A stretch of DNA of 64,000 nucleotides, from positions 62,001 to 126,000 of the forward strand of contig NZ_JAALFE010000013.1 in assembly GCF_011059185.1 (NCBI RefSeq), written 5' to 3'. The notes beneath the pieces are model-generated. The model had not been told where the DNA came from, did not search any database, and worked only from the letters and a program-made list of their open reading frames with translations. A program made the position numbers and the translations under genes. Origin of the DNA: Paragemmobacter kunshanensis. Its GTDB lineage: Bacteria; Pseudomonadota; Alphaproteobacteria; Rhodobacterales; Rhodobacteraceae. Of the stretch, positions 1-64,000 are shown in pieces; within the stretch, counting starts at the first letter, position 1, and every line of letters begins with the position of its first letter.

Positions 1-675
1 ATGCCAGCTTTCGAAGACGAGCGAGAAGATGATGCCGATGGTCGTCAGAATCGCGATGGAAGAGGCCGCGATCAGCATCCAGCGGATGAAGCGTTCCACC
101 ACGTTGCGCGCGCGAAAGCCCGGCGCGACGCGCCAGAGCGACCAGAGGAACCCTGTCACCGCAACCGCCAGCACCGAAAGCGCCATCAGCCCCTGCCCCA
201 GCGCCATCTCGGCCCGCCAGGCGGTGGCGGCCTCGGCGATATGGGGCTGGATCGGCGCGGCCAGCGCCACGCCGGCGGCGGAAAGCCTGTCCTTCAGAAG
301 ATCGGGCTGCGGCACCAGCGCGGCAAGCTCGCCCTCGTTCAGCGCGCCCGTGGCCACCAGCCGTTCCATCCCTTCGGCGATGCGGCGCACATCGGCCATC
401 ACCAATTCGCGCGAGGACCCGCTGGCGATGTCGGCGGGCAGGATCATGGCGGTGATGCTGCGTTCCACCAGAACCGGCTGCAGCAGCAGCCAGCCCAGCA
501 GCAGAAGGAAGGCCGGCACCACCGCGAAAAGCGCGACGGTCTGGCCGTAATAGCCCGGCAGCGAATGCAGGCCCCGCGCATCGCCGCGCACCAGGGACAG
601 CGCCCGCGCCCGCCCGGCCAGAAAGCCAAGCGCGCCAAGGCCCGCCAGCAACAGAAGAAGAAGGCCCGCATTCAT
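1..675 (-). CDS. pstC: Phosphate ABC transporter permease PstC, N-terminal part (cut by window edge)
   Basis: The first 225 residues of a membrane protein read in from the left edge. It would be one of two inner-membrane permeases of the high-affinity phosphate importer PstSCAB. Hydrophobic segments lie at about residues 1-20, 45-68, 165-185 and 205-225, separated by a long soluble loop (about 75-150). This matches the PstC N-terminal extension of alphaproteobacteria. The ABC-permease core with its EAA loop lies outside the window. The ATG at 675 is 31 bases after the pstS stop, so the two genes are probably co-transcribed. Identity rests on this neighbour and the N-terminal pattern. Confidence 0.85.
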   Translation of the reverse strand, partial: MNAGLLLLLLAGLGALGFLAGRARALSLVRGDARGLHSLPGYYGQTVALFAVVPAFLLLLGWLLLQPVLVERSITAMILPADIASGSSRELVMADVRRIAEGMERLVATGALNEGELAALVPQPDLLKDRLSAAGVALAAPIQPHIAEAATAWRAEMALGQGLMALSVLAVAVTGFLWSLWRVAPGFRARNVVERFIRWMLIAASSIAILTTIGIIFSLVFESWH

Positions 676-706
676 GGTCCGGTCCTGTGATGGGAAATGG
701 GATGGG

Positions 707-1753
707 TCACTGGCTGAGCGGTTCCATCGGCTGTTCCGCCGCGACCATGGCCTGCGTCCTGTGCAATTCGGGATCGGGCACCAGCCCGTAATCGGCCAGC
801 GGCCCGTCGGGGCCTGCCACCTCATCCGACAGGAAGAAGGCCAGATACTCGCGCAGGCCGGGGATCACACCCAGATGCGCGATCTTGACGTAGAAGAACA
901 GCGGCCGCGACACCGGATAGGCCCCGCTGGCGATGGTTTCCACCGAAGGCAGGACGCCGTTCATCGGATAGACCCGCAGCCTGTCGGTGTTGGACTGGTA
1001 GAAGGACAGGCCAAAGACGCCGATCCCCACCGGATTGGCCTGCACCCGCGCCAGCGTCTCGGTGTAATCGCCGTCGATATCCACCGCCACGCCATCGCCG
1101 CGAATGTCGAGACAGGCTTCCTCGGCCCCCTTGGCGCGGGCCGCCTCATCGCCCGTCATCGCATCGGCCAGCAGATCGAAGGCCCCGCTCGCCTTGCAGC
1201 CCGCCAGCAGGACATTGTGATCGAATACCTCGCGCGTGCCGTGCTTGGTGCCGGGGATGAAGGCCAGAATCTCCTGCGGCGGGAAGGCGGGGTTCACCTC
1301 GGCCCAGTCGCGCAGATCGTTCTTCACCAGGGCCCCGTCGCGCGGGATCTGCGCGCCCAGAGCCAGATACCAATCCGCCGGGGTGAAGGCGAAATCGGGC
1401 TGGTCGCGCAGGGCGGCAAAGACGATGCCATCATAGCCAAAGCGCACCTCCATCACCCCGCTGACCCCGTTCGCGGCGCAGAGATCCAGATCCGATTGCT
1501 TGATCCGGCTGGAGGAATTGGCGATGTCGATGGTGCCTTCGCCCAGGCCCTCGCACAGTTTCTTGCGCCCCGCGCCGGAACCGCCACCCTCCACCACCGG
1601 GGTGGGATGATCGAAATTCTCGCCAAAGAGTTCGGCCACGATGGTGGCATAGGGCAGCACGGTGGAAGACCCCGCGATCTGGATATTGTCGCGCGCCATG
1701 GCCGGGGAGGCGGCCAGCGCTGCGGCAAGGATCAGGATCGGGCGGGCGGTCAT
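707..1753 (-). CDS. pstS: Phosphate-binding periplasmic protein PstS
   Basis: A 348-residue secreted solute-binding protein that captures inorganic phosphate for PstCAB. A signal peptide spans residues 1-20, with cleavage expected after Ala-Met-Ala. The mature protein opens with the PstS motif IAGSSTV (residues 26-32), and the phosphate loop VEGGGSGAG follows. The frame is open to 1852, but the ATG at 1753 starts the signal peptide and lies 46 bases downstream of a Pho box. Upstream on the same strand is phoR and downstream is pstC, a normal phosphate-regulon order. Length fits PstS proteins of this family. Confidence 0.93.
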   Translation of the reverse strand: MTARPILILAAALAASPAMARDNIQIAGSSTVLPYATIVAELFGENFDHPTPVVEGGGSGAGRKKLCEGLGEGTIDIANSSSRIKQSDLDLCAANGVSGVMEVRFGYDGIVFAALRDQPDFAFTPADWYLALGAQIPRDGALVKNDLRDWAEVNPAFPPQEILAFIPGTKHGTREVFDHNVLLAGCKASGAFDLLADAMTGDEAARAKGAEEACLDIRGDGVAVDIDGDYTETLARVQANPVGIGVFGLSFYQSNTDRLRVYPMNGVLPSVETIASGAYPVSRPLFFYVKIAHLGVIPGLREYLAFFLSDEVAGPDGPLADYGLVPDPELHRTQAMVAAEQPMEPLSQ

Positions 1754-1799
1754 GGCATCTCCTGCAGCGGATGCGGGCGGGCACGGATGGGCGCCTTTT

Positions 1800-1828
1800 G
1801 CGACAGCTTTGTAACAGTTGCATGACGA
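1800..1828 (-). promoter_or_regulatory. Pho box upstream of pstS
   Basis: Read on the minus strand there are three heptamers, TCGTCAT, CTGTTAC and CTGTCGC, each separated by exactly 4 bases (11-base period). They resemble the PhoB half-site CTGTCAT. The array ends 46 bases before the pstS ATG, the expected place for PhoB activation under low phosphate. It is seen by eye only; neither a PhoB gene nor a transcription start is available in the window. Confidence 0.7.
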
Positions 1829-1878
1829 TTGCACGTCGGCCCGCCCCCGCACGCGGCGCGAAGACTTGGGCGAAAAGA

Positions 1879-2901
1879 TCAGGTTTCGGGGAATATCACG
1901 CTGAAAACACTGCCTTTTCCGCGCTCGCTTTCGATGCGGATGCGGCCGCGGTGGCGCTGGACGATATGTTTTACAATCGCCAGCCCCAGCCCCGTCCCCC
2001 CCTTCTCGCGCGAGCGGTGGCCATCCACGCGGTAGAATCGTTCGGTCAGGCGCGGGATATGGACGGGATCGATTCCCTCGCCCCGGTCCATGACATCCAG
2101 CCGTATGCCCGGCCCGCGCGGCAACTGCTCGCGCGCGATATGGATCCGCAGGCTGCCCCCCGCACCGCCGTATTTCACGCCATTCTCGATCAGGTTCACC
2201 AGAACCTGCATGATCTGGTCGGCATCCCCCGGCACCGGCAGGGGGCCGGTCTCTCCCGTCAGTTCCACCGCCACCCCCGCCCCTTCGGCCAGCGGCCGCA
2301 GCGTGGCCACCGCCCCCGCCACCAGCGCCTGCAGATCGACCTGCGCCGTGGGGCGGACGCGTTCCTCGGCCTCGACCCGGCTCAGCTGCAGAAGATCGCC
2401 GATCAGCCGGTTCATCCGGCCCGCCTCACGCTCCATGATGCCCAGAAACCGGTCGCGCGCGGCGGGATCGTCGCGGGCGGCACCGCGCAGGGTTTCGATG
2501 AAGCCCAGCAGCGCCGTCAGCGGCGTGCGCAATTCATGGCTGACATTGGCCACGAAATCGCGGCGCATCTGGCCCATCTGTTCGGCCTCGGTCACATCCT
2601 CGAAGGTCAGCAGCGCATGCCCCTCGCCCGCCGGGGCCACAGTGACGCGATAGCTGATGTCCTGCGACGGGCCGGGCACCACATGCCGCGCCGTGCCGGT
2701 CCGGCCCTCGGCCAGGGCCGCCGCGATGGCCGCCTGCAGCGCGGGCTGGCGCAGCGACAGCAGGTGATGCCGCCCCTCGATCCCCGCCCCGAACAGCGAA
2801 AGCGCCGCCGCATTGGCCGCCACCACCCGCTCATCCGGGCCGATCGCAATCACCGGAAGCGGCACGGCTGCCACGATTGACCGCATCAATTCCGCATACA
2901 T
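1879..2901 (-). CDS. phoR: Phosphate-regulon sensor histidine kinase PhoR (no membrane segments)
   Basis: A 340-residue histidine kinase that would phosphorylate PhoB under phosphate limitation. A PAS domain covers about residues 10-105. The HisKA domain has the phospho-accepting His122 in SHELRTPL. The ATPase domain shows the N box NLIEN (about 236-240), DRGEG (272-276) and GGTGLGL (301-307). Unlike Escherichia coli PhoR there is no transmembrane segment, so sensing probably depends on contact with the Pst transporter or PhoU (inference). Although the frame stays open upstream, the ATG at 2901 begins a normal PAS start, and further extension would run into the divergent gene at 3007. pstS follows on the same strand. 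Confidence 0.88.
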   Translation of the reverse strand: MYAELMRSIVAAVPLPVIAIGPDERVVAANAAALSLFGAGIEGRHHLLSLRQPALQAAIAAALAEGRTGTARHVVPGPSQDISYRVTVAPAGEGHALLTFEDVTEAEQMGQMRRDFVANVSHELRTPLTALLGFIETLRGAARDDPAARDRFLGIMEREAGRMNRLIGDLLQLSRVEAEERVRPTAQVDLQALVAGAVATLRPLAEGAGVAVELTGETGPLPVPGDADQIMQVLVNLIENGVKYGGAGGSLRIHIAREQLPRGPGIRLDVMDRGEGIDPVHIPRLTERFYRVDGHRSREKGGTGLGLAIVKHIVQRHRGRIRIESERGKGSVFSVIFPET

Positions 2902-3006
2902 GCCACTCTCCTGCCGTCTTCCCCCCTCATAGCACGCTGAGAAGCAGAGGCCAGCGCGCCGGGGGAACCATTCGGCCCCCCGACGCCCGATCAAGGCGGA
3001 GGACCC

Positions 3007-3414
3007 ATGCAGACGGGTGGACAGGAACGGGGCTTGCCTCCGGCGAAGGCAGGTCAGGCCCTCGCCCCGGGCCGACGTGCCGCACGCCCCGCGCGAAAGG
3101 AGGCCGCGGCCGATGCGCCGGATGCCATCACCATCGCCCTGGGCTTCGACTCGGCCGCCCCCGATTGCGTGGCCGTCGATGCGCCCGCCCGGATCGACGC
3201 GGCCCTTCTGGCCAGCACCCGCGCGCAAAAGGTGATCTGCCCCCTCTTCGCCGAGGATTACGATGCGCTGGTCGTGGCCGGGCATCTGCGCAGCCTCGGC
3301 TTTGACGGCACGCTGGTCGTGCTGGCACCCGACCTGCCCAATCCGCGCATGGTGGAACGCGAGATCCGCAATCAGGCCGGGGGCCTGCGCGTCTCGGTGG
3401 TGGTCAAGCCTTAG
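3007..3414 (+). CDS. Hypothetical protein, divergent from phoR
   Basis: A 135-residue protein of unknown function. The first 35 residues are basic and low in complexity. Residues 40-135 alternate strands and helices (ITIALGFD, VICPLFAEDYDALVVAGHL, GTLVVLAPDLP) in a pattern like a small Rossmann or receiver-type fold, but I see no clear phosphorylation-site set. A purine-rich ribosome site (GGCGGAGG) precedes the ATG. It runs away from phoR and its last 11 bases overlap the 3' end of iolB on the other strand. Codon use is like the neighbours, so I accept it as real. Confidence 0.7.
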   Translation: MQTGGQERGLPPAKAGQALAPGRRAARPARKEAAADAPDAITIALGFDSAAPDCVAVDAPARIDAALLASTRAQKVICPLFAEDYDALVVAGHLRSLGFDGTLVVLAPDLPNPRMVEREIRNQAGGLRVSVVVKP

Positions 3415-4225
3415 GCTCGGGGTTGTCGCGCCGATAGATCCAGTCGTGATCGGGATCGTTCTGGAACCGCCAGTTCCGCAGCGGCCCGGCCATGACGTTC
3501 AGGTAATACAGGTCATAGCCATAGGGCGCGCCGCAGGGATGATGCCCCTTCGGCACCAGCGTCACGTCATGGTCCTTCACGGCCATGGTCACGTCCAGGC
3601 TGCCATCCTCGGTATAGACGCGCTGGATGCCAAAGCCCTGCGCCGGGTTCAGGCGCATGTAATAGGTCTCTTCCAGATAGGTCATGCGGGGGAAATCATC
3701 CTCGTCATGCCGATGGCTCGGATAGCTTGACCAGTTGCCTGCCGGGGTGAAGACCTCTGTCACCAGCAGGCTGTCGGCCACCTCGCGCGCCTCCATGGCG
3801 ATATTGTTGATGAACCTCGTATTGGCCCCCGTCCCGCGCGGGGTCAGTTCGATCCCTTCGGGCCCAAGCCGCCGCACCGGATGGTTGCCCTTGCCCGGCG
3901 CGGTGCAGACGGCCAAGACGCAGTCAGTCGTGGCCACAGCCGCCCAATCGCTGCCATTCGGCACGTAAAGGCAATGCGGCGGTGTGCGTTCGAAGACGTT
4001 CATCCGGTCCCCCATCTCGCCGAAATCCTGCCCGCCCGCCGTGATCCGCGCCTTCCCCTCGACCAGCACGAGGATGGCTTCCCGATCCCCCGTCGCCTCG
4101 GCCGCCGACTGCCCCGCCGTCAGGCGATACAGGCCAAAGCCCACATAGCCCCAGCCCGCGCTTTCGGGGGTGATGTCGTGCACCTTGCCATTGGTCCCGG
4201 TCGGTTTGCGCAGAAGATCAGCCAT
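3404..4225 (-). CDS. iolB: 5-deoxy-glucuronate isomerase IolB
   Basis: A 273-residue cupin-type enzyme of myo-inositol catabolism that converts 5-deoxy-glucuronate to 2-deoxy-5-keto-gluconate in the cytosol. The IolB/KduI metal site is visible as SSYPSHRHDEDD about two thirds along, followed by EETYYMRLNP and VPKGHHP. The ATG at 4225 starts the usual N-terminus (MADLLRKP); upstream in-frame sequence belongs to a repeat. It is the last gene of iolC-iolD-iolE-iolB. The repeat at 4241-4280 separates it from iolE, so it may depend on read-through or on a separate promoter. Confidence 0.93.
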   Translation of the reverse strand: MADLLRKPTGTNGKVHDITPESAGWGYVGFGLYRLTAGQSAAEATGDREAILVLVEGKARITAGGQDFGEMGDRMNVFERTPPHCLYVPNGSDWAAVATTDCVLAVCTAPGKGNHPVRRLGPEGIELTPRGTGANTRFINNIAMEAREVADSLLVTEVFTPAGNWSSYPSHRHDEDDFPRMTYLEETYYMRLNPAQGFGIQRVYTEDGSLDVTMAVKDHDVTLVPKGHHPCGAPYGYDLYYLNVMAGPLRNWRFQNDPDHDWIYRRDNPEPKA

Positions 4226-4240
4226 GGTTTCATCTGTTCC

Positions 4241-4280
4241 CAAATATCCTGCGGGGGTCCGGGGGTGCAAAACCCCCGGT
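4241..4280. repeat. Dispersed intergenic repeat, copy 1 (iolE-iolB gap)
   Basis: A 40-base block with a hairpin of 7-base arms, CCGGGGG at 4259-4265 and CCCCCGG at 4273-4279. A stretch of 38 bases (4242-4279) recurs identically at 48820-48857 between edd and eda. Both copies have the same chromosomal direction, but relative to the flanking genes they are opposite. It lies entirely between coding regions, so the identity is not due to protein homology. Confidence 0.85.
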
Positions 4281-4291
4281 CCGCCGCGTCG

Positions 4292-5188
4292 TCAGATCAG
4301 ACCGGCTTCCTTTGAAAGCCGCTTCAACGTCGCAAGGCCCAGCGTCTGATAGAGCAGCGGGTTCCTCACATCCGGGTTCTGTTCCGCCTCGATCACGATC
4401 CAGCCGTCATAGCCCGCGCCTGCCAGGATCTTCAGCAGTGGCCCGAAATCCACGCCGCCCTCCTGATCGCCCGGCACGGTAAAGGCGCCCTCGACCACGC
4501 CCTTCAGGAAGGACCAACCCTCCTTGCGCACCTTCTCCACCACGGCGGGGCGGATGTTCTTGGCATGGAAGTGCCGCACCCGGGCGACATGCCTTGTCAG
4601 CACCGCCACGGGATCGCCGCCGCCAAAGGCGCAATGCCCGGCATCGAACAGCAGATGCGTATGAGGCCCGGTGGCCGCCATGAAGGCGTCGATATCCTCG
4701 GGACTTTCGACGATGGTGCCCATGTGGTGGTGATAGACCAGCGTGATGCCCTGCCCCGCCAGATAGGCGGCGAAAGCTTCAATTTTCGCGCCGAAGTCTT
4801 TCATTTCACTGGCAGAAAGCGTCGGACGATCATTCACCGCGCGGCCCGCATCGCCATGGATGGCGTTCGACGTTTCGCAGACGATCATCACGCGGCAGCC
4901 ATTGTGCTTCAGCTTCGCCAGATGGGGCTGGCAGGCGGCGATCTCATCCTCCACCGACCGGACCAGCAACTCGGTCGAATACCAGCCGGAGATGAACTTC
5001 AGCCCGTAAGAGCCGAGAAGGGCGCGCAATTCCTCGGGGTCGTCCGGCCAGCGGTGGCCATTCTCTATTCCGTCAAAGCCGATCTGGCGACCGGCTTCGT
5101 CCAGGATGCGCGCGGTGGGGATATTGGCCCCGATCGTGCGGTCGTCGTCATTCGCCCAGGCGATGGGATTGGTTCCGAAAAGGATCAT
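4292..5188 (-). CDS. iolE: Myo-inosose-2 dehydratase IolE
   Basis: A 298-residue TIM-barrel protein of the xylose isomerase/AP endonuclease 2 family. It dehydrates 2-keto-myo-inositol to 3D-trihydroxycyclohexane-1,2-dione. Family signatures include MILFGTNPIAW at the N-terminus, GITLVYHHHMGT in the middle, LLFDAGHCAFGG (a metal-site strand) and IVIEAEQNP near the end. The ATG at 5188 gives the standard IolE start. The gene begins 14 bases after iolD on the same strand, so they form one transcript. Confidence 0.93.
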   Translation of the reverse strand: MILFGTNPIAWANDDDRTIGANIPTARILDEAGRQIGFDGIENGHRWPDDPEELRALLGSYGLKFISGWYSTELLVRSVEDEIAACQPHLAKLKHNGCRVMIVCETSNAIHGDAGRAVNDRPTLSASEMKDFGAKIEAFAAYLAGQGITLVYHHHMGTIVESPEDIDAFMAATGPHTHLLFDAGHCAFGGGDPVAVLTRHVARVRHFHAKNIRPAVVEKVRKEGWSFLKGVVEGAFTVPGDQEGGVDFGPLLKILAGAGYDGWIVIEAEQNPDVRNPLLYQTLGLATLKRLSKEAGLI

Positions 5189-5202
5189 GTTCTTTCTCGA
5201 CT

Positions 5203-7032
5203 TCAGTCGGCAAGCCGCTGTTTTTCTTTTGCAGTTTCGAATTTCTCGCGCGCCGCGCGCACCTCGGCCCGGGTGGAGACTTCGGGGACGCCCACTTCCC
5301 ACCACGTCCCGCCTGCGGCGGTGGAAGGCATCGGATCGGTGTCGATCACGATGACCGAAGGCACCTGCCCCCCGCGCATCGCGGTGATCTTCGCCTCCAG
5401 CTCCGCCACCGACCCCGCCTTCACCGCCCGCGCCCCCATGCTGGCCGCGTGCGACACGAAGTCGATGGCCGACGGGTTCACGTGATAGCTGTCATCCAGC
5501 AGGTTGTTGAACGGCGCGCCGCCCGTGTGCTTCTGCAGGCGGTTGATGCAGCCATAGCCGCGGTTGTCGGTGATCACCACGGTGAAGGGCACGCCCATCA
5601 TCACGGCGGTCGCAAGCTCGCTATTGGCCATCATGTAGCTGCCATCACCCACCATGCAGACCACATCCGCATCGGGCCGCGCCATCTTGATCCCCAGCGC
5701 CCCCGCAATCTCATACCCCATGCAGGAAAAGCCGTATTCCATGTGATACCCGCCCTGCGCGGCATCCCAGATCTTGTGCAACTCCCCCGGCATCGTGCCT
5801 GCTGCCCCCATCACGATGGTCGCCGGGCCCGAGGCACGCTGCACCGCCCCCACGACCTGCATGTCGGTCGGCAATTCGTTGCCTGCCGCAGGCGCGGCCT
5901 TCACCGCCGCCTTTGCCGCCGCCCAATCCGCCTTCAGCTTGGCATCCGGCGCGGAGAACTTAACCCCCTTCAGCGCCGGACCCAGCCGTTCCAGCGCCAC
6001 CTTCGCATCGGCCACAAGGCTGATCGCGCCATGCTTGCCCGCATCATAGGCCTGCACATTGATCGCCAATATCTTCCGCGCCGGGTTCTTGAACAGCGAC
6101 CAGGACCCCGTGGTGAAATCCTGGAACCGTGTGCCAAGGCCGATCACCAGATCGGCGCCTTCGCAGACGATGTTGGCCGAGGATGCGCCCGTCACGCCGA
6201 CAGGCCCGAAATTCATCGCCTCGTCATGCGCCAGTGCGGATTTGCCCGCCTGCGTCTCCACGACGGGAACCCCATGCTCCGCCGCAAAGGCCGACAGCGC
6301 CGCCTCTGCCCCGGAATAGATCACGCCGCCGCCTGCCACGATCACCGGGTTCTTCGCCGCCTTGATCGCGGCAACGGCCGCCGCAAGCTCCGCCTGATCC
6401 GGCTCCGGCCGCCGGATGCGCCAGACCTTCGGGGTGAAGAAGGACTCCGGGTAATCATAGGCCTCCGCCTGCACGTCCTGACAGAAGGCCAGCGTCACGG
6501 GGCCGCATTCCGCGGGGTCCGTCATCACTCGCAGCGCGCGCGGCAGCGCGGTGATGATGTGTTCCGGCCGCGTGATGCGGTCGAAATAGCGTGAAACGGG
6601 GCGGAAGCAGTCATTCGCCGAAACCGTGCCATCCGCGAAATCCTCCACCTGTTGCAGCACCGGGTCCGGCGCGCGGTTGGCAAAGACATCGCCCGGAATG
6701 ATCAGCACGGGCAGGCGGTTCACATAGGCCAGCGCTGCCGCCGTCACCACATTGGTCGCCCCCGGCCCGATGGAGGTGGTCACCGCCATCGCCTTCCGCC
6801 GTTTGGACGCCTTGGCATAGGCAATCGCCGTATGCGCCATCGTCTGTTCGTTATGCCCCCGCCATGTGGGGAACACGTCGCGCGCGCCCTGCAGCGCCTC
6901 GCCCAGCCCCGCCACATTGCCGTGGCCAAAGATCGCCCAGATGCCTTCGATGAAGCGCGTCCCATCCTCGGCCTGCTGGTTGGCAAGCCAGCGCACCATC
7001 GCCTGCGCGGCGGTCAGTCGGATCGTGTTCAT
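5203..7032 (-). CDS. iolD: 3D-(3,5/4)-trihydroxycyclohexane-1,2-dione hydrolase IolD
   Basis: A 609-residue thiamine-diphosphate enzyme that opens the inositol ring, giving 5-deoxy-glucuronate. The N-terminal domain has EGIWAIFGHGNVAGLGEAL and a cofactor domain with TSIGPGATNVVTAAA. The C-terminal domain carries the ThDP/Mg motif GDGSYMMANSELAT followed by the Asn of ITDNRGYG. The start ATG at 7032 overlaps the iolC stop by 4 bases, so translation is coupled. Length fits IolD. Confidence 0.95.
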   Translation of the reverse strand: MNTIRLTAAQAMVRWLANQQAEDGTRFIEGIWAIFGHGNVAGLGEALQGARDVFPTWRGHNEQTMAHTAIAYAKASKRRKAMAVTTSIGPGATNVVTAAALAYVNRLPVLIIPGDVFANRAPDPVLQQVEDFADGTVSANDCFRPVSRYFDRITRPEHIITALPRALRVMTDPAECGPVTLAFCQDVQAEAYDYPESFFTPKVWRIRRPEPDQAELAAAVAAIKAAKNPVIVAGGGVIYSGAEAALSAFAAEHGVPVVETQAGKSALAHDEAMNFGPVGVTGASSANIVCEGADLVIGLGTRFQDFTTGSWSLFKNPARKILAINVQAYDAGKHGAISLVADAKVALERLGPALKGVKFSAPDAKLKADWAAAKAAVKAAPAAGNELPTDMQVVGAVQRASGPATIVMGAAGTMPGELHKIWDAAQGGYHMEYGFSCMGYEIAGALGIKMARPDADVVCMVGDGSYMMANSELATAVMMGVPFTVVITDNRGYGCINRLQKHTGGAPFNNLLDDSYHVNPSAIDFVSHAASMGARAVKAGSVAELEAKITAMRGGQVPSVIVIDTDPMPSTAAGGTWWEVGVPEVSTRAEVRAAREKFETAKEKQRLAD

Positions 7033-8948
7033 GCGGCAATCTCCCCCTTGGCGCGCGCCTTGTCCCAGATGGTGCAAAGGCGGCTGTATCGTTCAACCAT
7101 CATCGCGACGGCGGCCCCATCGCTCAATTCCCCGGCCAGCCAGCCGCGCGCGGCATCGGCAAAGATCGTGCGTCCCACGGCGAAACCCTTCACCAGATCA
7201 TGCCGCGCGGCAAGCGCCAGCGATGCCGCAAGCTGATCCTCGGGCGCATCCAGGCCGAGGACCACGATCCCGCGCACATGGCTGTCGCGCGCCGTGATCG
7301 CAGCGCAGGCATTGGCCCAGGCGGCATCGGTGGCAAAGGGTTCCAGCTTCCACCAATCCGGGTAGACGCCAAGGTCATAGAACCGTTCAATGACTTTTGC
7401 CGAAGTCATGTCGTCCACCGGGCCGACCTTGGACGGAATGATTTCCAAGAGCATCTCCAGCCGGTTGCGGCGGCAGGCATGGAACAGGCGGAGGACGGTT
7501 TCCTCCTGCCTTGCCTTGGTCGCGGCATCGTCATCGGGGTGATAGAAGCACAGCACCTTGACGACATGTTCCAGCGGCCATTCCTGCAGGCCCCCGAAAT
7601 CGGGGCCAAGCTCGGGCTCCAGCGTCAGGGGCCGCGATCCCGGCCATTCGACGGGCCGCCCGATCCACAGCCCCGTTCCGGCGGCCGCGTAAAGCGCCTG
7701 GCGACCCAGGCGCGCATCGCAGAGGATGCCATGCCCCGGCTGGCCATCGGCCACCGTCAGCGCGGCCTTCAGGCACAACTCCTTGAAGGCACCGATCTTC
7801 GCGGGCGTCGCACCCTCCATCGCCTCCAGCTGCATGCGGTGGTCAAAGGCAAAGACCCGCATCGTGGACAGGTCCCTGTGCCGGTTCGTGGCCCAATGCA
7901 CCTGTTCCAGCGCCGCATCCTTGCGCAGCGCCTTTTCGACGACGCCGCGCTTCAGGAAGAACTGGAGTTCTTCCCAAGACGGATAGGCGGGTGTGCAGCC
8001 ATGCCGCGACACGGCAAAGGCCCCGCAGGCATTGGCGTATTTCAAGGCCACCGGCCAAGGCTCGCCATCCAGCCAGCCTTTCAGCAGGCCCGACATGAAC
8101 CCATCCCCCGCGCCCAGCACGTTGAACACCTCGATCGGGAAACCCGGCCCGCTTTCGCCTTCGTCCAAGCTGTCGGGAATGGCGCCGGTGAAGGCCACCG
8201 CCCCCATCGGCCCCCGCTTGCACACCAGCGTCGCCTTCGACACCTTCCGCACCGCCCGCAGCGCGGCGATGGTATCGGTCGTGCCGCCCGCGATGTGGAA
8301 TTCCTCTTCGGTCCCCACGATCAGATCGAAGTAATGCAGCGTCGATTGCAGCTTGGCCGTGACGGCGGCGCTTTCGATGAAGCGGCTTTCCCCCGCGCCA
8401 TGCCCCGCCAACCCCCAGAGGTTCGGGCGATAGTCGATGTCCAGCGCCGTCTGCAGCCCGTGCTTGCGCGCCAGGGCCAGCGCCTTGATCACCGCCGCCT
8501 CGGTGCGCGGATGCGACAGATGCGTGCCTGTCGCGACGACGGATCGCGCCTCTGCGATGAAACCTTCGTCGATATCGGCCTCGCACAGCGCCATGTCGGC
8601 GCAATTCTCGCGGTAGAAGATCAGGGGAAACTGCGTCTCGTCCCGGATGCCCAGCAGGACCAGCGCGGTCAGCCGTTCCGGATCGGTCTTGACGCCCCGC
8701 ACGTCCACGCCTTCCCGCGCCAGCTCCTCGCGGATGAAACGGCCCATATGTTCGTCGCCCACCCGCGTGATCAGGGCCGAGCGCAGGCCCAGCCGCGCCG
8801 TGCCCGCCGCCATGTTGGTGGGGCTGCCGCCGATGTATTTCTGGAACGACCCCATATCCTCCAGCCGCCCGCCCACCTGCGCGCCGTAAAGATCGACCGA
8901 GGATCTTCCAATGGTGATGACATCAAGGGCGCGTGCTGGCTGGGACAC
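7029..8948 (-). CDS. iolC: Bifunctional 5-dehydro-2-deoxygluconokinase with C-terminal DUF2090 domain, IolC
   Basis: A 639-residue fusion. Residues 1 to about 320 are a PfkB sugar kinase (start DVITIGRSSVDLYG, catalytic loop GAGDGFMSG) that phosphorylates 2-deoxy-5-keto-gluconate. Residues of about 330-639 are DUF2090, a predicted aldolase-like barrel that may replace the IolJ aldolase absent from the window (inference from the family). Translation starts at a GTG preceded by the strong ribosome site AAGGAGG four bases away, which decides this start. First gene of the iol operon; an RpiR-type operator lies 55 bases upstream. Confidence 0.93.
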   Translation of the reverse strand: MSQPARALDVITIGRSSVDLYGAQVGGRLEDMGSFQKYIGGSPTNMAAGTARLGLRSALITRVGDEHMGRFIREELAREGVDVRGVKTDPERLTALVLLGIRDETQFPLIFYRENCADMALCEADIDEGFIAEARSVVATGTHLSHPRTEAAVIKALALARKHGLQTALDIDYRPNLWGLAGHGAGESRFIESAAVTAKLQSTLHYFDLIVGTEEEFHIAGGTTDTIAALRAVRKVSKATLVCKRGPMGAVAFTGAIPDSLDEGESGPGFPIEVFNVLGAGDGFMSGLLKGWLDGEPWPVALKYANACGAFAVSRHGCTPAYPSWEELQFFLKRGVVEKALRKDAALEQVHWATNRHRDLSTMRVFAFDHRMQLEAMEGATPAKIGAFKELCLKAALTVADGQPGHGILCDARLGRQALYAAAGTGLWIGRPVEWPGSRPLTLEPELGPDFGGLQEWPLEHVVKVLCFYHPDDDAATKARQEETVLRLFHACRRNRLEMLLEIIPSKVGPVDDMTSAKVIERFYDLGVYPDWWKLEPFATDAAWANACAAITARDSHVRGIVVLGLDAPEDQLAASLALAARHDLVKGFAVGRTIFADAARGWLAGELSDGAAVAMMVERYSRLCTIWDKARAKGEIAA

Positions 8949-9002
8949 CGTTCCTCCTTGCCGAAGCCCCGCATGGCGCAGGGATTCGGTCCTTTGCTGA
9001 TT

Positions 9003-9020
9003 TTGGAATTTTTATTCCAA
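9003..9020. promoter_or_regulatory. Palindromic operator before iolC (likely RpiR/IolR site)
   Basis: A perfect 18-base inverted repeat, TTGGAATTTTTATTCCAA, with 7-base arms and a TTTT centre. It sits in the 98-base gap between the regulator gene and iolC. A second palindrome of the form TGGAA-N6-TTCCA occurs before the regulator at 9885-9900. The GGAA-N6-TTCC form matches what I recall as the IolR motif of Sinorhizobium. Confidence 0.75.
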
Positions 9021-9046
9021 ACCCGCGCAAAGGGAAAGGGATTTCT

Positions 9047-9850
9047 TCAGCCCCGCGCCGATCCCACGGCCACCGCCAGCGCGATGGACAGCGCCAGCGT
9101 CGCCGAGAGCGAGCGGAAGGCGCCGAAGTCCACTTCCGGCACGGTCAGGACGGGAGAGGACAGCTTTGCCAGCGGGCTGGTCAGCCGGTCGGTGATGCCG
9201 ATGACCGGCAATCCCCGCGCCTGCGCGTCGCCCGCCAGGGCAAGGGTTTCGTCGGAATAGGGGGCAAAGGTGATGGCGATGCAGGCATCGCCCGGGCGCA
9301 TGGCGTGGCGATGGTCCAGCTTGCCCGCCCCGTCATGCAGCATGGCGGGCACCTGCATCTTTTCGAAGACATAGGTCAGGTAGCTGGCCACCGGATAGGC
9401 GCGGCGCAGGCCCACCACATGCAGCGTCCCGGCCCCCGCAAGCTGTGCCACCGCCTGCGACAGCGCCGCCTCATCCGCCGATTTGGCCAGTTGTTCCAGC
9501 GACAGGCGGCCCGCCTCCACGAATTCCGCCAGAAGGGCGGCGGGGCTCCCGGCACCATTGTCCTTGAGGTTTCTGAGCCGGGTCGAATAGTCCGGCCAGC
9601 CGGGGCTATAGGCCTCGCGGAACAGGCGCTGCATTTCGGAAAAGCCGGAAAAGCCGATGATCTGACAGAACCGCATCAGGGCGGATGGCGGCACATCGGC
9701 CCCCGCCGCCAGTTCCGCCACCGTCGAGACGGCGATGCGGTCGGTATTGGCGGCGATGTAATCGGCGCATTGGCGCAACCGCTTGGGCAGGCCTTCGGAC
9801 AAGTCGGCCAGGCGGTTGCGGAATTCCTCGATACTGGCCGGTGCGGACAT
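9047..9850 (-). CDS. MurR/RpiR-family transcriptional regulator, probable inositol repressor
   Basis: A 267-residue regulator. Residues 1-75 form the RpiR-type helix-turn-helix domain (RLADLSEGLPKRLRQCADY, VSTVAELAAGADVPPSALMR). Residues of about 110-250 form a SIS sugar-phosphate-binding domain (GTLHVVGLRRAYPVA, ITFAPYSDETLALA). It lies directly upstream of iolCDEB on the same strand and has palindromes of one type before its own ATG and before iolC. Autoregulation and control of the iol genes by an inositol-derived intermediate are therefore likely (inference). The frame runs upstream to 9964 but that part crosses the operator and a hairpin element, so the ATG at 9850 is preferred. Confidence 0.88.
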   Translation of the reverse strand: MSAPASIEEFRNRLADLSEGLPKRLRQCADYIAANTDRIAVSTVAELAAGADVPPSALMRFCQIIGFSGFSEMQRLFREAYSPGWPDYSTRLRNLKDNGAGSPAALLAEFVEAGRLSLEQLAKSADEAALSQAVAQLAGAGTLHVVGLRRAYPVASYLTYVFEKMQVPAMLHDGAGKLDHRHAMRPGDACIAITFAPYSDETLALAGDAQARGLPVIGITDRLTSPLAKLSSPVLTVPEVDFGAFRSLSATLALSIALAVAVGSARG

Positions 9851-9884
9851 GCGTTCCCTCGTCTTTGCGCGGAGGCTAGCAGCG

Positions 9885-9900
9885 TGGAACGAATATTCCA
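9885..9900. promoter_or_regulatory. Palindromic operator before the rpiR-type gene
   Basis: TGGAACGAATATTCCA, with 5-base arms (TGGAA/TTCCA) around 6 bases and the same 16-base length as the core of the iolC site. A further TGGAA follows at 9909-9913, giving an overlapping second pair. It lies 35 bases upstream of the regulator ATG, a position suited to autoregulation. Confidence 0.7.
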
Positions 9901-9924
9901 ACCATTTATGGAACGGCGGGAAAG

Positions 9925-10035
9925 GCGATTTCTGACGCAGAAATCGCATCGGAATTTGACGCAAATTCCGCCTCCCTCCGGTCGGAGCCCGATTTCTGCG
10001 TCAGAAATCGGCGCGAAAAATGCGTCATTTTTCGC
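9925..10035. repeat. Composite hairpin element, copy 1 (two ACG-centred plus two CGT-centred hairpins)
   Basis: Four perfect inverted repeats in a row: 9925-9947, 9950-9970, 9989-10011 and 10013-10035. Arms are 9-10 bases. The centre is ACG in the first two and CGT in the last two, always flanked by TG on the left and CA on the right. Outer arm sequences differ between hairpins (GCGATTTC, CGGAATT, CCGATTTC, GCGAAAAA) yet each is perfectly complementary to its partner. A small CTCCG/CGGAG stem lies in the 18-base spacer. The last hairpin touches the stop codon of the gamma-carbonic anhydrase gene. The same architecture recurs at 50057. Confidence 0.9.
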
Positions 10036-10553
10036 TAGAGCGCCCGCAACCCCGCCCGGAACCGCAGCGCATTGGCGCGATAGCCCGCCGCCGATTGCAA
10101 AAGCCGCGCCTGCGCTGCCTCGTCCAGGCTGCGGATCACCTTGCCCGGGCTGCCCATGACCAGCGATCCATCGGGGATCTCCTTGCCTTCGGTGATCAGC
10201 GCGCAGGCCCCGATCAGGCAGCCCCGCCCGATCCTTGCTCCGTTCAGGATGGTTGCGCCCATCCCGATCAGCGTGCCATCCCCGATCACGCAGCCATGCA
10301 GCATCGCCCTGTGGCCGATGGTGCAATCCGCCCCGATCACCAGCGGATAGCCCATGTCGGTATGCAGCACGCAGGCCTCCTGCACGTTGGACCCCGCCCC
10401 CACCCGGATTTCCTCGTTATCCCCGCGCAGCGTCGCGCCGAACCAGACCGAGGCGCCCGCCTCCAGCACCACGCGGCCGATCAGGTTGGCATCGGGCGCG
10501 ACCCATGCCGAAGGGTCGATCTGCGGTTCCACCCCGTCGAGCGAATAGATCAT
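10035..10553 (-). CDS. Gamma-class carbonic anhydrase family protein
   Basis: A 172-residue left-handed beta-helix protein of hexapeptide repeats (for example [32 protein letters not shown]). Histidines in VLHTDMG and [11 protein letters not shown] are placed as the zinc ligands of gamma-carbonic anhydrases. It belongs to the YrdA/PaaY type; true carbonic anhydrase activity is not certain for this subgroup. The ATG overlaps the gmk stop by 4 bases, so it is the third gene of yicC-gmk-CA. The hairpin element 9925-10035 follows its stop and may end the transcript. Confidence 0.88.
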
Positions 10554-11191
10554 CGCGCCTCGAACTCCCGGTTCAGGCCGCGCACGAAATCGGCCAGCCC
10601 GGGCTGGCGGTCGCGGCGCAGGCGTTCGCTTTCAAGGATCGTCTTCAGGCGCGCGAAGGTGGTGTCGAGATCCTCGTTCACCAGCACATAGTCATATTCC
10701 GCCCAATGGCTGATCTCGTCGCGGCTTTTCGCCATGCGGCCGGCGATCACCTCATCGCTGTCCTGCCCGCGCGACCGCAGGCGGCGATCCAGTTCCGCGA
10801 TCGAGGGCGGCAGCACGAAGACCGAAACCACATCCCGCCCCAGCGCCGAATTGCGGATCTGCTGGCCGCCCTGCCAGTCGATGTCGAAGACCGTGTCGCA
10901 GCCCGCGCGCATGTTCTCTTCCACCGGGCCGCGCGGGGTGCCGTAGAAATTCCCGAAGACTTCGGCATGTTCCAGCATCTGGCCCTGATCCACCATCGCC
11001 TCGAACTCGGCCCGCGACCGGAAGAAATATTCCCGCCCGTCCGTCTCGCCCGGGCGCGGCGCGCGGGTGGTGGCCGAAACGGAAAAGCGCATGGTCGGAT
11101 CCCAGCCCATCAGCATCCGCGTCAGCGTGGATTTCCCCGCCCCGGAGGGAGAGGAAAGGATAAGCAGAAGCCCCTTGCGCGCCATGGTCAT
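10550..11191 (-). CDS. gmk: Guanylate kinase
   Basis: A 213-residue cytosolic kinase converting GMP to GDP with ATP. The P-loop is [11 protein letters not shown] (residues 13-23) and the GMP-binding region contains [11 protein letters not shown] and GREYFF. The ATG at 11191 overlaps the yicC stop by 4 bases (ATGA); a second in-frame ATG lies two codons later. It sits in the operon yicC-gmk-gamma carbonic anhydrase, with 4-base overlaps at both ends that imply translational coupling. Confidence 0.96.
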
Positions 11192-12084
11192 TCCACGTTC
11201 TGAACCTGTTCGCGCATCTGATCTATGACCGTTTTCAGGTCAAGCCCGATGCGCGTCAGCGCCAGCGCCTGCGCCTTGGAACAGAGCGTGTTCGCCTCGC
11301 GCATGAATTCCTGCATCAGGAAATCGAACTTGCGCCCCACCGGGCCTGTTTCGGCCAGCAGGGCGCGGGCGGCTGCGACATGGGCGGTCAGGCGGTCCAG
11401 TTCCTCGGTCACGTCGTTCTTAACCGCGATCAGCGCCAGTTCCTGCGTCAGCCGCGCCTCGTCCACGCCATCGGCATTGGCGATGACCTTGGCCAGCGCG
11501 TCCTTCAGGGCGGTGGCGGCGGCCTCGCGGCGGGCCTCGGCCTCGGCCGTCGCGGCGCGGGTGAGCGTCTCGATCCGGTCCAGTTGCGCGGCGATCACCG
11601 CCTGCAGCGCCGCGCCTTCGGCGGCGCGCATGGCGTTGAAATCGGCCAGCAGCGCGGGCAGGTCGGCCAGGATCGCCGCGCGCAGGGGGGCGGTATCCTC
11701 GTCCGTCACGCCCTGATCCAGCACCCCGCGCACGCCCAGCACATCGGCGGCGGTGGCCTGGGCCAGCGTCACGCCCGCGCCCATCGCCGCCTCTTCCACC
11801 TCGGCCAGCGCCCGCAGCACCGCCTGCAGCGTGGCGGGGTTGACGCGCAGCGCGGCCTCGGCCGCGCCCTCCTCGCGCGCCACCTTCAGCGACAAGGACA
11901 CATTCCCCCGCCCCAGCGCCCGGCCCAGCTCGGCGCGCAGCGCGGCTTCCAGCCCGTCGATCCAGTCCGGCACGCGCAGGCGCAGATCCAGCCCCTTGCC
12001 ATTGACGGACCGCAGATCCCACAGCCAGCCATGGCCCGCAGCCTGCCCCTTGCGGGCGGCGAAGCCGGTCATCGAAACGGTCAT
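11188..12084 (-). CDS. YicC/YloC-family endoribonuclease
   Basis: A 298-residue protein with the YicC N-terminal start [14 protein letters not shown], the conserved [18 protein letters not shown], and the DUF1732 C-terminus ending [14 protein letters not shown]. Members are RNA-cleaving enzymes that act in RNA turnover. The ATG at 12084 is the family start; the open frame further upstream has no family similarity that I recognise. yicC next to gmk is a widely kept pair in bacteria. Confidence 0.93.
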
Positions 12085-12279
12085 TCCTGCCTCCTGCGCC
12101 AGCGGTGGCGCGATTAACCTTCTGTTCACCTTTCCGCCAAATTGCCGCGCATCTGCCCTACAATCGGCCATGACGGCTAACCGGGGCGGCCCGGCAACCG
12201 TTACTGGGCGTAACAGAGGGGATCACTCCCCACAACCGGCGGCGGCCACCTGCCCCGCCCGAGCGGAAGGCAAGGACCG

Positions 12280-12885
12280 ATGGCAAGCGGACGGACAGGG
12301 CAGCAGGGCATGCGCGGGGATGCCTCCCATGGCGCGCCCTCGGCGCTGCTGCGCCGCCACTGGCAGGGGCTGCGGCGCGGCCCTGCCCTGCCCCGCCGCG
12401 ACCAGATCACCCCGCGGGCGCTGGCGGCGATGCTGGACCACGCGCTCATGGTGGAACGGCGGCCCGACGGGGCGGTGCTTCTGCGCTATGCGGGCATGGC
12501 GGTGAATGCGGTGCATGGGCAGGATCTGACCGGCCGCCCGCTTTCCGCCCTGTTCGAGACCGGCGCGCGGGCCGATCTTCTGGCCGCGCTGGAGCCGGCC
12601 TTTGCCGGCCAGCGCGCGCTGAGCATGGCGCTGCATTCCGAACGCGGCCTGACGCGCCCACCGCTGACGGCGCGGCTGATGCTGCTGCCGCTGGCGGGTT
12701 GCGGATCGGAAGGGATCACCCTGATCGGCAGCCTTGATCTGGACGGCCCGGCCCTCCTGCCGCCACGCCGCTTTCGCATCGAACGCGTGCTGGGCGAAAC
12801 CCTGGACCTGCCCGCAGGCGAGGCCGCCCGCGCCCCGCCGGTCGAGGGCGGTCCGCCGCCTGTTCTGGTCTGGTCGCGGGGCTGA
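12280..12885 (+). CDS. PAS-domain protein of unknown role
   Basis: A 201-residue soluble protein. Residues of about 35-155 look like a single PAS-type sensor domain (ALAAMLDHALMVERR, YAGMAVNAVHGQDLTGRPLSALF, LMLLPLAGCG). This is the PAS_5-like type common in Rhodobacteraceae and has no attached kinase or output domain. A ribosome site (AAGGA) lies five bases before the ATG. It is divergent from yicC and ends in a strong hairpin shared with the convergent DAHP synthase gene. A function cannot be assigned. Confidence 0.72.
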   Translation: MASGRTGQQGMRGDASHGAPSALLRRHWQGLRRGPALPRRDQITPRALAAMLDHALMVERRPDGAVLLRYAGMAVNAVHGQDLTGRPLSALFETGARADLLAALEPAFAGQRALSMALHSERGLTRPPLTARLMLLPLAGCGSEGITLIGSLDLDGPALLPPRRFRIERVLGETLDLPAGEAARAPPVEGGPPPVLVWSRG

Positions 12886-12887
12886 TG

Positions 12888-12920
12888 AGAAGGGGGCGAT
12901 CCGGCGGATCGCCCCCTTCT
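12888..12920. terminator. Bidirectional hairpin terminator between PAS gene and aroG
   Basis: A near-perfect inverted repeat with arms of about 14-16 bases (AGAAGGGGGCGATC and its complement GATCGCCCCCTTCT) meeting at a short CGGCG centre. It begins right at the PAS gene stop, and the stop of the convergent DAHP synthase lies 32 bases beyond it. No long T-run follows on either side, so it may be partly Rho-dependent. Confidence 0.7.
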
Positions 12921-12952
12921 GATGTCCGGAAGGCCCGTGCAGGCCGCGCCTG

Positions 12953-14323
12953 TCAGAGCGCGATGCGCCGCCCGGCTTCGCGCAGCGCGGTCAGTTCCTC
13001 GGCTACGAGGAAGGCCAGTTCCAGCGACTGGCTGGCATTCAGCCGCGGGTCGCAGGCGGTGTGATAGCGATCCGACAGATCCTCATCCGTCACGGCGCGC
13101 AGGCCGCCGGTGCATTCGGTCACATCCTTGCCCGTCATCTCGAAATGCACGCCGCCGGGGATCGTGCCTTCCGCCTTGTGGATGGCGAAGAATTCGCGCA
13201 CCTCGCGCAGGACGCTGTCGAAGGGCCGCGTCTTGTAGCCGGTCGACGACTTGATCGTGTTGCCATGCATCGGATCGCAGGACCAGACGACATTCGCGCC
13301 TTCCTCGCGCACGGCCTTGATCAGGCGCGGCAGATGTTCGCCCACCTTGCCCGCGCCAAAGCGCGCGATCAGCGTCAGACGCCCGGCCTCGTTGCCGGGG
13401 TTCAGCTTGGCCATCAGCACCTTCAGATCCTCGGCCGTGGTCGAAGGCCCGCATTTCAGCCCGATCGGGTTCAGCACGCCGCGGCAGAATTCCACATGCG
13501 CGCCATCCGGCTGGCGCGTGCGGTCGCCGATCCAGATCATGTGGCCCGAGCCCGCCACCGGCTGGCCGGTGATGGAATCGATGCGGCAGAGCGCCTCTTC
13601 GTATTCCAGAAGCAGCGCCTCGTGGCTGGTGTAGAAATCGACGCGGCTCAGTTCGTTGGCCGTGTCCGAATTCACCCCCGCCGCATTCATGAAATCCAGC
13701 GCGTCGGAAATGCGGTTGGAAAGCTCGCGATAGCGTTCGGCCTTGTCATGTTCGGCAAAGCCCAGCGTCCAGGAATGGACGCGGTGGATATCGGCGAAAC
13801 CGCCCGTGGAGAAGGCGCGCAGCAGGTTCAGGCTGGCCGCCGCCTGCGTATAGGCCTGCAGCATCCGGCCCGGATCGGCGATGCGCGCCTCGGGCGTGGG
13901 ATCGAAGCCGTTGATGATGTCGCCCTTGTAGGACGGCATCTCCACCCCGTTGATCACTTCGGTCGGGGCAGAGCGCGGCTTGGCGAATTGCCCCGCCATG
14001 CGGCCCACCTTGATCACCGGCACCTTGGCGCCATAGGTCAGCACCACCGCCATCTGCAGCATCACGCGGAAGGTGTCGCGGATGTTGTCGGCGCTGAATT
14101 CGGCGAAGCTTTCGGCGCAATCCCCGCCCTGCAGCAGGAAGGCCTTTCCTTCCGCCGCCAGGGCAAGCTGCTTCTTCAGCTTGCGCGCCTCGCCCGCAAA
14201 GACCAGCGGCGGATATTTGGCAAGCTGCGCCTCGACGGCGTTCAGCGCGGCCTGATCCGGGTAATCGGGCATCTGGATCCGCGGCTTTGCGCGCCAATCC
14301 GATTTCATCCAGCCCTTGGTCAT
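12953..14323 (-). CDS. aroG: Class II 3-deoxy-7-phosphoheptulonate synthase (DAHP synthase)
   Basis: A 456-residue plant-type enzyme that condenses phosphoenolpyruvate and erythrose-4-phosphate, the first step of aromatic amino acid synthesis. Landmarks are [11 protein letters not shown] (metal Cys), [45 protein letters not shown] and [12 protein letters not shown]. These match class II DAHP synthases in order and length. It stands alone, convergent with the PAS gene and divergent from the GlxA-type regulator. I saw no leader peptide or attenuator upstream. Confidence 0.96.
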
Positions 14324-14484
14324 GGGTCTTCTCCGAAGTTTGCGGTAACGGGGGCGGGTATAAGGAAAGCAGGCGGCATATGCAAAGGAAGAAACTGGCC
14401 TGATCCATGTCGGGAATGGCCTTGCACCTGCGGGCGATTGATGTTTGGCTGCGCGCCGAATACCGACACTTTCAGGTCGCTCAG

Positions 14485-15501
14485 ATGCCCACCCCCCCGA
14501 AGAAGGCCCAGCAGATGGCCAAGGTCACCGAACCCCGGCGGTTCGTCTTCCTGCTGCTGGACCGGTTCACCATGCTTTCCTTCGCCAGCGCGATCGAACC
14601 GCTGCGCATCGCCAACCGGGTTTCGGGGCAGACGCTCTATGTCTGGAAGCTGGCCGGCGAAGGGGGCGACATGGCCACCTGTTCCAACGGGGCCTCGTTC
14701 AAGCTGGACATGGGTCTCGATGAGATCGAGCGCGAGGATACGCTTCTCGTCTGCGGCGGGGTGGATGTGCAGAAGGCCACCACGCGCGGCGTGCTGAACT
14801 GGCTGCGGCGCGAGGCGCGGCGCGGCGTCACCATGGGCGGGCTTTGCACCGGGGCGCATGCCCTGGCCAAGGCGGGGCTGCTGGATGGCAAGAAGGCCAC
14901 GATCCACTGGGAAAACCAGGACGGTTTCCTTGAGGAATTCGAAGAGGTCAAGCTGACGAAATCGGTCTTCGTGATGGATGGCAACCGCTGGTCCACGGCG
15001 GGCGGCACCTCTTCGATCGACCTCATGCTCAAGGTCATCGCCTCTGACCATGGCGAGGATCTTGCCAATACCGTGGCCGATCAGCTGATCTATTCCACCA
15101 TCCGCACCGATCAGGACACGCAGCGCCTGTCGATCCCCACCCGGATCGGCGTGCGCCATCCGAAGCTGAGCCAGGTCATCCAGATGATGGAAGGCAATAT
15201 CGAGGATCCGATGTCGCCCGCCGACCTGGCCGAGGAAGTGGGCATGTCCACCCGCCAGCTGGAACGGCTGTTCCGCCGTTACCTGAACCGCTCGCCCAAG
15301 CGCTATTACATGGAACTGCGCCTGCAGAAGGCGCGCAACCTGCTGATGCAGACGGATATGAGCGTGATCAACGTGGCCCTGGCCTGCGGCTTTGCCTCGC
15401 CCTCGCATTTCTCCAAATGCTACCGCGCGCATTACAATACCACGCCCTATCGCGAACGCGGCACGCAGGGCGGCGGAACAGGGGTGCGGCTGTCGATCTG
15501 A
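14485..15501 (+). CDS. GlxA-family transcriptional regulator (DJ-1/PfpI plus AraC helix-turn-helix)
   Basis: A 338-residue regulator. Residues of about 15-180 form a DJ-1/PfpI-like ligand domain ([35 protein letters not shown]). Residues of about 225-325 hold two AraC-type helix-turn-helix motifs ([38 protein letters not shown]). Members often control amine or betaine catabolism. In-frame ATGs also lie at 14407 and 14515; none has a good ribosome site, so the start is uncertain. The flavin amine oxidase gene begins 41 bases downstream on the same strand and could be a target. Confidence 0.87.
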
Positions 15502-15542
15502 CAGCCGGTGACGGTGCAGTAACGGGTGGGGGGGCGCGGGCC

Positions 15543-16871
15543 ATGATCGGGCGGCGCGGCGTGATGGGTATTCTGGCAATGGCGCCCATGGGCATGGCGG
15601 CAGGGGCGGCAGGCGGGCGGCGGGTGGCCGTCATCGGCGCGGGCATGGCGGGCCTTGCCGCCGCGCGGGCCCTGGCACAGGCCGGGGCCGATGTCACCAT
15701 ATTCGAGGCGCGCGACAGGATCGGGGGCCGCATCTGGACGGATCGCTCCTGGCCCGGCCTGCCGGTGGACATGGGCGCAAGCTGGATCCACGGGCTGACG
15801 GGCAACCCGCTGACAGCGCTGGCGCGCGAGGCGGGGGCGGCGCTGCATCCCACCGATTACGAAAGCGCCGCCGCCTTCGGGGCGGGCCGGGAACGGCCCT
15901 ACCCCGCCGAACCCTGGGGGATGCTGGAGAAAGCGCAGGCGCAGGCATGGAAGGCCGATGCGGACCTCTCGCTGCGCGCGGCGGTCGCGGCGCTGCCGCG
16001 CTGGGGCCGCATGACGGCGGCGGAACGCGACGCCTTCCGCGCCGCCGTCCACCGCATGGTGGAACATGAATACGGGGCCGATTGGGGCGAGCTTTCGGCG
16101 CGGTCCTATGACGAGGCCGAAGGCTTTGGCGGTGGCGACGCGCTGTTCCCGCAGGGCTATGACCAGCTGGCGCATCACGCGGCGCGCGGCCTTGATATCC
16201 GCCTCGGGGCAAGGCTGACGGCGGTCAGGGCCGCGCGCGACGGCCTTCGCCTGACCTTTGCCGATGGATCAGAGGCCGGGGCCGATGCCATGGTCTGCAC
16301 CCTGCCCCTTGGCGTGCTGCAATCGGGCGATATCGCCTTCGATCCGCCCCTTTCCCCCGCGCGCCAGAGCGCCATCGAAAGCCTCGGCATGGGGCTTCTG
16401 AACAAATGCTGGCTGCGCTTCGACGCGCCGCCCCCGGTGCCGCGGGCCGACTGGATCCTGAACCTTGGCCCGCCCGCAGACCTGTGGCCCGAATGGGTGA
16501 ACCCCTCGGCAGCCGCGCCCGCGCCGCTGCTTCTGGCCTTCAATGCAGGCCCAAGGGCCGATGAGGCAGAGGCATGGGATGACGCCACCACCCTCGGTTC
16601 GGCCCATGACGCCCTGAAAGCCATGTTCGGCAGCCGCTTTCCCGCCCCCATCGCGGCACAGGTCAGCCGCTGGCGCGCCGATCCGGCAGCACGCGGCAGC
16701 TATTCCTTCCACCCGCCGGGGACCGGGGCCGACACACGCCGCGCGCTGGCCGGGCTGGACTGGGACGGCAGGCTGGCCTTCGCGGGCGAGGCCGCCTCGC
16801 CCGATCACCCCTCGACCGTGCATGGGGCCTGGCTGTCCGGCCTTGCCGCCGCGCAGGCCCTAGCCGGATGA
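15543..16871 (+). CDS. Flavin monoamine oxidase family protein with Tat-like signal
   Basis: A 442-residue FAD oxidoreductase. The N-terminus MIGRRGVMGILAMAP looks like a twin-arginine signal (RRG), so it may be exported folded with FAD. The dinucleotide motif VAVIGAGMAGLAAARAL follows, then GGRIWT, DMGASWIHGLTGNP, and a C-terminal FAD motif around FAGEAASPDHPSTVHGAW. The family oxidises primary amines or polyamines to aldehydes; the substrate is not readable. The ATG at 15543 starts the signal. Its 3' end overlaps the convergent dehydrogenase gene by 12 bases. Confidence 0.85.
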   Translation: MIGRRGVMGILAMAPMGMAAGAAGGRRVAVIGAGMAGLAAARALAQAGADVTIFEARDRIGGRIWTDRSWPGLPVDMGASWIHGLTGNPLTALAREAGAALHPTDYESAAAFGAGRERPYPAEPWGMLEKAQAQAWKADADLSLRAAVAALPRWGRMTAAERDAFRAAVHRMVEHEYGADWGELSARSYDEAEGFGGGDALFPQGYDQLAHHAARGLDIRLGARLTAVRAARDGLRLTFADGSEAGADAMVCTLPLGVLQSGDIAFDPPLSPARQSAIESLGMGLLNKCWLRFDAPPPVPRADWILNLGPPADLWPEWVNPSAAAPAPLLLAFNAGPRADEAEAWDDATTLGSAHDALKAMFGSRFPAPIAAQVSRWRADPAARGSYSFHPPGTGADTRRALAGLDWDGRLAFAGEAASPDHPSTVHGAWLSGLAAAQALAG

Positions 16872-17984
16872 GGCATCCTCCCCCGGCGTGATGCGATAGG
16901 CCGCGCCATCGGTCACCGACAGGAACCAGATCGCCCCGTCCGGCGCCTCGACGATGTCGCGCACGCGGCCTGTCTGATCGCCCGCGATACGCTCTTCCGC
17001 AAAGCCTGCCTCGGGATCAAGGCGGCTGATGAAATCGCTGTTCAGCGAGCCGGTCAGGATATCCCCCTTCCATGCGGGGAAGAGATCGCCCTGATAGAAG
17101 ATCATCCCCGAAGGCGCGATGGAGGGATCCCAGTAATGCAGCGGCTGTTCCATCCCGTCGCGCGAGACGCCCTCGCCGATGCGGCCGCCGCCATAATCCT
17201 CGCCATATGAGATGACGGGCCAGCCATAGTTGCGCCCCGCTTCGACGCGGTTCACCTCATCCCCGCCCTGCGCGCCATGCTCCACCAGCCACAGCGCCCC
17301 GTCCGGCCCCAGCGCCGCCCCCTGCGCGTTGCGATGGCCCAGCGAATAGACCCCGGGCCGATGCCCCGGCAGGCTGGTCGCGGGGCTGCCGTCGCGGTTC
17401 AGGTGGATGACCTTCCCCTCCACCCGCGCGGGATCCTGCGCCTCCATCCCCTCGGGCCCCGTGCCGCGATCCCCGGTCGTCAGGAAGACCGTGCCATCGC
17501 CCGCCTCGACAAGCCGCGATCCGAAATGCCGCCCGCCCCGTGCCGCATCGCCGTGATAGAGCGTGGCGAACCCCTCCAGCCGCGCGCCATCCGCCGACAG
17601 CACGCCCTTGCCCACCGCCGTGGCCGCCCCGCCCGCAAGCGGGATCGCATAGCTCAGCCAGATCTCGCGGCTTTGCGCGAAATCGCGCGGCACCATGACA
17701 TCAAGCAGCCCGCCCTGCCCCTGCGCCAGAACCGCAGGCCCGCCCGCGATTTCCGCAACCACGCCGCCCTCGGCCCGCAAAAGCCGCCCGTCGCGTTCGG
17801 TGATCAGAACCGCCCCGTCGGGCAGGAAATCCAGCGCCCAGGGCTCTTCCAGCCCGGTGATGACCGGCTCCACCTTCAATGGCCCGGTTGAGGAGGCAAG
17901 GGTTTCGGCCAGCGCGCCCTGCGCCGGCGCAAGCAACGCCGCGCAAAGGGCGGCGCGAAGCGGCGGAAGGGGCATCTTCGGCAT
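16860..17984 (-). CDS. PQQ-dependent sugar dehydrogenase (soluble glucose/aldose type)
   Basis: A 374-residue secreted beta-propeller protein. A signal peptide lies in LRAALCAALLAPAQGALA. The mature part begins with LEEPWALDFLPDGAVLITERDG, the hallmark of the soluble glucose/sorbosone dehydrogenase family. GRHFGSRLVEAGDGTVFLTTGDRG, YSLGHRNAQGAA, EHGAQGGDEVN and NYGWPVISYGEDY follow. It would oxidise an aldose in the periplasm. An alternative GTG start at 18011 has a better ribosome site (AAGGA, nine bases away) and would add nine residues. It is convergent with the amine oxidase. Confidence 0.85.
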   Translation of the reverse strand: MPKMPLPPLRAALCAALLAPAQGALAETLASSTGPLKVEPVITGLEEPWALDFLPDGAVLITERDGRLLRAEGGVVAEIAGGPAVLAQGQGGLLDVMVPRDFAQSREIWLSYAIPLAGGAATAVGKGVLSADGARLEGFATLYHGDAARGGRHFGSRLVEAGDGTVFLTTGDRGTGPEGMEAQDPARVEGKVIHLNRDGSPATSLPGHRPGVYSLGHRNAQGAALGPDGALWLVEHGAQGGDEVNRVEAGRNYGWPVISYGEDYGGGRIGEGVSRDGMEQPLHYWDPSIAPSGMIFYQGDLFPAWKGDILTGSLNSDFISRLDPEAGFAEERIAGDQTGRVRDIVEAPDGAIWFLSVTDGAAYRITPGEDASSG

Positions 17985-18203
17985 CAGGGCGGGTCTTGCG
18001 CGATCCTGCACGGTGTCTTGTCCTTTCGGCTTGTGGCCCCCCTGATCAAGGGCTGCGGCCGCCGCGATCAACCCCGCCTCACGGCAATCTGACCCGACGT
18101 CAGCCGCGCCCTGCCCTGCCCGGCGCTGCATCGGGGTGCTTTTCTTTTGATCACAAGCACACTAGGTTCGCGTCAGGACGATGTTCCAACACGGGAGACA
18201 ACA

Positions 18204-19385
18204 ATGAAGAAACTGCTGCTGGCCACGGCCGCAACCGCCCTCGTGGCCGGTGCCGCCTCGGCGCAAGACGTGAAACTGGGCGTGCTGCTGGGCTTCACCG
18301 GCCCGCTCGAATCCATCACCCCCGCCATGGGCGCGGGCGCGGATCTGGCGATCAAGGAAATCAACGACTCGGGCAAGTTCACCCTTGGCACCGCTTCGGC
18401 CGTGCGCGGTGATTCGACCTGCGTCGATGCCGCCGCCGCCACCGCCGCCGCCGAACGTCTGGTCACCGCCGATGGCGTCGTGGGCATCGTGGGCGCCGAC
18501 TGCTCGGGCGTGACCGGGGCTGTCCTGCAGAACGTCGCGCGCCCGAACGGGATCGGGATGATCTCGCCCTCGGCAACCTCGCCCGCGCTCTCCACCGCCG
18601 AAGATGACGGCCTGTTCTTCCGCACCGCGCCCTCGGATGCGCGCCAGGGCGAGATCATGGCCGACATCCTGTCGGAAAAGGGGATCAAGTCGGTCGCCGT
18701 GACCTATACCAACAACGACTATGGCAAGGGCCTGGCCGACAGCTTCGGCGCGGCCTTCGCGGCCAAGGGCGGTTCGGTGACGATCTCGGCCCCGCATGAA
18801 GACGGCAAGGCCGACTATTCGGCCGAAGTCGCCTCGCTGGCCTCGGCCGGTGGCGAGATGCTGATCGTGGCGGGCTATGTCGACCAGGGCGGCAAGGGCG
18901 TGATCCAGGCCTCGATCGACTCGGGCGCCTTCTCGACCTTCTACCTTGTGGACGGGATGTATGGCGAAGCGCTGATCGAAGCCATCGGCGAGCCGCTGAA
19001 CGGCTCCTTCGGCGCGGTGCCGGGCACCGATTCCGAAGGCGCGGCCAAGTTCCAGGAAATGGCCACGGCTGCGGGCTTTGACGGCACCTCGGCCTTCTCG
19101 CCCGAATCCTATGACGCGGCGGCGCTGATCCTGATGTCGATGGCGGCGGCCAATTCGACGGCCTCGAAGGACTGGACGACCAAGGTGATGGATCTGGCCA
19201 ACGCCCCGGGCGAGCCGATCCTGCCGGGCGAACTGGGCAAGGCGCTGGAACTGATCGCGGCGGGCACCGACATCGACTATGTCGGCGCGACGGCGGTGGA
19301 ACTGGTGGGCGCGGGCGAATCCGCCGGCAACTACCGCGAATACGAAATCAAGGATGGCACCATCTCGACGGTCGGCTTCCGTTGA
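18204..19385 (+). CDS. Branched-chain amino acid-type ABC transporter substrate-binding protein
   Basis: A 393-residue periplasmic binding protein. A signal peptide covers residues 1-22 (KKLLLATAATALVAGAASA). The mature start DVKLGVLLGFTGPLE is typical of the Leu/Ile/Val-binding family (Peripla_BP_6), and GIVGADCSGVTGAVLQN and PSATSPALS follow. First gene of a complete importer (binding protein, LivG, LivF, LivH, LivM). The real ligand could be an amino acid, amide or urea-like compound. The stable hairpin after its stop may keep its mRNA more abundant than the downstream genes. Confidence 0.88.
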   Translation: MKKLLLATAATALVAGAASAQDVKLGVLLGFTGPLESITPAMGAGADLAIKEINDSGKFTLGTASAVRGDSTCVDAAAATAAAERLVTADGVVGIVGADCSGVTGAVLQNVARPNGIGMISPSATSPALSTAEDDGLFFRTAPSDARQGEIMADILSEKGIKSVAVTYTNNDYGKGLADSFGAAFAAKGGSVTISAPHEDGKADYSAEVASLASAGGEMLIVAGYVDQGGKGVIQASIDSGAFSTFYLVDGMYGEALIEAIGEPLNGSFGAVPGTDSEGAAKFQEMATAAGFDGTSAFSPESYDAAALILMSMAAANSTASKDWTTKVMDLANAPGEPILPGELGKALELIAAGTDIDYVGATAVELVGAGESAGNYREYEIKDGTISTVGFR

Positions 19386-19412
19386 TCCGCCTTCCGGCAT
19401 GACATTGGGCGC

Positions 19413-19434
19413 GGCCCGGGCAAACGCCCGGGCC
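19413..19434 (+). terminator. Intra-operon hairpin after the binding-protein gene
   Basis: Perfect 9-base arms GGCCCGGGC and GCCCGGGCC around an AAAC loop, 27 bases after the stop. No T-run follows, so it may act as a partial terminator or as a 3' barrier that stabilises the binding-protein message. This is common when such a gene must be made in excess over its transporter. Confidence 0.6.
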
Positions 19435-19510
19435 GTTGCCTTAACCAGACGTCCCGCGACGCCGCCCATGAAAGGGCGGATGGAAATGACGGGATACAGG
19501 GGAACACCAG

Positions 19511-20302
19511 ATGATCGTAGTCGAGAACCTGCACAGGCATTTCGGCGGCTTTCGTGCCGTCGACGGTGCCTCGCTGGAGATCAAGACCGGCTCCATCACC
19601 GGGCTGATCGGCCCGAATGGCGCGGGCAAGACCACCCTTTTCAACGTCATCGCAGGCCGCCTGCCGCCCACCTCGGGCCGGGTGCTGATGGATGGCGAGG
19701 ATATCACCGGCCTGCCGCCGCATGAGCTGTTTCACAAGGGCCTTCTGCGCACCTTCCAGATCGCGCATGAATTCGGGTCGATGACCTGCCTCGAGAACCT
19801 GATGATGGTGCCGGCGCGTCAGAAGGGCGAAACGCTCTGGAACGCCTGGTTCAACCGCGGCGCGGTTGCCGCCGAGGAAGAGCGCATCCGCCAGAAGGCG
19901 CTGGACGTGCTGGATTTCCTGACGATCAGCCATCTTGCCGAACAGAAGGCGGGGCAGATCTCGGGCGGGCAGAAGAAGCTCCTGGAACTGGGGCGCACCA
20001 TGATGGTGGATGCCAAGATCGTCTTTCTGGACGAGGTCGGCGCGGGCGTGAACCGGACGCTTCTGAACACCATCGGCGATGCCATCGTGCGGCTGAACAA
20101 GGAACGCGGCTACACCTTCTGCGTGATCGAGCATGACATGGATTTCATCGGCCGCCTCTGCGACCCGGTCATCTGCATGGCCGAGGGCAAGGTGCTGGCC
20201 CAGGGGACGGTTGAGGAAGTGAAGAACGACGAACGCGTGATCGAGGCCTATCTCGGCACGGGCCTGAAGAACAAGGTCAAGGAGGAGGCGGCCCATGCGT
20301 GA
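19511..20302 (+). CDS. livG: ABC transporter ATP-binding protein, LivG type
   Basis: A 263-residue cytosolic ATPase that powers import through the LivH/LivM permeases. The Walker A motif is GPNGAGKTT (residues of about 36-44), followed by a Q-loop in LLRTFQIAHEF, the signature ISGGQKKLLELGR, Walker B IVFLDEV and the switch His in CVIEHDMDF. The LivG-type loop between Walker A and the signature is present. The C-terminal tail FIGRLCDPVICMAEGKVLAQG is normal. It is separated from livF by an intergenic region holding a large inverted repeat. Confidence 0.9.
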   Translation: MIVVENLHRHFGGFRAVDGASLEIKTGSITGLIGPNGAGKTTLFNVIAGRLPPTSGRVLMDGEDITGLPPHELFHKGLLRTFQIAHEFGSMTCLENLMMVPARQKGETLWNAWFNRGAVAAEEERIRQKALDVLDFLTISHLAEQKAGQISGGQKKLLELGRTMMVDAKIVFLDEVGAGVNRTLLNTIGDAIVRLNKERGYTFCVIEHDMDFIGRLCDPVICMAEGKVLAQGTVEEVKNDERVIEAYLGTGLKNKVKEEAAHA

Positions 20303-20348
20303 CGCCCCCGGAACGGAACCCCGATACGGGGCCCCCGAATACGGGGCC

Positions 20349-20417
20349 AACGAATTTTCTGCGAAAATTCAGGCCCCGACCCCGTGCAGACTGCTGAATT
20401 TTCGCAGAAAATTCGTT
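20349..20417. repeat. Nested inverted repeat between livG and livF
   Basis: Two 24-base arms (20349-20372 and 20394-20417) are perfect reverse complements, separated by 21 bases. Each arm is itself a hairpin: GAATTTTC and GAAAATTC around TGC on the left, and the same arms around GCA on the right. The spacer (CCCCGACCCC) resembles the spacer of the element at 50057. It lies in a 134-base gap inside an operon, so it could alter livFHM expression. Confidence 0.9.
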
Positions 20418-20436
20418 GCAGTCAGGGGGGTGAGCC

Positions 20437-21147
20437 ATGGCTGAGCCCTTCCTGATCGGCGAGGCGATGACCGGCGGCTATGGCGGCGCGGACATCCTGC
20501 ATTCCTGCACCATCGCGGTGGAAAAGGGCCAGATCGCGGTGATTGTCGGCCCCAATGGCGCGGGCAAGTCCACCGCCATGAAGGCCGTCTTCGGCATGCT
20601 CAAACTGCGCGCGGGCCATGTGAAACTGGATGGCGAGGATATCACCGCGCTCGCCCCGCAGGCCCGCGTGGCCAAGGGGATGGGCTTCGTGCCTCAGACC
20701 CACAACATCTTCACCTCGATGACGGTCGAGGAAAACCTCGAGATGGGCGCCTTCCTGCGGACCGACGATTTCAGCGATACCATGGCGCAGGTCTATGACC
20801 TTTTCCCGATCCTGAAGCAGAAGCGCCTGCAGCCCGCGGGCGAGCTTTCGGGAGGCCAGCGCCAGCAGGTCGCCGTGGGCCGGGCGCTGATGACGCGGCC
20901 CAAGGTTCTGATGCTGGACGAACCCACCGCGGGCGTCAGCCCCATCGTGATGGACGAACTTTTCGACCGCATCATCGAGGTGGCACGCACCGGCATCTCG
21001 ATCCTGATGGTCGAACAGAATGCGCGGCAGGCGCTGGAGATCGCCGACAAGGGCTATGTCCTCGTGCAGGGCGCGAACCGTTTCACCGACACCGGAAAGG
21101 CGCTGCTCGCCGATCCGGAAGTCCGCCGTTCCTTCCTCGGGGGCTGA
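20437..21147 (+). CDS. livF: ABC transporter ATP-binding protein, LivF type
   Basis: A 236-residue ATPase, the partner of LivG. It has Walker A GPNGAGKST (residues of about 36-44), the Q-loop in FVPQTHNIF, the signature LSGGQRQQVAVGRAL, Walker B VLMLDEP and the switch in ILMVEQNAR. TAGVSPIVMDELFD is typical of LivF. The ATG lies at the end of the intergenic repeat region. The livH start follows three bases after its stop. Confidence 0.91.
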   Translation: MAEPFLIGEAMTGGYGGADILHSCTIAVEKGQIAVIVGPNGAGKSTAMKAVFGMLKLRAGHVKLDGEDITALAPQARVAKGMGFVPQTHNIFTSMTVEENLEMGAFLRTDDFSDTMAQVYDLFPILKQKRLQPAGELSGGQRQQVAVGRALMTRPKVLMLDEPTAGVSPIVMDELFDRIIEVARTGISILMVEQNARQALEIADKGYVLVQGANRFTDTGKALLADPEVRRSFLGG

Positions 21148-21150
21148 ACC

Positions 21151-22161
21151 ATGGATATCCTGAACGCCCTTGTGGTCTTTCTGAATTTCGTCTTCATCCC
21201 GGGCCTTGCCTATGGCGCGCAGCTGGCGCTGGGGGCGCTGGGGGTGACGCTGATCTATGGCATCCTGCGTTTCTCCAACTTCGCCCATGGCGATACCATG
21301 GCCTTCGGCACGATGGTGACGATCCTCTTCACCTGGTGGTTCCAGTCGATGGGCATCAGCTTCGGCGTCCTGCCCACGGCGCTTCTGGCCCTGCCCTTCG
21401 GCATCGCGATCACCGCGGCCATGACACTGGGCACGGATCGCGTCGTCTACCGCTTCTACCGCAAGCAGAAGGCCGCGCCGGTGATCCTTGTCATGGTCTC
21501 GCTCGGCGTGATGTTCGTGATGAACGGCATCGTCCGCCTGATCATCGGCGTCGATGACCAGAACTTTGCCGATGGCGGCCGCTTCCTGATCTCGGCGGGC
21601 GATTTCAAGACGATGACGGGCCTTGCCGAAGGGCTGGCGATCAAGTCGACCCAGGCTGTCACCGTCGTCACCGCGCTGGTCGTCATGGGGCTTCTGTTCT
21701 GGTTCCTGCAGAAGACGCGCACCGGCAAATCCATGCGCGCCTTTTCCGACAACGAGGATCTGGCCCTGCTGTCCGGCATCAATCCCGATCGCGTGGTGCA
21801 GGTGACCTGGATCATCGCCGCCGCACTCGCCACCATCGCGGGCGTGCTTTACGGCCTCGACAAGAGCTTCAAGCCCTTCGTCTATTTCCAGCTTCTGCTG
21901 CCCATCTTCGCGGCGGCCATCGTGGGGGGGCTCGGCTCGCCCATCGGGGCCATCGCGGGCGGCTTCGTCATCGCCTTTTCCGAAGTGATGGTGACCTATG
22001 CCTGGAAGAAGGTCGTCACCTATCTGGTGCCCGAAAGCATGGCGCCCGAGGGGCTGCTGCAGCTGATGTCGACCGATTACAAATTCGCCGTCAGCTTCGC
22101 CATCCTGATCCTTGTGCTGATCTTCATGCCCACCGGCCTGTTCAAGGGGAAATCGGTATGA
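21151..22161 (+). CDS. livH: Branched-chain amino acid-type ABC permease, LivH type
   Basis: A 336-residue inner-membrane permease with about eight hydrophobic segments. The family start GLAYGAQLALGALGVTLIYG leads into RFSNFAHGDTMAFG. The coupling region is in MRAFSDNEDLALLSGIN, and PIFAAAIVGGLGSPIGA follows. These are strong LivH markers. It starts three bases after livF and overlaps livM by four bases, so livFHM are translationally linked. Confidence 0.91.
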   Translation: MDILNALVVFLNFVFIPGLAYGAQLALGALGVTLIYGILRFSNFAHGDTMAFGTMVTILFTWWFQSMGISFGVLPTALLALPFGIAITAAMTLGTDRVVYRFYRKQKAAPVILVMVSLGVMFVMNGIVRLIIGVDDQNFADGGRFLISAGDFKTMTGLAEGLAIKSTQAVTVVTALVVMGLLFWFLQKTRTGKSMRAFSDNEDLALLSGINPDRVVQVTWIIAAALATIAGVLYGLDKSFKPFVYFQLLLPIFAAAIVGGLGSPIGAIAGGFVIAFSEVMVTYAWKKVVTYLVPESMAPEGLLQLMSTDYKFAVSFAILILVLIFMPTGLFKGKSV

Positions 22162-23456
22162 CCCGGAACCTTGCTCTTTTCGCGGCCGTCGGCCTGCTGT
22201 TCCTGCTGACGGGGATGTTCCAGAGCTGGAACCTCGCCCTGTCGATCCTGAACATCTCGCTCATCTCGGCGATCATGGCGCTGGGGGTGAACATCCAGTG
22301 GGGCTATGCGGGCCTCTTCAACACCGGGATCATGGGCTTTACCGCGCTGGGCGGGCTGGCGGTGGTGCTGGTCTCGGCCCGGCCCGTGGCCGAAGGCTGG
22401 GCGGCGGGCGGCAGCGGCATCCTGCTGGGGCTGTTCCTTGGCGCGGCCTCCATCGCGCTGGCCATCTTCGCCTGGAACCGCCTGCCCAAGGGCGGGCTGC
22501 GCATGGCGGCGACGCTAGCCATCGTGGTGGCGGGCTTCGTGCTGTTCCGCATGGTCTTTGACCCGGCGGTGAACGCGGTCGAGGCGTTCAACCCCGCCAC
22601 CGCCGGCAATATCGGCGGGCTGGGCCTGCCCGCCACGCTGGCCTGGCCGGTGGGCGGCCTGCTGGCCGCCGGCGCCGCCTGGGCCATCGGCAAGATCGCC
22701 CTCGGCCTGCGGTCGGATTACCTCGCCATCGCCACGCTGGGCATCGCAGAGATCATCATCGCGGTGATGAAGAACGAGGACTGGCTCGCCCGTGGCGTGA
22801 AGAACATCATCGACATGCCGCGCCCCTGGCCGGTTCCCTATGAGGTGAGCCTTCAGCAATCGGCGGCCTTTGTCGATTGGGCGACGCGCTGGGGCTTTGC
22901 GCCCACCACCGCCTCGTCGATCATCGTCAAGCTGATCTATGCCGCGCTGTTCCTTGCGGTGCTGCTGGCGGTGATCTGGCTGTCGGAACGCGCGCTGAAA
23001 AGCCCCTGGGGCCGGATGATGCGCGCCATCCGCGACAATGAGGTCTCGGCCGCCGCCATGGGCAAGGACGTCACCCGCCGGCATCTGCAGGTCTTCATCC
23101 TCGGCTCGGCGGTGGTGGGGATCGCGGGGGCGATGTATACCAGCATGGCGGGCCAGCTGACGCCCGGCGAATACAACCCCCTGCGCTTCACCTTCCTGAT
23201 CTGGGTGATGGTGATCGTGGGCGGATCGGGCAACAACTGGGGCGCGGTGCTGGGCGGCCTCTTGATCGGCTGGCTCTGGCTGATCGTGGAAAGCCTTGGC
23301 CCGATGGTGATGGGCGGCATCGTGGCGGGCCTTTCGGAAGGGCCGCTCAAGGCGCATCTGATCGACAGCGCCCAGCATATGCGCCTGCTGACCATGGGTG
23401 TCGTTCTGCTGCTGGTGCTGCGGTTCAGCCCGCGGGGCCTGATCCCCGAGAAATAG
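22158..23456 (+). CDS. livM: Branched-chain amino acid-type ABC permease, LivM type
   Basis: A 432-residue membrane permease, the second channel subunit. LivM markers include ALGVNIQWGYAGLFNTG, LRSDYLAIATLGIAEII, MRAIRDNEVSAAAMGKD and FLIWVMVIVGGSGNNWGA. It is longer than the roughly 330-residue minimal LivM, with an extra hydrophobic region at about 100-180; this is common in the urea/branched-chain subgroup of Rhodobacterales. The ATG overlaps the livH stop by four bases. A strong hairpin follows at 23506. Confidence 0.9.
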   Translation: MTRNLALFAAVGLLFLLTGMFQSWNLALSILNISLISAIMALGVNIQWGYAGLFNTGIMGFTALGGLAVVLVSARPVAEGWAAGGSGILLGLFLGAASIALAIFAWNRLPKGGLRMAATLAIVVAGFVLFRMVFDPAVNAVEAFNPATAGNIGGLGLPATLAWPVGGLLAAGAAWAIGKIALGLRSDYLAIATLGIAEIIIAVMKNEDWLARGVKNIIDMPRPWPVPYEVSLQQSAAFVDWATRWGFAPTTASSIIVKLIYAALFLAVLLAVIWLSERALKSPWGRMMRAIRDNEVSAAAMGKDVTRRHLQVFILGSAVVGIAGAMYTSMAGQLTPGEYNPLRFTFLIWVMVIVGGSGNNWGAVLGGLLIGWLWLIVESLGPMVMGGIVAGLSEGPLKAHLIDSAQHMRLLTMGVVLLLVLRFSPRGLIPEK

Positions 23457-23505
23457 GTCGGGGAGAATCCGGAAAGGTCAGGGCCGCAGGCCCCGGCCCA
23501 AGGGG

Positions 23506-23532
23506 AAAGGGGCGGCCCGGTGCCGCCCCTTT
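23506..23532. terminator. Bidirectional terminator between livM and the chemoreceptor gene
   Basis: Perfect 11-base arms AAAGGGGCGGC and GCCGCCCCTTT around CCGGT. The flanking A and T bases provide a short U-tract on each strand. It lies between two convergent genes, 49 bases after the livM stop and 7 bases before the chemoreceptor stop. Confidence 0.75.
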
Positions 23533-23539
23533 CGCACGT

Positions 23540-25585
23540 TCAGATCCGGCGCACCCGGCCAAGGAAATGGCCCATCGCAGTGTCGATGGCCTCTGCCGCG
23601 CGTTCCACCGACAGCACCCCGCCCAGCACATCGCCCGCCGCGCGATTGGCGTTTTCCGACGCGGCCTGAACCTCGGTCAGGTTCTCGGTCGACTCGGCCA
23701 CCCGGCCCGCCGTGCGGGCCATGCGTCCCGCGATCTCGCCGGTCACCACGCCCTGCTGGCTGGCGGAACTGGCGATCCCGCGCGCCTGATCGCTCACCTG
23801 TCCGATCGAGGCGGTGATCGACCGGATCGCCGCGCCATTGCGCCGGACGGCGGCCAGGACCGCGCGCACCTCGGCCGCGATCTCTTCGGTAGAACTGGTC
23901 GTGCGCGCCGCCAGCTTGCGGATCTCGCTGGCCACCACGGCAAAGCCGCGCCCGGCCTCGCCCGCATGGCTTGCCTCGACCGCCGCATTCAGCGCCAGAA
24001 GGTTGGTCTGGTTGGCGACATCGTTGATCAGCGTCACGATCCCGGTGATCCGCCCGGCCACCTGTTCCAGCTCTGCCAGAAGCCGCGCCGCCTCGCCTGC
24101 CTCGATCTCGGCCCGGCCCGCCAGATCGGTGGTCTGGCGGATCCCCGTCACCACCTCGTTGATCGAGGTCGACAGTTCCTCGACCGCCGCGGCCACGCTG
24201 GCCACATCCCCCGCCGTCATGTCGGCGCCCTGCTTCACATTCTGCGTCTGGCGGCTGGTTTCCTCGGCCGTCGCGGCCATCGTCTCGGCCGCCGCGCGCG
24301 CCTGCAGGGACGAGGCGCGCAGGGTTTCGATCACCTCCGCCGCCTCGGCCTGCAGGTCGACGCCCAGCCGATGGATCGGCCCCAGCAGCCAGCGTGACAG
24401 GACCAGCCCCGCCAGGATCACCGCCGCCGCCACGATCCCGCCCAGATAAAGCCCGGCCTGCTGCATCTGTCCGGCCATGGCCATCACCTCGTCCCGCTCC
24501 ACCTCGGCGACAAGGAACCAGTCCAGCCCCTCGATCGCCAGCGGGCGATAGGCGGCGATGACCGGCACGCCGCGATAGTTGACATCGGACAGGCTGCCCC
24601 TGTCGCCCTGCACCGCCGCCGCCGCAACCGGCCCGGACAGCGGCGCATCCAACGCGATCCCCTCGGCAAAGCGCGGCACCGACCGCAACCGCCCGTCCTT
24701 GCCCAGAAGGAAGGTATCCAGGGTCCTCCGTTCGTGATCCGAGGCCGTCACCAGATCAGTGGCAAAGCTGACGGGGATCTGCGCGATCAGGATCCCCTGC
24801 AGGCTGCGCCTTTCCTTCACCGGCACCACAAGGAAGAAGGCCTGATCGTTGAAGGACGGCGCATAGGCTTCGAAATCCGTCAGCAGGAAGGGTTCCGCCC
24901 CGCCCGAGCCGATCAGCCGCTTCACCGCCGCGCCAAGCCGGCCCGCCGCATAGGGGCCGTCCAGAAGAGATGTGCCGAAATCCGTCTCCTTCTGCACAGA
25001 ATAGATCACCCGCCCCTGATGCGGCTCGACCACCAGGATATCGTAGAAACCGTGGCGCTCCATGAAGTCGCGATAGACGGGATGCAACTGCCGGTGCAGG
25101 GCGGAATAGGCGCTGCCGTCGCGGGCATCGTCCAGGATCAGCTTCTTGCCGACCTGCGCCCGGTTCTTGCCGATATAGAGATGCTGCAGCTTCAACCCCA
25201 GGGGATCCAGCCCGGCCATCCAGCGGTCACGATCCGCGCTGTCCGCGCCATCCGTCCGGGCCATCTGTTCGTCATATCGCGCCGCCAGCGCCGCCATGTC
25301 CGGCTGCACCGTCGCATCCCCCGCCAGCGCATCGGCGGCTTCGTCCATTTCGCCCAGGGCCAGCGCCGTCTCGGGCAGGCTGGCAAGCCCCGTCACCAGA
25401 TCGACAAGACTGTCGACATGCCGCTCGACCGCCTGCCCCTTCAGTTGCATGGAGGTCATCACCTCCTGCTCGGCGGTCTGCCGGGAATAGGCAGACAACC
25501 GCTCCAGCCCCAGATTCAGCACGATCCCCGTCGGGATCAGACCAGCGGCCAACAGGGCCGCCGCAACCTTCCACTTGAAACGCAT
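23540..25585 (-). CDS. Methyl-accepting chemotaxis protein with periplasmic Cache sensor
   Basis: A 681-residue chemoreceptor. One membrane segment is near residues 8-28 and a second near 375-400. The long periplasmic part between them carries Cache-type motifs ([32 protein letters not shown]). The cytoplasmic signalling hairpin has the conserved tip region [18 protein letters not shown] and [15 protein letters not shown]. No C-terminal pentapeptide for CheR is seen. There are no che or fla genes in the window, so it stands alone. The ligand is unknown. Confidence 0.9.
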
Positions 25586-25790
25586 CCCTGCAAGACCCCT
25601 CGGATGATCCGGAGCAAACCGTTACCCGCCCCTCTACGTCCGCCCCCGCCGCAACTTTAGCGCCGGGCCGCCACCCGCGGCCCTCCCCCCGACCCGATGA
25701 TGGTTTCCGACCCTTTCATGTCGCGGATCAACATGCCCCCGCCCCCGGCTTGCGGCCAATCTGCGGGCAATCCAAAGCAGGGAGTCCCCC

Positions 25791-28217
25791 ATGAAAACCC
25801 ATACCCGAGTGCTCGTGATCGGCGGCGGTGTCGTCGGCTGCTCGGTCCTTTACCACCTGACCAAGCTCGGCTGGTCCGACGTGATGCTGGTGGAACGGTC
25901 CGAACTCACCTCCGGCTCCACCTGGCACGCGGCGGGGGGCTTCCACACGCTGAACGGCGACACCAACATGGCCGCGCTGCAGGGCTACACGATCCGCCTC
26001 TACAAAGAGCTTGAGGCGATCACCGGCATGTCCTGCGGCCTGCACCACGTGGGCGGCATCACGCTGGCCGACAACGAGGCGCGCTTCGAACAGCTCAAGG
26101 CCGAACGCGCCAAGCACCGCTACATGGGGCTGGACACCGAAATCCTCGGCCCCGAGGAAATCCACAAGCTCACCGATGGCATGGTCAACCTCGAAGGCAT
26201 CATCGGCGCGCTCTATGATCCGCTGGATGGCCACCTTGACCCAAGCGGCACCACCCATGCCTATGCCAAGGCCGCGCGCATGGGCGGGGCAGAGATCGTG
26301 CTGCACAACCGCGTGCTGGAAACCAACCCGCGCCCTGACGGATCGTGGGAGGTGGTCACGGAAAAGGGCACCATCATCGCCGAACATGTCGTCAACGCAG
26401 GCGGCCTCTGGGCGCGCGAGATCGGCGCGATGGCGGGCGTCTACCTGCCGCTCCTGCCGATGGCGCACCAGTATCTCGTCACCGACGACATCCCCGAAAT
26501 CATGGACATCCTGAAATCGGGCCGCGAATTCCCGCATGTCATGGACCCCGGCGGCGAAAGCTATCTCCGTCAGGAAGGCCGCGGCCTCTGCATCGGTTTC
26601 TACGAAAAACCCTGTGAGCCTTGGTCGGTCGACGGCACGCCATGGGATTTCGGCCACGAACTGCTGAACGAACAATTCGACAAGATCGAGGACTCGGTCA
26701 ACTTCGCCTATCGCCGCTTCCCGGTGCTGGAACGCTCGGGCGTCAAGCGCGTGATCCACGGCCCCTTCACCTTCGCCCCCGACGGCAACCCGCTGATCGG
26801 CCCCGTCCCCGGCCTGCGCAACTACTGGTCCGCCTGCGCCGTCATGGCGGGCTTCTCCCAGGGCGGCGGCATGGGCCTTGCGCTGGCGCAATGGATGATC
26901 GAGGGCGAGGTGGAACGCGATCCCCGCGGCTTCGACGTCGCCCGCTTCGGCAACTGGACCAGCCCGGGCTATACCGTGCCGAAGGTCATCGAAAACTACC
27001 AGATGCGCTTCTCGGTCTCCTACCCGAACGAGGAACGCCCCGCCGCCCGCCCCTTCCGCACCACCCCGATGTATGAGGTCTTCGATGGCATGAACGCCGT
27101 CTGGGGCCAGCAATACGGGCTGGAGGTGGTAAACTACCACGCCCTGCCGGGGGAACCCCGCTACGAACAGCCGACCTTCCGCCGGTCGAACGCCTGGGAG
27201 GCGACGCGCCAAGAGGTGATGGCCGTGCGCGAAGGCGTCGGCATCAACGAAGTGCAGAACTTCGGCAAATACCGCGTCACCGGCCCCAACGCCCGCGCCT
27301 GGCTCGACCGCATCATGGCGGGGGCCGTCCCGAAGCCGGGCCGCCTGTCGCTGACGCCGATGCTCGCGCATTCCGGCAAGATCATCGGCGATTTCACCAT
27401 CTCCTGCCTCACGGAAACCGAATTCCAGCTGACCGCCAGCTATGGCGCGCAGGGCTGGCATTCCCGCTGGTTCGACCAGAACGCCATGGACGGCTGCCGG
27501 GTGGAAAACATCTCCGACGCCCGCTCCGGCTTCCAGATCGCGGGGCCCAAGGCGCGCGAACTGCTGTCGCGCGTCACGCGCTCCGACGTCTCCTCCGATG
27601 CGTTCAAGTTCATGGACGTGAAGCGGATGACCGTCGGCATGGCCAACTGCATCGTCCAGCGCGTGAGCTACACGGGCGATCTGGGGTATGAGATCTTCAC
27701 GGATCACATGTCCGTCCGCCATCTCTGGGACGTGCTGACGGCGGCGGGCAAGGATCTGGGGCTGCGCCCCTTCGGCATGCGCGCCATGATGTCGCTGCGC
27801 CTCGACAAATGGTTCGGAAGCTGGGGCCGCGAATTCAGCCCGGACTATACGCCCTGCGAAACGGGCCTTGACCGCTTCATCCGCTGGAACAAGGACGCCG
27901 ACTGGATCGGCCGCGCCGCCGCCACGGCGGAAAGGGCCGCAGGCCCGAAGCGCCGCCTGGTCTCTTTCGTGGTCGATGCCAGGGATACCGATGTCGTGGC
28001 CTGGGAGCCGATCTGGCTTGACGGCGCGGTGGTGGGCTTCTGCACCTCGGGCGGCTATTCGCACTGGACGGGGAAATCCGTCGCCATGGGCTTCCTGCCC
28101 GCCGACGCGGTCAAGGATGGCCTCGCCTGCGAGATCGAGATCCTGGGCGAACGCCGCGCGGCCACCGTCCACCTCGCCCCCCTCTGGGATGGCGATGGCG
28201 CAAGGATGCGGGGCTGA
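25791..28217 (+). CDS. FAD-dependent oxidoreductase/GcvT fusion (dimethylglycine or sarcosine dehydrogenase family)
   Basis: An 808-residue cytosolic flavoprotein. The N-terminal DAO domain starts with VLVIGGGVVGCSV and has ELTSGSTWHAAGGFH, the region of covalent or tight FAD binding. The C-terminal half (about 430-800) is a GcvT/folate-binding domain (VGINEVQNFGKYRVTGPNA, VQRVSYTGDLGYEIF, GFLPADAV). The layout matches dimethylglycine/sarcosine dehydrogenases, which remove N-methyl groups and pass the carbon to tetrahydrofolate. Rhodobacteraceae carry many paralogues, so the exact methylamine substrate is not known. A purine-rich ribosome site precedes the ATG. Confidence 0.87.
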   Translation: MKTHTRVLVIGGGVVGCSVLYHLTKLGWSDVMLVERSELTSGSTWHAAGGFHTLNGDTNMAALQGYTIRLYKELEAITGMSCGLHHVGGITLADNEARFEQLKAERAKHRYMGLDTEILGPEEIHKLTDGMVNLEGIIGALYDPLDGHLDPSGTTHAYAKAARMGGAEIVLHNRVLETNPRPDGSWEVVTEKGTIIAEHVVNAGGLWAREIGAMAGVYLPLLPMAHQYLVTDDIPEIMDILKSGREFPHVMDPGGESYLRQEGRGLCIGFYEKPCEPWSVDGTPWDFGHELLNEQFDKIEDSVNFAYRRFPVLERSGVKRVIHGPFTFAPDGNPLIGPVPGLRNYWSACAVMAGFSQGGGMGLALAQWMIEGEVERDPRGFDVARFGNWTSPGYTVPKVIENYQMRFSVSYPNEERPAARPFRTTPMYEVFDGMNAVWGQQYGLEVVNYHALPGEPRYEQPTFRRSNAWEATRQEVMAVREGVGINEVQNFGKYRVTGPNARAWLDRIMAGAVPKPGRLSLTPMLAHSGKIIGDFTISCLTETEFQLTASYGAQGWHSRWFDQNAMDGCRVENISDARSGFQIAGPKARELLSRVTRSDVSSDAFKFMDVKRMTVGMANCIVQRVSYTGDLGYEIFTDHMSVRHLWDVLTAAGKDLGLRPFGMRAMMSLRLDKWFGSWGREFSPDYTPCETGLDRFIRWNKDADWIGRAAATAERAAGPKRRLVSFVVDARDTDVVAWEPIWLDGAVVGFCTSGGYSHWTGKSVAMGFLPADAVKDGLACEIEILGERRAATVHLAPLWDGDGARMRG

Positions 28218-28560
28218 CCCTGCCCCACCCCCGGGAGGGCGCCCCGCCCTCCCGGACCCTCCCTCACCGCGATTGCCGGACGTGGCGCGAGGCCCACCCC
28301 CCGGGAGGGCCCTCTGCCCTCCCGGACCCACCCGAGGGTATTTTTCCCAAGATGAAGCGGCATGTCTTCATCTTGGCCCCAAATACCCTCGGGGGTGAAT
28401 TGGCCCGCCGCAGGCGGGACAAGAGGGGGCGCGAGCGCCCCCTGAACGCCCGAGCCGGACGCGCGGCACGCGCGGCAGGCGAGACAAAAGGCTTGCGGCG
28501 GCACGCCGCGCCGCATCGAACCCGCTTGACGCCCCGCGCCCCGCTTGGAAGGGTGCCGCG
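28218..28560. repeat. Non-coding repeat-rich gap with large imperfect inverted repeat
   Basis: A 343-base gap without a gene. Two CCGGGAGGGC-type blocks stand at about 28230 and 28300. At 28331-28357 and 28366-28393 are the two arms of an imperfect inverted repeat (CCCGAGGGTATTT plus AAGATGAAG on the left, the complement on the right) with a mismatch only in the middle. The right arm and about 40 following bases recur at 53924. I see no open frame, tRNA or promoter that I would defend. Confidence 0.75.
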
Positions 28561-29166
28561 ATGCAGCCCCATATCCTTCTTCTCGCCGCCGGTTCCTCGT
28601 CCCGCATGCGCGGGGGCGACAAGCTGGTCGAGGATGTCGCGGGCGAGCCGCTCCTGCGGCGCAGCGCGCGCGCGGCCCTGGCCACCCGCTGCCCCGTCAC
28701 CGTGGCCCTGCCCCCCGACCGGCCGGCCCGGCTTTCGGCGCTGGACGGGCTGTCGCTGCACCGCGTCACCGTGGCCCAGCCGGATCTGGGCATGGCGGAA
28801 AGCCTGAAGGCCGGGCTGGCGGGCATCCCCGCGGGGCAAGGGGTGATGCTGCTCTTGGCCGACCTGCCCGAGATCACCGGGGCCGACCTCTGCCTCGTGC
28901 TGGATCAGTGGCGCCTTGAACCCGCGGCGATCCTGCGCGGGGCGGCGGCGGATGGCACGCCGGGCCACCCGGTCTGCTTTCCCCCCGACCTGCGCGACGA
29001 CTTGATGGGCCTGCAGGGGGATGAGGGTGCGCGCAGCGTGATCATCCGCCACCGCGCCCGCCTGCACCTGGTGCCCCTGCCCGGCCGGCATGCCACCACC
29101 GATCTGGACACGCCCGAGGATTGGGCCGCCTGGCGCGCGGCGCAGGCCATGGAAAAGGGCGGCTGA
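28561..29166 (+). CDS. MocA/MobA-like nucleotidyltransferase
   Basis: A 201-residue NTP-transferase-fold protein. The nucleotide-binding start is ILLLAAGSSSRMRGGDKL, followed by the metal-binding LLLADLPEI and the DGTPGHPVCFPP segment. Together these match MocA-like proteins that attach CMP to molybdopterin, making molybdopterin cytosine dinucleotide for xanthine dehydrogenase or CO dehydrogenase-type enzymes. No such enzyme is in the window, though the moxR/coxE-type genes lie 10 kb away. Function is inferred from fold motifs. Confidence 0.78.
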   Translation: MQPHILLLAAGSSSRMRGGDKLVEDVAGEPLLRRSARAALATRCPVTVALPPDRPARLSALDGLSLHRVTVAQPDLGMAESLKAGLAGIPAGQGVMLLLADLPEITGADLCLVLDQWRLEPAAILRGAAADGTPGHPVCFPPDLRDDLMGLQGDEGARSVIIRHRARLHLVPLPGRHATTDLDTPEDWAAWRAAQAMEKGG

Positions 29167-29206
29167 CGCCGCCCTTCCCCGTCTCCCATGCCCCGCAGGG
29201 CCGGGC

Positions 29207-30244
29207 CTACTGCACCACCGCCGTCGGGCGCGGGGTAGTCGCGGTTTCCGGCGGCAGGTTCGGCAGGGTGATCACCGGCACCGTCCCCGTCAGGCTGTCG
29301 AGGAAGGCCACGATCTGCGCGGTCTCCTCGGGTTTCAGCGCCTCGCCCAGCTGGCTTTCGGCCATGATCTCCACCGCCACGGCCAGATCCCAGACCTTGC
29401 CGGAATGGAAATAGGGCGCGGTCAGCGCGATGTTGCGCAGCGGCGCGGCACGGAAGACATATTCGTCATCCGCCGTCTCGGTCACGGCAAAGCGGCCCTT
29501 GTCGCCGGGCGGCAGGATCTCGGATCCGGGTTTTTCGATCAGGCCGAAGGGATAATAGCCATGCCCGCCGACATTCACCCCCGAATGGCAGGAAGAGCAG
29601 CCCTTGTCGACAAACAGCTGCAGCCCCGCCTTGGCATCGTCCGACAGCGCGGCGTCATCGCCGTTCAGCCAGGCGTCAAACGGCGCGGGCGTGACCAGCG
29701 TCGCCTCGAACGCCTCGATCGCCTTGGCCATGTTGTCGAAATTGGCGGCATTCTCCTCGCCCGGGAAGGCCACCTGGAACAGGTTCACATAGGCGGGCAT
29801 CGAATTCAGCGTGGCCTCCACCACGGCGGGGGTATTGGCCATCTCCACCCCGGCCTGAACCGGCCCCTTGGCCTGCGCCTTCAGGTCTTCGGCGCGGCCA
29901 TCCCAGAACTGCGCCTCGTTCAGCACGGCATTCAGCACGGTGGGAGAGTTCCGCGGCCCCTTCTGCCAGCCATGGCCGACCGAAGTTTCCATGTTGTCAT
30001 CCCCGCCCGTCGTCAGGTTGTGGCAGGAATAGCAGGAGAACACGCCCGAAGCCGAAATCCGGGGATCGAAGAACAGGGCCTTGCCCAGTTCGATCTTCTC
30101 GGGTGTCACCGGGTTGTCCTTCACCGCCGGAATGGTCGATGGCAGGGGTTTGAAGATCTCCAGCGCGCTGTCGCGCAGGGGATCGGCCTGGGCCACGCCC
30201 GCAAGGGCGGCCGAGGCCAGCAAGGCAGTCAGGATATGGCGCAT
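29207..30244 (-). CDS. Di-heme cytochrome c peroxidase
   Basis: A 345-residue periplasmic enzyme reducing hydrogen peroxide to water with electrons from cytochrome c. A signal peptide spans residues 1-20. Two heme c sites are visible: C71-Y-S-C74-H75 and C216-S-S-C219-H220. ELGKALFFDPRIS and RNSPTVLNAVLNEAQFWDG are family motifs of CcpA/MauG-type peroxidases. The ATG at 30244 starts the signal. An FnrL-type site lies 68 bases upstream of the ATG, so low-oxygen control is likely. Confidence 0.91.
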   Translation of the reverse strand: MRHILTALLASAALAGVAQADPLRDSALEIFKPLPSTIPAVKDNPVTPEKIELGKALFFDPRISASGVFSCYSCHNLTTGGDDNMETSVGHGWQKGPRNSPTVLNAVLNEAQFWDGRAEDLKAQAKGPVQAGVEMANTPAVVEATLNSMPAYVNLFQVAFPGEENAANFDNMAKAIEAFEATLVTPAPFDAWLNGDDAALSDDAKAGLQLFVDKGCSSCHSGVNVGGHGYYPFGLIEKPGSEILPPGDKGRFAVTETADDEYVFRAAPLRNIALTAPYFHSGKVWDLAVAVEIMAESQLGEALKPEETAQIVAFLDSLTGTVPVITLPNLPPETATTPRPTAVVQ

Positions 30245-30311
30245 CTCGTTCTTCCTTATCAGGGGTTTCGTCCGCGCCGGTCCTTCCTGTCGGAAGCCCA
30301 ATTTACCCTCC

Positions 30312-30325
30312 TTGACTTGGATCAA
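30312..30325. promoter_or_regulatory. FNR/FnrL-type box upstream of the cytochrome c peroxidase gene
   Basis: TTGACTTGGATCAA matches the FNR consensus TTGAT-N4-ATCAA at nine of ten fixed positions. It lies 68-81 bases before the peroxidase ATG. Cytochrome c peroxidases are classic FNR targets, which supports the call. The strand of action is minus. Confidence 0.75.
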
Positions 30326-30473
30326 TTCTAAACTGGACGGTTTGACGCACCCCGCGCTGCCGCCCATTGCGGCCGACACGAACGCCCCGCCCCGGGCGCA
30401 CCGCAGCGCCGCAAGACAGCGCCACAGACAGGCCCGAGAGCGCTGCCTTCCGTCACATCCATTGCGGGTGAAC

Positions 30474-30557
30474 TGGTGCCCGAGGTCGGACTCGAACCGA
30501 CATATCTTGCGATGGCGGATTTTGAATCCGCTGCGTCTACCATTCCGCCACTCGGGC
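30474..30557 (-). tRNA. tRNA-Leu, anticodon CAA
   Basis: An 84-base tRNA on the minus strand with the acceptor stem GCCCGAG/CTCGGGC, the anticodon arm GCGGATT-CAA-AATCCGC, a long class II variable arm, and the T arm GTCGG-TTCGAGT-CCGAC. The 3' CCA is encoded (30474-30476). The CAA anticodon reads UUG leucine codons, which are rare in this GC-rich genome. Confidence 0.96.
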
Positions 30558-30623
30558 CCGCATCAGCGGTCTAGCCGCTGGTCGCGCGGCAGTCAACGGC
30601 GGGCGGCGCGGGGGGCGCGGCTT

Positions 30624-31481
30624 TCAAAGCCGCGTCGCGCCGAAGGTGTCGCAGGCGGCGATCTCGCCTGTGGTCTGCCCGGTCAGGAACCAGCGCATGC
30701 GCTGTTCGCTCGTGCCATGGGTAAAGCTGTCGGGAACCGGCCTGCGCCCGGCCTCGCGCTGCAGGCTGTCATCGCCGATGCGCGCGGCGGCATTCATCGC
30801 CTCTTCGATATCGCCCCGCTGGATCGAGCCGAACCGCGCCGCCGCCTCATGCGCCCAGACCCCGGCCAGGCAATCGGCCATCAGCTCCACCCGCACCGAA
30901 ATCTCGTTGCCCTGCACCTGATCGACCTGCTGGCGCAGCCGTGTCGTCTGTTCCAGGATGCCCAATTCGTTCTGCACGTGATGCCCCACCTCATGCGCCA
31001 CGACATAGGCCGCCGCGAAATCGCCCCCCGCGCCCATCCGCTGTTCCAGCACGGTGAAAAAGCCCGTGTCGAGATAGACCTTGCGATCCGAGGGGCAGTA
31101 GAAGGGCCCCGTCGCCTCGGAGGCGCCACCGCAGCCCGACTGGGTATAGCCCTTGAACAGCACCAGCGTGGCGGGCCGATAGGTTTCGCCCAATTGGTCC
31201 TTGAACAGCGCGGCCCAGACCTCTTCGGTATCGGCCAGCGTGACCGAGACGAATTCCCCCATCGCGCGGTCCTCTGCCGTCAGGTCGCGCGGCGCATCGG
31301 AAGACATGCCGCCCTGATCCTGCAGAAGCGGGGTGACATCCACGCCCAGGAACCAGCCCAGAAGCAGCACCACGATCACCCCGGCCCCGCCGATGCCCGC
31401 GCCCCTGCCGCCCCCACCCATGCGGCGGCGATCCTCGATGTTCCGGCTGCCCCGGCGCCCTCGCCATTCCATCCCTGTCAT
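30624..31481 (-). CDS. Neutral zinc metallopeptidase, YpfJ family
   Basis: A 285-residue protein with one N-terminal membrane anchor (AGIGGAGVIVVLLLGWFLGV) after a glycine/arginine-rich tail. The zinc site HExxH is in VVAHEVGHHVQ and the third ligand region is ELMADCLAGVWAHEA. YCPSDRKVYLDTGFF is the YpfJ/zinc_peptidase signature. It most likely acts in the periplasm; the substrate is unknown. The first ATG (31481) and another three codons later are both possible. It is divergent from yqaA. Confidence 0.88.
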   Translation of the reverse strand: MTGMEWRGRRGSRNIEDRRRMGGGGRGAGIGGAGVIVVLLLGWFLGVDVTPLLQDQGGMSSDAPRDLTAEDRAMGEFVSVTLADTEEVWAALFKDQLGETYRPATLVLFKGYTQSGCGGASEATGPFYCPSDRKVYLDTGFFTVLEQRMGAGGDFAAAYVVAHEVGHHVQNELGILEQTTRLRQQVDQVQGNEISVRVELMADCLAGVWAHEAAARFGSIQRGDIEEAMNAAARIGDDSLQREAGRRPVPDSFTHGTSEQRMRWFLTGQTTGEIAACDTFGATRL

Positions 31482-31619
31482 CCCCCTGCCCGATCCCGGC
31501 CACACCAGCATAACCGCAGCCGAGCCATCGGGCGACAGCCATCTTTCCGCCGCGCCGATGCCTTGACGCGGACCCGGCCGCATGATCGAAGCGCGCAACA
31601 AGAATGAACGAGGGCCGGG

Positions 31620-32207
31620 ATGCTGCGCGCACTCTATGACATGACCCTGCGCTGGTCCGCCTCGCGCCATGCCGACAAGGCGCTGGCCGTCGTGTCCTTC
31701 ACCGAAAGCTCGGTCTTTCCCATTCCCGCCGATGTGCTGTTCCTGCCCATGTGCCTGGCGCGGCCCGACCGCGCGATGCGCTATGCGCTGATCGCGACGG
31801 TGGCTTCGGTTCTGGGGGGGATCTTCGGCTGGGCGATCGGGGTCTGGGCCTTCGATGCGCTGGCCCGCCCCCTGCTGGAATTCTACGGCAAGGAAGCAGC
31901 GTTCGAGGCACTGCGCGGGGAAACCGGCAGCCTGGCCATCCTCGTGATGCTGGTGACATCGGGGCTGACGCATATTCCGCCCATGAAGGTGGTCACGATC
32001 CTGTCAGGGGTGGTTGCCTTCGACCTGAAGCTGTTCATCCTGTCCGCGATCGTCGCGCGCGGCGGTCGCTTCTTCCTTCTGGCCGTCCTTCTTCGGCGTT
32101 ACGGGCTTCGGATCACCGCGTTTCTGGAAACCCGCCTGAACTGGATCGCCCTCGGCGTCACGGCGCTTGCCGTGCTGGCCTTCATCGCCTTCGAGGTTCT
32201 TCGATGA
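31620..32207 (+). CDS. YqaA-family inner-membrane protein (VTT/SNARE-associated type)
   Basis: A 195-residue membrane protein with about five hydrophobic segments. The motif SVFPIPADVLFLPM and the helix GGIFGWAIGVWAFDAL are shared by YqaA and DedA-like proteins, thought to move lipids or support membrane energetics. Its stop overlaps the dsbB ATG (ATGA), so the pair is translationally coupled. A second protein of the wider family (DedA) is at 42869. Confidence 0.82.
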   Translation: MLRALYDMTLRWSASRHADKALAVVSFTESSVFPIPADVLFLPMCLARPDRAMRYALIATVASVLGGIFGWAIGVWAFDALARPLLEFYGKEAAFEALRGETGSLAILVMLVTSGLTHIPPMKVVTILSGVVAFDLKLFILSAIVARGGRFFLLAVLLRRYGLRITAFLETRLNWIALGVTALAVLAFIAFEVLR

Positions 32208-32692
32208 TCACCGACACCCGCGCCTTCACCATCCTGCTTGCCGCCGGGGGCTCGCTCGCCCTGCTGCTGGGGGCCTTCGGTTTCCAGTATCTCGGCGGCC
32301 TTGCCCCCTGCCAGCTTTGCCTCTGGCAGCGCTGGCCCCATGCGGCGGCCCTCCTCATCGGCCTGCTCGCGTTGGCTGTGGCGCGCGGCACGATGGGCCG
32401 CCTGCTGCCGCTGATGGGCGCGCTGGCGGCGCTGGCCAGTGCGGCCATCGGCGTCTTTCATGTGGGGGTGGAGCAGAAATGGTGGGAGGGCCTCGCCTCC
32501 TGCACCGCAAGTTCGATCTCGGGCCTGTCCACCGCCGATCTGCTGAACCCCGACGTGAACGTGGGCGCCGTCATCCGCTGCGATGAAATCGCATGGTCGC
32601 TGCTGGGCATCTCCATGGCGGGCTGGAACGTGATCCTCTCGGCGCTTCTCGCGATGCTCTGGGTCGCGGCCTATCGGCGCTCCATGGCCTGA
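32204..32692 (+). CDS. dsbB: Disulfide bond formation protein B
   Basis: A 162-residue four-helix membrane protein that reoxidises DsbA and passes electrons to quinone. The first cysteine pair is APCQLC (about residues 35-40) and the second pair lies in the periplasmic loop, ASCTAS and IRCDE. An arginine follows the first pair (LWQRW), as expected for quinone contact. The start overlaps yqaA. The 3' end overlaps dgt on the other strand by 22 bases. Family: DsbB, the short alphaproteobacterial form. Confidence 0.9.
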   Translation: MITDTRAFTILLAAGGSLALLLGAFGFQYLGGLAPCQLCLWQRWPHAAALLIGLLALAVARGTMGRLLPLMGALAALASAAIGVFHVGVEQKWWEGLASCTASSISGLSTADLLNPDVNVGAVIRCDEIAWSLLGISMAGWNVILSALLAMLWVAAYRRSMA

Positions 32693-33861
32693 TCCGCGCC
32701 GCCCAGCAGCCGCGCATGTTCCTGGATGGCGAAGCGGTCCGTCATCCCCGCCACGTAATCCGCCACGATCCGCGCCAGCGTCACCTCGTCCCGCGCCGCC
32801 TCGATATCCGCGCGCCATTCGGCGGGCAGCAATTCCGGCCGCGCCATGAACAGCGGGAACAGCTCGTTCAGGAACCGCGTCACCCGCGCCCGCTCCTCCA
32901 TCACCGAAGGCGCGCGATACATCCGGTGGAACAAGAAGGACCGGATCGCCTTCAACTCCTGATACAGCGGCTTTGAAAACCGGATCACCGTCGTCCCCAG
33001 ATGCCTTATGTCATCCACCGACTTCGGCTGCGCCGCAGCCAGCCGGTTCTGCGCCACGGCGATCACATCCTCCACCATCCGGCCAAAGACCCGCCGCAGC
33101 GCCTCATGCCGCCGCCGCATCTTCTCCAGCCCCGGATAAAGCCTGTCCACCTCCTCGAAGGCCGGCCCCGTCACCGGCAACTCCATCAGGTCATCTTCCG
33201 TGAACAACCCCGACCGCAACCCGTCATGCAGGTCGTGATGGCTATAGGCCACGTCATCCGCAATCGCCGCCACCTGCGCCTCGGCGCTGGCATGGGTGTG
33301 CAACTCCAGATCCCAGGCCGCATTCACCTCGGCCAGGGCATAGGGCAACGGCCCCTCATGCTTCCTGTCCGCATTCGGCCCCACCACAGGCCCGTTATGC
33401 TTGGCAATCCCCTCAAGGCTCTCCCATGTCAGGTTCAACCCGTCGAAATCCGCATAATGCCGCTCCAGCCGCGTCACGATCCGCAGCGCCTGCGCATTGT
33501 GATCGAACCCGCCATAGGGCTCCATCAGCAACCCCAGCGCATCCTCCCCCGTATGCCCGAATGGCGTATGCCCAAGGTCATGCGCCAGGGCTATGGCCTC
33601 CGCCAGATCGGTGTTCAACCCCAGCACGCCCGAAATCGTCCGCGCCACCTGCGCCACCTCGATCGAATGGGTCAGACGGGTGCGGTAGTAATCCCCCTCA
33701 TGCTCCACAAAGACCTGCGTCTTGTGCTTCAACCGCCGGAAGGCGCTGGAATGGATGATCCGGTCCCGGTCCCGCTGGAACGGCGACCGGAAGGAACTCA
33801 TCTTTTCCTGAAACAGCCGCCCGCGCGACGCGTCGGGCTGGCAGGCATAGGGGGCGAGCAT
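32671..33861 (-). CDS. dgt: Deoxyguanosinetriphosphate triphosphohydrolase-like protein
   Basis: A 396-residue HD-domain enzyme that splits dNTPs to deoxynucleoside and triphosphate, controlling nucleotide pools. The HD site is shown by YRTRLTHSIEVAQVART, AIALAHDLGHTPFGHTGE and DDVAYSHHDLHDGL. RDRIIHSSAFRRLKHKTQVF is the family N-terminal box. The ATG at 33861 gives the usual start. It is divergent from erpA with only 76 bases between starts. Confidence 0.94.
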   Translation of the reverse strand: MLAPYACQPDASRGRLFQEKMSSFRSPFQRDRDRIIHSSAFRRLKHKTQVFVEHEGDYYRTRLTHSIEVAQVARTISGVLGLNTDLAEAIALAHDLGHTPFGHTGEDALGLLMEPYGGFDHNAQALRIVTRLERHYADFDGLNLTWESLEGIAKHNGPVVGPNADRKHEGPLPYALAEVNAAWDLELHTHASAEAQVAAIADDVAYSHHDLHDGLRSGLFTEDDLMELPVTGPAFEEVDRLYPGLEKMRRRHEALRRVFGRMVEDVIAVAQNRLAAAQPKSVDDIRHLGTTVIRFSKPLYQELKAIRSFLFHRMYRAPSVMEERARVTRFLNELFPLFMARPELLPAEWRADIEAARDEVTLARIVADYVAGMTDRFAIQEHARLLGGADQAMERR

Positions 33862-33876
33862 GTGATCTGCCTGTTC

Positions 33877-33905
33877 TTGTTCCGCCTTTTCCCCTAGCCT
33901 ATATT
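33877..33905 (+). promoter_or_regulatory. Probable sigma-70 promoter of erpA
   Basis: A -35 of TTGTTC (33877-33882) and a -10 of TATATT (33900-33905) are separated by 17 bases and lie 32 bases before the erpA ATG. The -10 matches the consensus at five of six positions and stands out in this GC-rich DNA. Confidence 0.5.
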
Positions 33906-33937
33906 GCAACCACACCCCAAGGACCACGGATTTCCTC

Positions 33938-34270
33938 ATGGACCTCGCCCTTCCGCCCAAAGTCACCGACCGCGCCTATGCCCGCCTGCGCGAAATCTGC
34001 GAGGCGACGGGGGAACAGAAATCCCTCCGCGTCGCGGTGGAAGGGGGCGGCTGCTCGGGCTTTCAATATGACATCAAGCTCGACGATCCCGCCGCCGATG
34101 ACCTGATCCTTGAAAAGGACGGGGCCAAGGTGCTGGTCGATGCCGTGTCGCTGCCCTTCCTGACGAACGCCGTGATCGACTATACCGAGGAACTGATCGG
34201 CGCGCGTTTCGTCATCGAAAACCCGAATGCCTCTTCTTCCTGCGGTTGCGGTACGTCTTTCTCGATCTGA
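33938..34270 (+). CDS. erpA: A-type iron-sulfur carrier protein ErpA
   Basis: A 110-residue iron-sulfur insertion protein. The three cluster ligands are Cys39 (GGGCSGFQY) and Cys102/Cys104 (SSSCGCGTSFSI). It carries a 2Fe-2S or 4Fe-4S cluster to target enzymes. ErpA and IscA are close relatives; the lack of isc genes nearby favours ErpA. It is transcribed away from dgt, an arrangement I associate with alphaproteobacteria. Confidence 0.9.
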   Translation: MDLALPPKVTDRAYARLREICEATGEQKSLRVAVEGGGCSGFQYDIKLDDPAADDLILEKDGAKVLVDAVSLPFLTNAVIDYTEELIGARFVIENPNASSSCGCGTSFSI

Positions 34271-34351
34271 TCCAATTCTCTGCATCTTGCACTGGCCTTT
34301 CCGATGGGCCGGGCTAACCTCTCCCTCCCAAGGGAAAGGGAAGACGGAACA

Positions 34352-35071
34352 ATGACCTGCGTCCTGATGCTCGGCTCCGGCCCCAGCGTGACCGAGGCCG
34401 CCAACTGGCCCCGCGCGCCCTTCGACGCCATCCTTGCGATCAACAACGCCCATGCCGTCCGCCCCGACTGGACGCATCACATCCACCCCTGGGACTTCCC
34501 CGAGGATCGCCGCCCCACACCCCGCGCGGGCCAGACCACCGTCACGCAGGACGACTTCGTCCCCGCCCAGAACGCCTTCGGCGGCTTCGTCTATGCGGGC
34601 GGCACCATGGCCTTCACCGCCGCCTACTGGGCGCTTCATGCCCTCAACCCCCGCGTCATCGCGGCCTTTGGCTGCGACATGCACTATCCCAAGGGCCAGC
34701 AGACCCATTTCTACGGCGCCGGCACCGCAGATCCCCTCCGCCCCGACATCACCCTTCAATCATTGGAGGCGAAATCCGCCCGCCTGATGATCCTTGCCGC
34801 GATGGAGGGCTGCGCGATGGTCAACCTCTCCTTCGGCCCCTCGCGCCTGATCTTCCCCCGCATCTCCCGCGACCGCGCCGCCCATGCCCGCCCCATGCCC
34901 TTCGACATCCGCCTCGCCGATGCCGCCCTCAAACGCGAAGACGCGCTCGGCTATCACGTCCCCTCGGGGCGCTACTGGGAAGAGGCCCACCGCTTCGACC
35001 CCGCCGAACTCCGCCGGATCGACATGCTCTGGCTTTCCGCCGCCCGCATGGGCCTTGCCGCGACAGGCTGA
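34352..35071 (+). CDS. Conserved hypothetical protein with GSGPS nucleotide-like motif
   Basis: A 239-residue protein of unknown function. It begins CVLMLGSGPSVTEAANWP, a phosphate- or nucleotide-binding type loop. A conserved-looking centre follows (FGCDMHYPKGQQTHFYG) with Cys, Asp and His. Later parts (ARLMILAAMEGCAMVNLS) alternate like a Rossmann fold. It recalls enzymes that hold activated sugars or pterins (for example the MptE-like/DUF115 group), but I cannot assign one. The ATG at 34352 follows a purine-rich stretch. Confidence 0.7.
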   Translation: MTCVLMLGSGPSVTEAANWPRAPFDAILAINNAHAVRPDWTHHIHPWDFPEDRRPTPRAGQTTVTQDDFVPAQNAFGGFVYAGGTMAFTAAYWALHALNPRVIAAFGCDMHYPKGQQTHFYGAGTADPLRPDITLQSLEAKSARLMILAAMEGCAMVNLSFGPSRLIFPRISRDRAAHARPMPFDIRLADAALKREDALGYHVPSGRYWEEAHRFDPAELRRIDMLWLSAARMGLAATG

Positions 35072-35123
35072 CTTGTTTCCCCCCATCCCTCCGGCCTAGA
35101 ACGAGGGGGCAAGGGAGACGCCC

Positions 35124-35906
35124 ATGAAACTCGCCACCTTCAACATCAACGGCATCAAGGCCCGCATCGAAGCCCTGCCCGCATGGCTGGCGCAGGCGAA
35201 ACCCGATGTCGTCTGCCTGCAGGAAATCAAGTCGGTGGACGAAGCCTTCCCGCGTGAGATTTTCGAAGACATGGGCTACCGCGTCGAAACCCACGGGCAG
35301 AAATCCTTCAACGGCGTGGCGATCCTCTCCAAACTCCCGCTGGAGGATGTGACGCGCGGCCTTCCCGGCGACGACACCGACGAACAGGCCCGCTGGATCG
35401 AGGCGACCGTCATCGGCGAAAGGCGCGCCATCCGTGTCTGCGGGCTCTACCTGCCCAACGGCAACCCCGCGCCGGGGCCGAAATACGACTACAAGCTCGC
35501 ATGGATGGCCCGGATGGAAGCGCGGGTGAAAACCCTTCTGGCGACCGAGGAACCCCTTGCCTTCTGCGGCGATTACAACGTCATCCCCGAACCGCAGGAC
35601 GCCGCCAAGCCCGAGGCATGGGTGACCGACGCCCTCTTCCTCCCCGAAACCCGCGCCGCTTTCCGCCGGATCGTCAACCTGGGCCTCACCGACGCCTTCC
35701 GCGCCCGCGACCCGCGCCCCGGGCAATATTCCTTCTGGGACTATCAGGCAGGCGCATGGGAACGGAACAACGGCATCCGCATCGACCACCTGCTGCTGTC
35801 GGCCCAATGCGCCGATCTGCTGCGCGAGGCGGGAATCGACAAGGCCGTCCGTGGCGGCGAAAAACCCTCGGACCATGTCCCCGTCTGGGTGGAACTGGAC
35901 GCCTGA
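35124..35906 (+). CDS. xth: Exodeoxyribonuclease III
   Basis: A 260-residue AP endonuclease/3'-exonuclease of base-excision repair. The EEP-fold motifs are all present: MKLATFNINGIKAR, CLQEIKS (Glu34), GLYLPNG, FCGDYNV, IRIDHLLLS and the catalytic SDHVPVW near the end. Length fits XthA. A good ribosome site (GGGAGACGCCC) precedes the ATG. No operon partner is visible. Confidence 0.95.
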   Translation: MKLATFNINGIKARIEALPAWLAQAKPDVVCLQEIKSVDEAFPREIFEDMGYRVETHGQKSFNGVAILSKLPLEDVTRGLPGDDTDEQARWIEATVIGERRAIRVCGLYLPNGNPAPGPKYDYKLAWMARMEARVKTLLATEEPLAFCGDYNVIPEPQDAAKPEAWVTDALFLPETRAAFRRIVNLGLTDAFRARDPRPGQYSFWDYQAGAWERNNGIRIDHLLLSAQCADLLREAGIDKAVRGGEKPSDHVPVWVELDA

Positions 35907-36128
35907 GGCAAACCCTGCGCCCCGGGTCCTCCCCCCCATCAGGCAACAGGCCGCAGATCCTGACGCCCCGGGGAAAGCCCGGTGCGCGCCTTGTCCGCCG
36001 GGTGCGCAGCCTTCCGTGATGCGGGCAAAACACATGCGGCAGATGCCGCTTTTGCCTTTGAACATCTGCCTTGCAGCCTGCCACCGCCCGGCTAGCCTGC
36101 GCCCTGTCATCCCCTGCCGGAGCCTGCC

Positions 36129-36446
36129 ATGCTGCGCCTCACCCTCATCGCCGCGCTGTCCCTTGCCACCGCCCTGCCCGCCGTTGCACTGGACCGCCGG
36201 GTAACCATCGTTAACAACACCGGCTTCACCATCGTCCGCTTCTTCGGCTCCAACACCGGATCGAAAAGCTGGGAGGAAGACATCCTGGGCGAGGATGTCC
36301 TGCCCTCCGGCTCTTCCGTCGTCATCAATTTCGACGACTCGACCGGATACTGCATGTTCGACTTCCGCGCCGAGTTCGAGGATGGCGACGTGCTGGAACG
36401 CGCCGGGGTGAATATCTGCGAAATCGCCACCTTCACCTACGAATGA
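36129..36446 (+). CDS. Small secreted protein of unknown function
   Basis: A 105-residue protein with a clear signal peptide (residues 1-20, MLRLTLIAALSLATALPAVA). The mature part is mostly beta-strand with repeated acidic residues (VTIVNNTGFTIVRFFGSN, GYCMFDFRAEFEDGD) and two cysteines (in GYCMF and NICEI) that could pair. It resembles small periplasmic proteins common in alphaproteobacteria that have no known role. It stands alone; the 222 bases upstream hold only GC-rich stretches. Confidence 0.7.
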   Translation: MLRLTLIAALSLATALPAVALDRRVTIVNNTGFTIVRFFGSNTGSKSWEEDILGEDVLPSGSSVVINFDDSTGYCMFDFRAEFEDGDVLERAGVNICEIATFTYE

Positions 36447-36574
36447 TCCCCGGGGTGCCCCTGCCCCGGGCCTGAGCCTTGGGGCCTCCCGGCCCCCCGT
36501 CTGGCCACCCCGCGCGGAGCCGCCCAGTGCATACGCCCTGCTGCACCGCCGTGCTGCACCGGGCGCGGCACGCC

Positions 36575-37756
36575 TCACCGGGTCACGTCATGCCCGTAAA
36601 GCCAGTCGAACCGCTTCAGCGCCATGCCCGGCGCGACCGTCCCGCCCAGCCGCAACACCCCATGCCCGATGGCCCGCTTCGCCCCCGACAGGTGATAGTT
36701 CCGCGCATTGGCATTGGCGGCCTCCACGATCCGCGCGCAGCGCGGTTTCCGCGCCGCCTCCCATGCGGCCAGCGCCGCCGCATCCCCGTCATGCCCGGCC
36801 AGGGCAGCGGCCAGCGTCCAGGCATCCTCCAGCGCCATATTCGCCCCCTGCGCCAGAAAGGGCAGTGTCGGATGCGCCGCATCGCCCAGAATAGCCAATG
36901 ATCCCAAAGGCATGCAGCGATGCCAGGCCTTCGCCACGGGATGCCGGAACAACCCCCAGAGCCAGACATCCTCCACCCGGTCCAGCCATCCCTGCACCCT
37001 TGGCCCGAACCCCGCGAAGGCCAGCCGCAACTCCATCGGATCATCCCGCAGCGACCAGCCCTCTTCGACCCAGCGCCGCCGCTCCTCCACCGCCACGATG
37101 TTGCGCCAGGCGCCCCCCCGCAGCGGATAGCTCACCAGATGCCGCCCCGGCCCCATATGCACCTCGGCCTCGGCCGGATCGGAAACATCCCCCGGCACCA
37201 CCGCCCGCCACGCCACCTGATGCGTGAAGAACGGCGCCACCTTTCCGTTCAGCGCGATCCTTGCGGGCGAATGCAACCCATCCGCCCCGATCATCAGATC
37301 GGCCTCCACCCGCCCGCCCTGCGCCGTTACGGCCACGGGCCTTTCCCCTGCCAGATCAACAGCTTCCACCTTCTGCAACAGGCGCATCTCCACACCCGCC
37401 TCCCGCGCGCCCCGCTCCAGGATCGCGATCAGATCGGCCCGATGCAGGAAATGCCAACCCTGATCGGGCCGCAGCCGCGCCAGATCCATGCGCAGGACCG
37501 CCGCCCCGTCCAGCCCATCCCGCAGCACCACGGCCGAGGCCCGGACCGAGGCCGCCTCCAGCGCCGCGCCCAGCCCCAGCGCCCGCAGCACCGCCGCCCC
37601 GTTGGGGCTGATCTGCAAGCCTGCCCCCACCTCGCGGATGGCATCGGCCTGTTCCAGCACCGTCACCGCCGCCCCGCGCATCGCCAAGGCCCGCGCCACC
37701 GCCAGCCCGGCCACGCCCGCCCCCAGCACCGTCACCTGCCGCCCGATCAGGCTCAT
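36575..37756 (-). CDS. FAD-dependent aromatic-ring monooxygenase (salicylate/3-hydroxybenzoate hydroxylase type)
   Basis: A 393-residue class A flavin monooxygenase. It has the dinucleotide fold VTVLGAGVAGLAVARAL (about residues 8-24), the DG motif LMIGADGLHSPAR, and the GD motif LAILGDAAHPTLPFLAQG. Such enzymes use NAD(P)H and oxygen to hydroxylate aromatic acids. No ring-cleavage genes are near, so the substrate is open; a role in quinone or siderophore modification is not excluded. The ATG at 37756 gives the normal start. Confidence 0.85.
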   Translation of the reverse strand: MSLIGRQVTVLGAGVAGLAVARALAMRGAAVTVLEQADAIREVGAGLQISPNGAAVLRALGLGAALEAASVRASAVVLRDGLDGAAVLRMDLARLRPDQGWHFLHRADLIAILERGAREAGVEMRLLQKVEAVDLAGERPVAVTAQGGRVEADLMIGADGLHSPARIALNGKVAPFFTHQVAWRAVVPGDVSDPAEAEVHMGPGRHLVSYPLRGGAWRNIVAVEERRRWVEEGWSLRDDPMELRLAFAGFGPRVQGWLDRVEDVWLWGLFRHPVAKAWHRCMPLGSLAILGDAAHPTLPFLAQGANMALEDAWTLAAALAGHDGDAAALAAWEAARKPRCARIVEAANANARNYHLSGAKRAIGHGVLRLGGTVAPGMALKRFDWLYGHDVTR

Positions 37757-37845
37757 TCCAACCCCCGAAATGCAAGACGCCGAACCCGCAGGTCCGGCGC
37801 CACTTTCTGCCCCGTCGCGCGGCCCCGCAAGGGGCCGACCCGCGA

Positions 37846-38268
37846 TCAGTCGTCGCGGTGAACCTTCTCGCGCCGCTCGTGCTTTTCCTGCGCTTCCAGC
37901 GTCATCGTGGCGATGGGGCGCGCATCCAGCCGCTTCAGGCTGATCGGCTCGCCCGTCATCTCGCAATAGCCGTATTCCCCATTGTCGATCCGGCGCAGCG
38001 CCGCGTCGATCTTCGACACCAGCTTGCGCTGCCGGTCGCGGGTGCGCAGTTCCAGCGCGCGGTCGGTTTCCTCGCTGGCGCGGTCGGCCAGATCGGGCAC
38101 GTTGCGCGCGGAGTCCTGCAGGTTGTCGATCGTCTCGGCCGATTGTTCCAGCAATTCGGCCTTCCAGTTGATCAGCTTGCGCCGGAAATATTCCAGCTGC
38201 CGATCATTCATGAACGGCTCGTCCTCCGCCGGGCGGTAATCATCTGGAAGAAACACTTCGGGCTTCAT
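37846..38268 (-). CDS. dksA: RNA polymerase-binding transcription factor DksA (single-cysteine form)
   Basis: A 140-residue DksA protein that adjusts RNA polymerase with ppGpp. The long coiled coil covers about residues 25-90. The former zinc finger reads GYCEMTGEPI and RPIATMTLEAQ, so three of the four cysteines of classical DksA are replaced (Thr and others) and one remains. This resembles the one-cysteine DksA known from Rhodobacter sphaeroides. A GGCCCC/GGGGCC stem lies just after its stop (37820-37837). It is divergent from the moxR-type gene. Confidence 0.9.
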   Translation of the reverse strand: MKPEVFLPDDYRPAEDEPFMNDRQLEYFRRKLINWKAELLEQSAETIDNLQDSARNVPDLADRASEETDRALELRTRDRQRKLVSKIDAALRRIDNGEYGYCEMTGEPISLKRLDARPIATMTLEAQEKHERREKVHRDD

Positions 38269-38436
38269 CACTGCTCTCTCCGTCTGGTCGGATCGCGCCG
38301 ACAGGGGGTCTGCTTGCATCGCGCGCTCCTGTTGGCGGTGCATCTAGACCATCGCAGGGACATTGTCACTAGCAGTTGCGACGGAATCGCGTCGCGGCTA
38401 GGGTCCGGCCCAACCCGCCCATGACCTGCGCGAGAC

Positions 38437-39279
38437 ATGATGAAATTCGCCTCAACCTCCGGCTATGTCGCCACCGAAGACCTGACCCTTGCGGTGAATG
38501 CCGCCGTCACGCTGCAGCGTCCCCTTCTGGTGAAGGGCGAACCCGGCACCGGCAAGACGGAACTCGCCCGGCAGGTGGCCCGCGCGCTGGGGATGGATCT
38601 GATCGAATGGCATGTCAAATCCACCACCAAGGCGCAGCAGGGCCTTTACGAATATGACGCCGTCTCCCGCCTGCGCGACAGCCAGCTTGGCGATGCGCGG
38701 GTGCATGACGTGAAGAACTACATCCGCAAGGGCAAGCTCTGGCAGGCTTTCGAGGCCGACCAGCGCGCGGTCCTCTTGATCGACGAGGTGGACAAGGCTG
38801 ATATCGAGTTTCCCAACGACCTTCTGCAGGAACTCGACCGGATGGAATTCCACGTCTATGAAACCGGCGAAACCATCCGCGCCACCCATCGCCCGGTGGT
38901 GATCATCACCTCGAACAACGAGAAAGAGCTTCCCGACGCCTTCCTGCGCCGCTGCTTCTTCCACTATATCCGATTCCCCGACATCGACACGATGCGCGCC
39001 ATCGTCGAAGTGCATTTTCCCGGCATCAAGCCCGCCCTGCTGACCGCCGCGCTGACGCAATTCTATGAACTGCGCGAGGTGCCGGGGCTGAAGAAGAAAC
39101 CCTCAACCTCCGAAGTGCTGGACTGGCTGCGCCTGCTGCTGGCCGAGGATCTTTCGCCCGAGGATCTGCGCCGCGAGGGCGGCCCCGCCCTGCCGCGCCT
39201 GCATGGCGCGCTTCTCAAGAACGAGCAGGACGTTCACCTTTTCGAAAGACTCGCCTTCATGGCCCGGGGCACGCGCTAG
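38437..39279 (+). CDS. MoxR-family AAA+ ATPase
   Basis: A 280-residue AAA+ ATPase. Walker A is GEPGTGKTEL (about residues 35-44), Walker B is LLIDEVDKAD, and sensor 1 is in VVIITSNNEKELP. The arginine-finger region LRRCFFHYIRFPD follows. MoxR proteins work with VWA partners to mature or insert cofactors into target enzymes, for example CoxD with CoxE in CO dehydrogenase. The matching VWA protein is at 41362, with two further genes between them. A second ATG is one codon downstream. Confidence 0.9.
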   Translation: MMKFASTSGYVATEDLTLAVNAAVTLQRPLLVKGEPGTGKTELARQVARALGMDLIEWHVKSTTKAQQGLYEYDAVSRLRDSQLGDARVHDVKNYIRKGKLWQAFEADQRAVLLIDEVDKADIEFPNDLLQELDRMEFHVYETGETIRATHRPVVIITSNNEKELPDAFLRRCFFHYIRFPDIDTMRAIVEVHFPGIKPALLTAALTQFYELREVPGLKKKPSTSEVLDWLRLLLAEDLSPEDLRREGGPALPRLHGALLKNEQDVHLFERLAFMARGTR

Positions 39280-39757
39280 GCGAATCGCCCGCTTTTGCCC
39301 GATTTCCGCCATCTTCCCGCCACATTCCGATAACGGATTGGCAAATTTCTGACACATTTTGAAATATTGCGTGATGTTCGCGCGCAGATGGAGTGGTCCG
39401 CCCCGGCCACCGCGCGATCGGTAGTTCGACCTTGGTCCAAGACTTTTCCCGGAATTGACACCAGACCGCCCACTTGCCGACACTTGCTAACACCACAGTC
39501 CGCTCATCCGTTCCTCTAGTCGATGGTTAACCAAGTGTCCGTGTCCCTGTGCAGAAGTCTGCCCTCCGCCCCGCCACGCGCGGCAGGCAGGCCCCTTTCG
39601 CAGGACGCGGATTTCTTGCGTTTCGGGAATGGATCCGGCGCGACGATGCGGGGGCATCGTCAGGGCCGGGGTAAGGAACAGGCGGCGCTGCCGCCGGTTC
39701 CGGATGTCAGTCGGGCCTTCGGGCCCATGGTTCAAGATGAAAGCAGAGCTGCCACTC
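39280..39757. other. Long non-coding gap upstream of the DUF2927 gene
   Basis: This 478-base gap has no convincing gene on either strand. Around 39320-39375 the DNA is unusually AT-rich for this genome. A TGGTTAACCA palindrome lies at 39524-39533. A TTGACA hexamer at 39455-39460 has no good -10 partner. It may hold the promoter of the downstream cluster, or a small RNA that cannot be recognised by eye. Confidence 0.5.
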
Positions 39758-41140
39758 ATGCGTGTATCCCTGGTCGTTTCGGCCCTCTCCCTGATCCTTT
39801 CCGCCTGCGCCCCGGCCCCCGTGGCCCAGGTGGCCATGAACCGGCCTTCTCCGGCCATCGCCGGCGCCGCCCTGGCGCCCCTGCAGGGATTTGCCGCCCA
39901 GCCCGCCCCGCAGGCGGCGCGTGGTAACGCCGATATCGCCCGCGATTTCCTCGACCTTGCCTTCCAGATGGAAAGCGGGCGCGCGCTGCCGGTCCTGACC
40001 CGCTTCGACGGCCCCATCACCGTGGCCCTGACGGGCGATGTCCCGGCCACCGCCCATCCCGATCTGGCCCGCGTCATGGCCCGCCTGCGCGCCGAGGCGG
40101 GCATCGACATCCGCCCCGCCCTGCCGGGCGGCAATGCCGCCATCACCATCGACTTCCAGCCGCAGGCAACGATGCGCCGCCTCGTGCCCAGCGCCGCCTG
40201 CTTCGTGGTGCCGCGCGTGTCGTCCTTTGCCGAATACCGCGCGGGTCGCGCGACGGGCGCCACCGACTGGTCCACCCTGACGCGGCGCGAGCGTGTGGGG
40301 ATCATCGCCCCCTCCGACACCTCGCCGCAGGAAGTGCGCGACTGCCTGCACGAGGAACTGGCCCAGGCCATCGGCCCGCTGAACGATCTCTACCGCCTGC
40401 CCGACAGCGTCTTCAACGATGACAATTTCCACACCGTCCTCACCGGCTTCGACATGCTGGTCCTGCGCGTCTACAATGACCCGGCCCTTGCCAATGGCAT
40501 GACCCGGGCCGAAGTGGCCGCCCGCCTGCCCGCGATCCTTGCCCGCCTGAACCCCGCGGGCGAAGGCCGTGGCGCGGGCGGCAATGCCGCCATCGCCCCC
40601 CGCCCCTGGATCGAGGCGGTGGAAAAGGCGCTTGGCGCCCGCGGTTCGGATGCTGCCCGCCGCAGCGCCGCCGACAGGATGCTCTCCATCGCCCGCGCAC
40701 AGGGCTGGAATGACAACCGCCTGGCCTTTTCCTGGTTCGCCGTGGGCCGCGCCAATGTCGGCCATGACCGCGACACCGCCGCCCGCGCCTTCCGCGAAGC
40801 CCGCCGCATCTGGCAGGGCCAGCCCGGCGGCGAGGTGCGCACCGCCCATGTCGACATGCAGCTTGCCGCCTTCGCCCTGGCCGGCGGCGATTTCGCCGAG
40901 GCGCTCGCCCTGACGGACCGCGCCATCCCCGTGGTGCGCCGGGCCGAGAATGCGGCGCTGCTGGCCACCCTGCTGATGATCCGGTCCGAGGCGAATGTCG
41001 CCCTTGGCCGCGATGACGCCGCAGAGGCGGCCCGTCTCGACAGTCTGGGCTGGGCGCGCTATGGCTTCGGCACGGATGCGCAGGTCAGGGCGCGGCTGTC
41101 CGACATCGCCGGTCTGGCCGCATCCGGCCGCCGCGGCTGA
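39758..41140 (+). CDS. DUF2927-domain lipoprotein
   Basis: A 460-residue predicted lipoprotein. The lipobox is LSAC (Cys17) after a hydrophobic signal. The DUF2927 domain covers about residues 55-270 and contains ESGRALPVLTRFDGPI and DCLHEELAQAIGPLNDLYR. The His-Glu-Glu there resembles a degenerate metallopeptidase helix (inference). The C-terminal third looks like TPR-type helical repeats. An alternative ATG at 39737 would add seven residues. It precedes a tiny membrane protein and the VWA gene in the same direction. Confidence 0.8.
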   Translation: MRVSLVVSALSLILSACAPAPVAQVAMNRPSPAIAGAALAPLQGFAAQPAPQAARGNADIARDFLDLAFQMESGRALPVLTRFDGPITVALTGDVPATAHPDLARVMARLRAEAGIDIRPALPGGNAAITIDFQPQATMRRLVPSAACFVVPRVSSFAEYRAGRATGATDWSTLTRRERVGIIAPSDTSPQEVRDCLHEELAQAIGPLNDLYRLPDSVFNDDNFHTVLTGFDMLVLRVYNDPALANGMTRAEVAARLPAILARLNPAGEGRGAGGNAAIAPRPWIEAVEKALGARGSDAARRSAADRMLSIARAQGWNDNRLAFSWFAVGRANVGHDRDTAARAFREARRIWQGQPGGEVRTAHVDMQLAAFALAGGDFAEALALTDRAIPVVRRAENAALLATLLMIRSEANVALGRDDAAEAARLDSLGWARYGFGTDAQVRARLSDIAGLAASGRRG

Positions 41141-41187
41141 TCGGTCCGGCCTGCGCCCCGTCACGGCAAGGACAGGGGCAAGGCTGA

Positions 41188-41352
41188 ATGATCGTCATCG
41201 CAGGTTTCGTTCTGGGCGCCATCATCGGGGCGCGCAAGGCCCTGAAATCAGGCGGAAAGCGGCTGGATGCCCTGCAATATGGCGCAGGCTTCGGCATCGC
41301 CTTTGCCGTGCTGGGCCTCTTCGTCACCCTGTTCATCGACCGCATGGTCTAG
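41188..41352 (+). CDS. Small (54-residue) two-helix membrane protein
   Basis: A short open frame starting MIVIAGFVLGAIIGARKALK and ending TLFIDRMV. Two hydrophobic segments (about residues 2-15 and 32-48) flank a basic loop (RKALKSGGKRLD), which suggests an inner-membrane hairpin. It fits tightly between the DUF2927 gene and the VWA gene, 9 bases before the latter. The codon pattern is GC-rich at third positions like its neighbours, so I take it as real despite its size. Function is unknown. Confidence 0.7.
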   Translation: MIVIAGFVLGAIIGARKALKSGGKRLDALQYGAGFGIAFAVLGLFVTLFIDRMV

Positions 41353-41361
41353 GGCGCGACC

Positions 41362-42543
41362 ATGTTCCTGCCCTTCTTCCAGGCTTTGCGCAAGGAAGGG
41401 GTTCCCGCCTCTCTGCACGAATATCTGGCCTTTCTCGAAGGCATGGCTGCCGGGATCGTGACCTATGATGTCGACGGCTTCTACCACCTTGCCCGCACCA
41501 CCATGGTCAAGGACGAACGCCATCTCGACCGCTTCGACCGCGCCTTCGCCGCCAGCTTCAACGGGCTTGAGAGGATCACCCCCGACCATGTGCTGGACGC
41601 CATCGACCTGCCCCGCGACTGGCTGGAGAAACTGGCCGAAAAGCACCTGACCGAGGAAGAGCGTGCGCAGATCGCCGCCCTTGGCGGCTTTGACACGCTG
41701 ATGGAGACGCTGCGCAAGCGGCTTGCGGAACAGAAGGGCCGCCATCAGGGCGGATCGAAATGGGTGGGCACCGCCGGCACCTCGCCCTTCGGCGCCTATG
41801 GCTACAATCCCGAAGGGGTGCGCATCGGGCAGGACCGCAGCCGCCACCAGCGCGCGGTCAAGGTCTGGGATCGCCGCGATTTCCGCAATCTCGACGACAG
41901 GGTCGAACTTGGCACGCGCAACATCAAGGTGGCGCTGCGCCGCCTGCGCCGCTGGGCGCGCGACGGGGCGGCGCAGGAACTCGATCTCGACGGAACGATC
42001 CGCGCCACCGCCGATCGCGGATGGCTGGATGTGCAGACCCGGCCCGAACGCCGCAATGCCGTGAAAGTGATCCTCTTCCTTGATATCGGCGGCAGCATGG
42101 ATCCCCATATCCGCGTGATGGAGGAACTGTTCTCCGCCGCCCGTTCCGAATTCAAGCATCTCGCCCCCTTCTATTTCCACAACTGCCTCTATGAGGGTGT
42201 CTGGCGCGACAACCGCCGCCGCTGGGATGACCAGACCCCGACGATGGACCTGATGAACAGCTACGGCCCCGACTGGCACTGCTTCTTCGTGGGCGACGCC
42301 TCGATGTCGCCCTACGAGATCACCCATCCCGGCGGGGCCAATGAACACTGGAACCGCGAGTCGGGCCGCACATGGCTGGAACGCGCCTGCGCGCGCTGGC
42401 CCCGGCATCTGTGGATCAATCCCGTGCCACAGGCGCATTGGCCCCATACCCAGTCGATCCGCCTGATCGGCGAGATCTTCGCAGGCCGCATGGTGCCCAT
42501 GACGCTGGATGGCATCGCGCGCGGGCTAAGGGAATTGCGATGA
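41362..42543 (+). CDS. VWA-domain protein of the CoxE family
   Basis: A 393-residue protein with a C-terminal von Willebrand A domain. The metal-ion site reads D241-I-G-G-S245 (FLDIGGSMD), so the first Ser of the usual DxSxS is Gly; I believe this is normal in this subfamily. N-terminal motifs LRKEGVPASLHEYLAFLEG and GTSPFGAYGYNPEG are CoxE-like. It should work with the MoxR ATPase at 38437 as a chaperone pair for enzyme maturation. Its stop overlaps the next ATG. Confidence 0.86.
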   Translation: MFLPFFQALRKEGVPASLHEYLAFLEGMAAGIVTYDVDGFYHLARTTMVKDERHLDRFDRAFAASFNGLERITPDHVLDAIDLPRDWLEKLAEKHLTEEERAQIAALGGFDTLMETLRKRLAEQKGRHQGGSKWVGTAGTSPFGAYGYNPEGVRIGQDRSRHQRAVKVWDRRDFRNLDDRVELGTRNIKVALRRLRRWARDGAAQELDLDGTIRATADRGWLDVQTRPERRNAVKVILFLDIGGSMDPHIRVMEELFSAARSEFKHLAPFYFHNCLYEGVWRDNRRRWDDQTPTMDLMNSYGPDWHCFFVGDASMSPYEITHPGGANEHWNRESGRTWLERACARWPRHLWINPVPQAHWPHTQSIRLIGEIFAGRMVPMTLDGIARGLRELR

Positions 42544-42872
42544 TCCGGCGCATCTGGCAGCGCAATCCGGGCATCACGCTGGCCTTCTGCCTGGCGGTGC
42601 TGGCCAGCCTCTTCTTCGGCTGGCGGGCCGTGGACATGGCGCTGATCCTGTCCAACCGCGCCGAAAAGCCCGTCGCGGGCTGGATGACGCCACGCTACAT
42701 CGCCCGCAGCTACGGGCTGGAGCGTGACGATCTCGCCGCGCTGCTGTCCACCACCGACCGCGACGATGCGCGCCAGCCGCTCTATTCCCTTGCCCGCGAA
42801 CAGGATGTGCCGGTCACCGATCTGATCAATGCCGTGCAGGCGCTGATCGACGCGCAGGATGGCGCGCCATGA
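42540..42872 (+). CDS. Small membrane-anchored hypothetical protein
   Basis: A 110-residue protein with one N-terminal membrane helix (about residues 11-31, ITLAFCLAVLASLFFGW) and a soluble C-terminal part of about 70 residues (MTPRYIARSYGLERDDLAAL). That part looks like a small helical DNA- or protein-binding domain. It overlaps the VWA gene by 4 bases and the DedA gene by 4 bases, so all three are translationally linked. No function can be given. Confidence 0.72.
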   Translation: MIRRIWQRNPGITLAFCLAVLASLFFGWRAVDMALILSNRAEKPVAGWMTPRYIARSYGLERDDLAALLSTTDRDDARQPLYSLAREQDVPVTDLINAVQALIDAQDGAP

Positions 42873-43462
42873 CCGACACGCTGCTGACCCTTGTGCCGGA
42901 ATGGGGCGCGCTCCTGATCGCGGTGATGAACTTCTTCGCCTGCCTCGCCCTGCCCATCCCGGCCTCGCTGGTGATGCTGGCCGCCGGGGCCTTTGCCATG
43001 GCGGGCGATCTGGATCCGCTGCCGCTCTGGATCGGGGCGCTGGTCGGGGCCAGCCTCGGCGATCAGGCGGGCTACTGGCTGGGCCGCGCCGCAGGCCCCC
43101 GCCTGATCGACCGCCTGTCACGCCGCCGCCGCACGGCCGCGTTGCTGGATAGGGCCGTGTCGTGGCTGGAACAGCGCCGCCTGCCCGCGATCTTCCTGTC
43201 GCGCTGGCTGGTCTCGGCGCTGTGTCCCTACGTGAACTTTGCCGCCGGCGCCGCGCGCATCAACTGGGCGGGCTTCACCCTGCCCGCCATCGCGGGCGAA
43301 TGCATCTGGGTGTCGATCTATATCGGGCTCGGCTACACCTTCTCGACGGATATCGAGGAACTGGGGGCCGTCCTGGGCAATCTGGCCGCCGCCATCGGGG
43401 CCGCGGTCACGGCGGTGATCCTTGGCCGCATCCTCTGGCGCAACGGGCAGGAAAGGCCCTGA
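42869..43462 (+). CDS. DedA-family membrane protein (VTT domain)
   Basis: A 197-residue membrane protein with about five hydrophobic segments. DedA signatures are FACLALPIPASLVMLAAGAF, GASLGDQAGYWLGR and LSRWLVSALCPYVNFAAG. DedA proteins are thought to flip undecaprenyl phosphate or phospholipids across the inner membrane. It overlaps the preceding gene by four bases. The M48 protease gene starts 52 bases downstream. Confidence 0.87.
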   Translation: MTDTLLTLVPEWGALLIAVMNFFACLALPIPASLVMLAAGAFAMAGDLDPLPLWIGALVGASLGDQAGYWLGRAAGPRLIDRLSRRRRTAALLDRAVSWLEQRRLPAIFLSRWLVSALCPYVNFAAGAARINWAGFTLPAIAGECIWVSIYIGLGYTFSTDIEELGAVLGNLAAAIGAAVTAVILGRILWRNGQERP

Positions 43463-43514
43463 CGGGCCGCCTGCCCCCCTTTCCATCGGCGGCAAAACCC
43501 CCATATCCTGCCCC

Positions 43515-44219
43515 ATGGCCGCGCTGATCATCCCCACCCTCATCGCCATCGGCTATGCGCTGATGATGTATCGCTTTTCCGTCTGGCGGACGGCGAAGAT
43601 GCTGGATCAGCAGTCGCGCCCGCTGACCGATCCCTCCGTCACCCGCCTGGCCGACCGCATGGCCGCCGCGCTCGATATCCCCGCCATCCCGGTTCACGTG
43701 TTCGAGGTGGAGCCTGTCAATGGCCTCGCCGCGCCCGACGGGCGCATCTTCCTGACGCGCGGCTTTCTCAACCGCAAGGTGCGCGGCGAGGTGACGGCCG
43801 AGGAACTCGCCGCCGTCATCGCGCATGAGATGGGCCATGTCGCCCTTGGCCATACACGGCGGCGGATGATCGACTTCACCGGCCAGAACGCCGTCTTCGT
43901 CGTGCTGTCGGCGGTGCTGAACCGTTTCCTGCCCTTCATCGGCTTCTGGATCGCGAACCTCATTTCCGCAGCCCTCGCCGCCCGCCTCTCGCAGCGCGAC
44001 GAGTATGAGGCGGATGCCTATGCCACCGCCCTGCTGATCAAGTCCGGCATCGGCACCGCGCCGCAGAAATCGCTGTTCCGCAAGCTGGATGCGATGACAA
44101 AGGCGAACCGCGGCGACATGCCCGCCTGGCTTCTGTCGCATCCCAGCAGCGCCGACCGCATCGCCCAGATCGAGGCGAACGAACGCCGCTGGCTTCAACC
44201 CGCGCGGCTGCCGTCCTGA
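43515..44219 (+). CDS. M48-family membrane metalloprotease
   Basis: A 234-residue protease with an N-terminal hydrophobic start (MAALIIPTLIAIGYALMMY), the zinc motif HEMGHVALGH in VIAHEMGHVALGHTRRR and the third-ligand region RDEYEADAYATALL. This resembles a reduced HtpX-like enzyme, probably in the inner membrane for quality control. The ATG at 43515 begins the membrane segment. Its 3' end overlaps the PIN-domain gene on the other strand by 25 bases. Confidence 0.86.
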   Translation: MAALIIPTLIAIGYALMMYRFSVWRTAKMLDQQSRPLTDPSVTRLADRMAAALDIPAIPVHVFEVEPVNGLAAPDGRIFLTRGFLNRKVRGEVTAEELAAVIAHEMGHVALGHTRRRMIDFTGQNAVFVVLSAVLNRFLPFIGFWIANLISAALAARLSQRDEYEADAYATALLIKSGIGTAPQKSLFRKLDAMTKANRGDMPAWLLSHPSSADRIAQIEANERRWLQPARLPS

Positions 44220-44755
44220 GTGACGGCCTTCGCCAGCCGTGGCAGGCTCGCCCGTTTCAGCAGCGCCTTGAGCGAGACAGTCCCCCCCGCCATTTCCTCG
44301 GCCCGGGCATGCACCCGCGCGATCACCGCGCCCGCCCTGCCGGGGTCGCCTGACCACAACTCCCACAGGAACCCGTCCGGATCGCGCCGCGCCACCCCTT
44401 CCGCCGCCAGCACATGGCGGGGAAAATCGGCCGCGTTGAAGGTGACGATGGCATCCGCCCCGCAGGCAATGGCCACGGCCAGCACATGGGTATCGTTCGG
44501 ATCGGGCAGCACCAGCCGCGCCTCTACCCCCGGCGCCGCCGCCACCATCGCGCGGGGAAACACCTCGCGCATCAGCACGGCGACACCCCGCGCCTGCGCC
44601 TCGGCGGCAGGCCCCAGCTTCACCGTGGCCCGCGCCCATTCCTCAAGGATCCGCTCCGACCATTTCGGCTCGTAAAGCCCCGCCTCGGCCATGCCCAGCA
44701 GCAGATCCCGCAACACCGGCGGGAACAGCACGCAGGCATCCAGAACCGCCCGCAT
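44195..44755 (-). CDS. PIN-domain protein
   Basis: A 186-residue PIN-like nuclease fold. The acidic residues fit: Asp6 (AVLDACVLFP), Glu in ERILEEWARA, Asp in DPNDTHVLAVAIACGA and Asn/Asp in IVTFNAADFP. PIN proteins are usually ribonucleases, often VapC toxins. No antitoxin gene precedes it. Instead its ATG shares one base with the stop of rlmI (TGATG), a sign of translational coupling with an rRNA methyltransferase. A housekeeping RNA-processing role is possible (inference). Confidence 0.82.
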   Translation of the reverse strand: MRAVLDACVLFPPVLRDLLLGMAEAGLYEPKWSERILEEWARATVKLGPAAEAQARGVAVLMREVFPRAMVAAAPGVEARLVLPDPNDTHVLAVAIACGADAIVTFNAADFPRHVLAAEGVARRDPDGFLWELWSGDPGRAGAVIARVHARAEEMAGGTVSLKALLKRASLPRLAKAVTQDGSRAG

Positions 44756-46014
44756 CAATCCAGACGGAAGAACAGCGACTTGAGGTATCCGCTCTCTGCC
44801 AGCTGCGGCAACATCGGATGGTCCGCCCCGGCAAAGCCCGTGTGCAACAACTGCCCCCGCCGCCCCCCGCGCCCGATCCCCCGCGCGGATGCATTGCGAA
44901 AGGCCGCCAGGTCCGCCGCATGGGAACAGGAACACAGGACCAGATACCCCCCCGGCGCAACGACGGGTGCCGCCAGCCGCGCGATCCGCTCATAGGCGCG
45001 CAGCCCCGCCTCCAGCGCAGGCTTTGCCGGCGCAAAGGCGGGCGGGTCGCAGATCACCTGATCGAACCGCTCCCCCTCGGCCGCCAGCGCCTCCAGCACG
45101 GCAAAGGCATCGCCCTGCCGCACGGCAAAGCGATCCGCCACACCGGACGCCCGCGCCCCCGCTTCCGCCAGCGCCAGCGCAGGCGCCGAGGCATCCACGG
45201 CCAGCGCGCTTTCCGCCCCACCCGCCAGCGCCGCCAGGGCAAAGCCGCCCACATGGGTAAACACATCCAGCACCCGCGCCCCCTTTGCCAGACGCGCGGC
45301 AAAGGCATGGTTCGGCCGCTGGTCATAGAAGAGGCCCGTCTTCTGCCCCCCCGTGACATCCGCCATATAGGTGGCACCGTTCATCGGCACCGCCACCGGC
45401 CCCGCGACCCCGCCGCACAGGACAACCGTCTCCTCCGCCAACCCCTCAAGGCCCCGCGACCGCCCGGTCCCGTTCTTGATCACCGTCGAAACACCCGTCA
45501 CCGCCCGCAGCGCCGCCACGAGGGGCTCCAGCAACGCCTCGGCCCAGGCCGCGTTGGGCTGCACCACGGCCACATCGCCGAACCGGTCGATCACCACGCC
45601 GGGCAATCCATCCGCCTCGGCATGGACCAGCCGGTAGAAAGGCGCCTCATGCAGCCGCGCGCGCAGCTCCAGCGCGCGGGACAGCCGCGCCGCGAACCAC
45701 GCCTCATCCACCACCGCGCCGGGATCACGGTCCAGCATCCGCGCCACGATCTTCGATTTCACATTGACAGTGACAAGGCCCAGCGCCCGCCGCTCGCCAT
45801 CCTCCAGCACGGCCAGCGCGCCGGGCGGGATATTCCCCGTCCGCCGGTCCATCACAAGTTCATCGGCATAGACCCAGGGAAAGCCGTGCCGGATCGCCCG
45901 CGCCTCGGCCTTGGGTTTCAGCCGCACCACCGGGCGATCCCCGAAGGGGTTTCCGGGCGCGGGATGTTCGGGGGCGGGGCCGTCACCGGCAATGGAAGAA
46001 AGGGGGGACATCAT
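44755..46014 (-). CDS. rlmI: Class I SAM-dependent rRNA methyltransferase, RlmI-like
   Basis: A 419-residue enzyme. The N-terminal PUA-like domain (VRLKPKAEARAIRHGFPWVY) binds RNA, a middle EEHEE-type domain follows, and the C-terminal methyltransferase has TGLFYDQRPNHAFAARLAKG, VLDVFTHVGGFAL, the SAM motif and the catalytic ICDPPAFAP. Such enzymes make 5-methylcytosine in 23S rRNA. Two adjacent ATGs (46014, 46011) follow a GGGGGG-rich ribosome site. It is coupled to the downstream PIN gene. Confidence 0.9.
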   Translation of the reverse strand: MMSPLSSIAGDGPAPEHPAPGNPFGDRPVVRLKPKAEARAIRHGFPWVYADELVMDRRTGNIPPGALAVLEDGERRALGLVTVNVKSKIVARMLDRDPGAVVDEAWFAARLSRALELRARLHEAPFYRLVHAEADGLPGVVIDRFGDVAVVQPNAAWAEALLEPLVAALRAVTGVSTVIKNGTGRSRGLEGLAEETVVLCGGVAGPVAVPMNGATYMADVTGGQKTGLFYDQRPNHAFAARLAKGARVLDVFTHVGGFALAALAGGAESALAVDASAPALALAEAGARASGVADRFAVRQGDAFAVLEALAAEGERFDQVICDPPAFAPAKPALEAGLRAYERIARLAAPVVAPGGYLVLCSCSHAADLAAFRNASARGIGRGGRRGQLLHTGFAGADHPMLPQLAESGYLKSLFFRLD

Positions 46015-46051
46015 GCCCCCCCTTACCAAGTCCTGCGAATGTGCGAAAGCC

Positions 46052-46732
46052 TCAGCGCAGCACGGGCTGCGTCGGGTCCTGCGTCGCGCGCGCCACCAGC
46101 GCCGGATCGGTTACCGCACCGGAAAGTTCGCGCCGCAGCGTCTCGACCAGCTTTTCGGTCACCACGACCTTCTGGGTCCGGCCGGACTGTTCCTCCAGGA
46201 TCGCCGCCTGCCCGCCTGCCGCCTTGGCATCGGCCGTCACGCGGCGCGGGCCGTCGATCACCGCGCCGGTCGCGGCATCCAGAACCGTCAGATCAAAGAC
46301 CATGTTATGCGTGCCGCCCACCGTATAACGGGTCTTTTCCGTCACGCCGTGAAAGCGCACCAGTTCCAGCTTCAGCACCGCCGCGCGCGGCCCCTTCATC
46401 GTGGCCGCCGCCTGGCTGGCCGCCGCCTGGAAGATCGCCCCGATCTGCTGATGACGGTCACCGGGCGCATCCCCGCGCCACACGATATCGGCGATGGGAT
46501 AGAACACATTCGCCTCGGACACGCGCAGGGCACGCGGCACCGAGACCTGAATATCGCTGATCGAGTAGAGCGGCGCCACGACGCGCGCGCCGGTCTCCGG
46601 GATGGATCCGGTCCCCCGCGATGCCAGCGTCAGGGCATCATTGCTCAGGCTCCGGCTTGCCGGTTCGCTGCTCACACAGGCCGAAAGTGCCAGGGCAAGG
46701 CCCAGAGCGGCGATCTTCTTGAAACTGTTCAT
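46052..46732 (-). CDS. DUF6778-type lipoprotein (hypothetical)
   Basis: A 226-residue predicted lipoprotein. The lipobox LSAC puts the lipid Cys at residue 19, after MNSFKKIAALGLALALS. The mature part has a long beta-rich domain (IQVSVPRALRVSEANVFYP, AVLKLELVRFHGVTE) and ends with a helical segment near KVVVTEKLVETLRREL. I believe it is the family called DUF6778, mostly seen in Rhodobacterales, but I cannot check. A GGAGG site seven bases before the ATG at 46732 rules out the ATG at 46738. Confidence 0.7.
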   Translation of the reverse strand: MNSFKKIAALGLALALSACVSSEPASRSLSNDALTLASRGTGSIPETGARVVAPLYSISDIQVSVPRALRVSEANVFYPIADIVWRGDAPGDRHQQIGAIFQAAASQAAATMKGPRAAVLKLELVRFHGVTEKTRYTVGGTHNMVFDLTVLDAATGAVIDGPRRVTADAKAAGGQAAILEEQSGRTQKVVVTEKLVETLRRELSGAVTDPALVARATQDPTQPVLR

Positions 46733-46927
46733 ATGCATACCTCCGGGCCTCCGCCCATACTGATGGGACGAGGTATGCGAATCGAATGTGGCCGAAATTG
46801 GTTAACGGCAGAACATTTCCAAGATTTAGCGCCGATCTGGAAACAATCGGCCCGATCATCGCCATCCGCGCAACGCTGCGCTAGAATGGCGCGGAAAGCC
46901 GCCCATATTGCAGGCGTCCGTTGAGGT

Positions 46928-46952
46928 TGTTAGCGCTAACAGAATCTGTTAG
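46928..46952. promoter_or_regulatory. LacI-type operator cluster upstream of edd
   Basis: Three half-sites of one sequence: TGTTAG (46928-46933), CTAACA (46936-46941) and TGTTAG (46947-46952). The first two form the perfect 14-base palindrome TGTTAGCGCTAACA. The last two form a second palindrome (CTAACAGA, A, TCTGTTAG) overlapping the first. The CG centre is typical of LacI-family operators for sugar-acid genes. It ends 32 bases before the edd ATG. Confidence 0.75.
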
Positions 46953-46984
46953 AACCCTGCCAGCCGCCGCCGAAGGAGAAGCCC

Positions 46985-48790
46985 ATGTCGATCAATCCCG
47001 CCATCGCCCGCGTGACGGACCGCATCCGCGCCCGCTCTGCCGATCTTCGGGGGGCCTATCTCGACCGTCTCTCGCGCGCCGCGACCGAAGGCCCCGCACG
47101 CGGCCACCTCGCCTGCGGCAACCAGGCCCATGCCTATGCCGCCATGGGGGCGGACAAGGACAGCCTCGCCGCAGGCCGCGCCCCGAATATCGGGATCGTG
47201 ACCGCCTATAACGACATGCTCTCGGCGCATCAGCCCTTCGAAACCTACCCCGCCCTGATCCGCGACGCCGCCCGCAAGGCCGGTGCCACGGCCCAGGTGG
47301 CGGGCGGCGTTCCGGCCATGTGCGATGGCGTGACCCAGGGCCAGCCGGGGATGGAGCTTTCGCTTTTCTCGCGCGACGTGATCGCGCTCGCGGCGGGTGT
47401 GGCCATGTCGCACAACACCTTCGATTCTGCCCTCTACCTCGGCGTCTGCGACAAGATCGTTCCGGGCCTCATCATCGCCGCCGCCACCTTCGGCCATGTC
47501 CCCTCGATCTTCGTCCCCGCAGGCCCCATGACCTCGGGCCTGCCGAACGATGAAAAGGCCCGCATCCGCAACGCCTATGCCGCAGGCGAAATCGGGCGCG
47601 ATCAGCTGATGGCAGCGGAAATGGCCTCCTATCACGGCCCCGGCACCTGCACCTTCTACGGCACGGCGAACACCAACCAGATGCTGATGGAGTTCATGGG
47701 CCTCCACCTTCCCGGCGCTTCCTTCGTGAACCCCGGCACCCCCCTGCGCGAGGCGCTGACGACGGCCGCCGTCGACCGCGCGGCCCAGATCACCGCGCTC
47801 GGCAACGACTACCGCCCCGTGGGCGAAATCCTCGACGAACGCGCCTATGTGAACGGCCTCGTGGGCCTCATGGCCACCGGTGGCTCCACCAACCTCGTGC
47901 TGCACCTGCCCGCCATGGCCCGCGCCTCGGGCGTGATCCTCGACCTGCAGGATTTCGCCGATATCTCCGAAGTCGTCCCCCTGATGGCCAAGGTCTATCC
48001 CAATGGCCTTGCCGACGTGAACCATTTCCACGCGGCGGGGGGCCTGTCCTACATGATCGGCCAACTCCTTGATGCGGGTCTCCTGCACCCCGATGCCAAG
48101 ACGGTGGCAGGCGACGGCCTCTCGCTCTACCGGCAGGAACCGAAGCTCAGGGATGGCAAGCTGCATTGGGAAGATGGCGCGAATGAAACGCTCAACGACA
48201 AGATCCTCCGCCCGGCGACCAATCCCTTCCAGGCGACAGGGGGCCTCCGGCAACTGACCGGCAACCTCGGCCGCGGCGTCATCAAGATCTCTGCCGTCGC
48301 CCCCGAACGCCATGTGATCGAGGCCCCGGCCCGCATCTTCCACGACCAGAACGATGTGAAGGCCGCCTTCAAGCGCGGCGAATTCACCTCTGACACCGTG
48401 GTCGTCGTCCGCTTCCAGGGCCCGCAGGCCAACGGGATGCCGGAACTCCATTCCCTCACCCCCACCCTCTCGGTCCTGCAGGAGCGCGGGCTGAAGGTGG
48501 CCCTCGTCACCGATGGCCGCATGTCGGGCGCATCGGGCAAGGTGCCCGCCGCCATCCATGTCTCTCCCGAGGCGTCCTCCGGCGGCCCCCTCGCCCGCCT
48601 GCGCGACGGCGACATCATCCGCCTGGATGCCACCGCAGGCACCCTCACCGTCCTCGCCCCCGATTTCGACAGCCGGAGCCCCGTCACCGCCGATCTCACG
48701 GCGAACGGCTTCGGCATCGGGCGCGAACTCTTCGAAGCCTTCCGCCGCAATGTCGGCCCCGCCGAAACGGGGGGCGCCGTCGTCGTCTGA
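46985..48790 (+). CDS. edd: Phosphogluconate dehydratase (Entner-Doudoroff)
   Basis: A 601-residue iron-sulfur dehydratase that turns 6-phosphogluconate into 2-keto-3-deoxy-6-phosphogluconate. Family signatures are [60 protein letters not shown], and the C-terminal [20 protein letters not shown]. The cysteines in [18 protein letters not shown] and GPGTC fit the cluster ligands. A good ribosome site (AAGGAG) precedes the ATG. It forms an operon with eda. Confidence 0.96.
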
Positions 48791-48819
48791 CAGGAACCGC
48801 CCCCCTTCATCTGTTCTTC

Positions 48820-48857
48820 AAATATCCTGCGGGGGTCCGGGGGTGCAAAACCCCCGG
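48820..48857. repeat. Dispersed intergenic repeat, copy 2 (edd-eda gap)
   Basis: 38 bases identical to 4242-4279, again with the CCGGGGG/CCCCCGG hairpin. Here the repeat lies between edd and eda within one transcription unit. The bases just before it (TCATCTGTTC) also match copy 1 with small differences. In this copy the repeat is read in the sense direction of the flanking genes. Confidence 0.85.
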
Positions 48858-48892
48858 CGCTCGCCACAAGCGAACCGCCGAAAGGAAAGCCC

Positions 48893-49531
48893 ATGACCCC
48901 CGCCGAACAATCCGCCGCCGCGCTGAAAGTCTGCCAACTTGCCCCCGTCGTTCCGGTCCTCGTGATCGACGACCTCGCCCATGCCGCCCCCCTGGCAAAG
49001 GCCCTCGTCGCGGGCGGCCTGCCCGCGCTGGAAGTCACCCTTCGCACCCCCGTCGCACTGGACGCCATCCGCGCCATGGCCGATGTCGAAGGCGGCACGG
49101 TCGGCGCAGGCACCCTCCTGACCCCCGCCGACGTCAAGGCCGCGAAACGCGCAGGCGCCACCTTCGGCGTCTCCCCCGGCGCGACCGACAGCCTCATCAA
49201 GGCCTGCGAGGATGAGGGCCTCCCCCTCCTCCCCGGCGCGGTCACCGCCACGGAGATCATGACCCTCCTCGAGCGCGGCTACACGGTGCAGAAATTCTTC
49301 CCCGCCGAACAGTCGGGCGGTGCGGCTTTCCTGAAATCCATCGGCTCGCCCATCCCGCAGGTCAAATTCTGCCCCACCGGCGGCATCAGCCTGAAGAACG
49401 CGCCCGATTACCTGTCCTTGAAGAACATCCTCTGCGTCGGCGGCTCATGGGTCGCCCCGAAAGAGGCGATGGCCACGGGCGACTGGGCCGCCATCACCCG
49501 GCTGGCAGCCGAGGCGCGGGCGCTGCGCTGA
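48893..49531 (+). CDS. eda: KDPG aldolase (bifunctional 4-hydroxy-2-oxoglutarate aldolase)
   Basis: A 212-residue class I aldolase that splits 2-keto-3-deoxy-6-phosphogluconate into pyruvate and glyceraldehyde-3-phosphate. The substrate Glu lies in LPALEVTLRTP and the Schiff-base Lys in VQKFFPAEQSGG. KFCPTGGISLKNAPDYL is the phosphate-binding loop. It follows edd by about 100 bases that hold the dispersed repeat. A GAAAGGAAAG ribosome site precedes the ATG. Confidence 0.96.
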   Translation: MTPAEQSAAALKVCQLAPVVPVLVIDDLAHAAPLAKALVAGGLPALEVTLRTPVALDAIRAMADVEGGTVGAGTLLTPADVKAAKRAGATFGVSPGATDSLIKACEDEGLPLLPGAVTATEIMTLLERGYTVQKFFPAEQSGGAAFLKSIGSPIPQVKFCPTGGISLKNAPDYLSLKNILCVGGSWVAPKEAMATGDWAAITRLAAEARALR

Positions 49532-49550
49532 ATGGCTTGCCCGACTCCCC

Positions 49551-49582
49551 CGTTGCGATCATTCTCGGAATGATCCGCAACG
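49551..49582. terminator. Stem-loop after eda
   Basis: Arms of 14-15 bases (49551-49564 and 49568-49582, CGTTGCGATCATTC with its complement) around TCG, with one bulged C. It starts 19 bases after the eda stop and ends 12 bases before the next ATG. No T-run follows, so it might be a protein-binding palindrome for the next gene instead of a terminator. Confidence 0.5.
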
Positions 49583-49594
49583 CTGGGGGACGCG

Positions 49595-50056
49595 ATGACC
49601 GGACCAGCCATCCAGACCTGCCTCTGGTTCGACGATCAGGCGCAAGAGGCCGCGGAAACCTATGTCGCGCTCCTGCCCGGCTCGAAGATCATCCACAGCT
49701 TTCCCCGCCGTGGCGGCGACGGGGTCTTTCTTCTGCATGTCTCGCTTCTGGGCCAGCGCTACAGCTTTCTCAACGGCGGGCCGCATCACCGCCTGACCCC
49801 CGCCGCCTCGATCGAGGTGCATCTGGATACCCAGGCCGAGGTGGATCTTCTGTGGAACGCGCTTCTGCAAGGGGGCGAGGCGATGCGCTGCGGCTGGCTG
49901 ACCGATCGCTTCGGCCTGTCCTGGCAGATCATCCCGCGTGGCCTGATCCGCCTGATGCAGGCCGCGGATGACGCGGCCGCCGCCCGGGTGACCGAGGCGA
50001 TGATGGGCATGGTCAAACTGGATGTCGCCGCCCTCGAAGCCGCCGCCCGCGGCTAG
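49595..50056 (+). CDS. VOC-superfamily protein (PhnB-like)
   Basis: A 153-residue protein of the vicinal-oxygen-chelate fold, of the type often labelled 3-demethylubiquinone methyltransferase-like or PhnB-like. It begins TCLWFDDQAQEAAETYVALLP and has FLNGGPHHRLTPAASIEVHL and CGWLTDRFGLSWQIIP, the standard motifs. The true activity is unknown for most members. The stop is immediately followed by the composite hairpin element at 50057. Confidence 0.84.
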   Translation: MTGPAIQTCLWFDDQAQEAAETYVALLPGSKIIHSFPRRGGDGVFLLHVSLLGQRYSFLNGGPHHRLTPAASIEVHLDTQAEVDLLWNALLQGGEAMRCGWLTDRFGLSWQIIPRGLIRLMQAADDAAAARVTEAMMGMVKLDVAALEAAARG

Positions 50057-50266
50057 GCGATTTTTGACGCAAGAATCGCGGAAAATTCTGACGCAGAATT
50101 TTCCGGCCCCCGACCGGATCAATCCCGAAATCTGCGTCAGATTTCGGCGCGATTTCTGCGTCAGAAATCGCTTCACACGCCCCATACCCGCGCCGCTCGC
50201 ACGTCATCCGGGTCGCCCCCCGAAATCTGCGCCAGATTTCGGCGCGATTTCTGCGTCAGAAATCGC
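50057..50266. repeat. Composite hairpin element, copy 2, with its right half duplicated
   Basis: Six inverted repeats: 50057-50079 and 50079-50105 with an ACG centre; 50125-50147 and 50149-50171 with a CGT centre; 50220-50242 (centre CGC) and 50244-50266 (centre CGT). Arms are 10-12 bases. All are perfect except one G:T pair in the first. Each centre is flanked by TG and CA. Architecture, 19-base spacer and one-base gap between CGT hairpins match copy 1 at 9925. The last two repeat the two before them with a 95-base period. Flanked on both sides by stop codons of convergent genes. Confidence 0.9.
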
Positions 50267-50267
50267 T

Positions 50268-50555
50268 TCACGCGCCCCCGACCCGCGCCGCGCGCCCGCC
50301 GCGCCGCTTCGGCGCATCGGGCGTCATCAGCCCGTCCTGCAGCACCTTCGACATCGGATGATCCGGTGCGCCCAGCGCATATTCCGCCATCACCGTGCGG
50401 ATCGCGTCCTTCATCGGCGCATCCAGCGGCAGGCTCAGCGCCCAGTCCACCAGGATCGACCGGCATTCCCCCGGCGTGATGCCCTCGATGCGATAGCTTT
50501 CCCGCACCAGCCCCTTCGGATCCGCCTCTTCCAGCCGCACGGCCCGTCTCCCCAT
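50268..50555 (-). CDS. Small hypothetical protein downstream of glnE
   Basis: A 95-residue protein (start MGRRAVRLEEADPKGLV) with a predicted helical core (GECRSILVDWALSLPLDAPMK) and a basic C-terminal tail (RRGGRAARVGGA). Its ATG lies one base after the glnE stop, so it is translated with glnE; an upstream ATG at 50567 is also possible. A partial copy of its 3' end is found in the duplicated hairpin block. I cannot assign a function. Confidence 0.7.
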   Translation of the reverse strand: MGRRAVRLEEADPKGLVRESYRIEGITPGECRSILVDWALSLPLDAPMKDAIRTVMAEYALGAPDHPMSKVLQDGLMTPDAPKRRGGRAARVGGA

Positions 50556-50556
50556 T

Positions 50557-53343
50557 TCAGCCCCCATCGCCCACATGGGCCGCAATCACCCCCGCGGCAA
50601 GCCCCGTCACCAGATCCAGCCGCGCGCTCAGCGCCTCGGCCCCGGCCTCCCCCGTCTCGCGCAAGAGGAAGGCGCGCGCCCCCTCACCCAGCCGCTCCGG
50701 CTCCAGCACCTCATCGGTGATGAGTCGCGTCCCCGCCTGCAACCGCCACAGCACCCTGTAGGCATCCAACAGCATCGACGCGTCCGAATCCGACAGGATT
50801 CCCCCTTTTCGCCCCGCTTCCAGCTGCCGCTCCACCCCACGCGCGGGCGAACCGGACAGCAGCGCCGCCAGTTGCGCCATCAGCTCGATATCCATCAGCC
50901 GGCCGGGGCCGTTCTTCGCCTCCCAGGCCCCCCGCGCGGGCTTTGCCGCCTGCAGCCGCGCCCGCATCTCGGCCACGTCCTGCCGCACCTTCGACCCCCG
51001 CCCCTTTTCCGGCAGCAGCGCACGGCGAAAGGCCTCCACCTCGGCCGCCAGTTCGCCCTGCCCCGCCAGCACCCGCGCCCGCGTCAGCGCGAGGTGTTCC
51101 CAGGTCCAGGCCTCGCTCTCCTGATAGCTGGTGAAGGACTGGATCGAGGTCGCCACCGGCCCCTGCCGCCCGCTGGGACGCAGCCGCATGTCCACCTCGT
51201 AAAGCCGCCCCTCCGGCATCTGCGCCGTCAGCGCCGTGACAAAGGCCTGCGTCAGCCGCGCGTAATAGGGCCGCGTCGCCAGCGGGCGCGCCCCGTCCGA
51301 GGTTTCGATCCCCTGCGCATCATAGATCACGATCAGGTCCAGGTCCGATCCCGCATTCAGCCGCGCCGCACCCAGCGATCCCATCCCGATCACCACCGCC
51401 CCCCGCCCCGGCAAGGGCCCGTGCTTGCGCGCGAATTCCGCGCAGACCACAGGCCAGAGCGCGGCAATCACCGCCTCGGCCAGATCGGCATATTCCTTGG
51501 CCGCCTGAAAGGCATCGACCAGCCCGCGCAGGTGATGCACGCCGACGCGGAAATGCCATTCCTTCATCACCCGCCGCACCACGCCCAGCTTCTTTTCGTA
51601 ATCCGGCTCGGCCGCCATGGCCGCGGCCATCGCCTCGGCCAGCACCCGCACCCCGGGCCAGGCGGAAAAGAACGACCCGCCGATCACCCCGTCCAGCACC
51701 CCGGCATTGCGCGCCAGATGCCGCGCCAGCGCGGGCGAGGTTCCGGCGATATCGACGATCAGGTCGATCAGCGCGGGATTGGCCTCGAAGAGCGAGAACA
51801 GCTGCACCCCGGCAGGCAACCCCGCCAGGAACCCGTCCAGCGCCACCAGCGCCTCATCCGGATTGGCCGCGCGCATCAGCCGCTTCAGCAGCGCCGGGCG
51901 CAGACGGCGAAAGATCGCCTGCGCCCGCTCGCTCCGCAGCGCCGGGTAATGCGACCAGCCATCGACGATCCGCCGCGCACTGTCGGAAAGCTCGGGCAGG
52001 GCCTCGGTCTCGCCGGGTGCGAAAAAGCCCTCGGTCAGCCGATCGGTGCGCGCCAGCCGGTCCAGAAGCCCCGCCCGGAACATTGCCTCGTCCTGGCCGC
52101 AAAAGGCCGCGATGCGCGCCACGCCTTCCGCCGTCACCGGCATGTCATGGGTCTGGGCATCGCCCACCATCTGCAACCGATGCTCCACCTCGCGATGGGC
52201 GCGGTAAAGCTCGGTCAACTCCCCCGCCACTTCGGCCGGGATCCAGCCCTTGGCCGCCAGCGCCGCCAGCCCCCCCACGGTGGTGCGGTCGCGCAGATCG
52301 GGATCGCGCCCCCCCGCGATCAACTGCCGCGTCTGGGTAAAGAATTCGATCTCGCGGATACCCCCCTGGCCCAGCTTCATGTTATGCCCCTCCACCGTCA
52401 GGGGCCGGTTCAACTGCCGATGCTCGCGGATGCGCAGCCGCATGTCATGCGCATCCTGGATCGCCGCGAAATCCAGATGCTTGCGCCAGACGAAGGGCGT
52501 CAGCGCCCGCAGGAACCGCTCCCCCGCCGCCAGATCGCCGCCACAGGGCCGCGCCTTGATATAGGCCGCCCGTTCCCATGTCCGCCCGACGCTTTCGTAA
52601 TAGCTCTCCGCCGCCGCCATGCTCAGGCAGACCGGCGTCACCGCCGCATCGGGGCGCAGCCGCAGATCGGTGCGGAACACATAGCCCCCCGCCGTCAGAT
52701 CCGACAGCATCGCCGCCATCTTCCGCGTGACGCGGATGAAGGAGGCCCGCGCCTCACCCGCCTGATCGCCATAGCGCGTTTCGTCGAACAGGCAGACCAG
52801 GTCGATGTCCGAGGAATAGTTCAACTCCCCCGCCCCCATCTTCCCCATGGCCAGCGCAACCATGCCCGCGCCCGTCACCTCATCCCCCGGCACGGCCCCC
52901 GGCAGCTTGCCCCGCCGGATCTCCTCGGCCACAAGGACACGGATCGCCAGATCGACCGACAGGTCCGCCAACCGCGTCAGCGCCCCCGTCACCATCTCCA
53001 GCGGCCAGACCCCGCCCAGATCGCACAGCGCCGTCAGAAGTGCCACCCGCCGCTTGGCCAGCCGCAACGCCTCGCCCAGCGCCTCGGCCCCCTCGGCGCG
53101 CGCGGGGGCTGCCAGCACCGCCTCCAGCGCGGCCTCGGGCGCCCCGGCCAGCGCCTCGCGCAGCCAGTCCCCCTCGCGCCCCATCAGGCCCTTCAGGAAC
53201 GGGCTGCACCCCGCCGTCGCCGCCAGAAGACCGGCCGCCTCCGGGCCCAGATCGGCAAAGGCCCGCGCCACATCGGCGGCGGCCTCGGCGTCATGGGCAA
53301 GGGGGGAACGGCTCGTGCGGGCGGAAAAGGATGCATCTGTCAT
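50557..53343 (-). CDS. glnE: Bifunctional glutamine-synthetase adenylyltransferase/deadenylyltransferase
   Basis: A 928-residue two-headed nucleotidyltransferase that attaches AMP to glutamine synthetase or removes it, in response to PII. The two catalytic motifs are SSDIDLVCLFD in the N-terminal domain and GSDLDLIVIYD in the C-terminal domain. LGQGGIREIEFFTQ and GPGRLMDIELMAQL mark the two companion domains. The ATG at 53343 fits; upstream in-frame sequence is over-extension into the divergent YbaK gene. Length is typical of GlnE. Confidence 0.95.
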   Translation of the reverse strand: MTDASFSARTSRSPLAHDAEAAADVARAFADLGPEAAGLLAATAGCSPFLKGLMGREGDWLREALAGAPEAALEAVLAAPARAEGAEALGEALRLAKRRVALLTALCDLGGVWPLEMVTGALTRLADLSVDLAIRVLVAEEIRRGKLPGAVPGDEVTGAGMVALAMGKMGAGELNYSSDIDLVCLFDETRYGDQAGEARASFIRVTRKMAAMLSDLTAGGYVFRTDLRLRPDAAVTPVCLSMAAAESYYESVGRTWERAAYIKARPCGGDLAAGERFLRALTPFVWRKHLDFAAIQDAHDMRLRIREHRQLNRPLTVEGHNMKLGQGGIREIEFFTQTRQLIAGGRDPDLRDRTTVGGLAALAAKGWIPAEVAGELTELYRAHREVEHRLQMVGDAQTHDMPVTAEGVARIAAFCGQDEAMFRAGLLDRLARTDRLTEGFFAPGETEALPELSDSARRIVDGWSHYPALRSERAQAIFRRLRPALLKRLMRAANPDEALVALDGFLAGLPAGVQLFSLFEANPALIDLIVDIAGTSPALARHLARNAGVLDGVIGGSFFSAWPGVRVLAEAMAAAMAAEPDYEKKLGVVRRVMKEWHFRVGVHHLRGLVDAFQAAKEYADLAEAVIAALWPVVCAEFARKHGPLPGRGAVVIGMGSLGAARLNAGSDLDLIVIYDAQGIETSDGARPLATRPYYARLTQAFVTALTAQMPEGRLYEVDMRLRPSGRQGPVATSIQSFTSYQESEAWTWEHLALTRARVLAGQGELAAEVEAFRRALLPEKGRGSKVRQDVAEMRARLQAAKPARGAWEAKNGPGRLMDIELMAQLAALLSGSPARGVERQLEAGRKGGILSDSDASMLLDAYRVLWRLQAGTRLITDEVLEPERLGEGARAFLLRETGEAGAEALSARLDLVTGLAAGVIAAHVGDGG

Positions 53344-53445
53344 GCCCGCACCCTGCACCGCCCGCCCGGCAGGGTCAACGAAGCCCCGCCCCATTGCCCA
53401 ACCCCCGCCCCGCAGGCTAGACCCGGCCAAAGGACAGGAGCCCGC

Positions 53446-53916
53446 ATGAGCAGAAGCCTCGCCCGTGTCACCGCCGCCCTTCGGGCGGCCGGCCTGCAGA
53501 TCACCCCGCTCGAAATGCCGGGCGAAACGCGCACCGCCGAACAGGCGGCCGCCGCCGCGGGCTGCGGGCTCGACCAGATCGTGAAATCCATCCTCTTCGC
53601 AGGGGCCACGCCAGACCGGCTCTTCCTCTTTCTCACCGCGGGCGGCAACCGGGTCGATCCCGCCCGCGCCACTGCCCTCGCGGGCGAAGCGCTGGGTCGC
53701 GCCGATATCGACACCGTCCGCACCGTGACAGGCTTCGCCATCGGCGGCGTGGCCCCCCTCGGGCACCTGACGCCGCTGCCCACCTGGCTCGATCCGCGCC
53801 TGATGGACTTTCCCCTCGTCTGGGCCGCCGCAGGCACGCCGCGCCACATCTTTCCGATCGCCCCCGCAGATCTGCATCGCCTCACCGGCGCGACCCTCGC
53901 CCCCTTCACCGCCTGA
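53446..53916 (+). CDS. YbaK/EbsC-family aminoacyl-tRNA deacylase
   Basis: A 156-residue protein of the YbaK/prolyl-tRNA synthetase-associated editing family, which removes wrong amino acids from tRNA. Motifs are TAEQAAAAAGCGLDQIVKSI (the conserved Lys), LFLTAGGNRVD and FAIGGVAPLGH. It is shorter than a full synthetase and stands alone. The ribosome site AGGACAGGAG is good. It diverges from glnE with about 100 bases between the starts. Confidence 0.88.
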   Translation: MSRSLARVTAALRAAGLQITPLEMPGETRTAEQAAAAAGCGLDQIVKSILFAGATPDRLFLFLTAGGNRVDPARATALAGEALGRADIDTVRTVTGFAIGGVAPLGHLTPLPTWLDPRLMDFPLVWAAAGTPRHIFPIAPADLHRLTGATLAPFTA

Positions 53917-53923
53917 CCCGGCC

Positions 53924-54000
53924 CTTCATCTTGGCGGCAAATACCCTCAGGGGGTGAATTGCCGCGGCACGCGGCAAGAGGGGGCGGAATGCCCCTTCAC
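53924..54000. repeat. Dispersed repeat, copy 2 of the block at 28366
   Basis: From 53924 the sequence (CTTCATCTTGGC then CAAATACCCTC and GGGGTGAATTG) matches 28366-28440 with a few changes; the following GCGG-rich stretch and AGAGGGGGCG also recur in order. It begins just after the YbaK stop. In the other copy the same sequence forms one arm of a large inverted repeat; here only the right arm is present. Confidence 0.7.
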
Positions 54001-54100
54001 GGGGCCCCATCCGCGCCGCAGGGCGCGGGTGGGGAGAAACGGCTTGCGCGGGCCCCGCCCGCGCGCCGCAGGATCACCGCCGGGACGGCATCCGCTCCGC

Positions 54101-54119
54101 ATGTAAATTATTTTAACAT
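54101..54119. promoter_or_regulatory. Palindromic site 1 upstream of the DUF2852 gene
   Basis: ATGTAAATTATTTTAACAT fits the pattern ATGTnAA-N5-TTnACAT, with six of nine base pairs. It is an AT-rich island in GC-rich DNA. The second, better copy lies 59 bases downstream (centre to centre). It could bind a regulator; the identity is unknown. Confidence 0.5.
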
Positions 54120-54159
54120 ACCCCCTTGCAGCGTGCCCTGCGCCACCACATCTTCCCTC

Positions 54160-54178
54160 ATGTGAAAGACATTCACAT
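54160..54178. promoter_or_regulatory. Palindromic site 2 upstream of the DUF2852 gene
   Basis: ATGTGAAAGACATTCACAT, with perfect 7-base arms (ATGTGAA/TTCACAT) and a 5-base centre. It ends 24 bases before the DUF2852 ATG. It is close to a CRP half-site arrangement (TGTGA/TCACA) but the spacing is one base too long for CRP. Confidence 0.6.
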
Positions 54179-54202
54179 CAACCTCGCAACGGGAGACCGC
54201 CG

Positions 54203-54655
54203 ATGAACAGCTACCCCACCGCCGCCCAGCGCCTTCCGGGCGGCCTCCTTTCCTGGCCCCGCCGGGCCGAAGCCTGGCTCGATGACCATGGCCGCAAGGC
54301 CTGGATCACCGCCATGGTGCTGGGCTTCATCTTCTTCTGGCCCCTGGGCCTTGCCCTCGTCGCCTACATGACCGTCACCAACCGCTGGAGCAAAGACATG
54401 TTCGGATCCACCTGCCGCACCGCCCGCCGCGCCCGCTGGGGCGAAGACCGCGTCCGCGCCTCTTCGGGCAACAGCGCCTTCGACGCCTACAAGGCCGAAA
54501 CCCTGCGCCGTCTCGAAGACGAACAGGCCGCCTTCGAAGGCTTCCTGAACCGCCTGCGCGAAGCCAAGGACAAGCAGGAATTCGACGCCTTCATGGACGA
54601 GCGCGCCCGCGCGCCGCGCCCCGAAGCCGCGCCCCTGCCCCCGGCACAGGCCTGA
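54203..54655 (+). CDS. DUF2852 membrane protein
   Basis: A 150-residue protein with one clear membrane helix at about residues 35-57 (ITAMVLGFIFFWPLGLALVAY), a short basic stretch, and a C-terminal coiled-coil-like segment (RRLEDEQAAFEGFLNRLREAKD). This is the DUF2852 layout, found in Rhodobacterales and Rhizobiales. The role is unknown; two palindromic sites upstream suggest specific regulation. It is followed by an RDD-family gene in the same direction. Confidence 0.78.
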   Translation: MNSYPTAAQRLPGGLLSWPRRAEAWLDDHGRKAWITAMVLGFIFFWPLGLALVAYMTVTNRWSKDMFGSTCRTARRARWGEDRVRASSGNSAFDAYKAETLRRLEDEQAAFEGFLNRLREAKDKQEFDAFMDERARAPRPEAAPLPPAQA

Positions 54656-54723
54656 TCTCGTCCTGCCGCACTTGCAACGGTGGCCCGCAAGGGCCACCTT
54701 CCCCCCATCCACCGGAACCCGCG

Positions 54724-55176
54724 ATGATGATGACCGACGATCTGGCCCATGCCCAACCCGATCCCGACCGCCATGCCGAATTCTACCGCGGCGTCGCGGC
54801 CAAACGTGCCTTTGCCTGGATCCTCGACACGATCCTCGTCACGCTGATCGTGGCGCTGGTGGCCGTTGTCACCGCGCTGACCGCGCTCTTCATCCTGCCG
54901 CTGGTCTGGCTGACGGTGGGCTTTCTCTACCGCTGGATCACGATGTCGGGCGATTCCGCCACCTGGGGGATGCGGCTGATGTCGGTCGAATTCCTCGATC
55001 GCTACGGCCAGCGCTTCGATGCCGCCACCGCCTTCCTGCACACGCTGGGCTATTCGCTCTCCATGGCCTTCGTGCTGCCGCAGATCCTGTCTGTCGCGCT
55101 GATGCTGATCAGCCGCCGCGGCCAGGGCCTGACCGACATGGTCCTCGGCTCGGTCGCGATCAACCGCGCGGCCTGA
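54724..55176 (+). CDS. RDD-family membrane protein
   Basis: A 150-residue protein with two or three hydrophobic segments. RDD motifs are present: KRAFAWILDTILVTL (the first Asp), TWGMRLMSVEF (the family box after the first pair of helices) and GQGLTDMVLGSV. RDD proteins may be small transport or tethering proteins; their function is not settled. There are several ATGs at the start. It lies 68 bases after DUF2852. Confidence 0.8.
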   Translation: MMMTDDLAHAQPDPDRHAEFYRGVAAKRAFAWILDTILVTLIVALVAVVTALTALFILPLVWLTVGFLYRWITMSGDSATWGMRLMSVEFLDRYGQRFDAATAFLHTLGYSLSMAFVLPQILSVALMLISRRGQGLTDMVLGSVAINRAA

Positions 55177-55290
55177 TCGCCCGGGCCAAGGCGCAAATCG
55201 GCAGCAAAGGCCCGGAAAATGCCGGATTCCCGACTTGGCGACCGGCACGACCCTTGCTAGGGTTGTGCCGTTCCCCATGATGATCGCCAG

Positions 55291-56130
55291 ATGCGCCACA
55301 CCCTTCCCATCGCGCCCCAGTTCTATGTGACGGCTCCGCAACCCTGCCCCTATCTGGACGGGCGGATGGAACGCAAGCTGTTCACCGCGCTGCAGGGGGA
55401 ACATGCGCAAAAGCTGAACGACACCCTGTCCAAGCAGGGCTTCCGCCGCAGCCAGAACGTGCTCTATCGCCCCTCCTGCGCGGAATGTTCGGCCTGCCTG
55501 TCCGCGCGCATCCGGGTGGCGGATTTCGAACCCCGCCGCACCCAGCGCCGCGTCCTGAAACGGGCCGAGGATCTGCGCCGCAACGCCACCAGCCCCTGGG
55601 CCACCGAAGACCAGTTCTCGCTCTTCCGCCGCTACCTCGACACGCGCCACGCCGATGGCGGCATGGCCGACATGGACATCTTCGAATTCGCCGCGATGAT
55701 CGAGGAAACCCCGATCAAGAGCCGGGTCATCGAATATACCCGCCCCGCAGGCCCCGGCGAACGCGGCCGCCCGCTGGCCGCCGTCTGCCTGACAGATGTC
55801 TTCGATGACGGCCTGTCGATGGTCTACAGCTTCTACGATCCGGCCCTGACCGACCTGTCGCTGGGCACCTATGTCATCCTCGACCACATCGCCATCGCGC
55901 GCGAGGCGGGGCTGCCTTACGTCTATCTCGGCTACTGGGTGCCGGGCAGCCGCAAGATGGGCTACAAGGCGGGCTTCAACGCGCTGGAGATCTACAAGGC
56001 CGGCCGATGGCAGGACATCGGCGATCCCGCCGATCACAAGGCCGAACTGCACCCGCTCTCCGTCGATCCCATCGCCGAACAGGTGGCGCGGATATCGCTG
56101 CCCGATACCCGCGTCCCGCGCGAGGGCTGA
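55291..56130 (+). CDS. bpt: Aspartate/glutamate leucyltransferase (Ate/Bpt type)
   Basis: A 279-residue aminoacyl-tRNA-protein transferase that adds leucine to N-terminal Asp or Glu of proteins, marking them for degradation by ClpAP. The N-terminal Cys cluster [14 protein letters not shown] and the catalytic core [18 protein letters not shown] are characteristic. It belongs to the Bpt branch found in alphaproteobacteria. The upstream 114 bases carry no other gene. Confidence 0.92.
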
Positions 56131-56311
56131 GCCCGGGCGCAACGGCCCCCGCCGCCCGGCCGAAGCGTGGCCCGCGCGCCACGCCACCCCCGACAAAACC
56201 GGCCGAAGCGCGATCTTTTCCCGCCCTGCCCCCTTGTCTTCCGGAAACCGCACACGATTTGGGGGGGGCGCAAGGGGCCCGTCACCGACGGGCCGACAGC
56301 AGGGAAAAAGC

Positions 56312-57223
56312 ATGACCTATCTTCTTTTTGTCGTTGGCCTCGTGGCCTTGTTCTTCGGCGGCGAATACCTCGTCCGGGGGGCCAGCGCCGTGGCTCGCCA
56401 CTTCCGCCTTTCCCCCATGGTGATCGGCCTCACCATCGTGGGCTTCGGCACCTCGGCCCCCGAACTGCTGGTTTCGGTGCAGGCGGCCCTTGCGGGCCAG
56501 CCCGCCATCGCCATCGGCAATGTGCTGGGATCGAACATCGCCAATATCCTGCTGATCCTCGGCACCTCGGCCACCATCGCCGCGCTGCTGATCCCGGCCC
56601 GCCAGCTCTGGCGCGATCTGGCCTTCATGCTGGCCGCGACCGGGGCGATCTGGGTCATGCTGCTTGACGGCACGGTGACGCGTGCCGAAGGCGGCATCCT
56701 GTTTGCAGGCCTGATCGTCTTCCTCGCCACCGCCTTCCTGACCGGCAAGACCGAAGAGGAGGAGGCCGATCTCGGCGACATCCCGCAATGGAAGGCCTGG
56801 GGCATGACGCTGGGCGGGCTTGTCGTCCTGGTCATCGGCGCGCGGCTTCTGGTGGACAGCGCGACCGAGATCGCCCGCGCTTATGGCATCTCCGAGGCCG
56901 TGATCGGCCTGACGATCGTGGCCGTCGGCACCTCGCTGCCGGAACTCGCCACCTCCGTCATCGCCGCGATCCGAAAGCAGACGGAGATTGCCGTGGGCAA
57001 TGTCGTCGGCTCCAACATCTTCAACATCTTCGGCATTCTGGGCCTCACCGCCCTGATCACCCCGATCCCCGCCGATCCGCGCTTTGCCGCGATCGACATG
57101 CCCTGGGTCGCGGGCACAGCCATTGGCCTGACGATCCTCGCCTTCGTGCTGGGCGGCCTGCCCCGAATCGCGGGCATCCTCCTGCTGGCGGCCTATGGTG
57201 GCTATGTCTTCCTGATGGGCTGA
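56312..57223 (+). CDS. Calcium/sodium antiporter (CaCA family)
   Basis: A 303-residue membrane antiporter with two homologous halves. The alpha-repeats are VGFGTSAPELLVS (first) and VAVGTSLPELATS (second). NVLGSNIANILLILG and NVVGSNIFNIFGILG provide the paired Asn residues. About ten hydrophobic segments are present. This matches YrbG-like Ca2+/Na+ exchangers. The ATG at 56312 follows an AGGGAAAAAG ribosome site. A strong hairpin terminator follows at 57241. Confidence 0.92.
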   Translation: MTYLLFVVGLVALFFGGEYLVRGASAVARHFRLSPMVIGLTIVGFGTSAPELLVSVQAALAGQPAIAIGNVLGSNIANILLILGTSATIAALLIPARQLWRDLAFMLAATGAIWVMLLDGTVTRAEGGILFAGLIVFLATAFLTGKTEEEEADLGDIPQWKAWGMTLGGLVVLVIGARLLVDSATEIARAYGISEAVIGLTIVAVGTSLPELATSVIAAIRKQTEIAVGNVVGSNIFNIFGILGLTALITPIPADPRFAAIDMPWVAGTAIGLTILAFVLGGLPRIAGILLLAAYGGYVFLMG

Positions 57224-57240
57224 CGGCCCCGTCACGGGCA

Positions 57241-57266
57241 GCGGGGGGTGCAACCGCACCCCCCGC
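57241..57266. terminator. Bidirectional hairpin between the Ca/Na antiporter and GST genes
   Basis: Perfect 11-base arms (GCGGGGGGTGC and GCACCCCCCGC) around an AACC loop, between convergent genes. A similar AACC-loop G/C hairpin is found at 60079, and the G5/C5 hairpin at 4259 is related. No U-tract is present. Confidence 0.6.
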
Positions 57267-57281
57267 ACCCCCCTTGTCTCT

Positions 57282-57884
57282 TCAGATCAAGCCTTCCGCC
57301 TTCATCGCCGCCTGCACGGCAGGCCGCGCCGCGACGCGGGCGCGCAGCGCCTCAAGCTTCGGGAAGGCGGAAAGATCGTGGCCGATGCCCTTGGACCAGT
57401 TGGTCACCGTGAAGAGATAGGCATCCGCCGGAGTGAAATCCTCGCCCAGCAGGAAGGCGCGCCCATCGCCCAGCCGCGCCTCGACCAGGGCCAGACGGCT
57501 TTCCAGCAGCGCCATCTGCGCATCTCGCGCCGCCCCTTCCAGCCCCCGGAAGAAGGGGGAATAGGTCTTGTGCACCTCGGTCGAGATGAAGTTCAGCGCC
57601 TCCTGCAGGCGCGCGCGCGCCAGCGTGCCCGGCGCAGGCAGCCTGCCCGGCGTCACGCTGTCGGCCACATATTGCATGATCGCCACGCCCTCGGTCAGCA
57701 CCTCGCCATCCGCCAGCACCAGCACCGGCACCGCGCCGCGCGGGCTGATCGCGGCGAAATCCGCACCGCTTTCGGTTGTCTTGGCGCGGATATCGGCGCG
57801 CTCGATGGAAAACTCCGCGCCGCTTTCGGCCAGCACGATATGCGAGGCCAGCGAGCAGGCCCCCGGAGAGAAGTAGAGCTTCAT
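57282..57884 (-). CDS. Glutathione S-transferase family protein
   Basis: A 200-residue cytosolic protein. The thioredoxin-like N-terminal domain begins MKLYFSPGACSLASHIVL, with the Ser/Cys active-site region of the beta class. AVPVLVLADGEVLTEGVAI holds the cis-Pro. The C-terminal helical domain contains LGEDFTPADAYLF. Beta-class GSTs act in detoxification or redox stress. The ATG at 57884 is preferred; ATG 57890 and GTG 57893 are possible. It is divergent from the ilv promoter region. Confidence 0.9.
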   Translation of the reverse strand: MKLYFSPGACSLASHIVLAESGAEFSIERADIRAKTTESGADFAAISPRGAVPVLVLADGEVLTEGVAIMQYVADSVTPGRLPAPGTLARARLQEALNFISTEVHKTYSPFFRGLEGAARDAQMALLESRLALVEARLGDGRAFLLGEDFTPADAYLFTVTNWSKGIGHDLSAFPKLEALRARVAARPAVQAAMKAEGLI

Positions 57885-58102
57885 CCTCATCACCCTTTGT
57901 CACAAGCAGGCGGCACCTTGCCGCCCCTTGCCCCCTTCCAAAGCAGAAGCCGCGCCCGAAGGCACGTGGAAAGCCGACTCATCCTTGCAGGATCGCCTGT
58001 GCATCACCGCAGATATTTCCGGACATTGCGTCCAGCCGCCACCATTTGAAATGAAATTACAATTTTTGCCCCCACCGCGACACTTTAGGCCCGCTTTTGC
58101 GG

Positions 58103-58131
58103 TTGACGCCCCCACAAGCCCGCCCTAGTGT
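58103..58131 (+). promoter_or_regulatory. Probable ilvBN promoter
   Basis: TTGACG (58103-58108) and TAGTGT (58126-58131) are separated by 17 bases. The -35 matches the sigma-70 consensus at five of six; the -10 is weaker (three of six). A start near 58138 would give a leader RNA that includes the peptide and attenuator at 58158-58260. Confidence 0.5.
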
Positions 58132-58157
58132 CCGCCCCGTCGACAAGGAGATGGGCG

Positions 58158-58205
58158 ATGTCCGGCAATCTTGCTGTAGTTGGACGATGGCGCATGGGGC
58201 GGTGA
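58158..58205 (+). CDS. ilvBN leader peptide
   Basis: A 15-residue open frame, MSGNLAVVGRWRMGR, with a perfect ribosome site (AAGGAG, 58145-58150) seven bases before the ATG. The run Leu-Ala-Val-Val is coded by CTT-GCT-GTA-GTT, codons rare in this GC-rich genome. Such runs are used to sense charged tRNAs. The stop lies 24 bases before the 5' arm of a terminator. Ribosome stalling at this run would favour an alternative stem (see attenuator). Confidence 0.72.
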   Translation: MSGNLAVVGRWRMGR

Positions 58206-58260
58206 CGCTTGCCATATGGCTCCCATGCGCCCCCGGACGGAACGCCGGGGGCTTTTTCTT
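58189..58260 (+). promoter_or_regulatory. Transcription attenuator of ilvBN
   Basis: Two exclusive RNA folds. The antiterminator pairs GGCGCATGGG (58189-58198, inside the leader frame) with CCCATGCGCC (58222-58231), a perfect 10-base stem. The terminator pairs GCCCCCGG (58229-58236) with CCGGGGGC (58245-58252), followed by TTTTTCTT. They share bases 58229-58231, so only one forms fully. A ribosome stalled in the Leu/Ala/Val codons leaves the first arm free; one that completes the peptide covers it. Confidence 0.72.
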
Positions 58261-58312
58261 GCGCGGTGGACGTGATGACGGGGCGAAAGGCCCCACGGAA
58301 GGGTGAAGGCAG

Positions 58313-60067
58313 ATGACGAAACAGATGACCGGCGCACGGATGGTGGTTCAGGCCCTCAAGGATCAGGGGGTCGATGTCGTCTTCGGCTATCCCGGCGGGG
58401 CGGTGCTGCCGATCTATGACGAGATCTTCCAGCAGAACGACATCCGCCACATCCTCGTCCGCCACGAACAGGGCGCGGTCCATATGGCCGAAGGCTATGC
58501 GCGATCGACCGGCAAGCCGGGCGTGGTGCTGGTGACCTCGGGCCCCGGCGCCACCAATGCCGTGACGGGCCTTGTGGACGCGCTGATGGATTCCATCCCG
58601 CTGGTTGTCCTCTCCGGCCAGGTGCCCACCTTCATGATCGGCACCGACGGCTTTCAGGAGGCCGATACCGTGGGCATCACCCGCCCCTGCACCAAGCACA
58701 ACTGGCTGGTGAAGGACACGGCGAAACTGTCGGAAACCATCCATCAGGCCTTCCATGTGGCGACTTCGGGCCGCCCCGGCCCGGTGCTGATCGACATCCC
58801 CAAGGATGTGCAATTCGCCACCGCGACCTATACGCCGATGGAGAAGACCCGCCTCCAGCATTATCAGCCCCGCACCAAGGGCGACCCCGAGGCGATCCTG
58901 CGCCTGGTCGAGATGATGGAAACCGCCGAACGCCCCATCCTCTATACCGGGGGCGGCGTGGTCAATTCCGGCCCCGCCGCCAGCGCCCTGCTGCGCGATC
59001 TGGTGGCAGAGACGGATTTCCCCATCACCTCCACGCTGATGGGCCTCGGCTCCTACCCGGCTTCGGGGAAGAACTGGCTGGGCATGCTGGGGATGCACGG
59101 CCTCTATGAGGCCAACCTCGCGATGCATGGCTGCGACCTGATGATCAACATCGGCGCCCGCTTCGACGACCGCATCACCGGCCGGGTGAAGGATTTCTCG
59201 CCCCATTCGCGCAAGGCGCATATCGACATCGACCCGTCCTCGATCAACAAGGTGATCCGCGTCGATGTGCCGATCGTGGGCGATGTGACCGAAGTCCTGC
59301 GCGAGGTGCTGCGCCTGTGGAAGGAACGCGGCGCGCGCACGAACAAGGCCGGGCTTGAGAAATGGTGGAAGCAGATCGCCGAATGGCGGGCCGTGGATTG
59401 CCTGGCCTTCAAGAACAGCGACAAGACGATCAAGCCGCAATATGCCCTGCAACGGCTCGAGGCGCTCACCAAGGGGATGGATCGCTACATCACCACCGAG
59501 GTGGGCCAGCACCAGATGTGGGCGGCGCAGTTCCTGGGTTTCGAGGATCCGAACCGCTGGATGACATCGGGCGGCCTGGGCACCATGGGCTATGGCCTGC
59601 CCGCCTCGATCGGGGTGCAGGTGGCCCATCCCGAGGCGCTGGTGATCAATGTGGCGGGCGAGGCGTCCTGGCTGATGAACATGCAGGAAATGGGCACCGC
59701 CATGCAGTTCCGCGCGCCCGTCAAGCAGTTCATCCTGAACAACGAACGCCTTGGCATGGTGCGCCAGTGGCAGGAATTGCTGCACGGCGAACGCTATTCG
59801 CACAGCTGGAGCGAAAGCCTGCCCGATTTCGTGAAGCTGGCCGAGGCCTTTGGCTGCAAGGGCATCAAGTGCAGCGATCCCAGGGATCTCGACGATGCGA
59901 TCATGGAGATGATCCGTTACGACGGCCCGGTGATCTTTGATTGCCTCGTGGAAAAGCACGAGAACTGCTTCCCCATGATCCCGAGCGGAAAGCCGCATAA
60001 CGAGATGCTGCTGGGCGAGGCAGATACCCAGGGCGTCATCGGCGCCAAGGGCGCGGTTCTGGTCTGA
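58313..60067 (+). CDS. ilvB: Acetolactate synthase large subunit
   Basis: A 584-residue thiamine-diphosphate enzyme that starts valine, leucine and isoleucine synthesis. The catalytic Glu52 lies in LVRHEQGAVHMAEGYA; TSGPGATNAVTGLVDALMD, RPGPVLIDIPKDVQ and GARFDDRITG are family boxes. At the ThDP/Mg site the usual GDG is G449-E450-A451 (VAGEASWLMN) with Asn476/477 at the normal distance. This variant is one I recall from alphaproteobacterial enzymes. Operon with ilvN, controlled by the attenuator. Confidence 0.95.
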   Translation: MTKQMTGARMVVQALKDQGVDVVFGYPGGAVLPIYDEIFQQNDIRHILVRHEQGAVHMAEGYARSTGKPGVVLVTSGPGATNAVTGLVDALMDSIPLVVLSGQVPTFMIGTDGFQEADTVGITRPCTKHNWLVKDTAKLSETIHQAFHVATSGRPGPVLIDIPKDVQFATATYTPMEKTRLQHYQPRTKGDPEAILRLVEMMETAERPILYTGGGVVNSGPAASALLRDLVAETDFPITSTLMGLGSYPASGKNWLGMLGMHGLYEANLAMHGCDLMINIGARFDDRITGRVKDFSPHSRKAHIDIDPSSINKVIRVDVPIVGDVTEVLREVLRLWKERGARTNKAGLEKWWKQIAEWRAVDCLAFKNSDKTIKPQYALQRLEALTKGMDRYITTEVGQHQMWAAQFLGFEDPNRWMTSGGLGTMGYGLPASIGVQVAHPEALVINVAGEASWLMNMQEMGTAMQFRAPVKQFILNNERLGMVRQWQELLHGERYSHSWSESLPDFVKLAEAFGCKGIKCSDPRDLDDAIMEMIRYDGPVIFDCLVEKHENCFPMIPSGKPHNEMLLGEADTQGVIGAKGAVLV

Positions 60068-60078
60068 CCCCCATCGCA

Positions 60079-60102
60079 CCGGGGGGGCAACCGCCCCCCC
60101 GG
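60079..60102 (+). terminator. Hairpin between ilvB and ilvN
   Basis: Perfect 10-base arms (CCGGGGGGGC and GCCCCCCCGG) around an AACC loop, 12 bases after the ilvB stop. There is no U-tract. In an operon it may lower ilvN expression or protect the ilvB message. It shares its loop with the hairpin at 57241. Confidence 0.55.
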
Positions 60103-60147
60103 ACCCCCCTCAGCACGACAAGCAAACGCCAGAAAAGGGAGTGACGG

Positions 60148-60708
60148 ATGTCCGCGCTCAACATCAAGAAGGGCTCTACCAGCCATTCCGCCTATGATCT
60201 TCGCGACAGCCATTCGCAGGTCGAGGAAAGCCACACGCTCGCCATCATCGTCGAGAACGAACCCGGCGTCCTGGCCCGTGTCATCGGCCTCTTCTCGGGC
60301 CGCGGCTACAACATCGACAGCCTCACCGTGGCCGAGGTGGATCACACCGGCCACCGCTCGCGCATCACCATCGTCACCTCGGGCACGCCTGCCGTGATCG
60401 ACCAGATCGAGGCGCAGCTCGGCCGCATCGTTTCGGTCTACGAGGTGCATGACCTGACCGCCGAAGGCCCCGCCGTGCAGCGCGAACTGGCACTGTTCAA
60501 GGTGGCAGGCAAGGGCGATGCCCGGATCGAGGCGCTGCGCCTGGCCGAGATCTTCCGCGCCAATGTGGTGGACAGCACGCTGGAAAGCTTCATCTTCGAA
60601 ATGACCGGCACGCCCGAGAAGATCGACGCCTTCGCCGATCTGATGCGCCCCCTCGGCCTGCGGGAAATCGCCCGCACCGGCGTGGCCGCCCTGTCGCGCG
60701 GCGCCTGA
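60148..60708 (+). CDS. ilvN: Acetolactate synthase small (regulatory) subunit
   Basis: A 186-residue regulatory subunit. The ACT domain (about residues 28-100) has LAIIVENEPGVLARVIGLFSG and YNIDSLTVAEVDHTGHRSRI. The C-terminal ALS_ss_C domain follows (KVAGKGDARIEALRLAEIF). It gives valine feedback to IlvB. An acidic N-terminal extension of about 20 residues is normal in alphaproteobacteria. It follows ilvB after about 80 bases with a hairpin. Confidence 0.94.
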   Translation: MSALNIKKGSTSHSAYDLRDSHSQVEESHTLAIIVENEPGVLARVIGLFSGRGYNIDSLTVAEVDHTGHRSRITIVTSGTPAVIDQIEAQLGRIVSVYEVHDLTAEGPAVQRELALFKVAGKGDARIEALRLAEIFRANVVDSTLESFIFEMTGTPEKIDAFADLMRPLGLREIARTGVAALSRGA

Positions 60709-60755
60709 TCCGGCCCAACGGCAAGCGTCCCCCGCATGCCGGGCGGGGGGCGGCC

Positions 60756-61292
60756 TCAGGCCTGCCCCGCTGCCAGCCGCCGCAGCCGTCTGCGCCGCAT
60801 CTTCAGCGCCGCCGTGACCGACCATGTCAGATGCACCAGCACATAGCCCAGCACGGATGATGCCACCGCAAAGATCAGCAACCCGCAGGCCGTCTGCAAC
60901 GAGGCATCAGACAGCCCCGCCAGAAAGCCTGCCGCAACCGGCCCCTCTTCCAGCGCATCCCGGATCTCGGTCGTCGGGCCCAGCACGCCGCGCCCCACCC
61001 ACCAGGCCATGTACCAGACCGGCGGCATCGTCAGCGGATTGGTCACCAGCGTGGCAAGGCTGGCCGTGATCAGGTTGCTGCGCGTGAAGGCGGCGATCAC
61101 CGCCGCCAGAAAGACCTGCCCCACCGGCAGGACAAAGGCGCAGAACAGCCCCACCGCCACCCCGCGCGAGACGCTGCGCCGGCTGACATGCCAGATCGAA
61201 GGCGCCGAAAGCCAGTGGGCCACCGGCCGCAGCACGCGGTTCCCCTCAAGGGAATGGCGCAGACGTCCCAACCCTTTCAGCCAATCGCGCAT
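60756..61292 (-). CDS. DUF2062 membrane protein
   Basis: A 178-residue membrane protein with about three hydrophobic segments. The DUF2062 signature is present: SRGVAVGLFCAFVLPVGQVF followed by ATLVTNPLTMPPVWYMAWWVG. Its role is not known. The ATG at 61292 is preferred because the upstream in-frame part is arginine- and glycine-rich without family match. It is convergent with ilvN; a CCCCCGC/GCGGGGG stem lies between them (60729-60749). Confidence 0.84.
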   Translation of the reverse strand: MRDWLKGLGRLRHSLEGNRVLRPVAHWLSAPSIWHVSRRSVSRGVAVGLFCAFVLPVGQVFLAAVIAAFTRSNLITASLATLVTNPLTMPPVWYMAWWVGRGVLGPTTEIRDALEEGPVAAGFLAGLSDASLQTACGLLIFAVASSVLGYVLVHLTWSVTAALKMRRRRLRRLAAGQA

Positions 61293-61414
61293 TCTGCCCC
61301 TTCTCCGGCCCCGGCCACACCGACCTTCCCTCAAGGATGGGGATCGGATCCCCGCCACTCAACCGCCAAAAGGTAAGCAAAGGGTGAAAAGCTGCCATCC
61401 GCCGCAGATTTGTC

Positions 61415-62191
61415 TCACCGGCCCTCGAACCGAGGCGGGCGCTTTTCCAGAAAGGCCGCGACGCCTTCCCGGAAATCCGCCGTGGCCCCGGCCTCGGCCT
61501 GCAGCCGTGCCTCCAGCGCCAGTTGCGCCTCCAGCCCGTTGGCTGGGCTCGCCCGCAGGGCCTGCTTGACCAGCCGATAGGCCGCGCCCGGCCCCCGCGC
61601 CAGCGCCGCCGCCCGCCCCGACACATGGGCAGCGAAGGCCTCATCCGGCACCGCCTCCCAGATCATCCCCCAATCGGCGGCCTGCCGCGCGCCGATCTTC
61701 TCGGCAAACAGCGCCGCCCCCATGGCCCGCGCCATCCCCACCTGACGCGGCAGCCAGTACGTGCCCCCCGCATCCGGGATCAGCCCGATCCGCGTGAAAG
61801 CCTGGATGAAGGATGCACTTTCGCAGGCGATCACCACATCGCAGGCCAGCGCCAGATTGGCCCCCGCCCCCGCCGCCGCGCCATTCACCGCGGCAATCGT
61901 CGGCACCGGGCAATCATAGATCGCGCGCAAAAGCGGCTCATATTCCTCGGCCAGCACGCGGCCAAGGTCCATCTGGCCCAGCGCCATCGCATCCTGCAGA
62001 TCCTGCCCCGAACAGAAGGCCCGCCCCGCCCCCGTCAGCACGATACAGCGCGCCTCGCGCTCCACCCTCTGCCAGGCCTCCAGAAGCTCCGCCCGCAGAA
62101 GCGAGGACAGCGCGTTCATCACCTCCGGCCGGTTCAGCGTGACCGTCGCCACGCCGCCCTCCACCGCCACCGTGATCGTCTGGTATGACAT
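61415..62191 (-). CDS. paaG: Enoyl-CoA hydratase/isomerase, PaaG-like
   Basis: A 258-residue crotonase-fold protein. The CoA and oxyanion segments are GAGRAFCSGQDLQDAM and AAVNGAAAGAGANLALACD; SFIQAFTRIGLIPDAGGTYWLP follows with the second oxyanion Gly. It matches PaaG, the 2-(1,2-epoxy-1,2-dihydrophenyl)acetyl-CoA isomerase, but no other phenylacetate gene is nearby, so a general enoyl-CoA hydratase is possible. In Rhodobacteraceae it is often next to ccmF-ccmH. Confidence 0.82.
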   Translation of the reverse strand: MSYQTITVAVEGGVATVTLNRPEVMNALSSLLRAELLEAWQRVEREARCIVLTGAGRAFCSGQDLQDAMALGQMDLGRVLAEEYEPLLRAIYDCPVPTIAAVNGAAAGAGANLALACDVVIACESASFIQAFTRIGLIPDAGGTYWLPRQVGMARAMGAALFAEKIGARQAADWGMIWEAVPDEAFAAHVSGRAAALARGPGAAYRLVKQALRASPANGLEAQLALEARLQAEAGATADFREGVAAFLEKRPPRFEGR

Positions 62192-62254
62192 GGCAAAGCC
62201 TCCCTTTTGCCCCACCCTAACGGGCGATGGGCAAAGGAAAAGCCCGACCCGGCG

Positions 62255-62785
62255 TCACTCCTTCAGGATTTCCGCCAGCCGGGCCTTCTCGGCCTCGCTC
62301 AGATCCTCCACCGCCGCCTGGCCGCGCCTGCGGAAGGTGGCAAAGGCGATCCCCGCCCCGGCCAGCAGCATGGCGGGCCCCGCAACCCAGAGCAGGATAT
62401 TGGCCCCCGTCGCGGGCGGGTTCAGCAGCACATATTCGCCATAGCGCTCCACCAGGAAGGCCACCGCCTCTGCGTCGCTGTCGCCCGCCAGCAGCCGCTC
62501 CCGCAGCAGGATCCGCAGGTCGCGCGCCAGTTGCGCATCGGAATCGTCGATATTCTCGTTGCGGCAGACCAGACAGCGCAGCCCCTTCGACAGGTCCCGC
62601 GCCCGCGCCTCCAGCGCCGGGTCGGCCAGCATCTCGTCGGGCTGCACCGCATGAACGGGCGCCGCCCAGACCGACGCCACGATCAGGGCAACCCGCAGGG
62701 CGGATTGCAGGGCGGGCCGTAGGGCGGGCCGTAGGGCGGGCTTCAGCCCGCCGCCCCCCCCGAACAGCTTCGCGCCCCCCCTCAT
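62255..62785 (-). CDS. ccmH: Cytochrome c-type biogenesis protein CcmH
   Basis: A 176-residue protein of cytochrome c maturation that reduces apocytochrome cysteines for heme attachment. The active site C71-L-V-C74 lies in LRCLVCRNENIDDS, and a C-terminal membrane helix is at about residues 125-145 (ANILLWVAGPAMLLAGAGIAF). The signal peptide is unusual: its n-region repeats Pro-Ala-Leu-Arg-like units encoded by four 12-base repeats. The ATG overlaps the ccmF stop by four bases. Confidence 0.9.
   Translation of the reverse strand: MRGGAKLFGGGGGLKPALRPALRPALQSALRVALIVASVWAAPVHAVQPDEMLADPALEARARDLSKGLRCLVCRNENIDDSDAQLARDLRILLRERLLAGDSDAEAVAFLVERYGEYVLLNPPATGANILLWVAGPAMLLAGAGIAFATFRRRGQAAVEDLSEAEKARLAEILKE
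62697..62744. repeat. In-frame 12-base tandem repeat in ccmH
   Basis: Four units in a row: AGGGCGGATTGC, AGGGCGGGCCGT (twice) and AGGGCGGGCTTC. On the coding strand they give PAL-R, PAL-R, PAL-Q and SAL-R blocks in the n-region of the CcmH signal peptide. As the unit is a multiple of three, copy number may vary without shifting the frame. Confidence 0.85.
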
Positions 62786-64000
62786 TCCGCAGGCACCCCC
62801 GCAGGCGCGCGCCGCGCCCCGGCCGCCACGCGATAACGCCGGTCCGTCAGGCTCAGCACGCCGCCGAAGGCCATCAGCAGACAGCCCGCCCACAGCCAGT
62901 TCGCGAAGGGCTCGATATAGGATCGCACCGCCCAGCCGCCATTCTCCTGCGGATCGCCGATCACCAGATAGACATCGCGCAAAAGGCCATAGTCGATCGC
63001 GGCCTCGGTCGTGGGCATTCCGGCCACGGGATAGATGCGCTTCTCGGGGAAGAGCCGCGCCACCTCCTGCCCGTCCCGCTGGACCAGCATCTCGGCGGTG
63101 GTCGATCGGAAATTCGGCCCCTGCACCTCCCGCACATCGACCAGCGTCACCTCATAGGGGCCGAGAGCATAGCTCCCCCCCACCTGCACCACGCGGATAT
63201 CCTCGGTCTTCCAGGCCAGCATCGCCGCCACGGCAAAGACCGTGACGCCCAGCCCCCCATGCGCCACCGCCTTGCCCCAGTCGGCCCGCGGCAACCGCGC
63301 CAGCCGCGCCAGGCGGCCCGAAATCGCGCCGCGCCCCGTCCGCGTCCACAGATCGACCAGCGCGCCGCCGACGACCCAGATCCCCAGCAGCACCCCCACC
63401 GGGCCCAGCGCGCTGCGCCCGGTCTGCATCGCCCAGACCAGCGCCCCCAGCGCCACCGACAAAAGCAGCAAGGGCCAGAGCGGCCGCATCGCCCGCCCCG
63501 CATCGCCCCGCTTCCAGGGCATCATGGCCCCCAGCGGCAAAAGCATCGCCAGCGCCACCGCAAAGGGCGAGAAGGCCGCGTTGAAGAAGGGCTCGCCCAC
63601 CGAAAGCTTGCGCTGGAACAGAAGCTCCGCCACCAGGGGCCAGATCGTCCCGAAGAACACCACGAAGGCCGCCACCGCCAGAAGGATGTTGTTGGCCACC
63701 AGCGCGCTTTCGCGGCTGACCATGCCGAAGACGCCCTTCGCCTCCATCGCCCCCGCGCGTGCCGCAAACAGCGTCAGCGCGCCCCCCATGAAGACGCCAA
63801 GGATCAGCAGGATGAACACCCCCCGCTCCGGATCATTGGCAAAGGCATGCACGGATGTGATGACGCCCGACCGCACGATGAACGTCCCGATCAGCGAAAA
63901 GCCAAAGGCAAGGATGGCCAGCAGGATCGTCCAGGCCTTCAGGCTTTCGCGCTTTTCCACCACGATGGCCGAATGCAGCAAGGCCGCCGCGATCAGCCAG
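62782..64000 (-). CDS. ccmF: Heme lyase CcmF, C-terminal part (cut by window edge)
   Basis: The last about 406 residues of a large membrane protein that joins heme to apocytochrome c with CcmH. Visible CcmF features are AALLHSAIVVEKRESLKAW, FIVRSGVITSVHAFANDPERG and the C-terminal domain with PVAGMPTTEAAIDYGLLRD. At least six membrane helices are seen. The N-terminal WWD heme-handling region is mostly outside the window. It overlaps ccmH by four bases, so the pair is co-translated. Confidence 0.92.
   Translation of the reverse strand, partial: WLIAAALLHSAIVVEKRESLKAWTILLAILAFGFSLIGTFIVRSGVITSVHAFANDPERGVFILLILGVFMGGALTLFAARAGAMEAKGVFGMVSRESALVANNILLAVAAFVVFFGTIWPLVAELLFQRKLSVGEPFFNAAFSPFAVALAMLLPLGAMMPWKRGDAGRAMRPLWPLLLLSVALGALVWAMQTGRSALGPVGVLLGIWVVGGALVDLWTRTGRGAISGRLARLARLPRADWGKAVAHGGLGVTVFAVAAMLAWKTEDIRVVQVGGSYALGPYEVTLVDVREVQGPNFRSTTAEMLVQRDGQEVARLFPEKRIYPVAGMPTTEAAIDYGLLRDVYLVIGDPQENGGWAVRSYIEPFANWLWAGCLLMAFGGVLSLTDRRYRVAAGARRAPAGVPAE

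Follow-up and report, generated by a model that had tools for sequence, protein, structure and literature searches.

Mirrored hairpin doublets at gene ends in Paragemmobacter kunshanensis: a candidate bidirectional gene-boundary element selected for structure

What keeps a row of hairpins intact when the letters of their arms are free to change? The question is raised by positions 9925-10035 of a 64,000-nucleotide stretch of Paragemmobacter kunshanensis DNA (contig NZ_JAALFE010000013.1, positions 62,001 to 126,000), hereafter the window. The sequence-only reading had described four adjacent perfect hairpins at this place, arranged as a mirrored pair of pairs with differing arms, and had counted ten such hairpins in the window. 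We confirmed the coordinates and the pairing of all four, which adjoin one another with loops ACG, ACG, CGT and CGT in that order and centres spaced 24, 40 and 24 bp; the mirrored layout is also the usual arrangement in this host (>> <<). The ten hairpins are four at 9925-10035 and six in a second copy at 50055-50268. The arms do differ among the four hairpins, but they form three words and not four, H1 and H3 having the arm CGATTTC in common. The features are as follows:

9925..9947, + strand: H1, 10-bp arms, GCGATTTCTG-ACG-CAGAAATCGC, loop ACG; outer hairpin of the left doublet (>>)
9950..9970, + strand: H2, 9-bp arms, loop ACG; inner hairpin of the left doublet, centre 24 bp from that of H1
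9971..9988, no strand: spacer between the doublets, GC-rich, contains CTCCGGTCGGAG
9989..10011, - strand: H3, loop CGT on + and ACG on -; inner hairpin of the right doublet (<<)
10013..10035, - strand: H4, loop CGT on + and ACG on -; outer hairpin of the right doublet
9047..9850, - strand: RpiR-type regulator gene (PF01418, PF01380), start codon at a distance of 74 nt from the element's left end
10035..10553, - strand: hexapeptide-repeat protein gene (PF00132), stop codon TAG at 10037-10035, abutting H4
50055..50268, no single strand: second window copy, doublets 50055-50105 (+), 50123-50173 (-) and 50218-50268 (-)

The last base of H4 is part of the stop codon of the hexapeptide-repeat gene (a one-base overlap), which we take to be gamma-carbonic-anhydrase-like. 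The closest named relatives of the neighbouring gene are in Rhodobacter sp. CACIA14H1 (91%) and Tabrizicola sp. TH137 (90%). With equal arms in H1 and H3, a 21-bp H1-H3 long stem is an alternative fold, which may be favoured over separate hairpins in the window copy; the folding scores of the window copy are z = -8.0 as single-stranded DNA and z = -6.7 as RNA. In the second copy, the three doublets are oriented >, <, < and the last two are near-identical, as if from local duplication.

By itself, TGACGCA is not clearly enriched in the window (14 seen against 8.6 expected, 14 being reached in 7 of 100 shuffles), so the signal lies in the arrangement. A BLAST search of the host genome with the element gave 59 matches, and we built a host sample of 37 stretches around these matches and beside the window, 786 kb with the window included, which is therefore a sample chosen for copies. 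A general scan for perfect hairpins lying next to each other revealed a sharp peak of centre spacing at 24.0 bp (62 pairs) and a second spacing of 24.5 bp (17 pairs, one loop of 4). With no pairing criterion at all, 51 of the 54 same-strand TGACRCA pairs at most 80 bp apart in the 786 kb are spaced by exactly 24 bp, and the order "< then >" is almost absent (3 TGACRCA pairs). The repeat unit is a doublet, i.e. two back-to-back hairpins of 9-10 bp with mostly 3-nt loops and centres 24 bp apart, whose loops read ACR in one sense; doublets are usually paired inversely (>> <<). A covariance model, R1, made from 63 of 65 aligned doublets after removal of two poor rows, finds 81 distinct doublets in 42 elements in the 786 kb, 33 of these elements being one simple mirrored pair. 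The left doublet of the window copy (H1+H2) matches R1 at 9923-9973 with 71.5 bits and the right one (H3+H4) at 9987-10037 with 68.3 bits. Over the whole host genome, R1 gives 138 rows among 150 scored candidates, both strands of the same places being counted; among them, 11 rows at six places outside the stretches bring the host to about 90 doublets. When the window copy is compared with the rest of the host, its best long match, over 111 query bases, has 83% identity, and identity rises to 100% in shorter pieces (25 bases). The spacer between doublets differs in length and sequence between copies and between orthologs.

We then considered the pairing itself, which the sequence-only reading had proposed to be under selection as a fold, not as a linear binding site. 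In an alignment of 63 copies (A1), 98.0% of the pair cells are paired, with 243 double-sided changes against 70 in shuffles. As the A1 rows had been selected for at least 8 of 9 pairs, the test was repeated without selection on 51 TGACRCA pairs: of their 714 arm cells, 701 form Watson-Crick pairs and 13 do not, a single chance match in L045 supplying 9 of the 13. All six outer pairs are formed in 124 of the 157 TGACRCA cores that lie between genes; 5 more form five, and the other 28, with at most three, look like chance cores. At the genus loci, 203 of the 214 doublet hairpins are perfect (at least 5 of 7 pairs required). Comparison of orthologous copies of the window site, pair by pair, gives 551 equal cells, 109 with double-sided changes that keep the pairing and 12 that are one-sided or broken, in cells that are non-independent and with hairpins matched by order; out of 11 strings (host in, G017 out), this count uses the 7 with exactly four hairpins and drops G009, G013, G006 and G008 (G numbers denote genomes of the genus). 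The alignment, the unselected test and the orthologs agree that structure is kept, as had been suggested. Note that the 1498 cells of the perfect-hairpin count include 3 G-U, 5 A-C and 3 other non-Watson-Crick combinations: G-U is not preferred, so that RNA folding of one strand alone is insufficient to account for the pattern.

The loops have a sense. Out of 162 hairpins, 151 carry ACG, ACA, CACG, GCG or GCA, 1 is inverted and 10 are other, a count in which the strand is set by the model and which hence measures disagreement within the doublet. The choice of arms is constrained too. In a rough permutation that ignores kinship of copies, covering the 33 elements with both doublets among 45 groups, the same 7-nt arm word never occurs twice within a doublet (0/33 and 0/33, against 3.9 and 2.8 expected), hence cross-pairing is avoided. 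The two inner hairpins share an arm word once (6.4 expected), and the left outer and right inner hairpins do so in 8 of 33 elements (5.2 expected), the window copy among them.

Genes were called with a simple gene caller of our own, and none of the 42 elements in the 786 kb lies inside a called gene. Of the 37 elements beside a gene end, 25 start between -6 and +6 nt of the stop codon. When intergenic gaps shorter than 60 nt are set aside, these stretches hold 394 gaps, of which 57 are convergent, 239 tandem and 98 divergent; of the 42 elements, 17 are convergent, 20 tandem and 5 divergent, an excess in the convergent class (Fisher P = 9e-6). A simpler hairpin scan places 21 of 38 that near a stop codon, against a mean of 5.1 and a maximum of 12 in 2000 trials of uniform placement in the same gaps, and against 33 of 306 for other intergenic hairpins. 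In 19 tandem gene pairs, the stop-proximal doublet scores 67.4 bits and the distal one 68.2, the proximal being better in 8 of 19; better conservation of the stop-proximal doublet is not seen. A U-tract, defined as at least 4 T in the 10 nt after the inner hairpin, follows only 2 of the 81 doublets, on which ground we rejected a canonical intrinsic terminator. A terminator scan of window positions 1-20000 found 8 sites against 10.6 expected; one falls at H4, whose stem itself supplies the apparent tail, ATTTTT.

The sequence-only reading had called for a covariance-model search of Rhodobacteraceae, and this search found both covariation and copies in related genomes. Within the genus, R1 matches all 18 other genomes, with 3-96 rows each; nine of the 18 have 79 or more rows, at most 97 being scored. 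The window site is readable in 16 of these 18 genomes (no gene end in G001, a partial match in G004). Hairpins are present there in 11 of the 16, partly decayed in G013, G005 and G017, and the element is missing in five (G011, G010, G003, G016 and G015). In Tabrizicola aquatica and T. soli, no such element lies within 3 kb of the same neighbouring gene. G011 (L185, L203) has few R1 rows (18) and an empty window site; it is a possible case of element loss that could be useful in finding a partner gene. Another site of this mirrored kind (type A), L025:9901, is kept whole or in part in G009, G002, G018, G007, G001, G005 and G006, partly broken in G002, G005 and G018; in the remaining genomes the flanks no longer adjoin or hold no such hairpin. 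The broken and fused orthologs at this site indicate that single copies are dispensable. The fusion is seen in L198 (G007) compared with L197 (G018), where a 24-bp deletion running through the shared TGACGCA core joins two hairpins and leaves an unpaired relic.

Beyond the genus, occurrence is patchy. Among 60 relatives, R1 matches 18 of 18 genomes of the same genus, 3 of 18 from other genera of the family and 0 of 24 from other families, and a wider draw gives 34 of 295 family genomes. The 40 stretches with R1 matches from 14 other genera have the same architecture with different cores (TG-ACG-CA, TG-GCG-CA, CG-ACG-CG, TT-TCA-AA and others). In 38 of these 40, from 13 genera, an element passes the scan: 20 are convergent, 17 tandem and 1 divergent, the gaps in these short stretches being 17 convergent, 45 tandem and 15 divergent; 23 of 37 elements in the 13 genera lie between -2 and +6 nt of a stop codon. 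A second alignment, A2, contains 37 doublets selected for paired arms and the 24-bp pitch; the host contributes 12 of them and 11 other genera the remaining 25. In A2, 99.8% of cells are paired, and 18 of 18 pairs vary on both sides. R2, the model built from it, was run with 20 candidates scored in each genome and has matches in 64 genomes of the 295 from the family, representing 63 of 294 genera; 12 of these matching genomes had themselves supplied rows of the model. In a class sample of 190, R2 has three matches: the host, one other member of its family and a single genome from a different family, the last being 1 of up to 187 class genomes outside the host's family. One exact sequence pattern occurs in the host only among 196 genomes of the order, which makes sequence alone a poor probe. 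The window copy has no match among PLSDB plasmids, and viral contigs hold no exact match to the doublet pattern. A ProQ/FinO partner (PF04352) was considered and rejected: it is present in 2 of 295 family genomes, neither with doublets.

Gene ends of the host also carry a second kind of doublet, type B, in which CAAATTTCTTCGAAGAAATTTG is directly followed by CAAAAATCTTCGAAGATTTTTG, with the core CTTCGAAG and centres 22 bp apart. It was found at these sites:

L022:1977-2021, L025:13808-13852, L042:3213-3257, L011:17651, L011:11705, L030:4689 and L013:12738

Six of the seven are 1-5 nt from a stop codon, and 4 of the 5 in the hairpin scan are within 6 nt of one. The type B core is close to its own reverse complement and the doublet is unmirrored, which would follow from a need for the correct loop on both strands; this suggests that the sense of its loop is the reason for the mirroring of type A. 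At L025:13808, between convergent genes, the host has type B with two CTTCGAAG-like cores 22 bp apart. The same site, with some rows matched on one flank only, holds type B in G009 and G011, a decayed type B in G002, a single type B hairpin in G014, a B-like hairpin (decayed in G007) plus a GC-rich one in G018, G007 and G001, type A in G003, G012 and G008, part of type A in G005 and none of these in G013. Different hairpin types at one convergent site are what interchangeable modules would show, and suggest that any suitable hairpin pair could serve at gene ends. In Rhodobacter sp. SW2, a doublet similar to type B lies after the same gene (L089:3520). A third hairpin family, GATTTTTCGCAGAAAAATC, occurs at L030:4350, L044:7945, L033:17362 and L040:1665, in several places directly beside a GC-rich hairpin, and in three Gemmobacter records (L060, L062, L066) the gamma-carbonic-anhydrase-like gene is followed by CCCCCTGAGGATATTT-like motifs that adjoin GC-rich hairpins.

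How could these properties be accounted for? We propose that the mirrored doublets are a bidirectional gene-boundary or transcript-end element selected for structure, and that the element probably marks where gene transcripts end. A polymerase leaving the upstream gene would transcribe, right after the stop codon, two back-to-back 10-bp hairpins with ACR triloops, which would fold in the transcript in vivo and set its 3' end. Most likely they would act as a barrier, where 3'-to-5' decay would halt after factor-dependent termination further on, putatively by Rho; they might also slow the polymerase. The inverted second doublet would likewise serve transcripts coming from the opposite side. Since each doublet would serve one direction, the unit is mirrored and enriched between convergent genes. 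What leads us to favour this reading is where the elements sit, their mirror rule, the sense of their loops and the exchange of modules. However, the lack of a wobble preference and the equal conservation of the distal doublet would be natural if both strands matter or if the DNA folds, and these two contrary points hold our confidence in a transcript-end element to an even chance. Other observations also speak against it: 5 of 42 elements lie between divergent genes, 5 of 16 genomes are without the window element while others have it decayed, and left outer and right inner hairpins share arm words more, not less, than expected.

A more specific proposal, which we advance tentatively, is that the tandem triloop hairpins are recognised as a pair by a putative dedicated RNA-binding protein. 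The loop identity, fixed in each genus, would co-evolve with that protein, the mirrored layout would let each strand present its loops in the right sense, and the class would be family-wide.

The main rival to the transcript-end reading is a REP/BIME-like dispersed DNA repeat, spread by a transposase or recombination and tolerated at gene ends, whose palindromes would serve copying as single-stranded DNA hairpins. This is possible, though we rather doubt it. It is consistent with some 90 host doublets, the family-wide but patchy occurrence (64/295 genomes), filled and empty orthologous sites, genus-specific cores, local duplications (L014; G006 and G012) and the absence of a wobble preference. 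On the other hand, a RAYT-type partner, which the sequence-only reading had put forward, did not materialise: no genus genome of 19 has Y1_Tnp over the Pfam cut-off (one match in G009 is just below), and in the family Y1_Tnp is found in 30 of 295 genomes, doublets in 64 and both in 6, against 6.5 expected. The best long host match reaches no more than 83% identity, double changes keep the pairing at a fixed site, and the window copy has no match in PLSDB plasmids, nor a doublet pattern an exact one in viral contigs. The inverted doublets also resemble the ends of a MITE; by eye, comparison of filled with empty sites brings out no recognisable target duplication, and the transposase search covered Y1_Tnp only.

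A DNA-structure or nucleoid-protein site (a cruciform, or two tandem sites 24 bp apart) insulating neighbouring genes would fit the indifference to G-U, the equal conservation of both doublets in tandem contexts and the good folding of the window copy as single-stranded DNA. We find it unlikely, as double-stranded binding needs no joint change of half-sites, and a loop sense fixed to the gene end, together with the mirror rule, fits a read strand better. Improbable too is a translation-linked role, in which terminating ribosomes would be stalled by a stop-codon hairpin and expression would fall, as is reported for E. coli REPs within 15 nt of a stop codon (quoted in PMC12306157). Many stems begin -1 to +6 nt from the stop, inside this range, but conservation is just as high in the distal doublet, which faces antisense, divergent genes flank 5 of the 42 elements, and such a role does not demand strict pairing on both strands. 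Lastly, template switching in replication, which copies one arm onto the other and could perfect any hairpin, giving covariation without selection, would agree with 203 of 214 perfect hairpins and rare unpaired states without wobble bias, but is very improbable and seems not enough, since according to the abstract of PMC8604942 it homogenises arms and also inverts the loop, yet only 1 of 162 hairpins is inverted against its doublet, and it leaves the 24-bp pitch, the mirror, the stop-codon position and the architecture in other genera unexplained.

To our knowledge, little is known of how transcript ends are defined without U-tracts in GC-rich alphaproteobacteria. The element provides a signal that is clear and can be counted: it is linked to stop codons, keeps its structure while its sequence is free, has no Rfam match and occurs in many genera of the family. 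Its modules, patchy in occurrence and exchangeable, amount to a natural experiment on the origin and replacement of boundary elements. At the gathering score, Rfam finds only a tRNA in the window; the best weak matches of the element are two microRNA models (E = 0.17 and 0.71). Searches of a CC-licensed library, in which most subscription papers are missing, turned up no prior description of it. ANTAR hairpins have 6-nt loops and lie in leaders before genes. The element has triloops or tetraloops, is mostly at gene ends and is mirrored, although the ANTAR dual-hairpin RNA motif (PMC3369931) also consists of two adjacent small hairpins read as a pair.

The element is new within known kinds, being a variant of extragenic palindromes or tandem-hairpin terminators. 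The U-, V- and X-shaped terminators are described in PMC8355165 as tandem or two-strand intrinsic terminators after stop codons; like the element, they comprise consecutive hairpins downstream of stop codons, and in that source only the L class is defined by a poly-U trail and the X class lies on both strands. The element differs in its fixed 24-bp pitch, one-sense ACR loop and AT-rich covarying stems, in its approximately 90 host copies and in an outer stem often at the stop codon itself. Termination by the element itself is putative. With REP/BIME and with REPINs and their RAYT it shares (PMC3733652, PMC12306157, PMC2817692, PMC3116915) the nature of high-copy extragenic palindromes downstream of genes in inverted pairs, 81 doublets being present in 786 kb. 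It differs in having a doublet per half, not a single palindrome, in arms that vary with compensation and in lacking an end tag: no GTAG or CGTC tag was found at the stem end, where column counts show an outer flank ARGCG and a GC-rich inner one. The CGTC-tagged REPs of Di Nocera et al likewise have no dedicated transposase and share the letters CGTC, but carry the tag at one stem end (PMC3733652), whereas in every hairpin of the element these letters fall in the loop region, and several other genera have doublets without CGTC. For E. coli, effects of REPs close to stop codons on translation and decay are reported (PMC12306157). As described in these passages, none of the systems has the fixed pitch, the loop sense and the stop-codon contact.

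The surroundings of the window element hold one more repeated feature. A TTGGAAT-N4-ATTCCAA-like motif has 3 matches in the window against 0.9 expected, including sites at 9003-9020 and 9884-9901 (0 and 2 mismatches), which lie upstream of two genes, PfkB-DUF2090 (7029-8948) and RpiR. IolR-type operators follow the pattern GGAA-N6-TTCC, and the sites are perhaps the operator of the RpiR-type regulator. The site at 9884-9901 is recognisable in 17 of 17 rows of the window-locus ortholog comparison.
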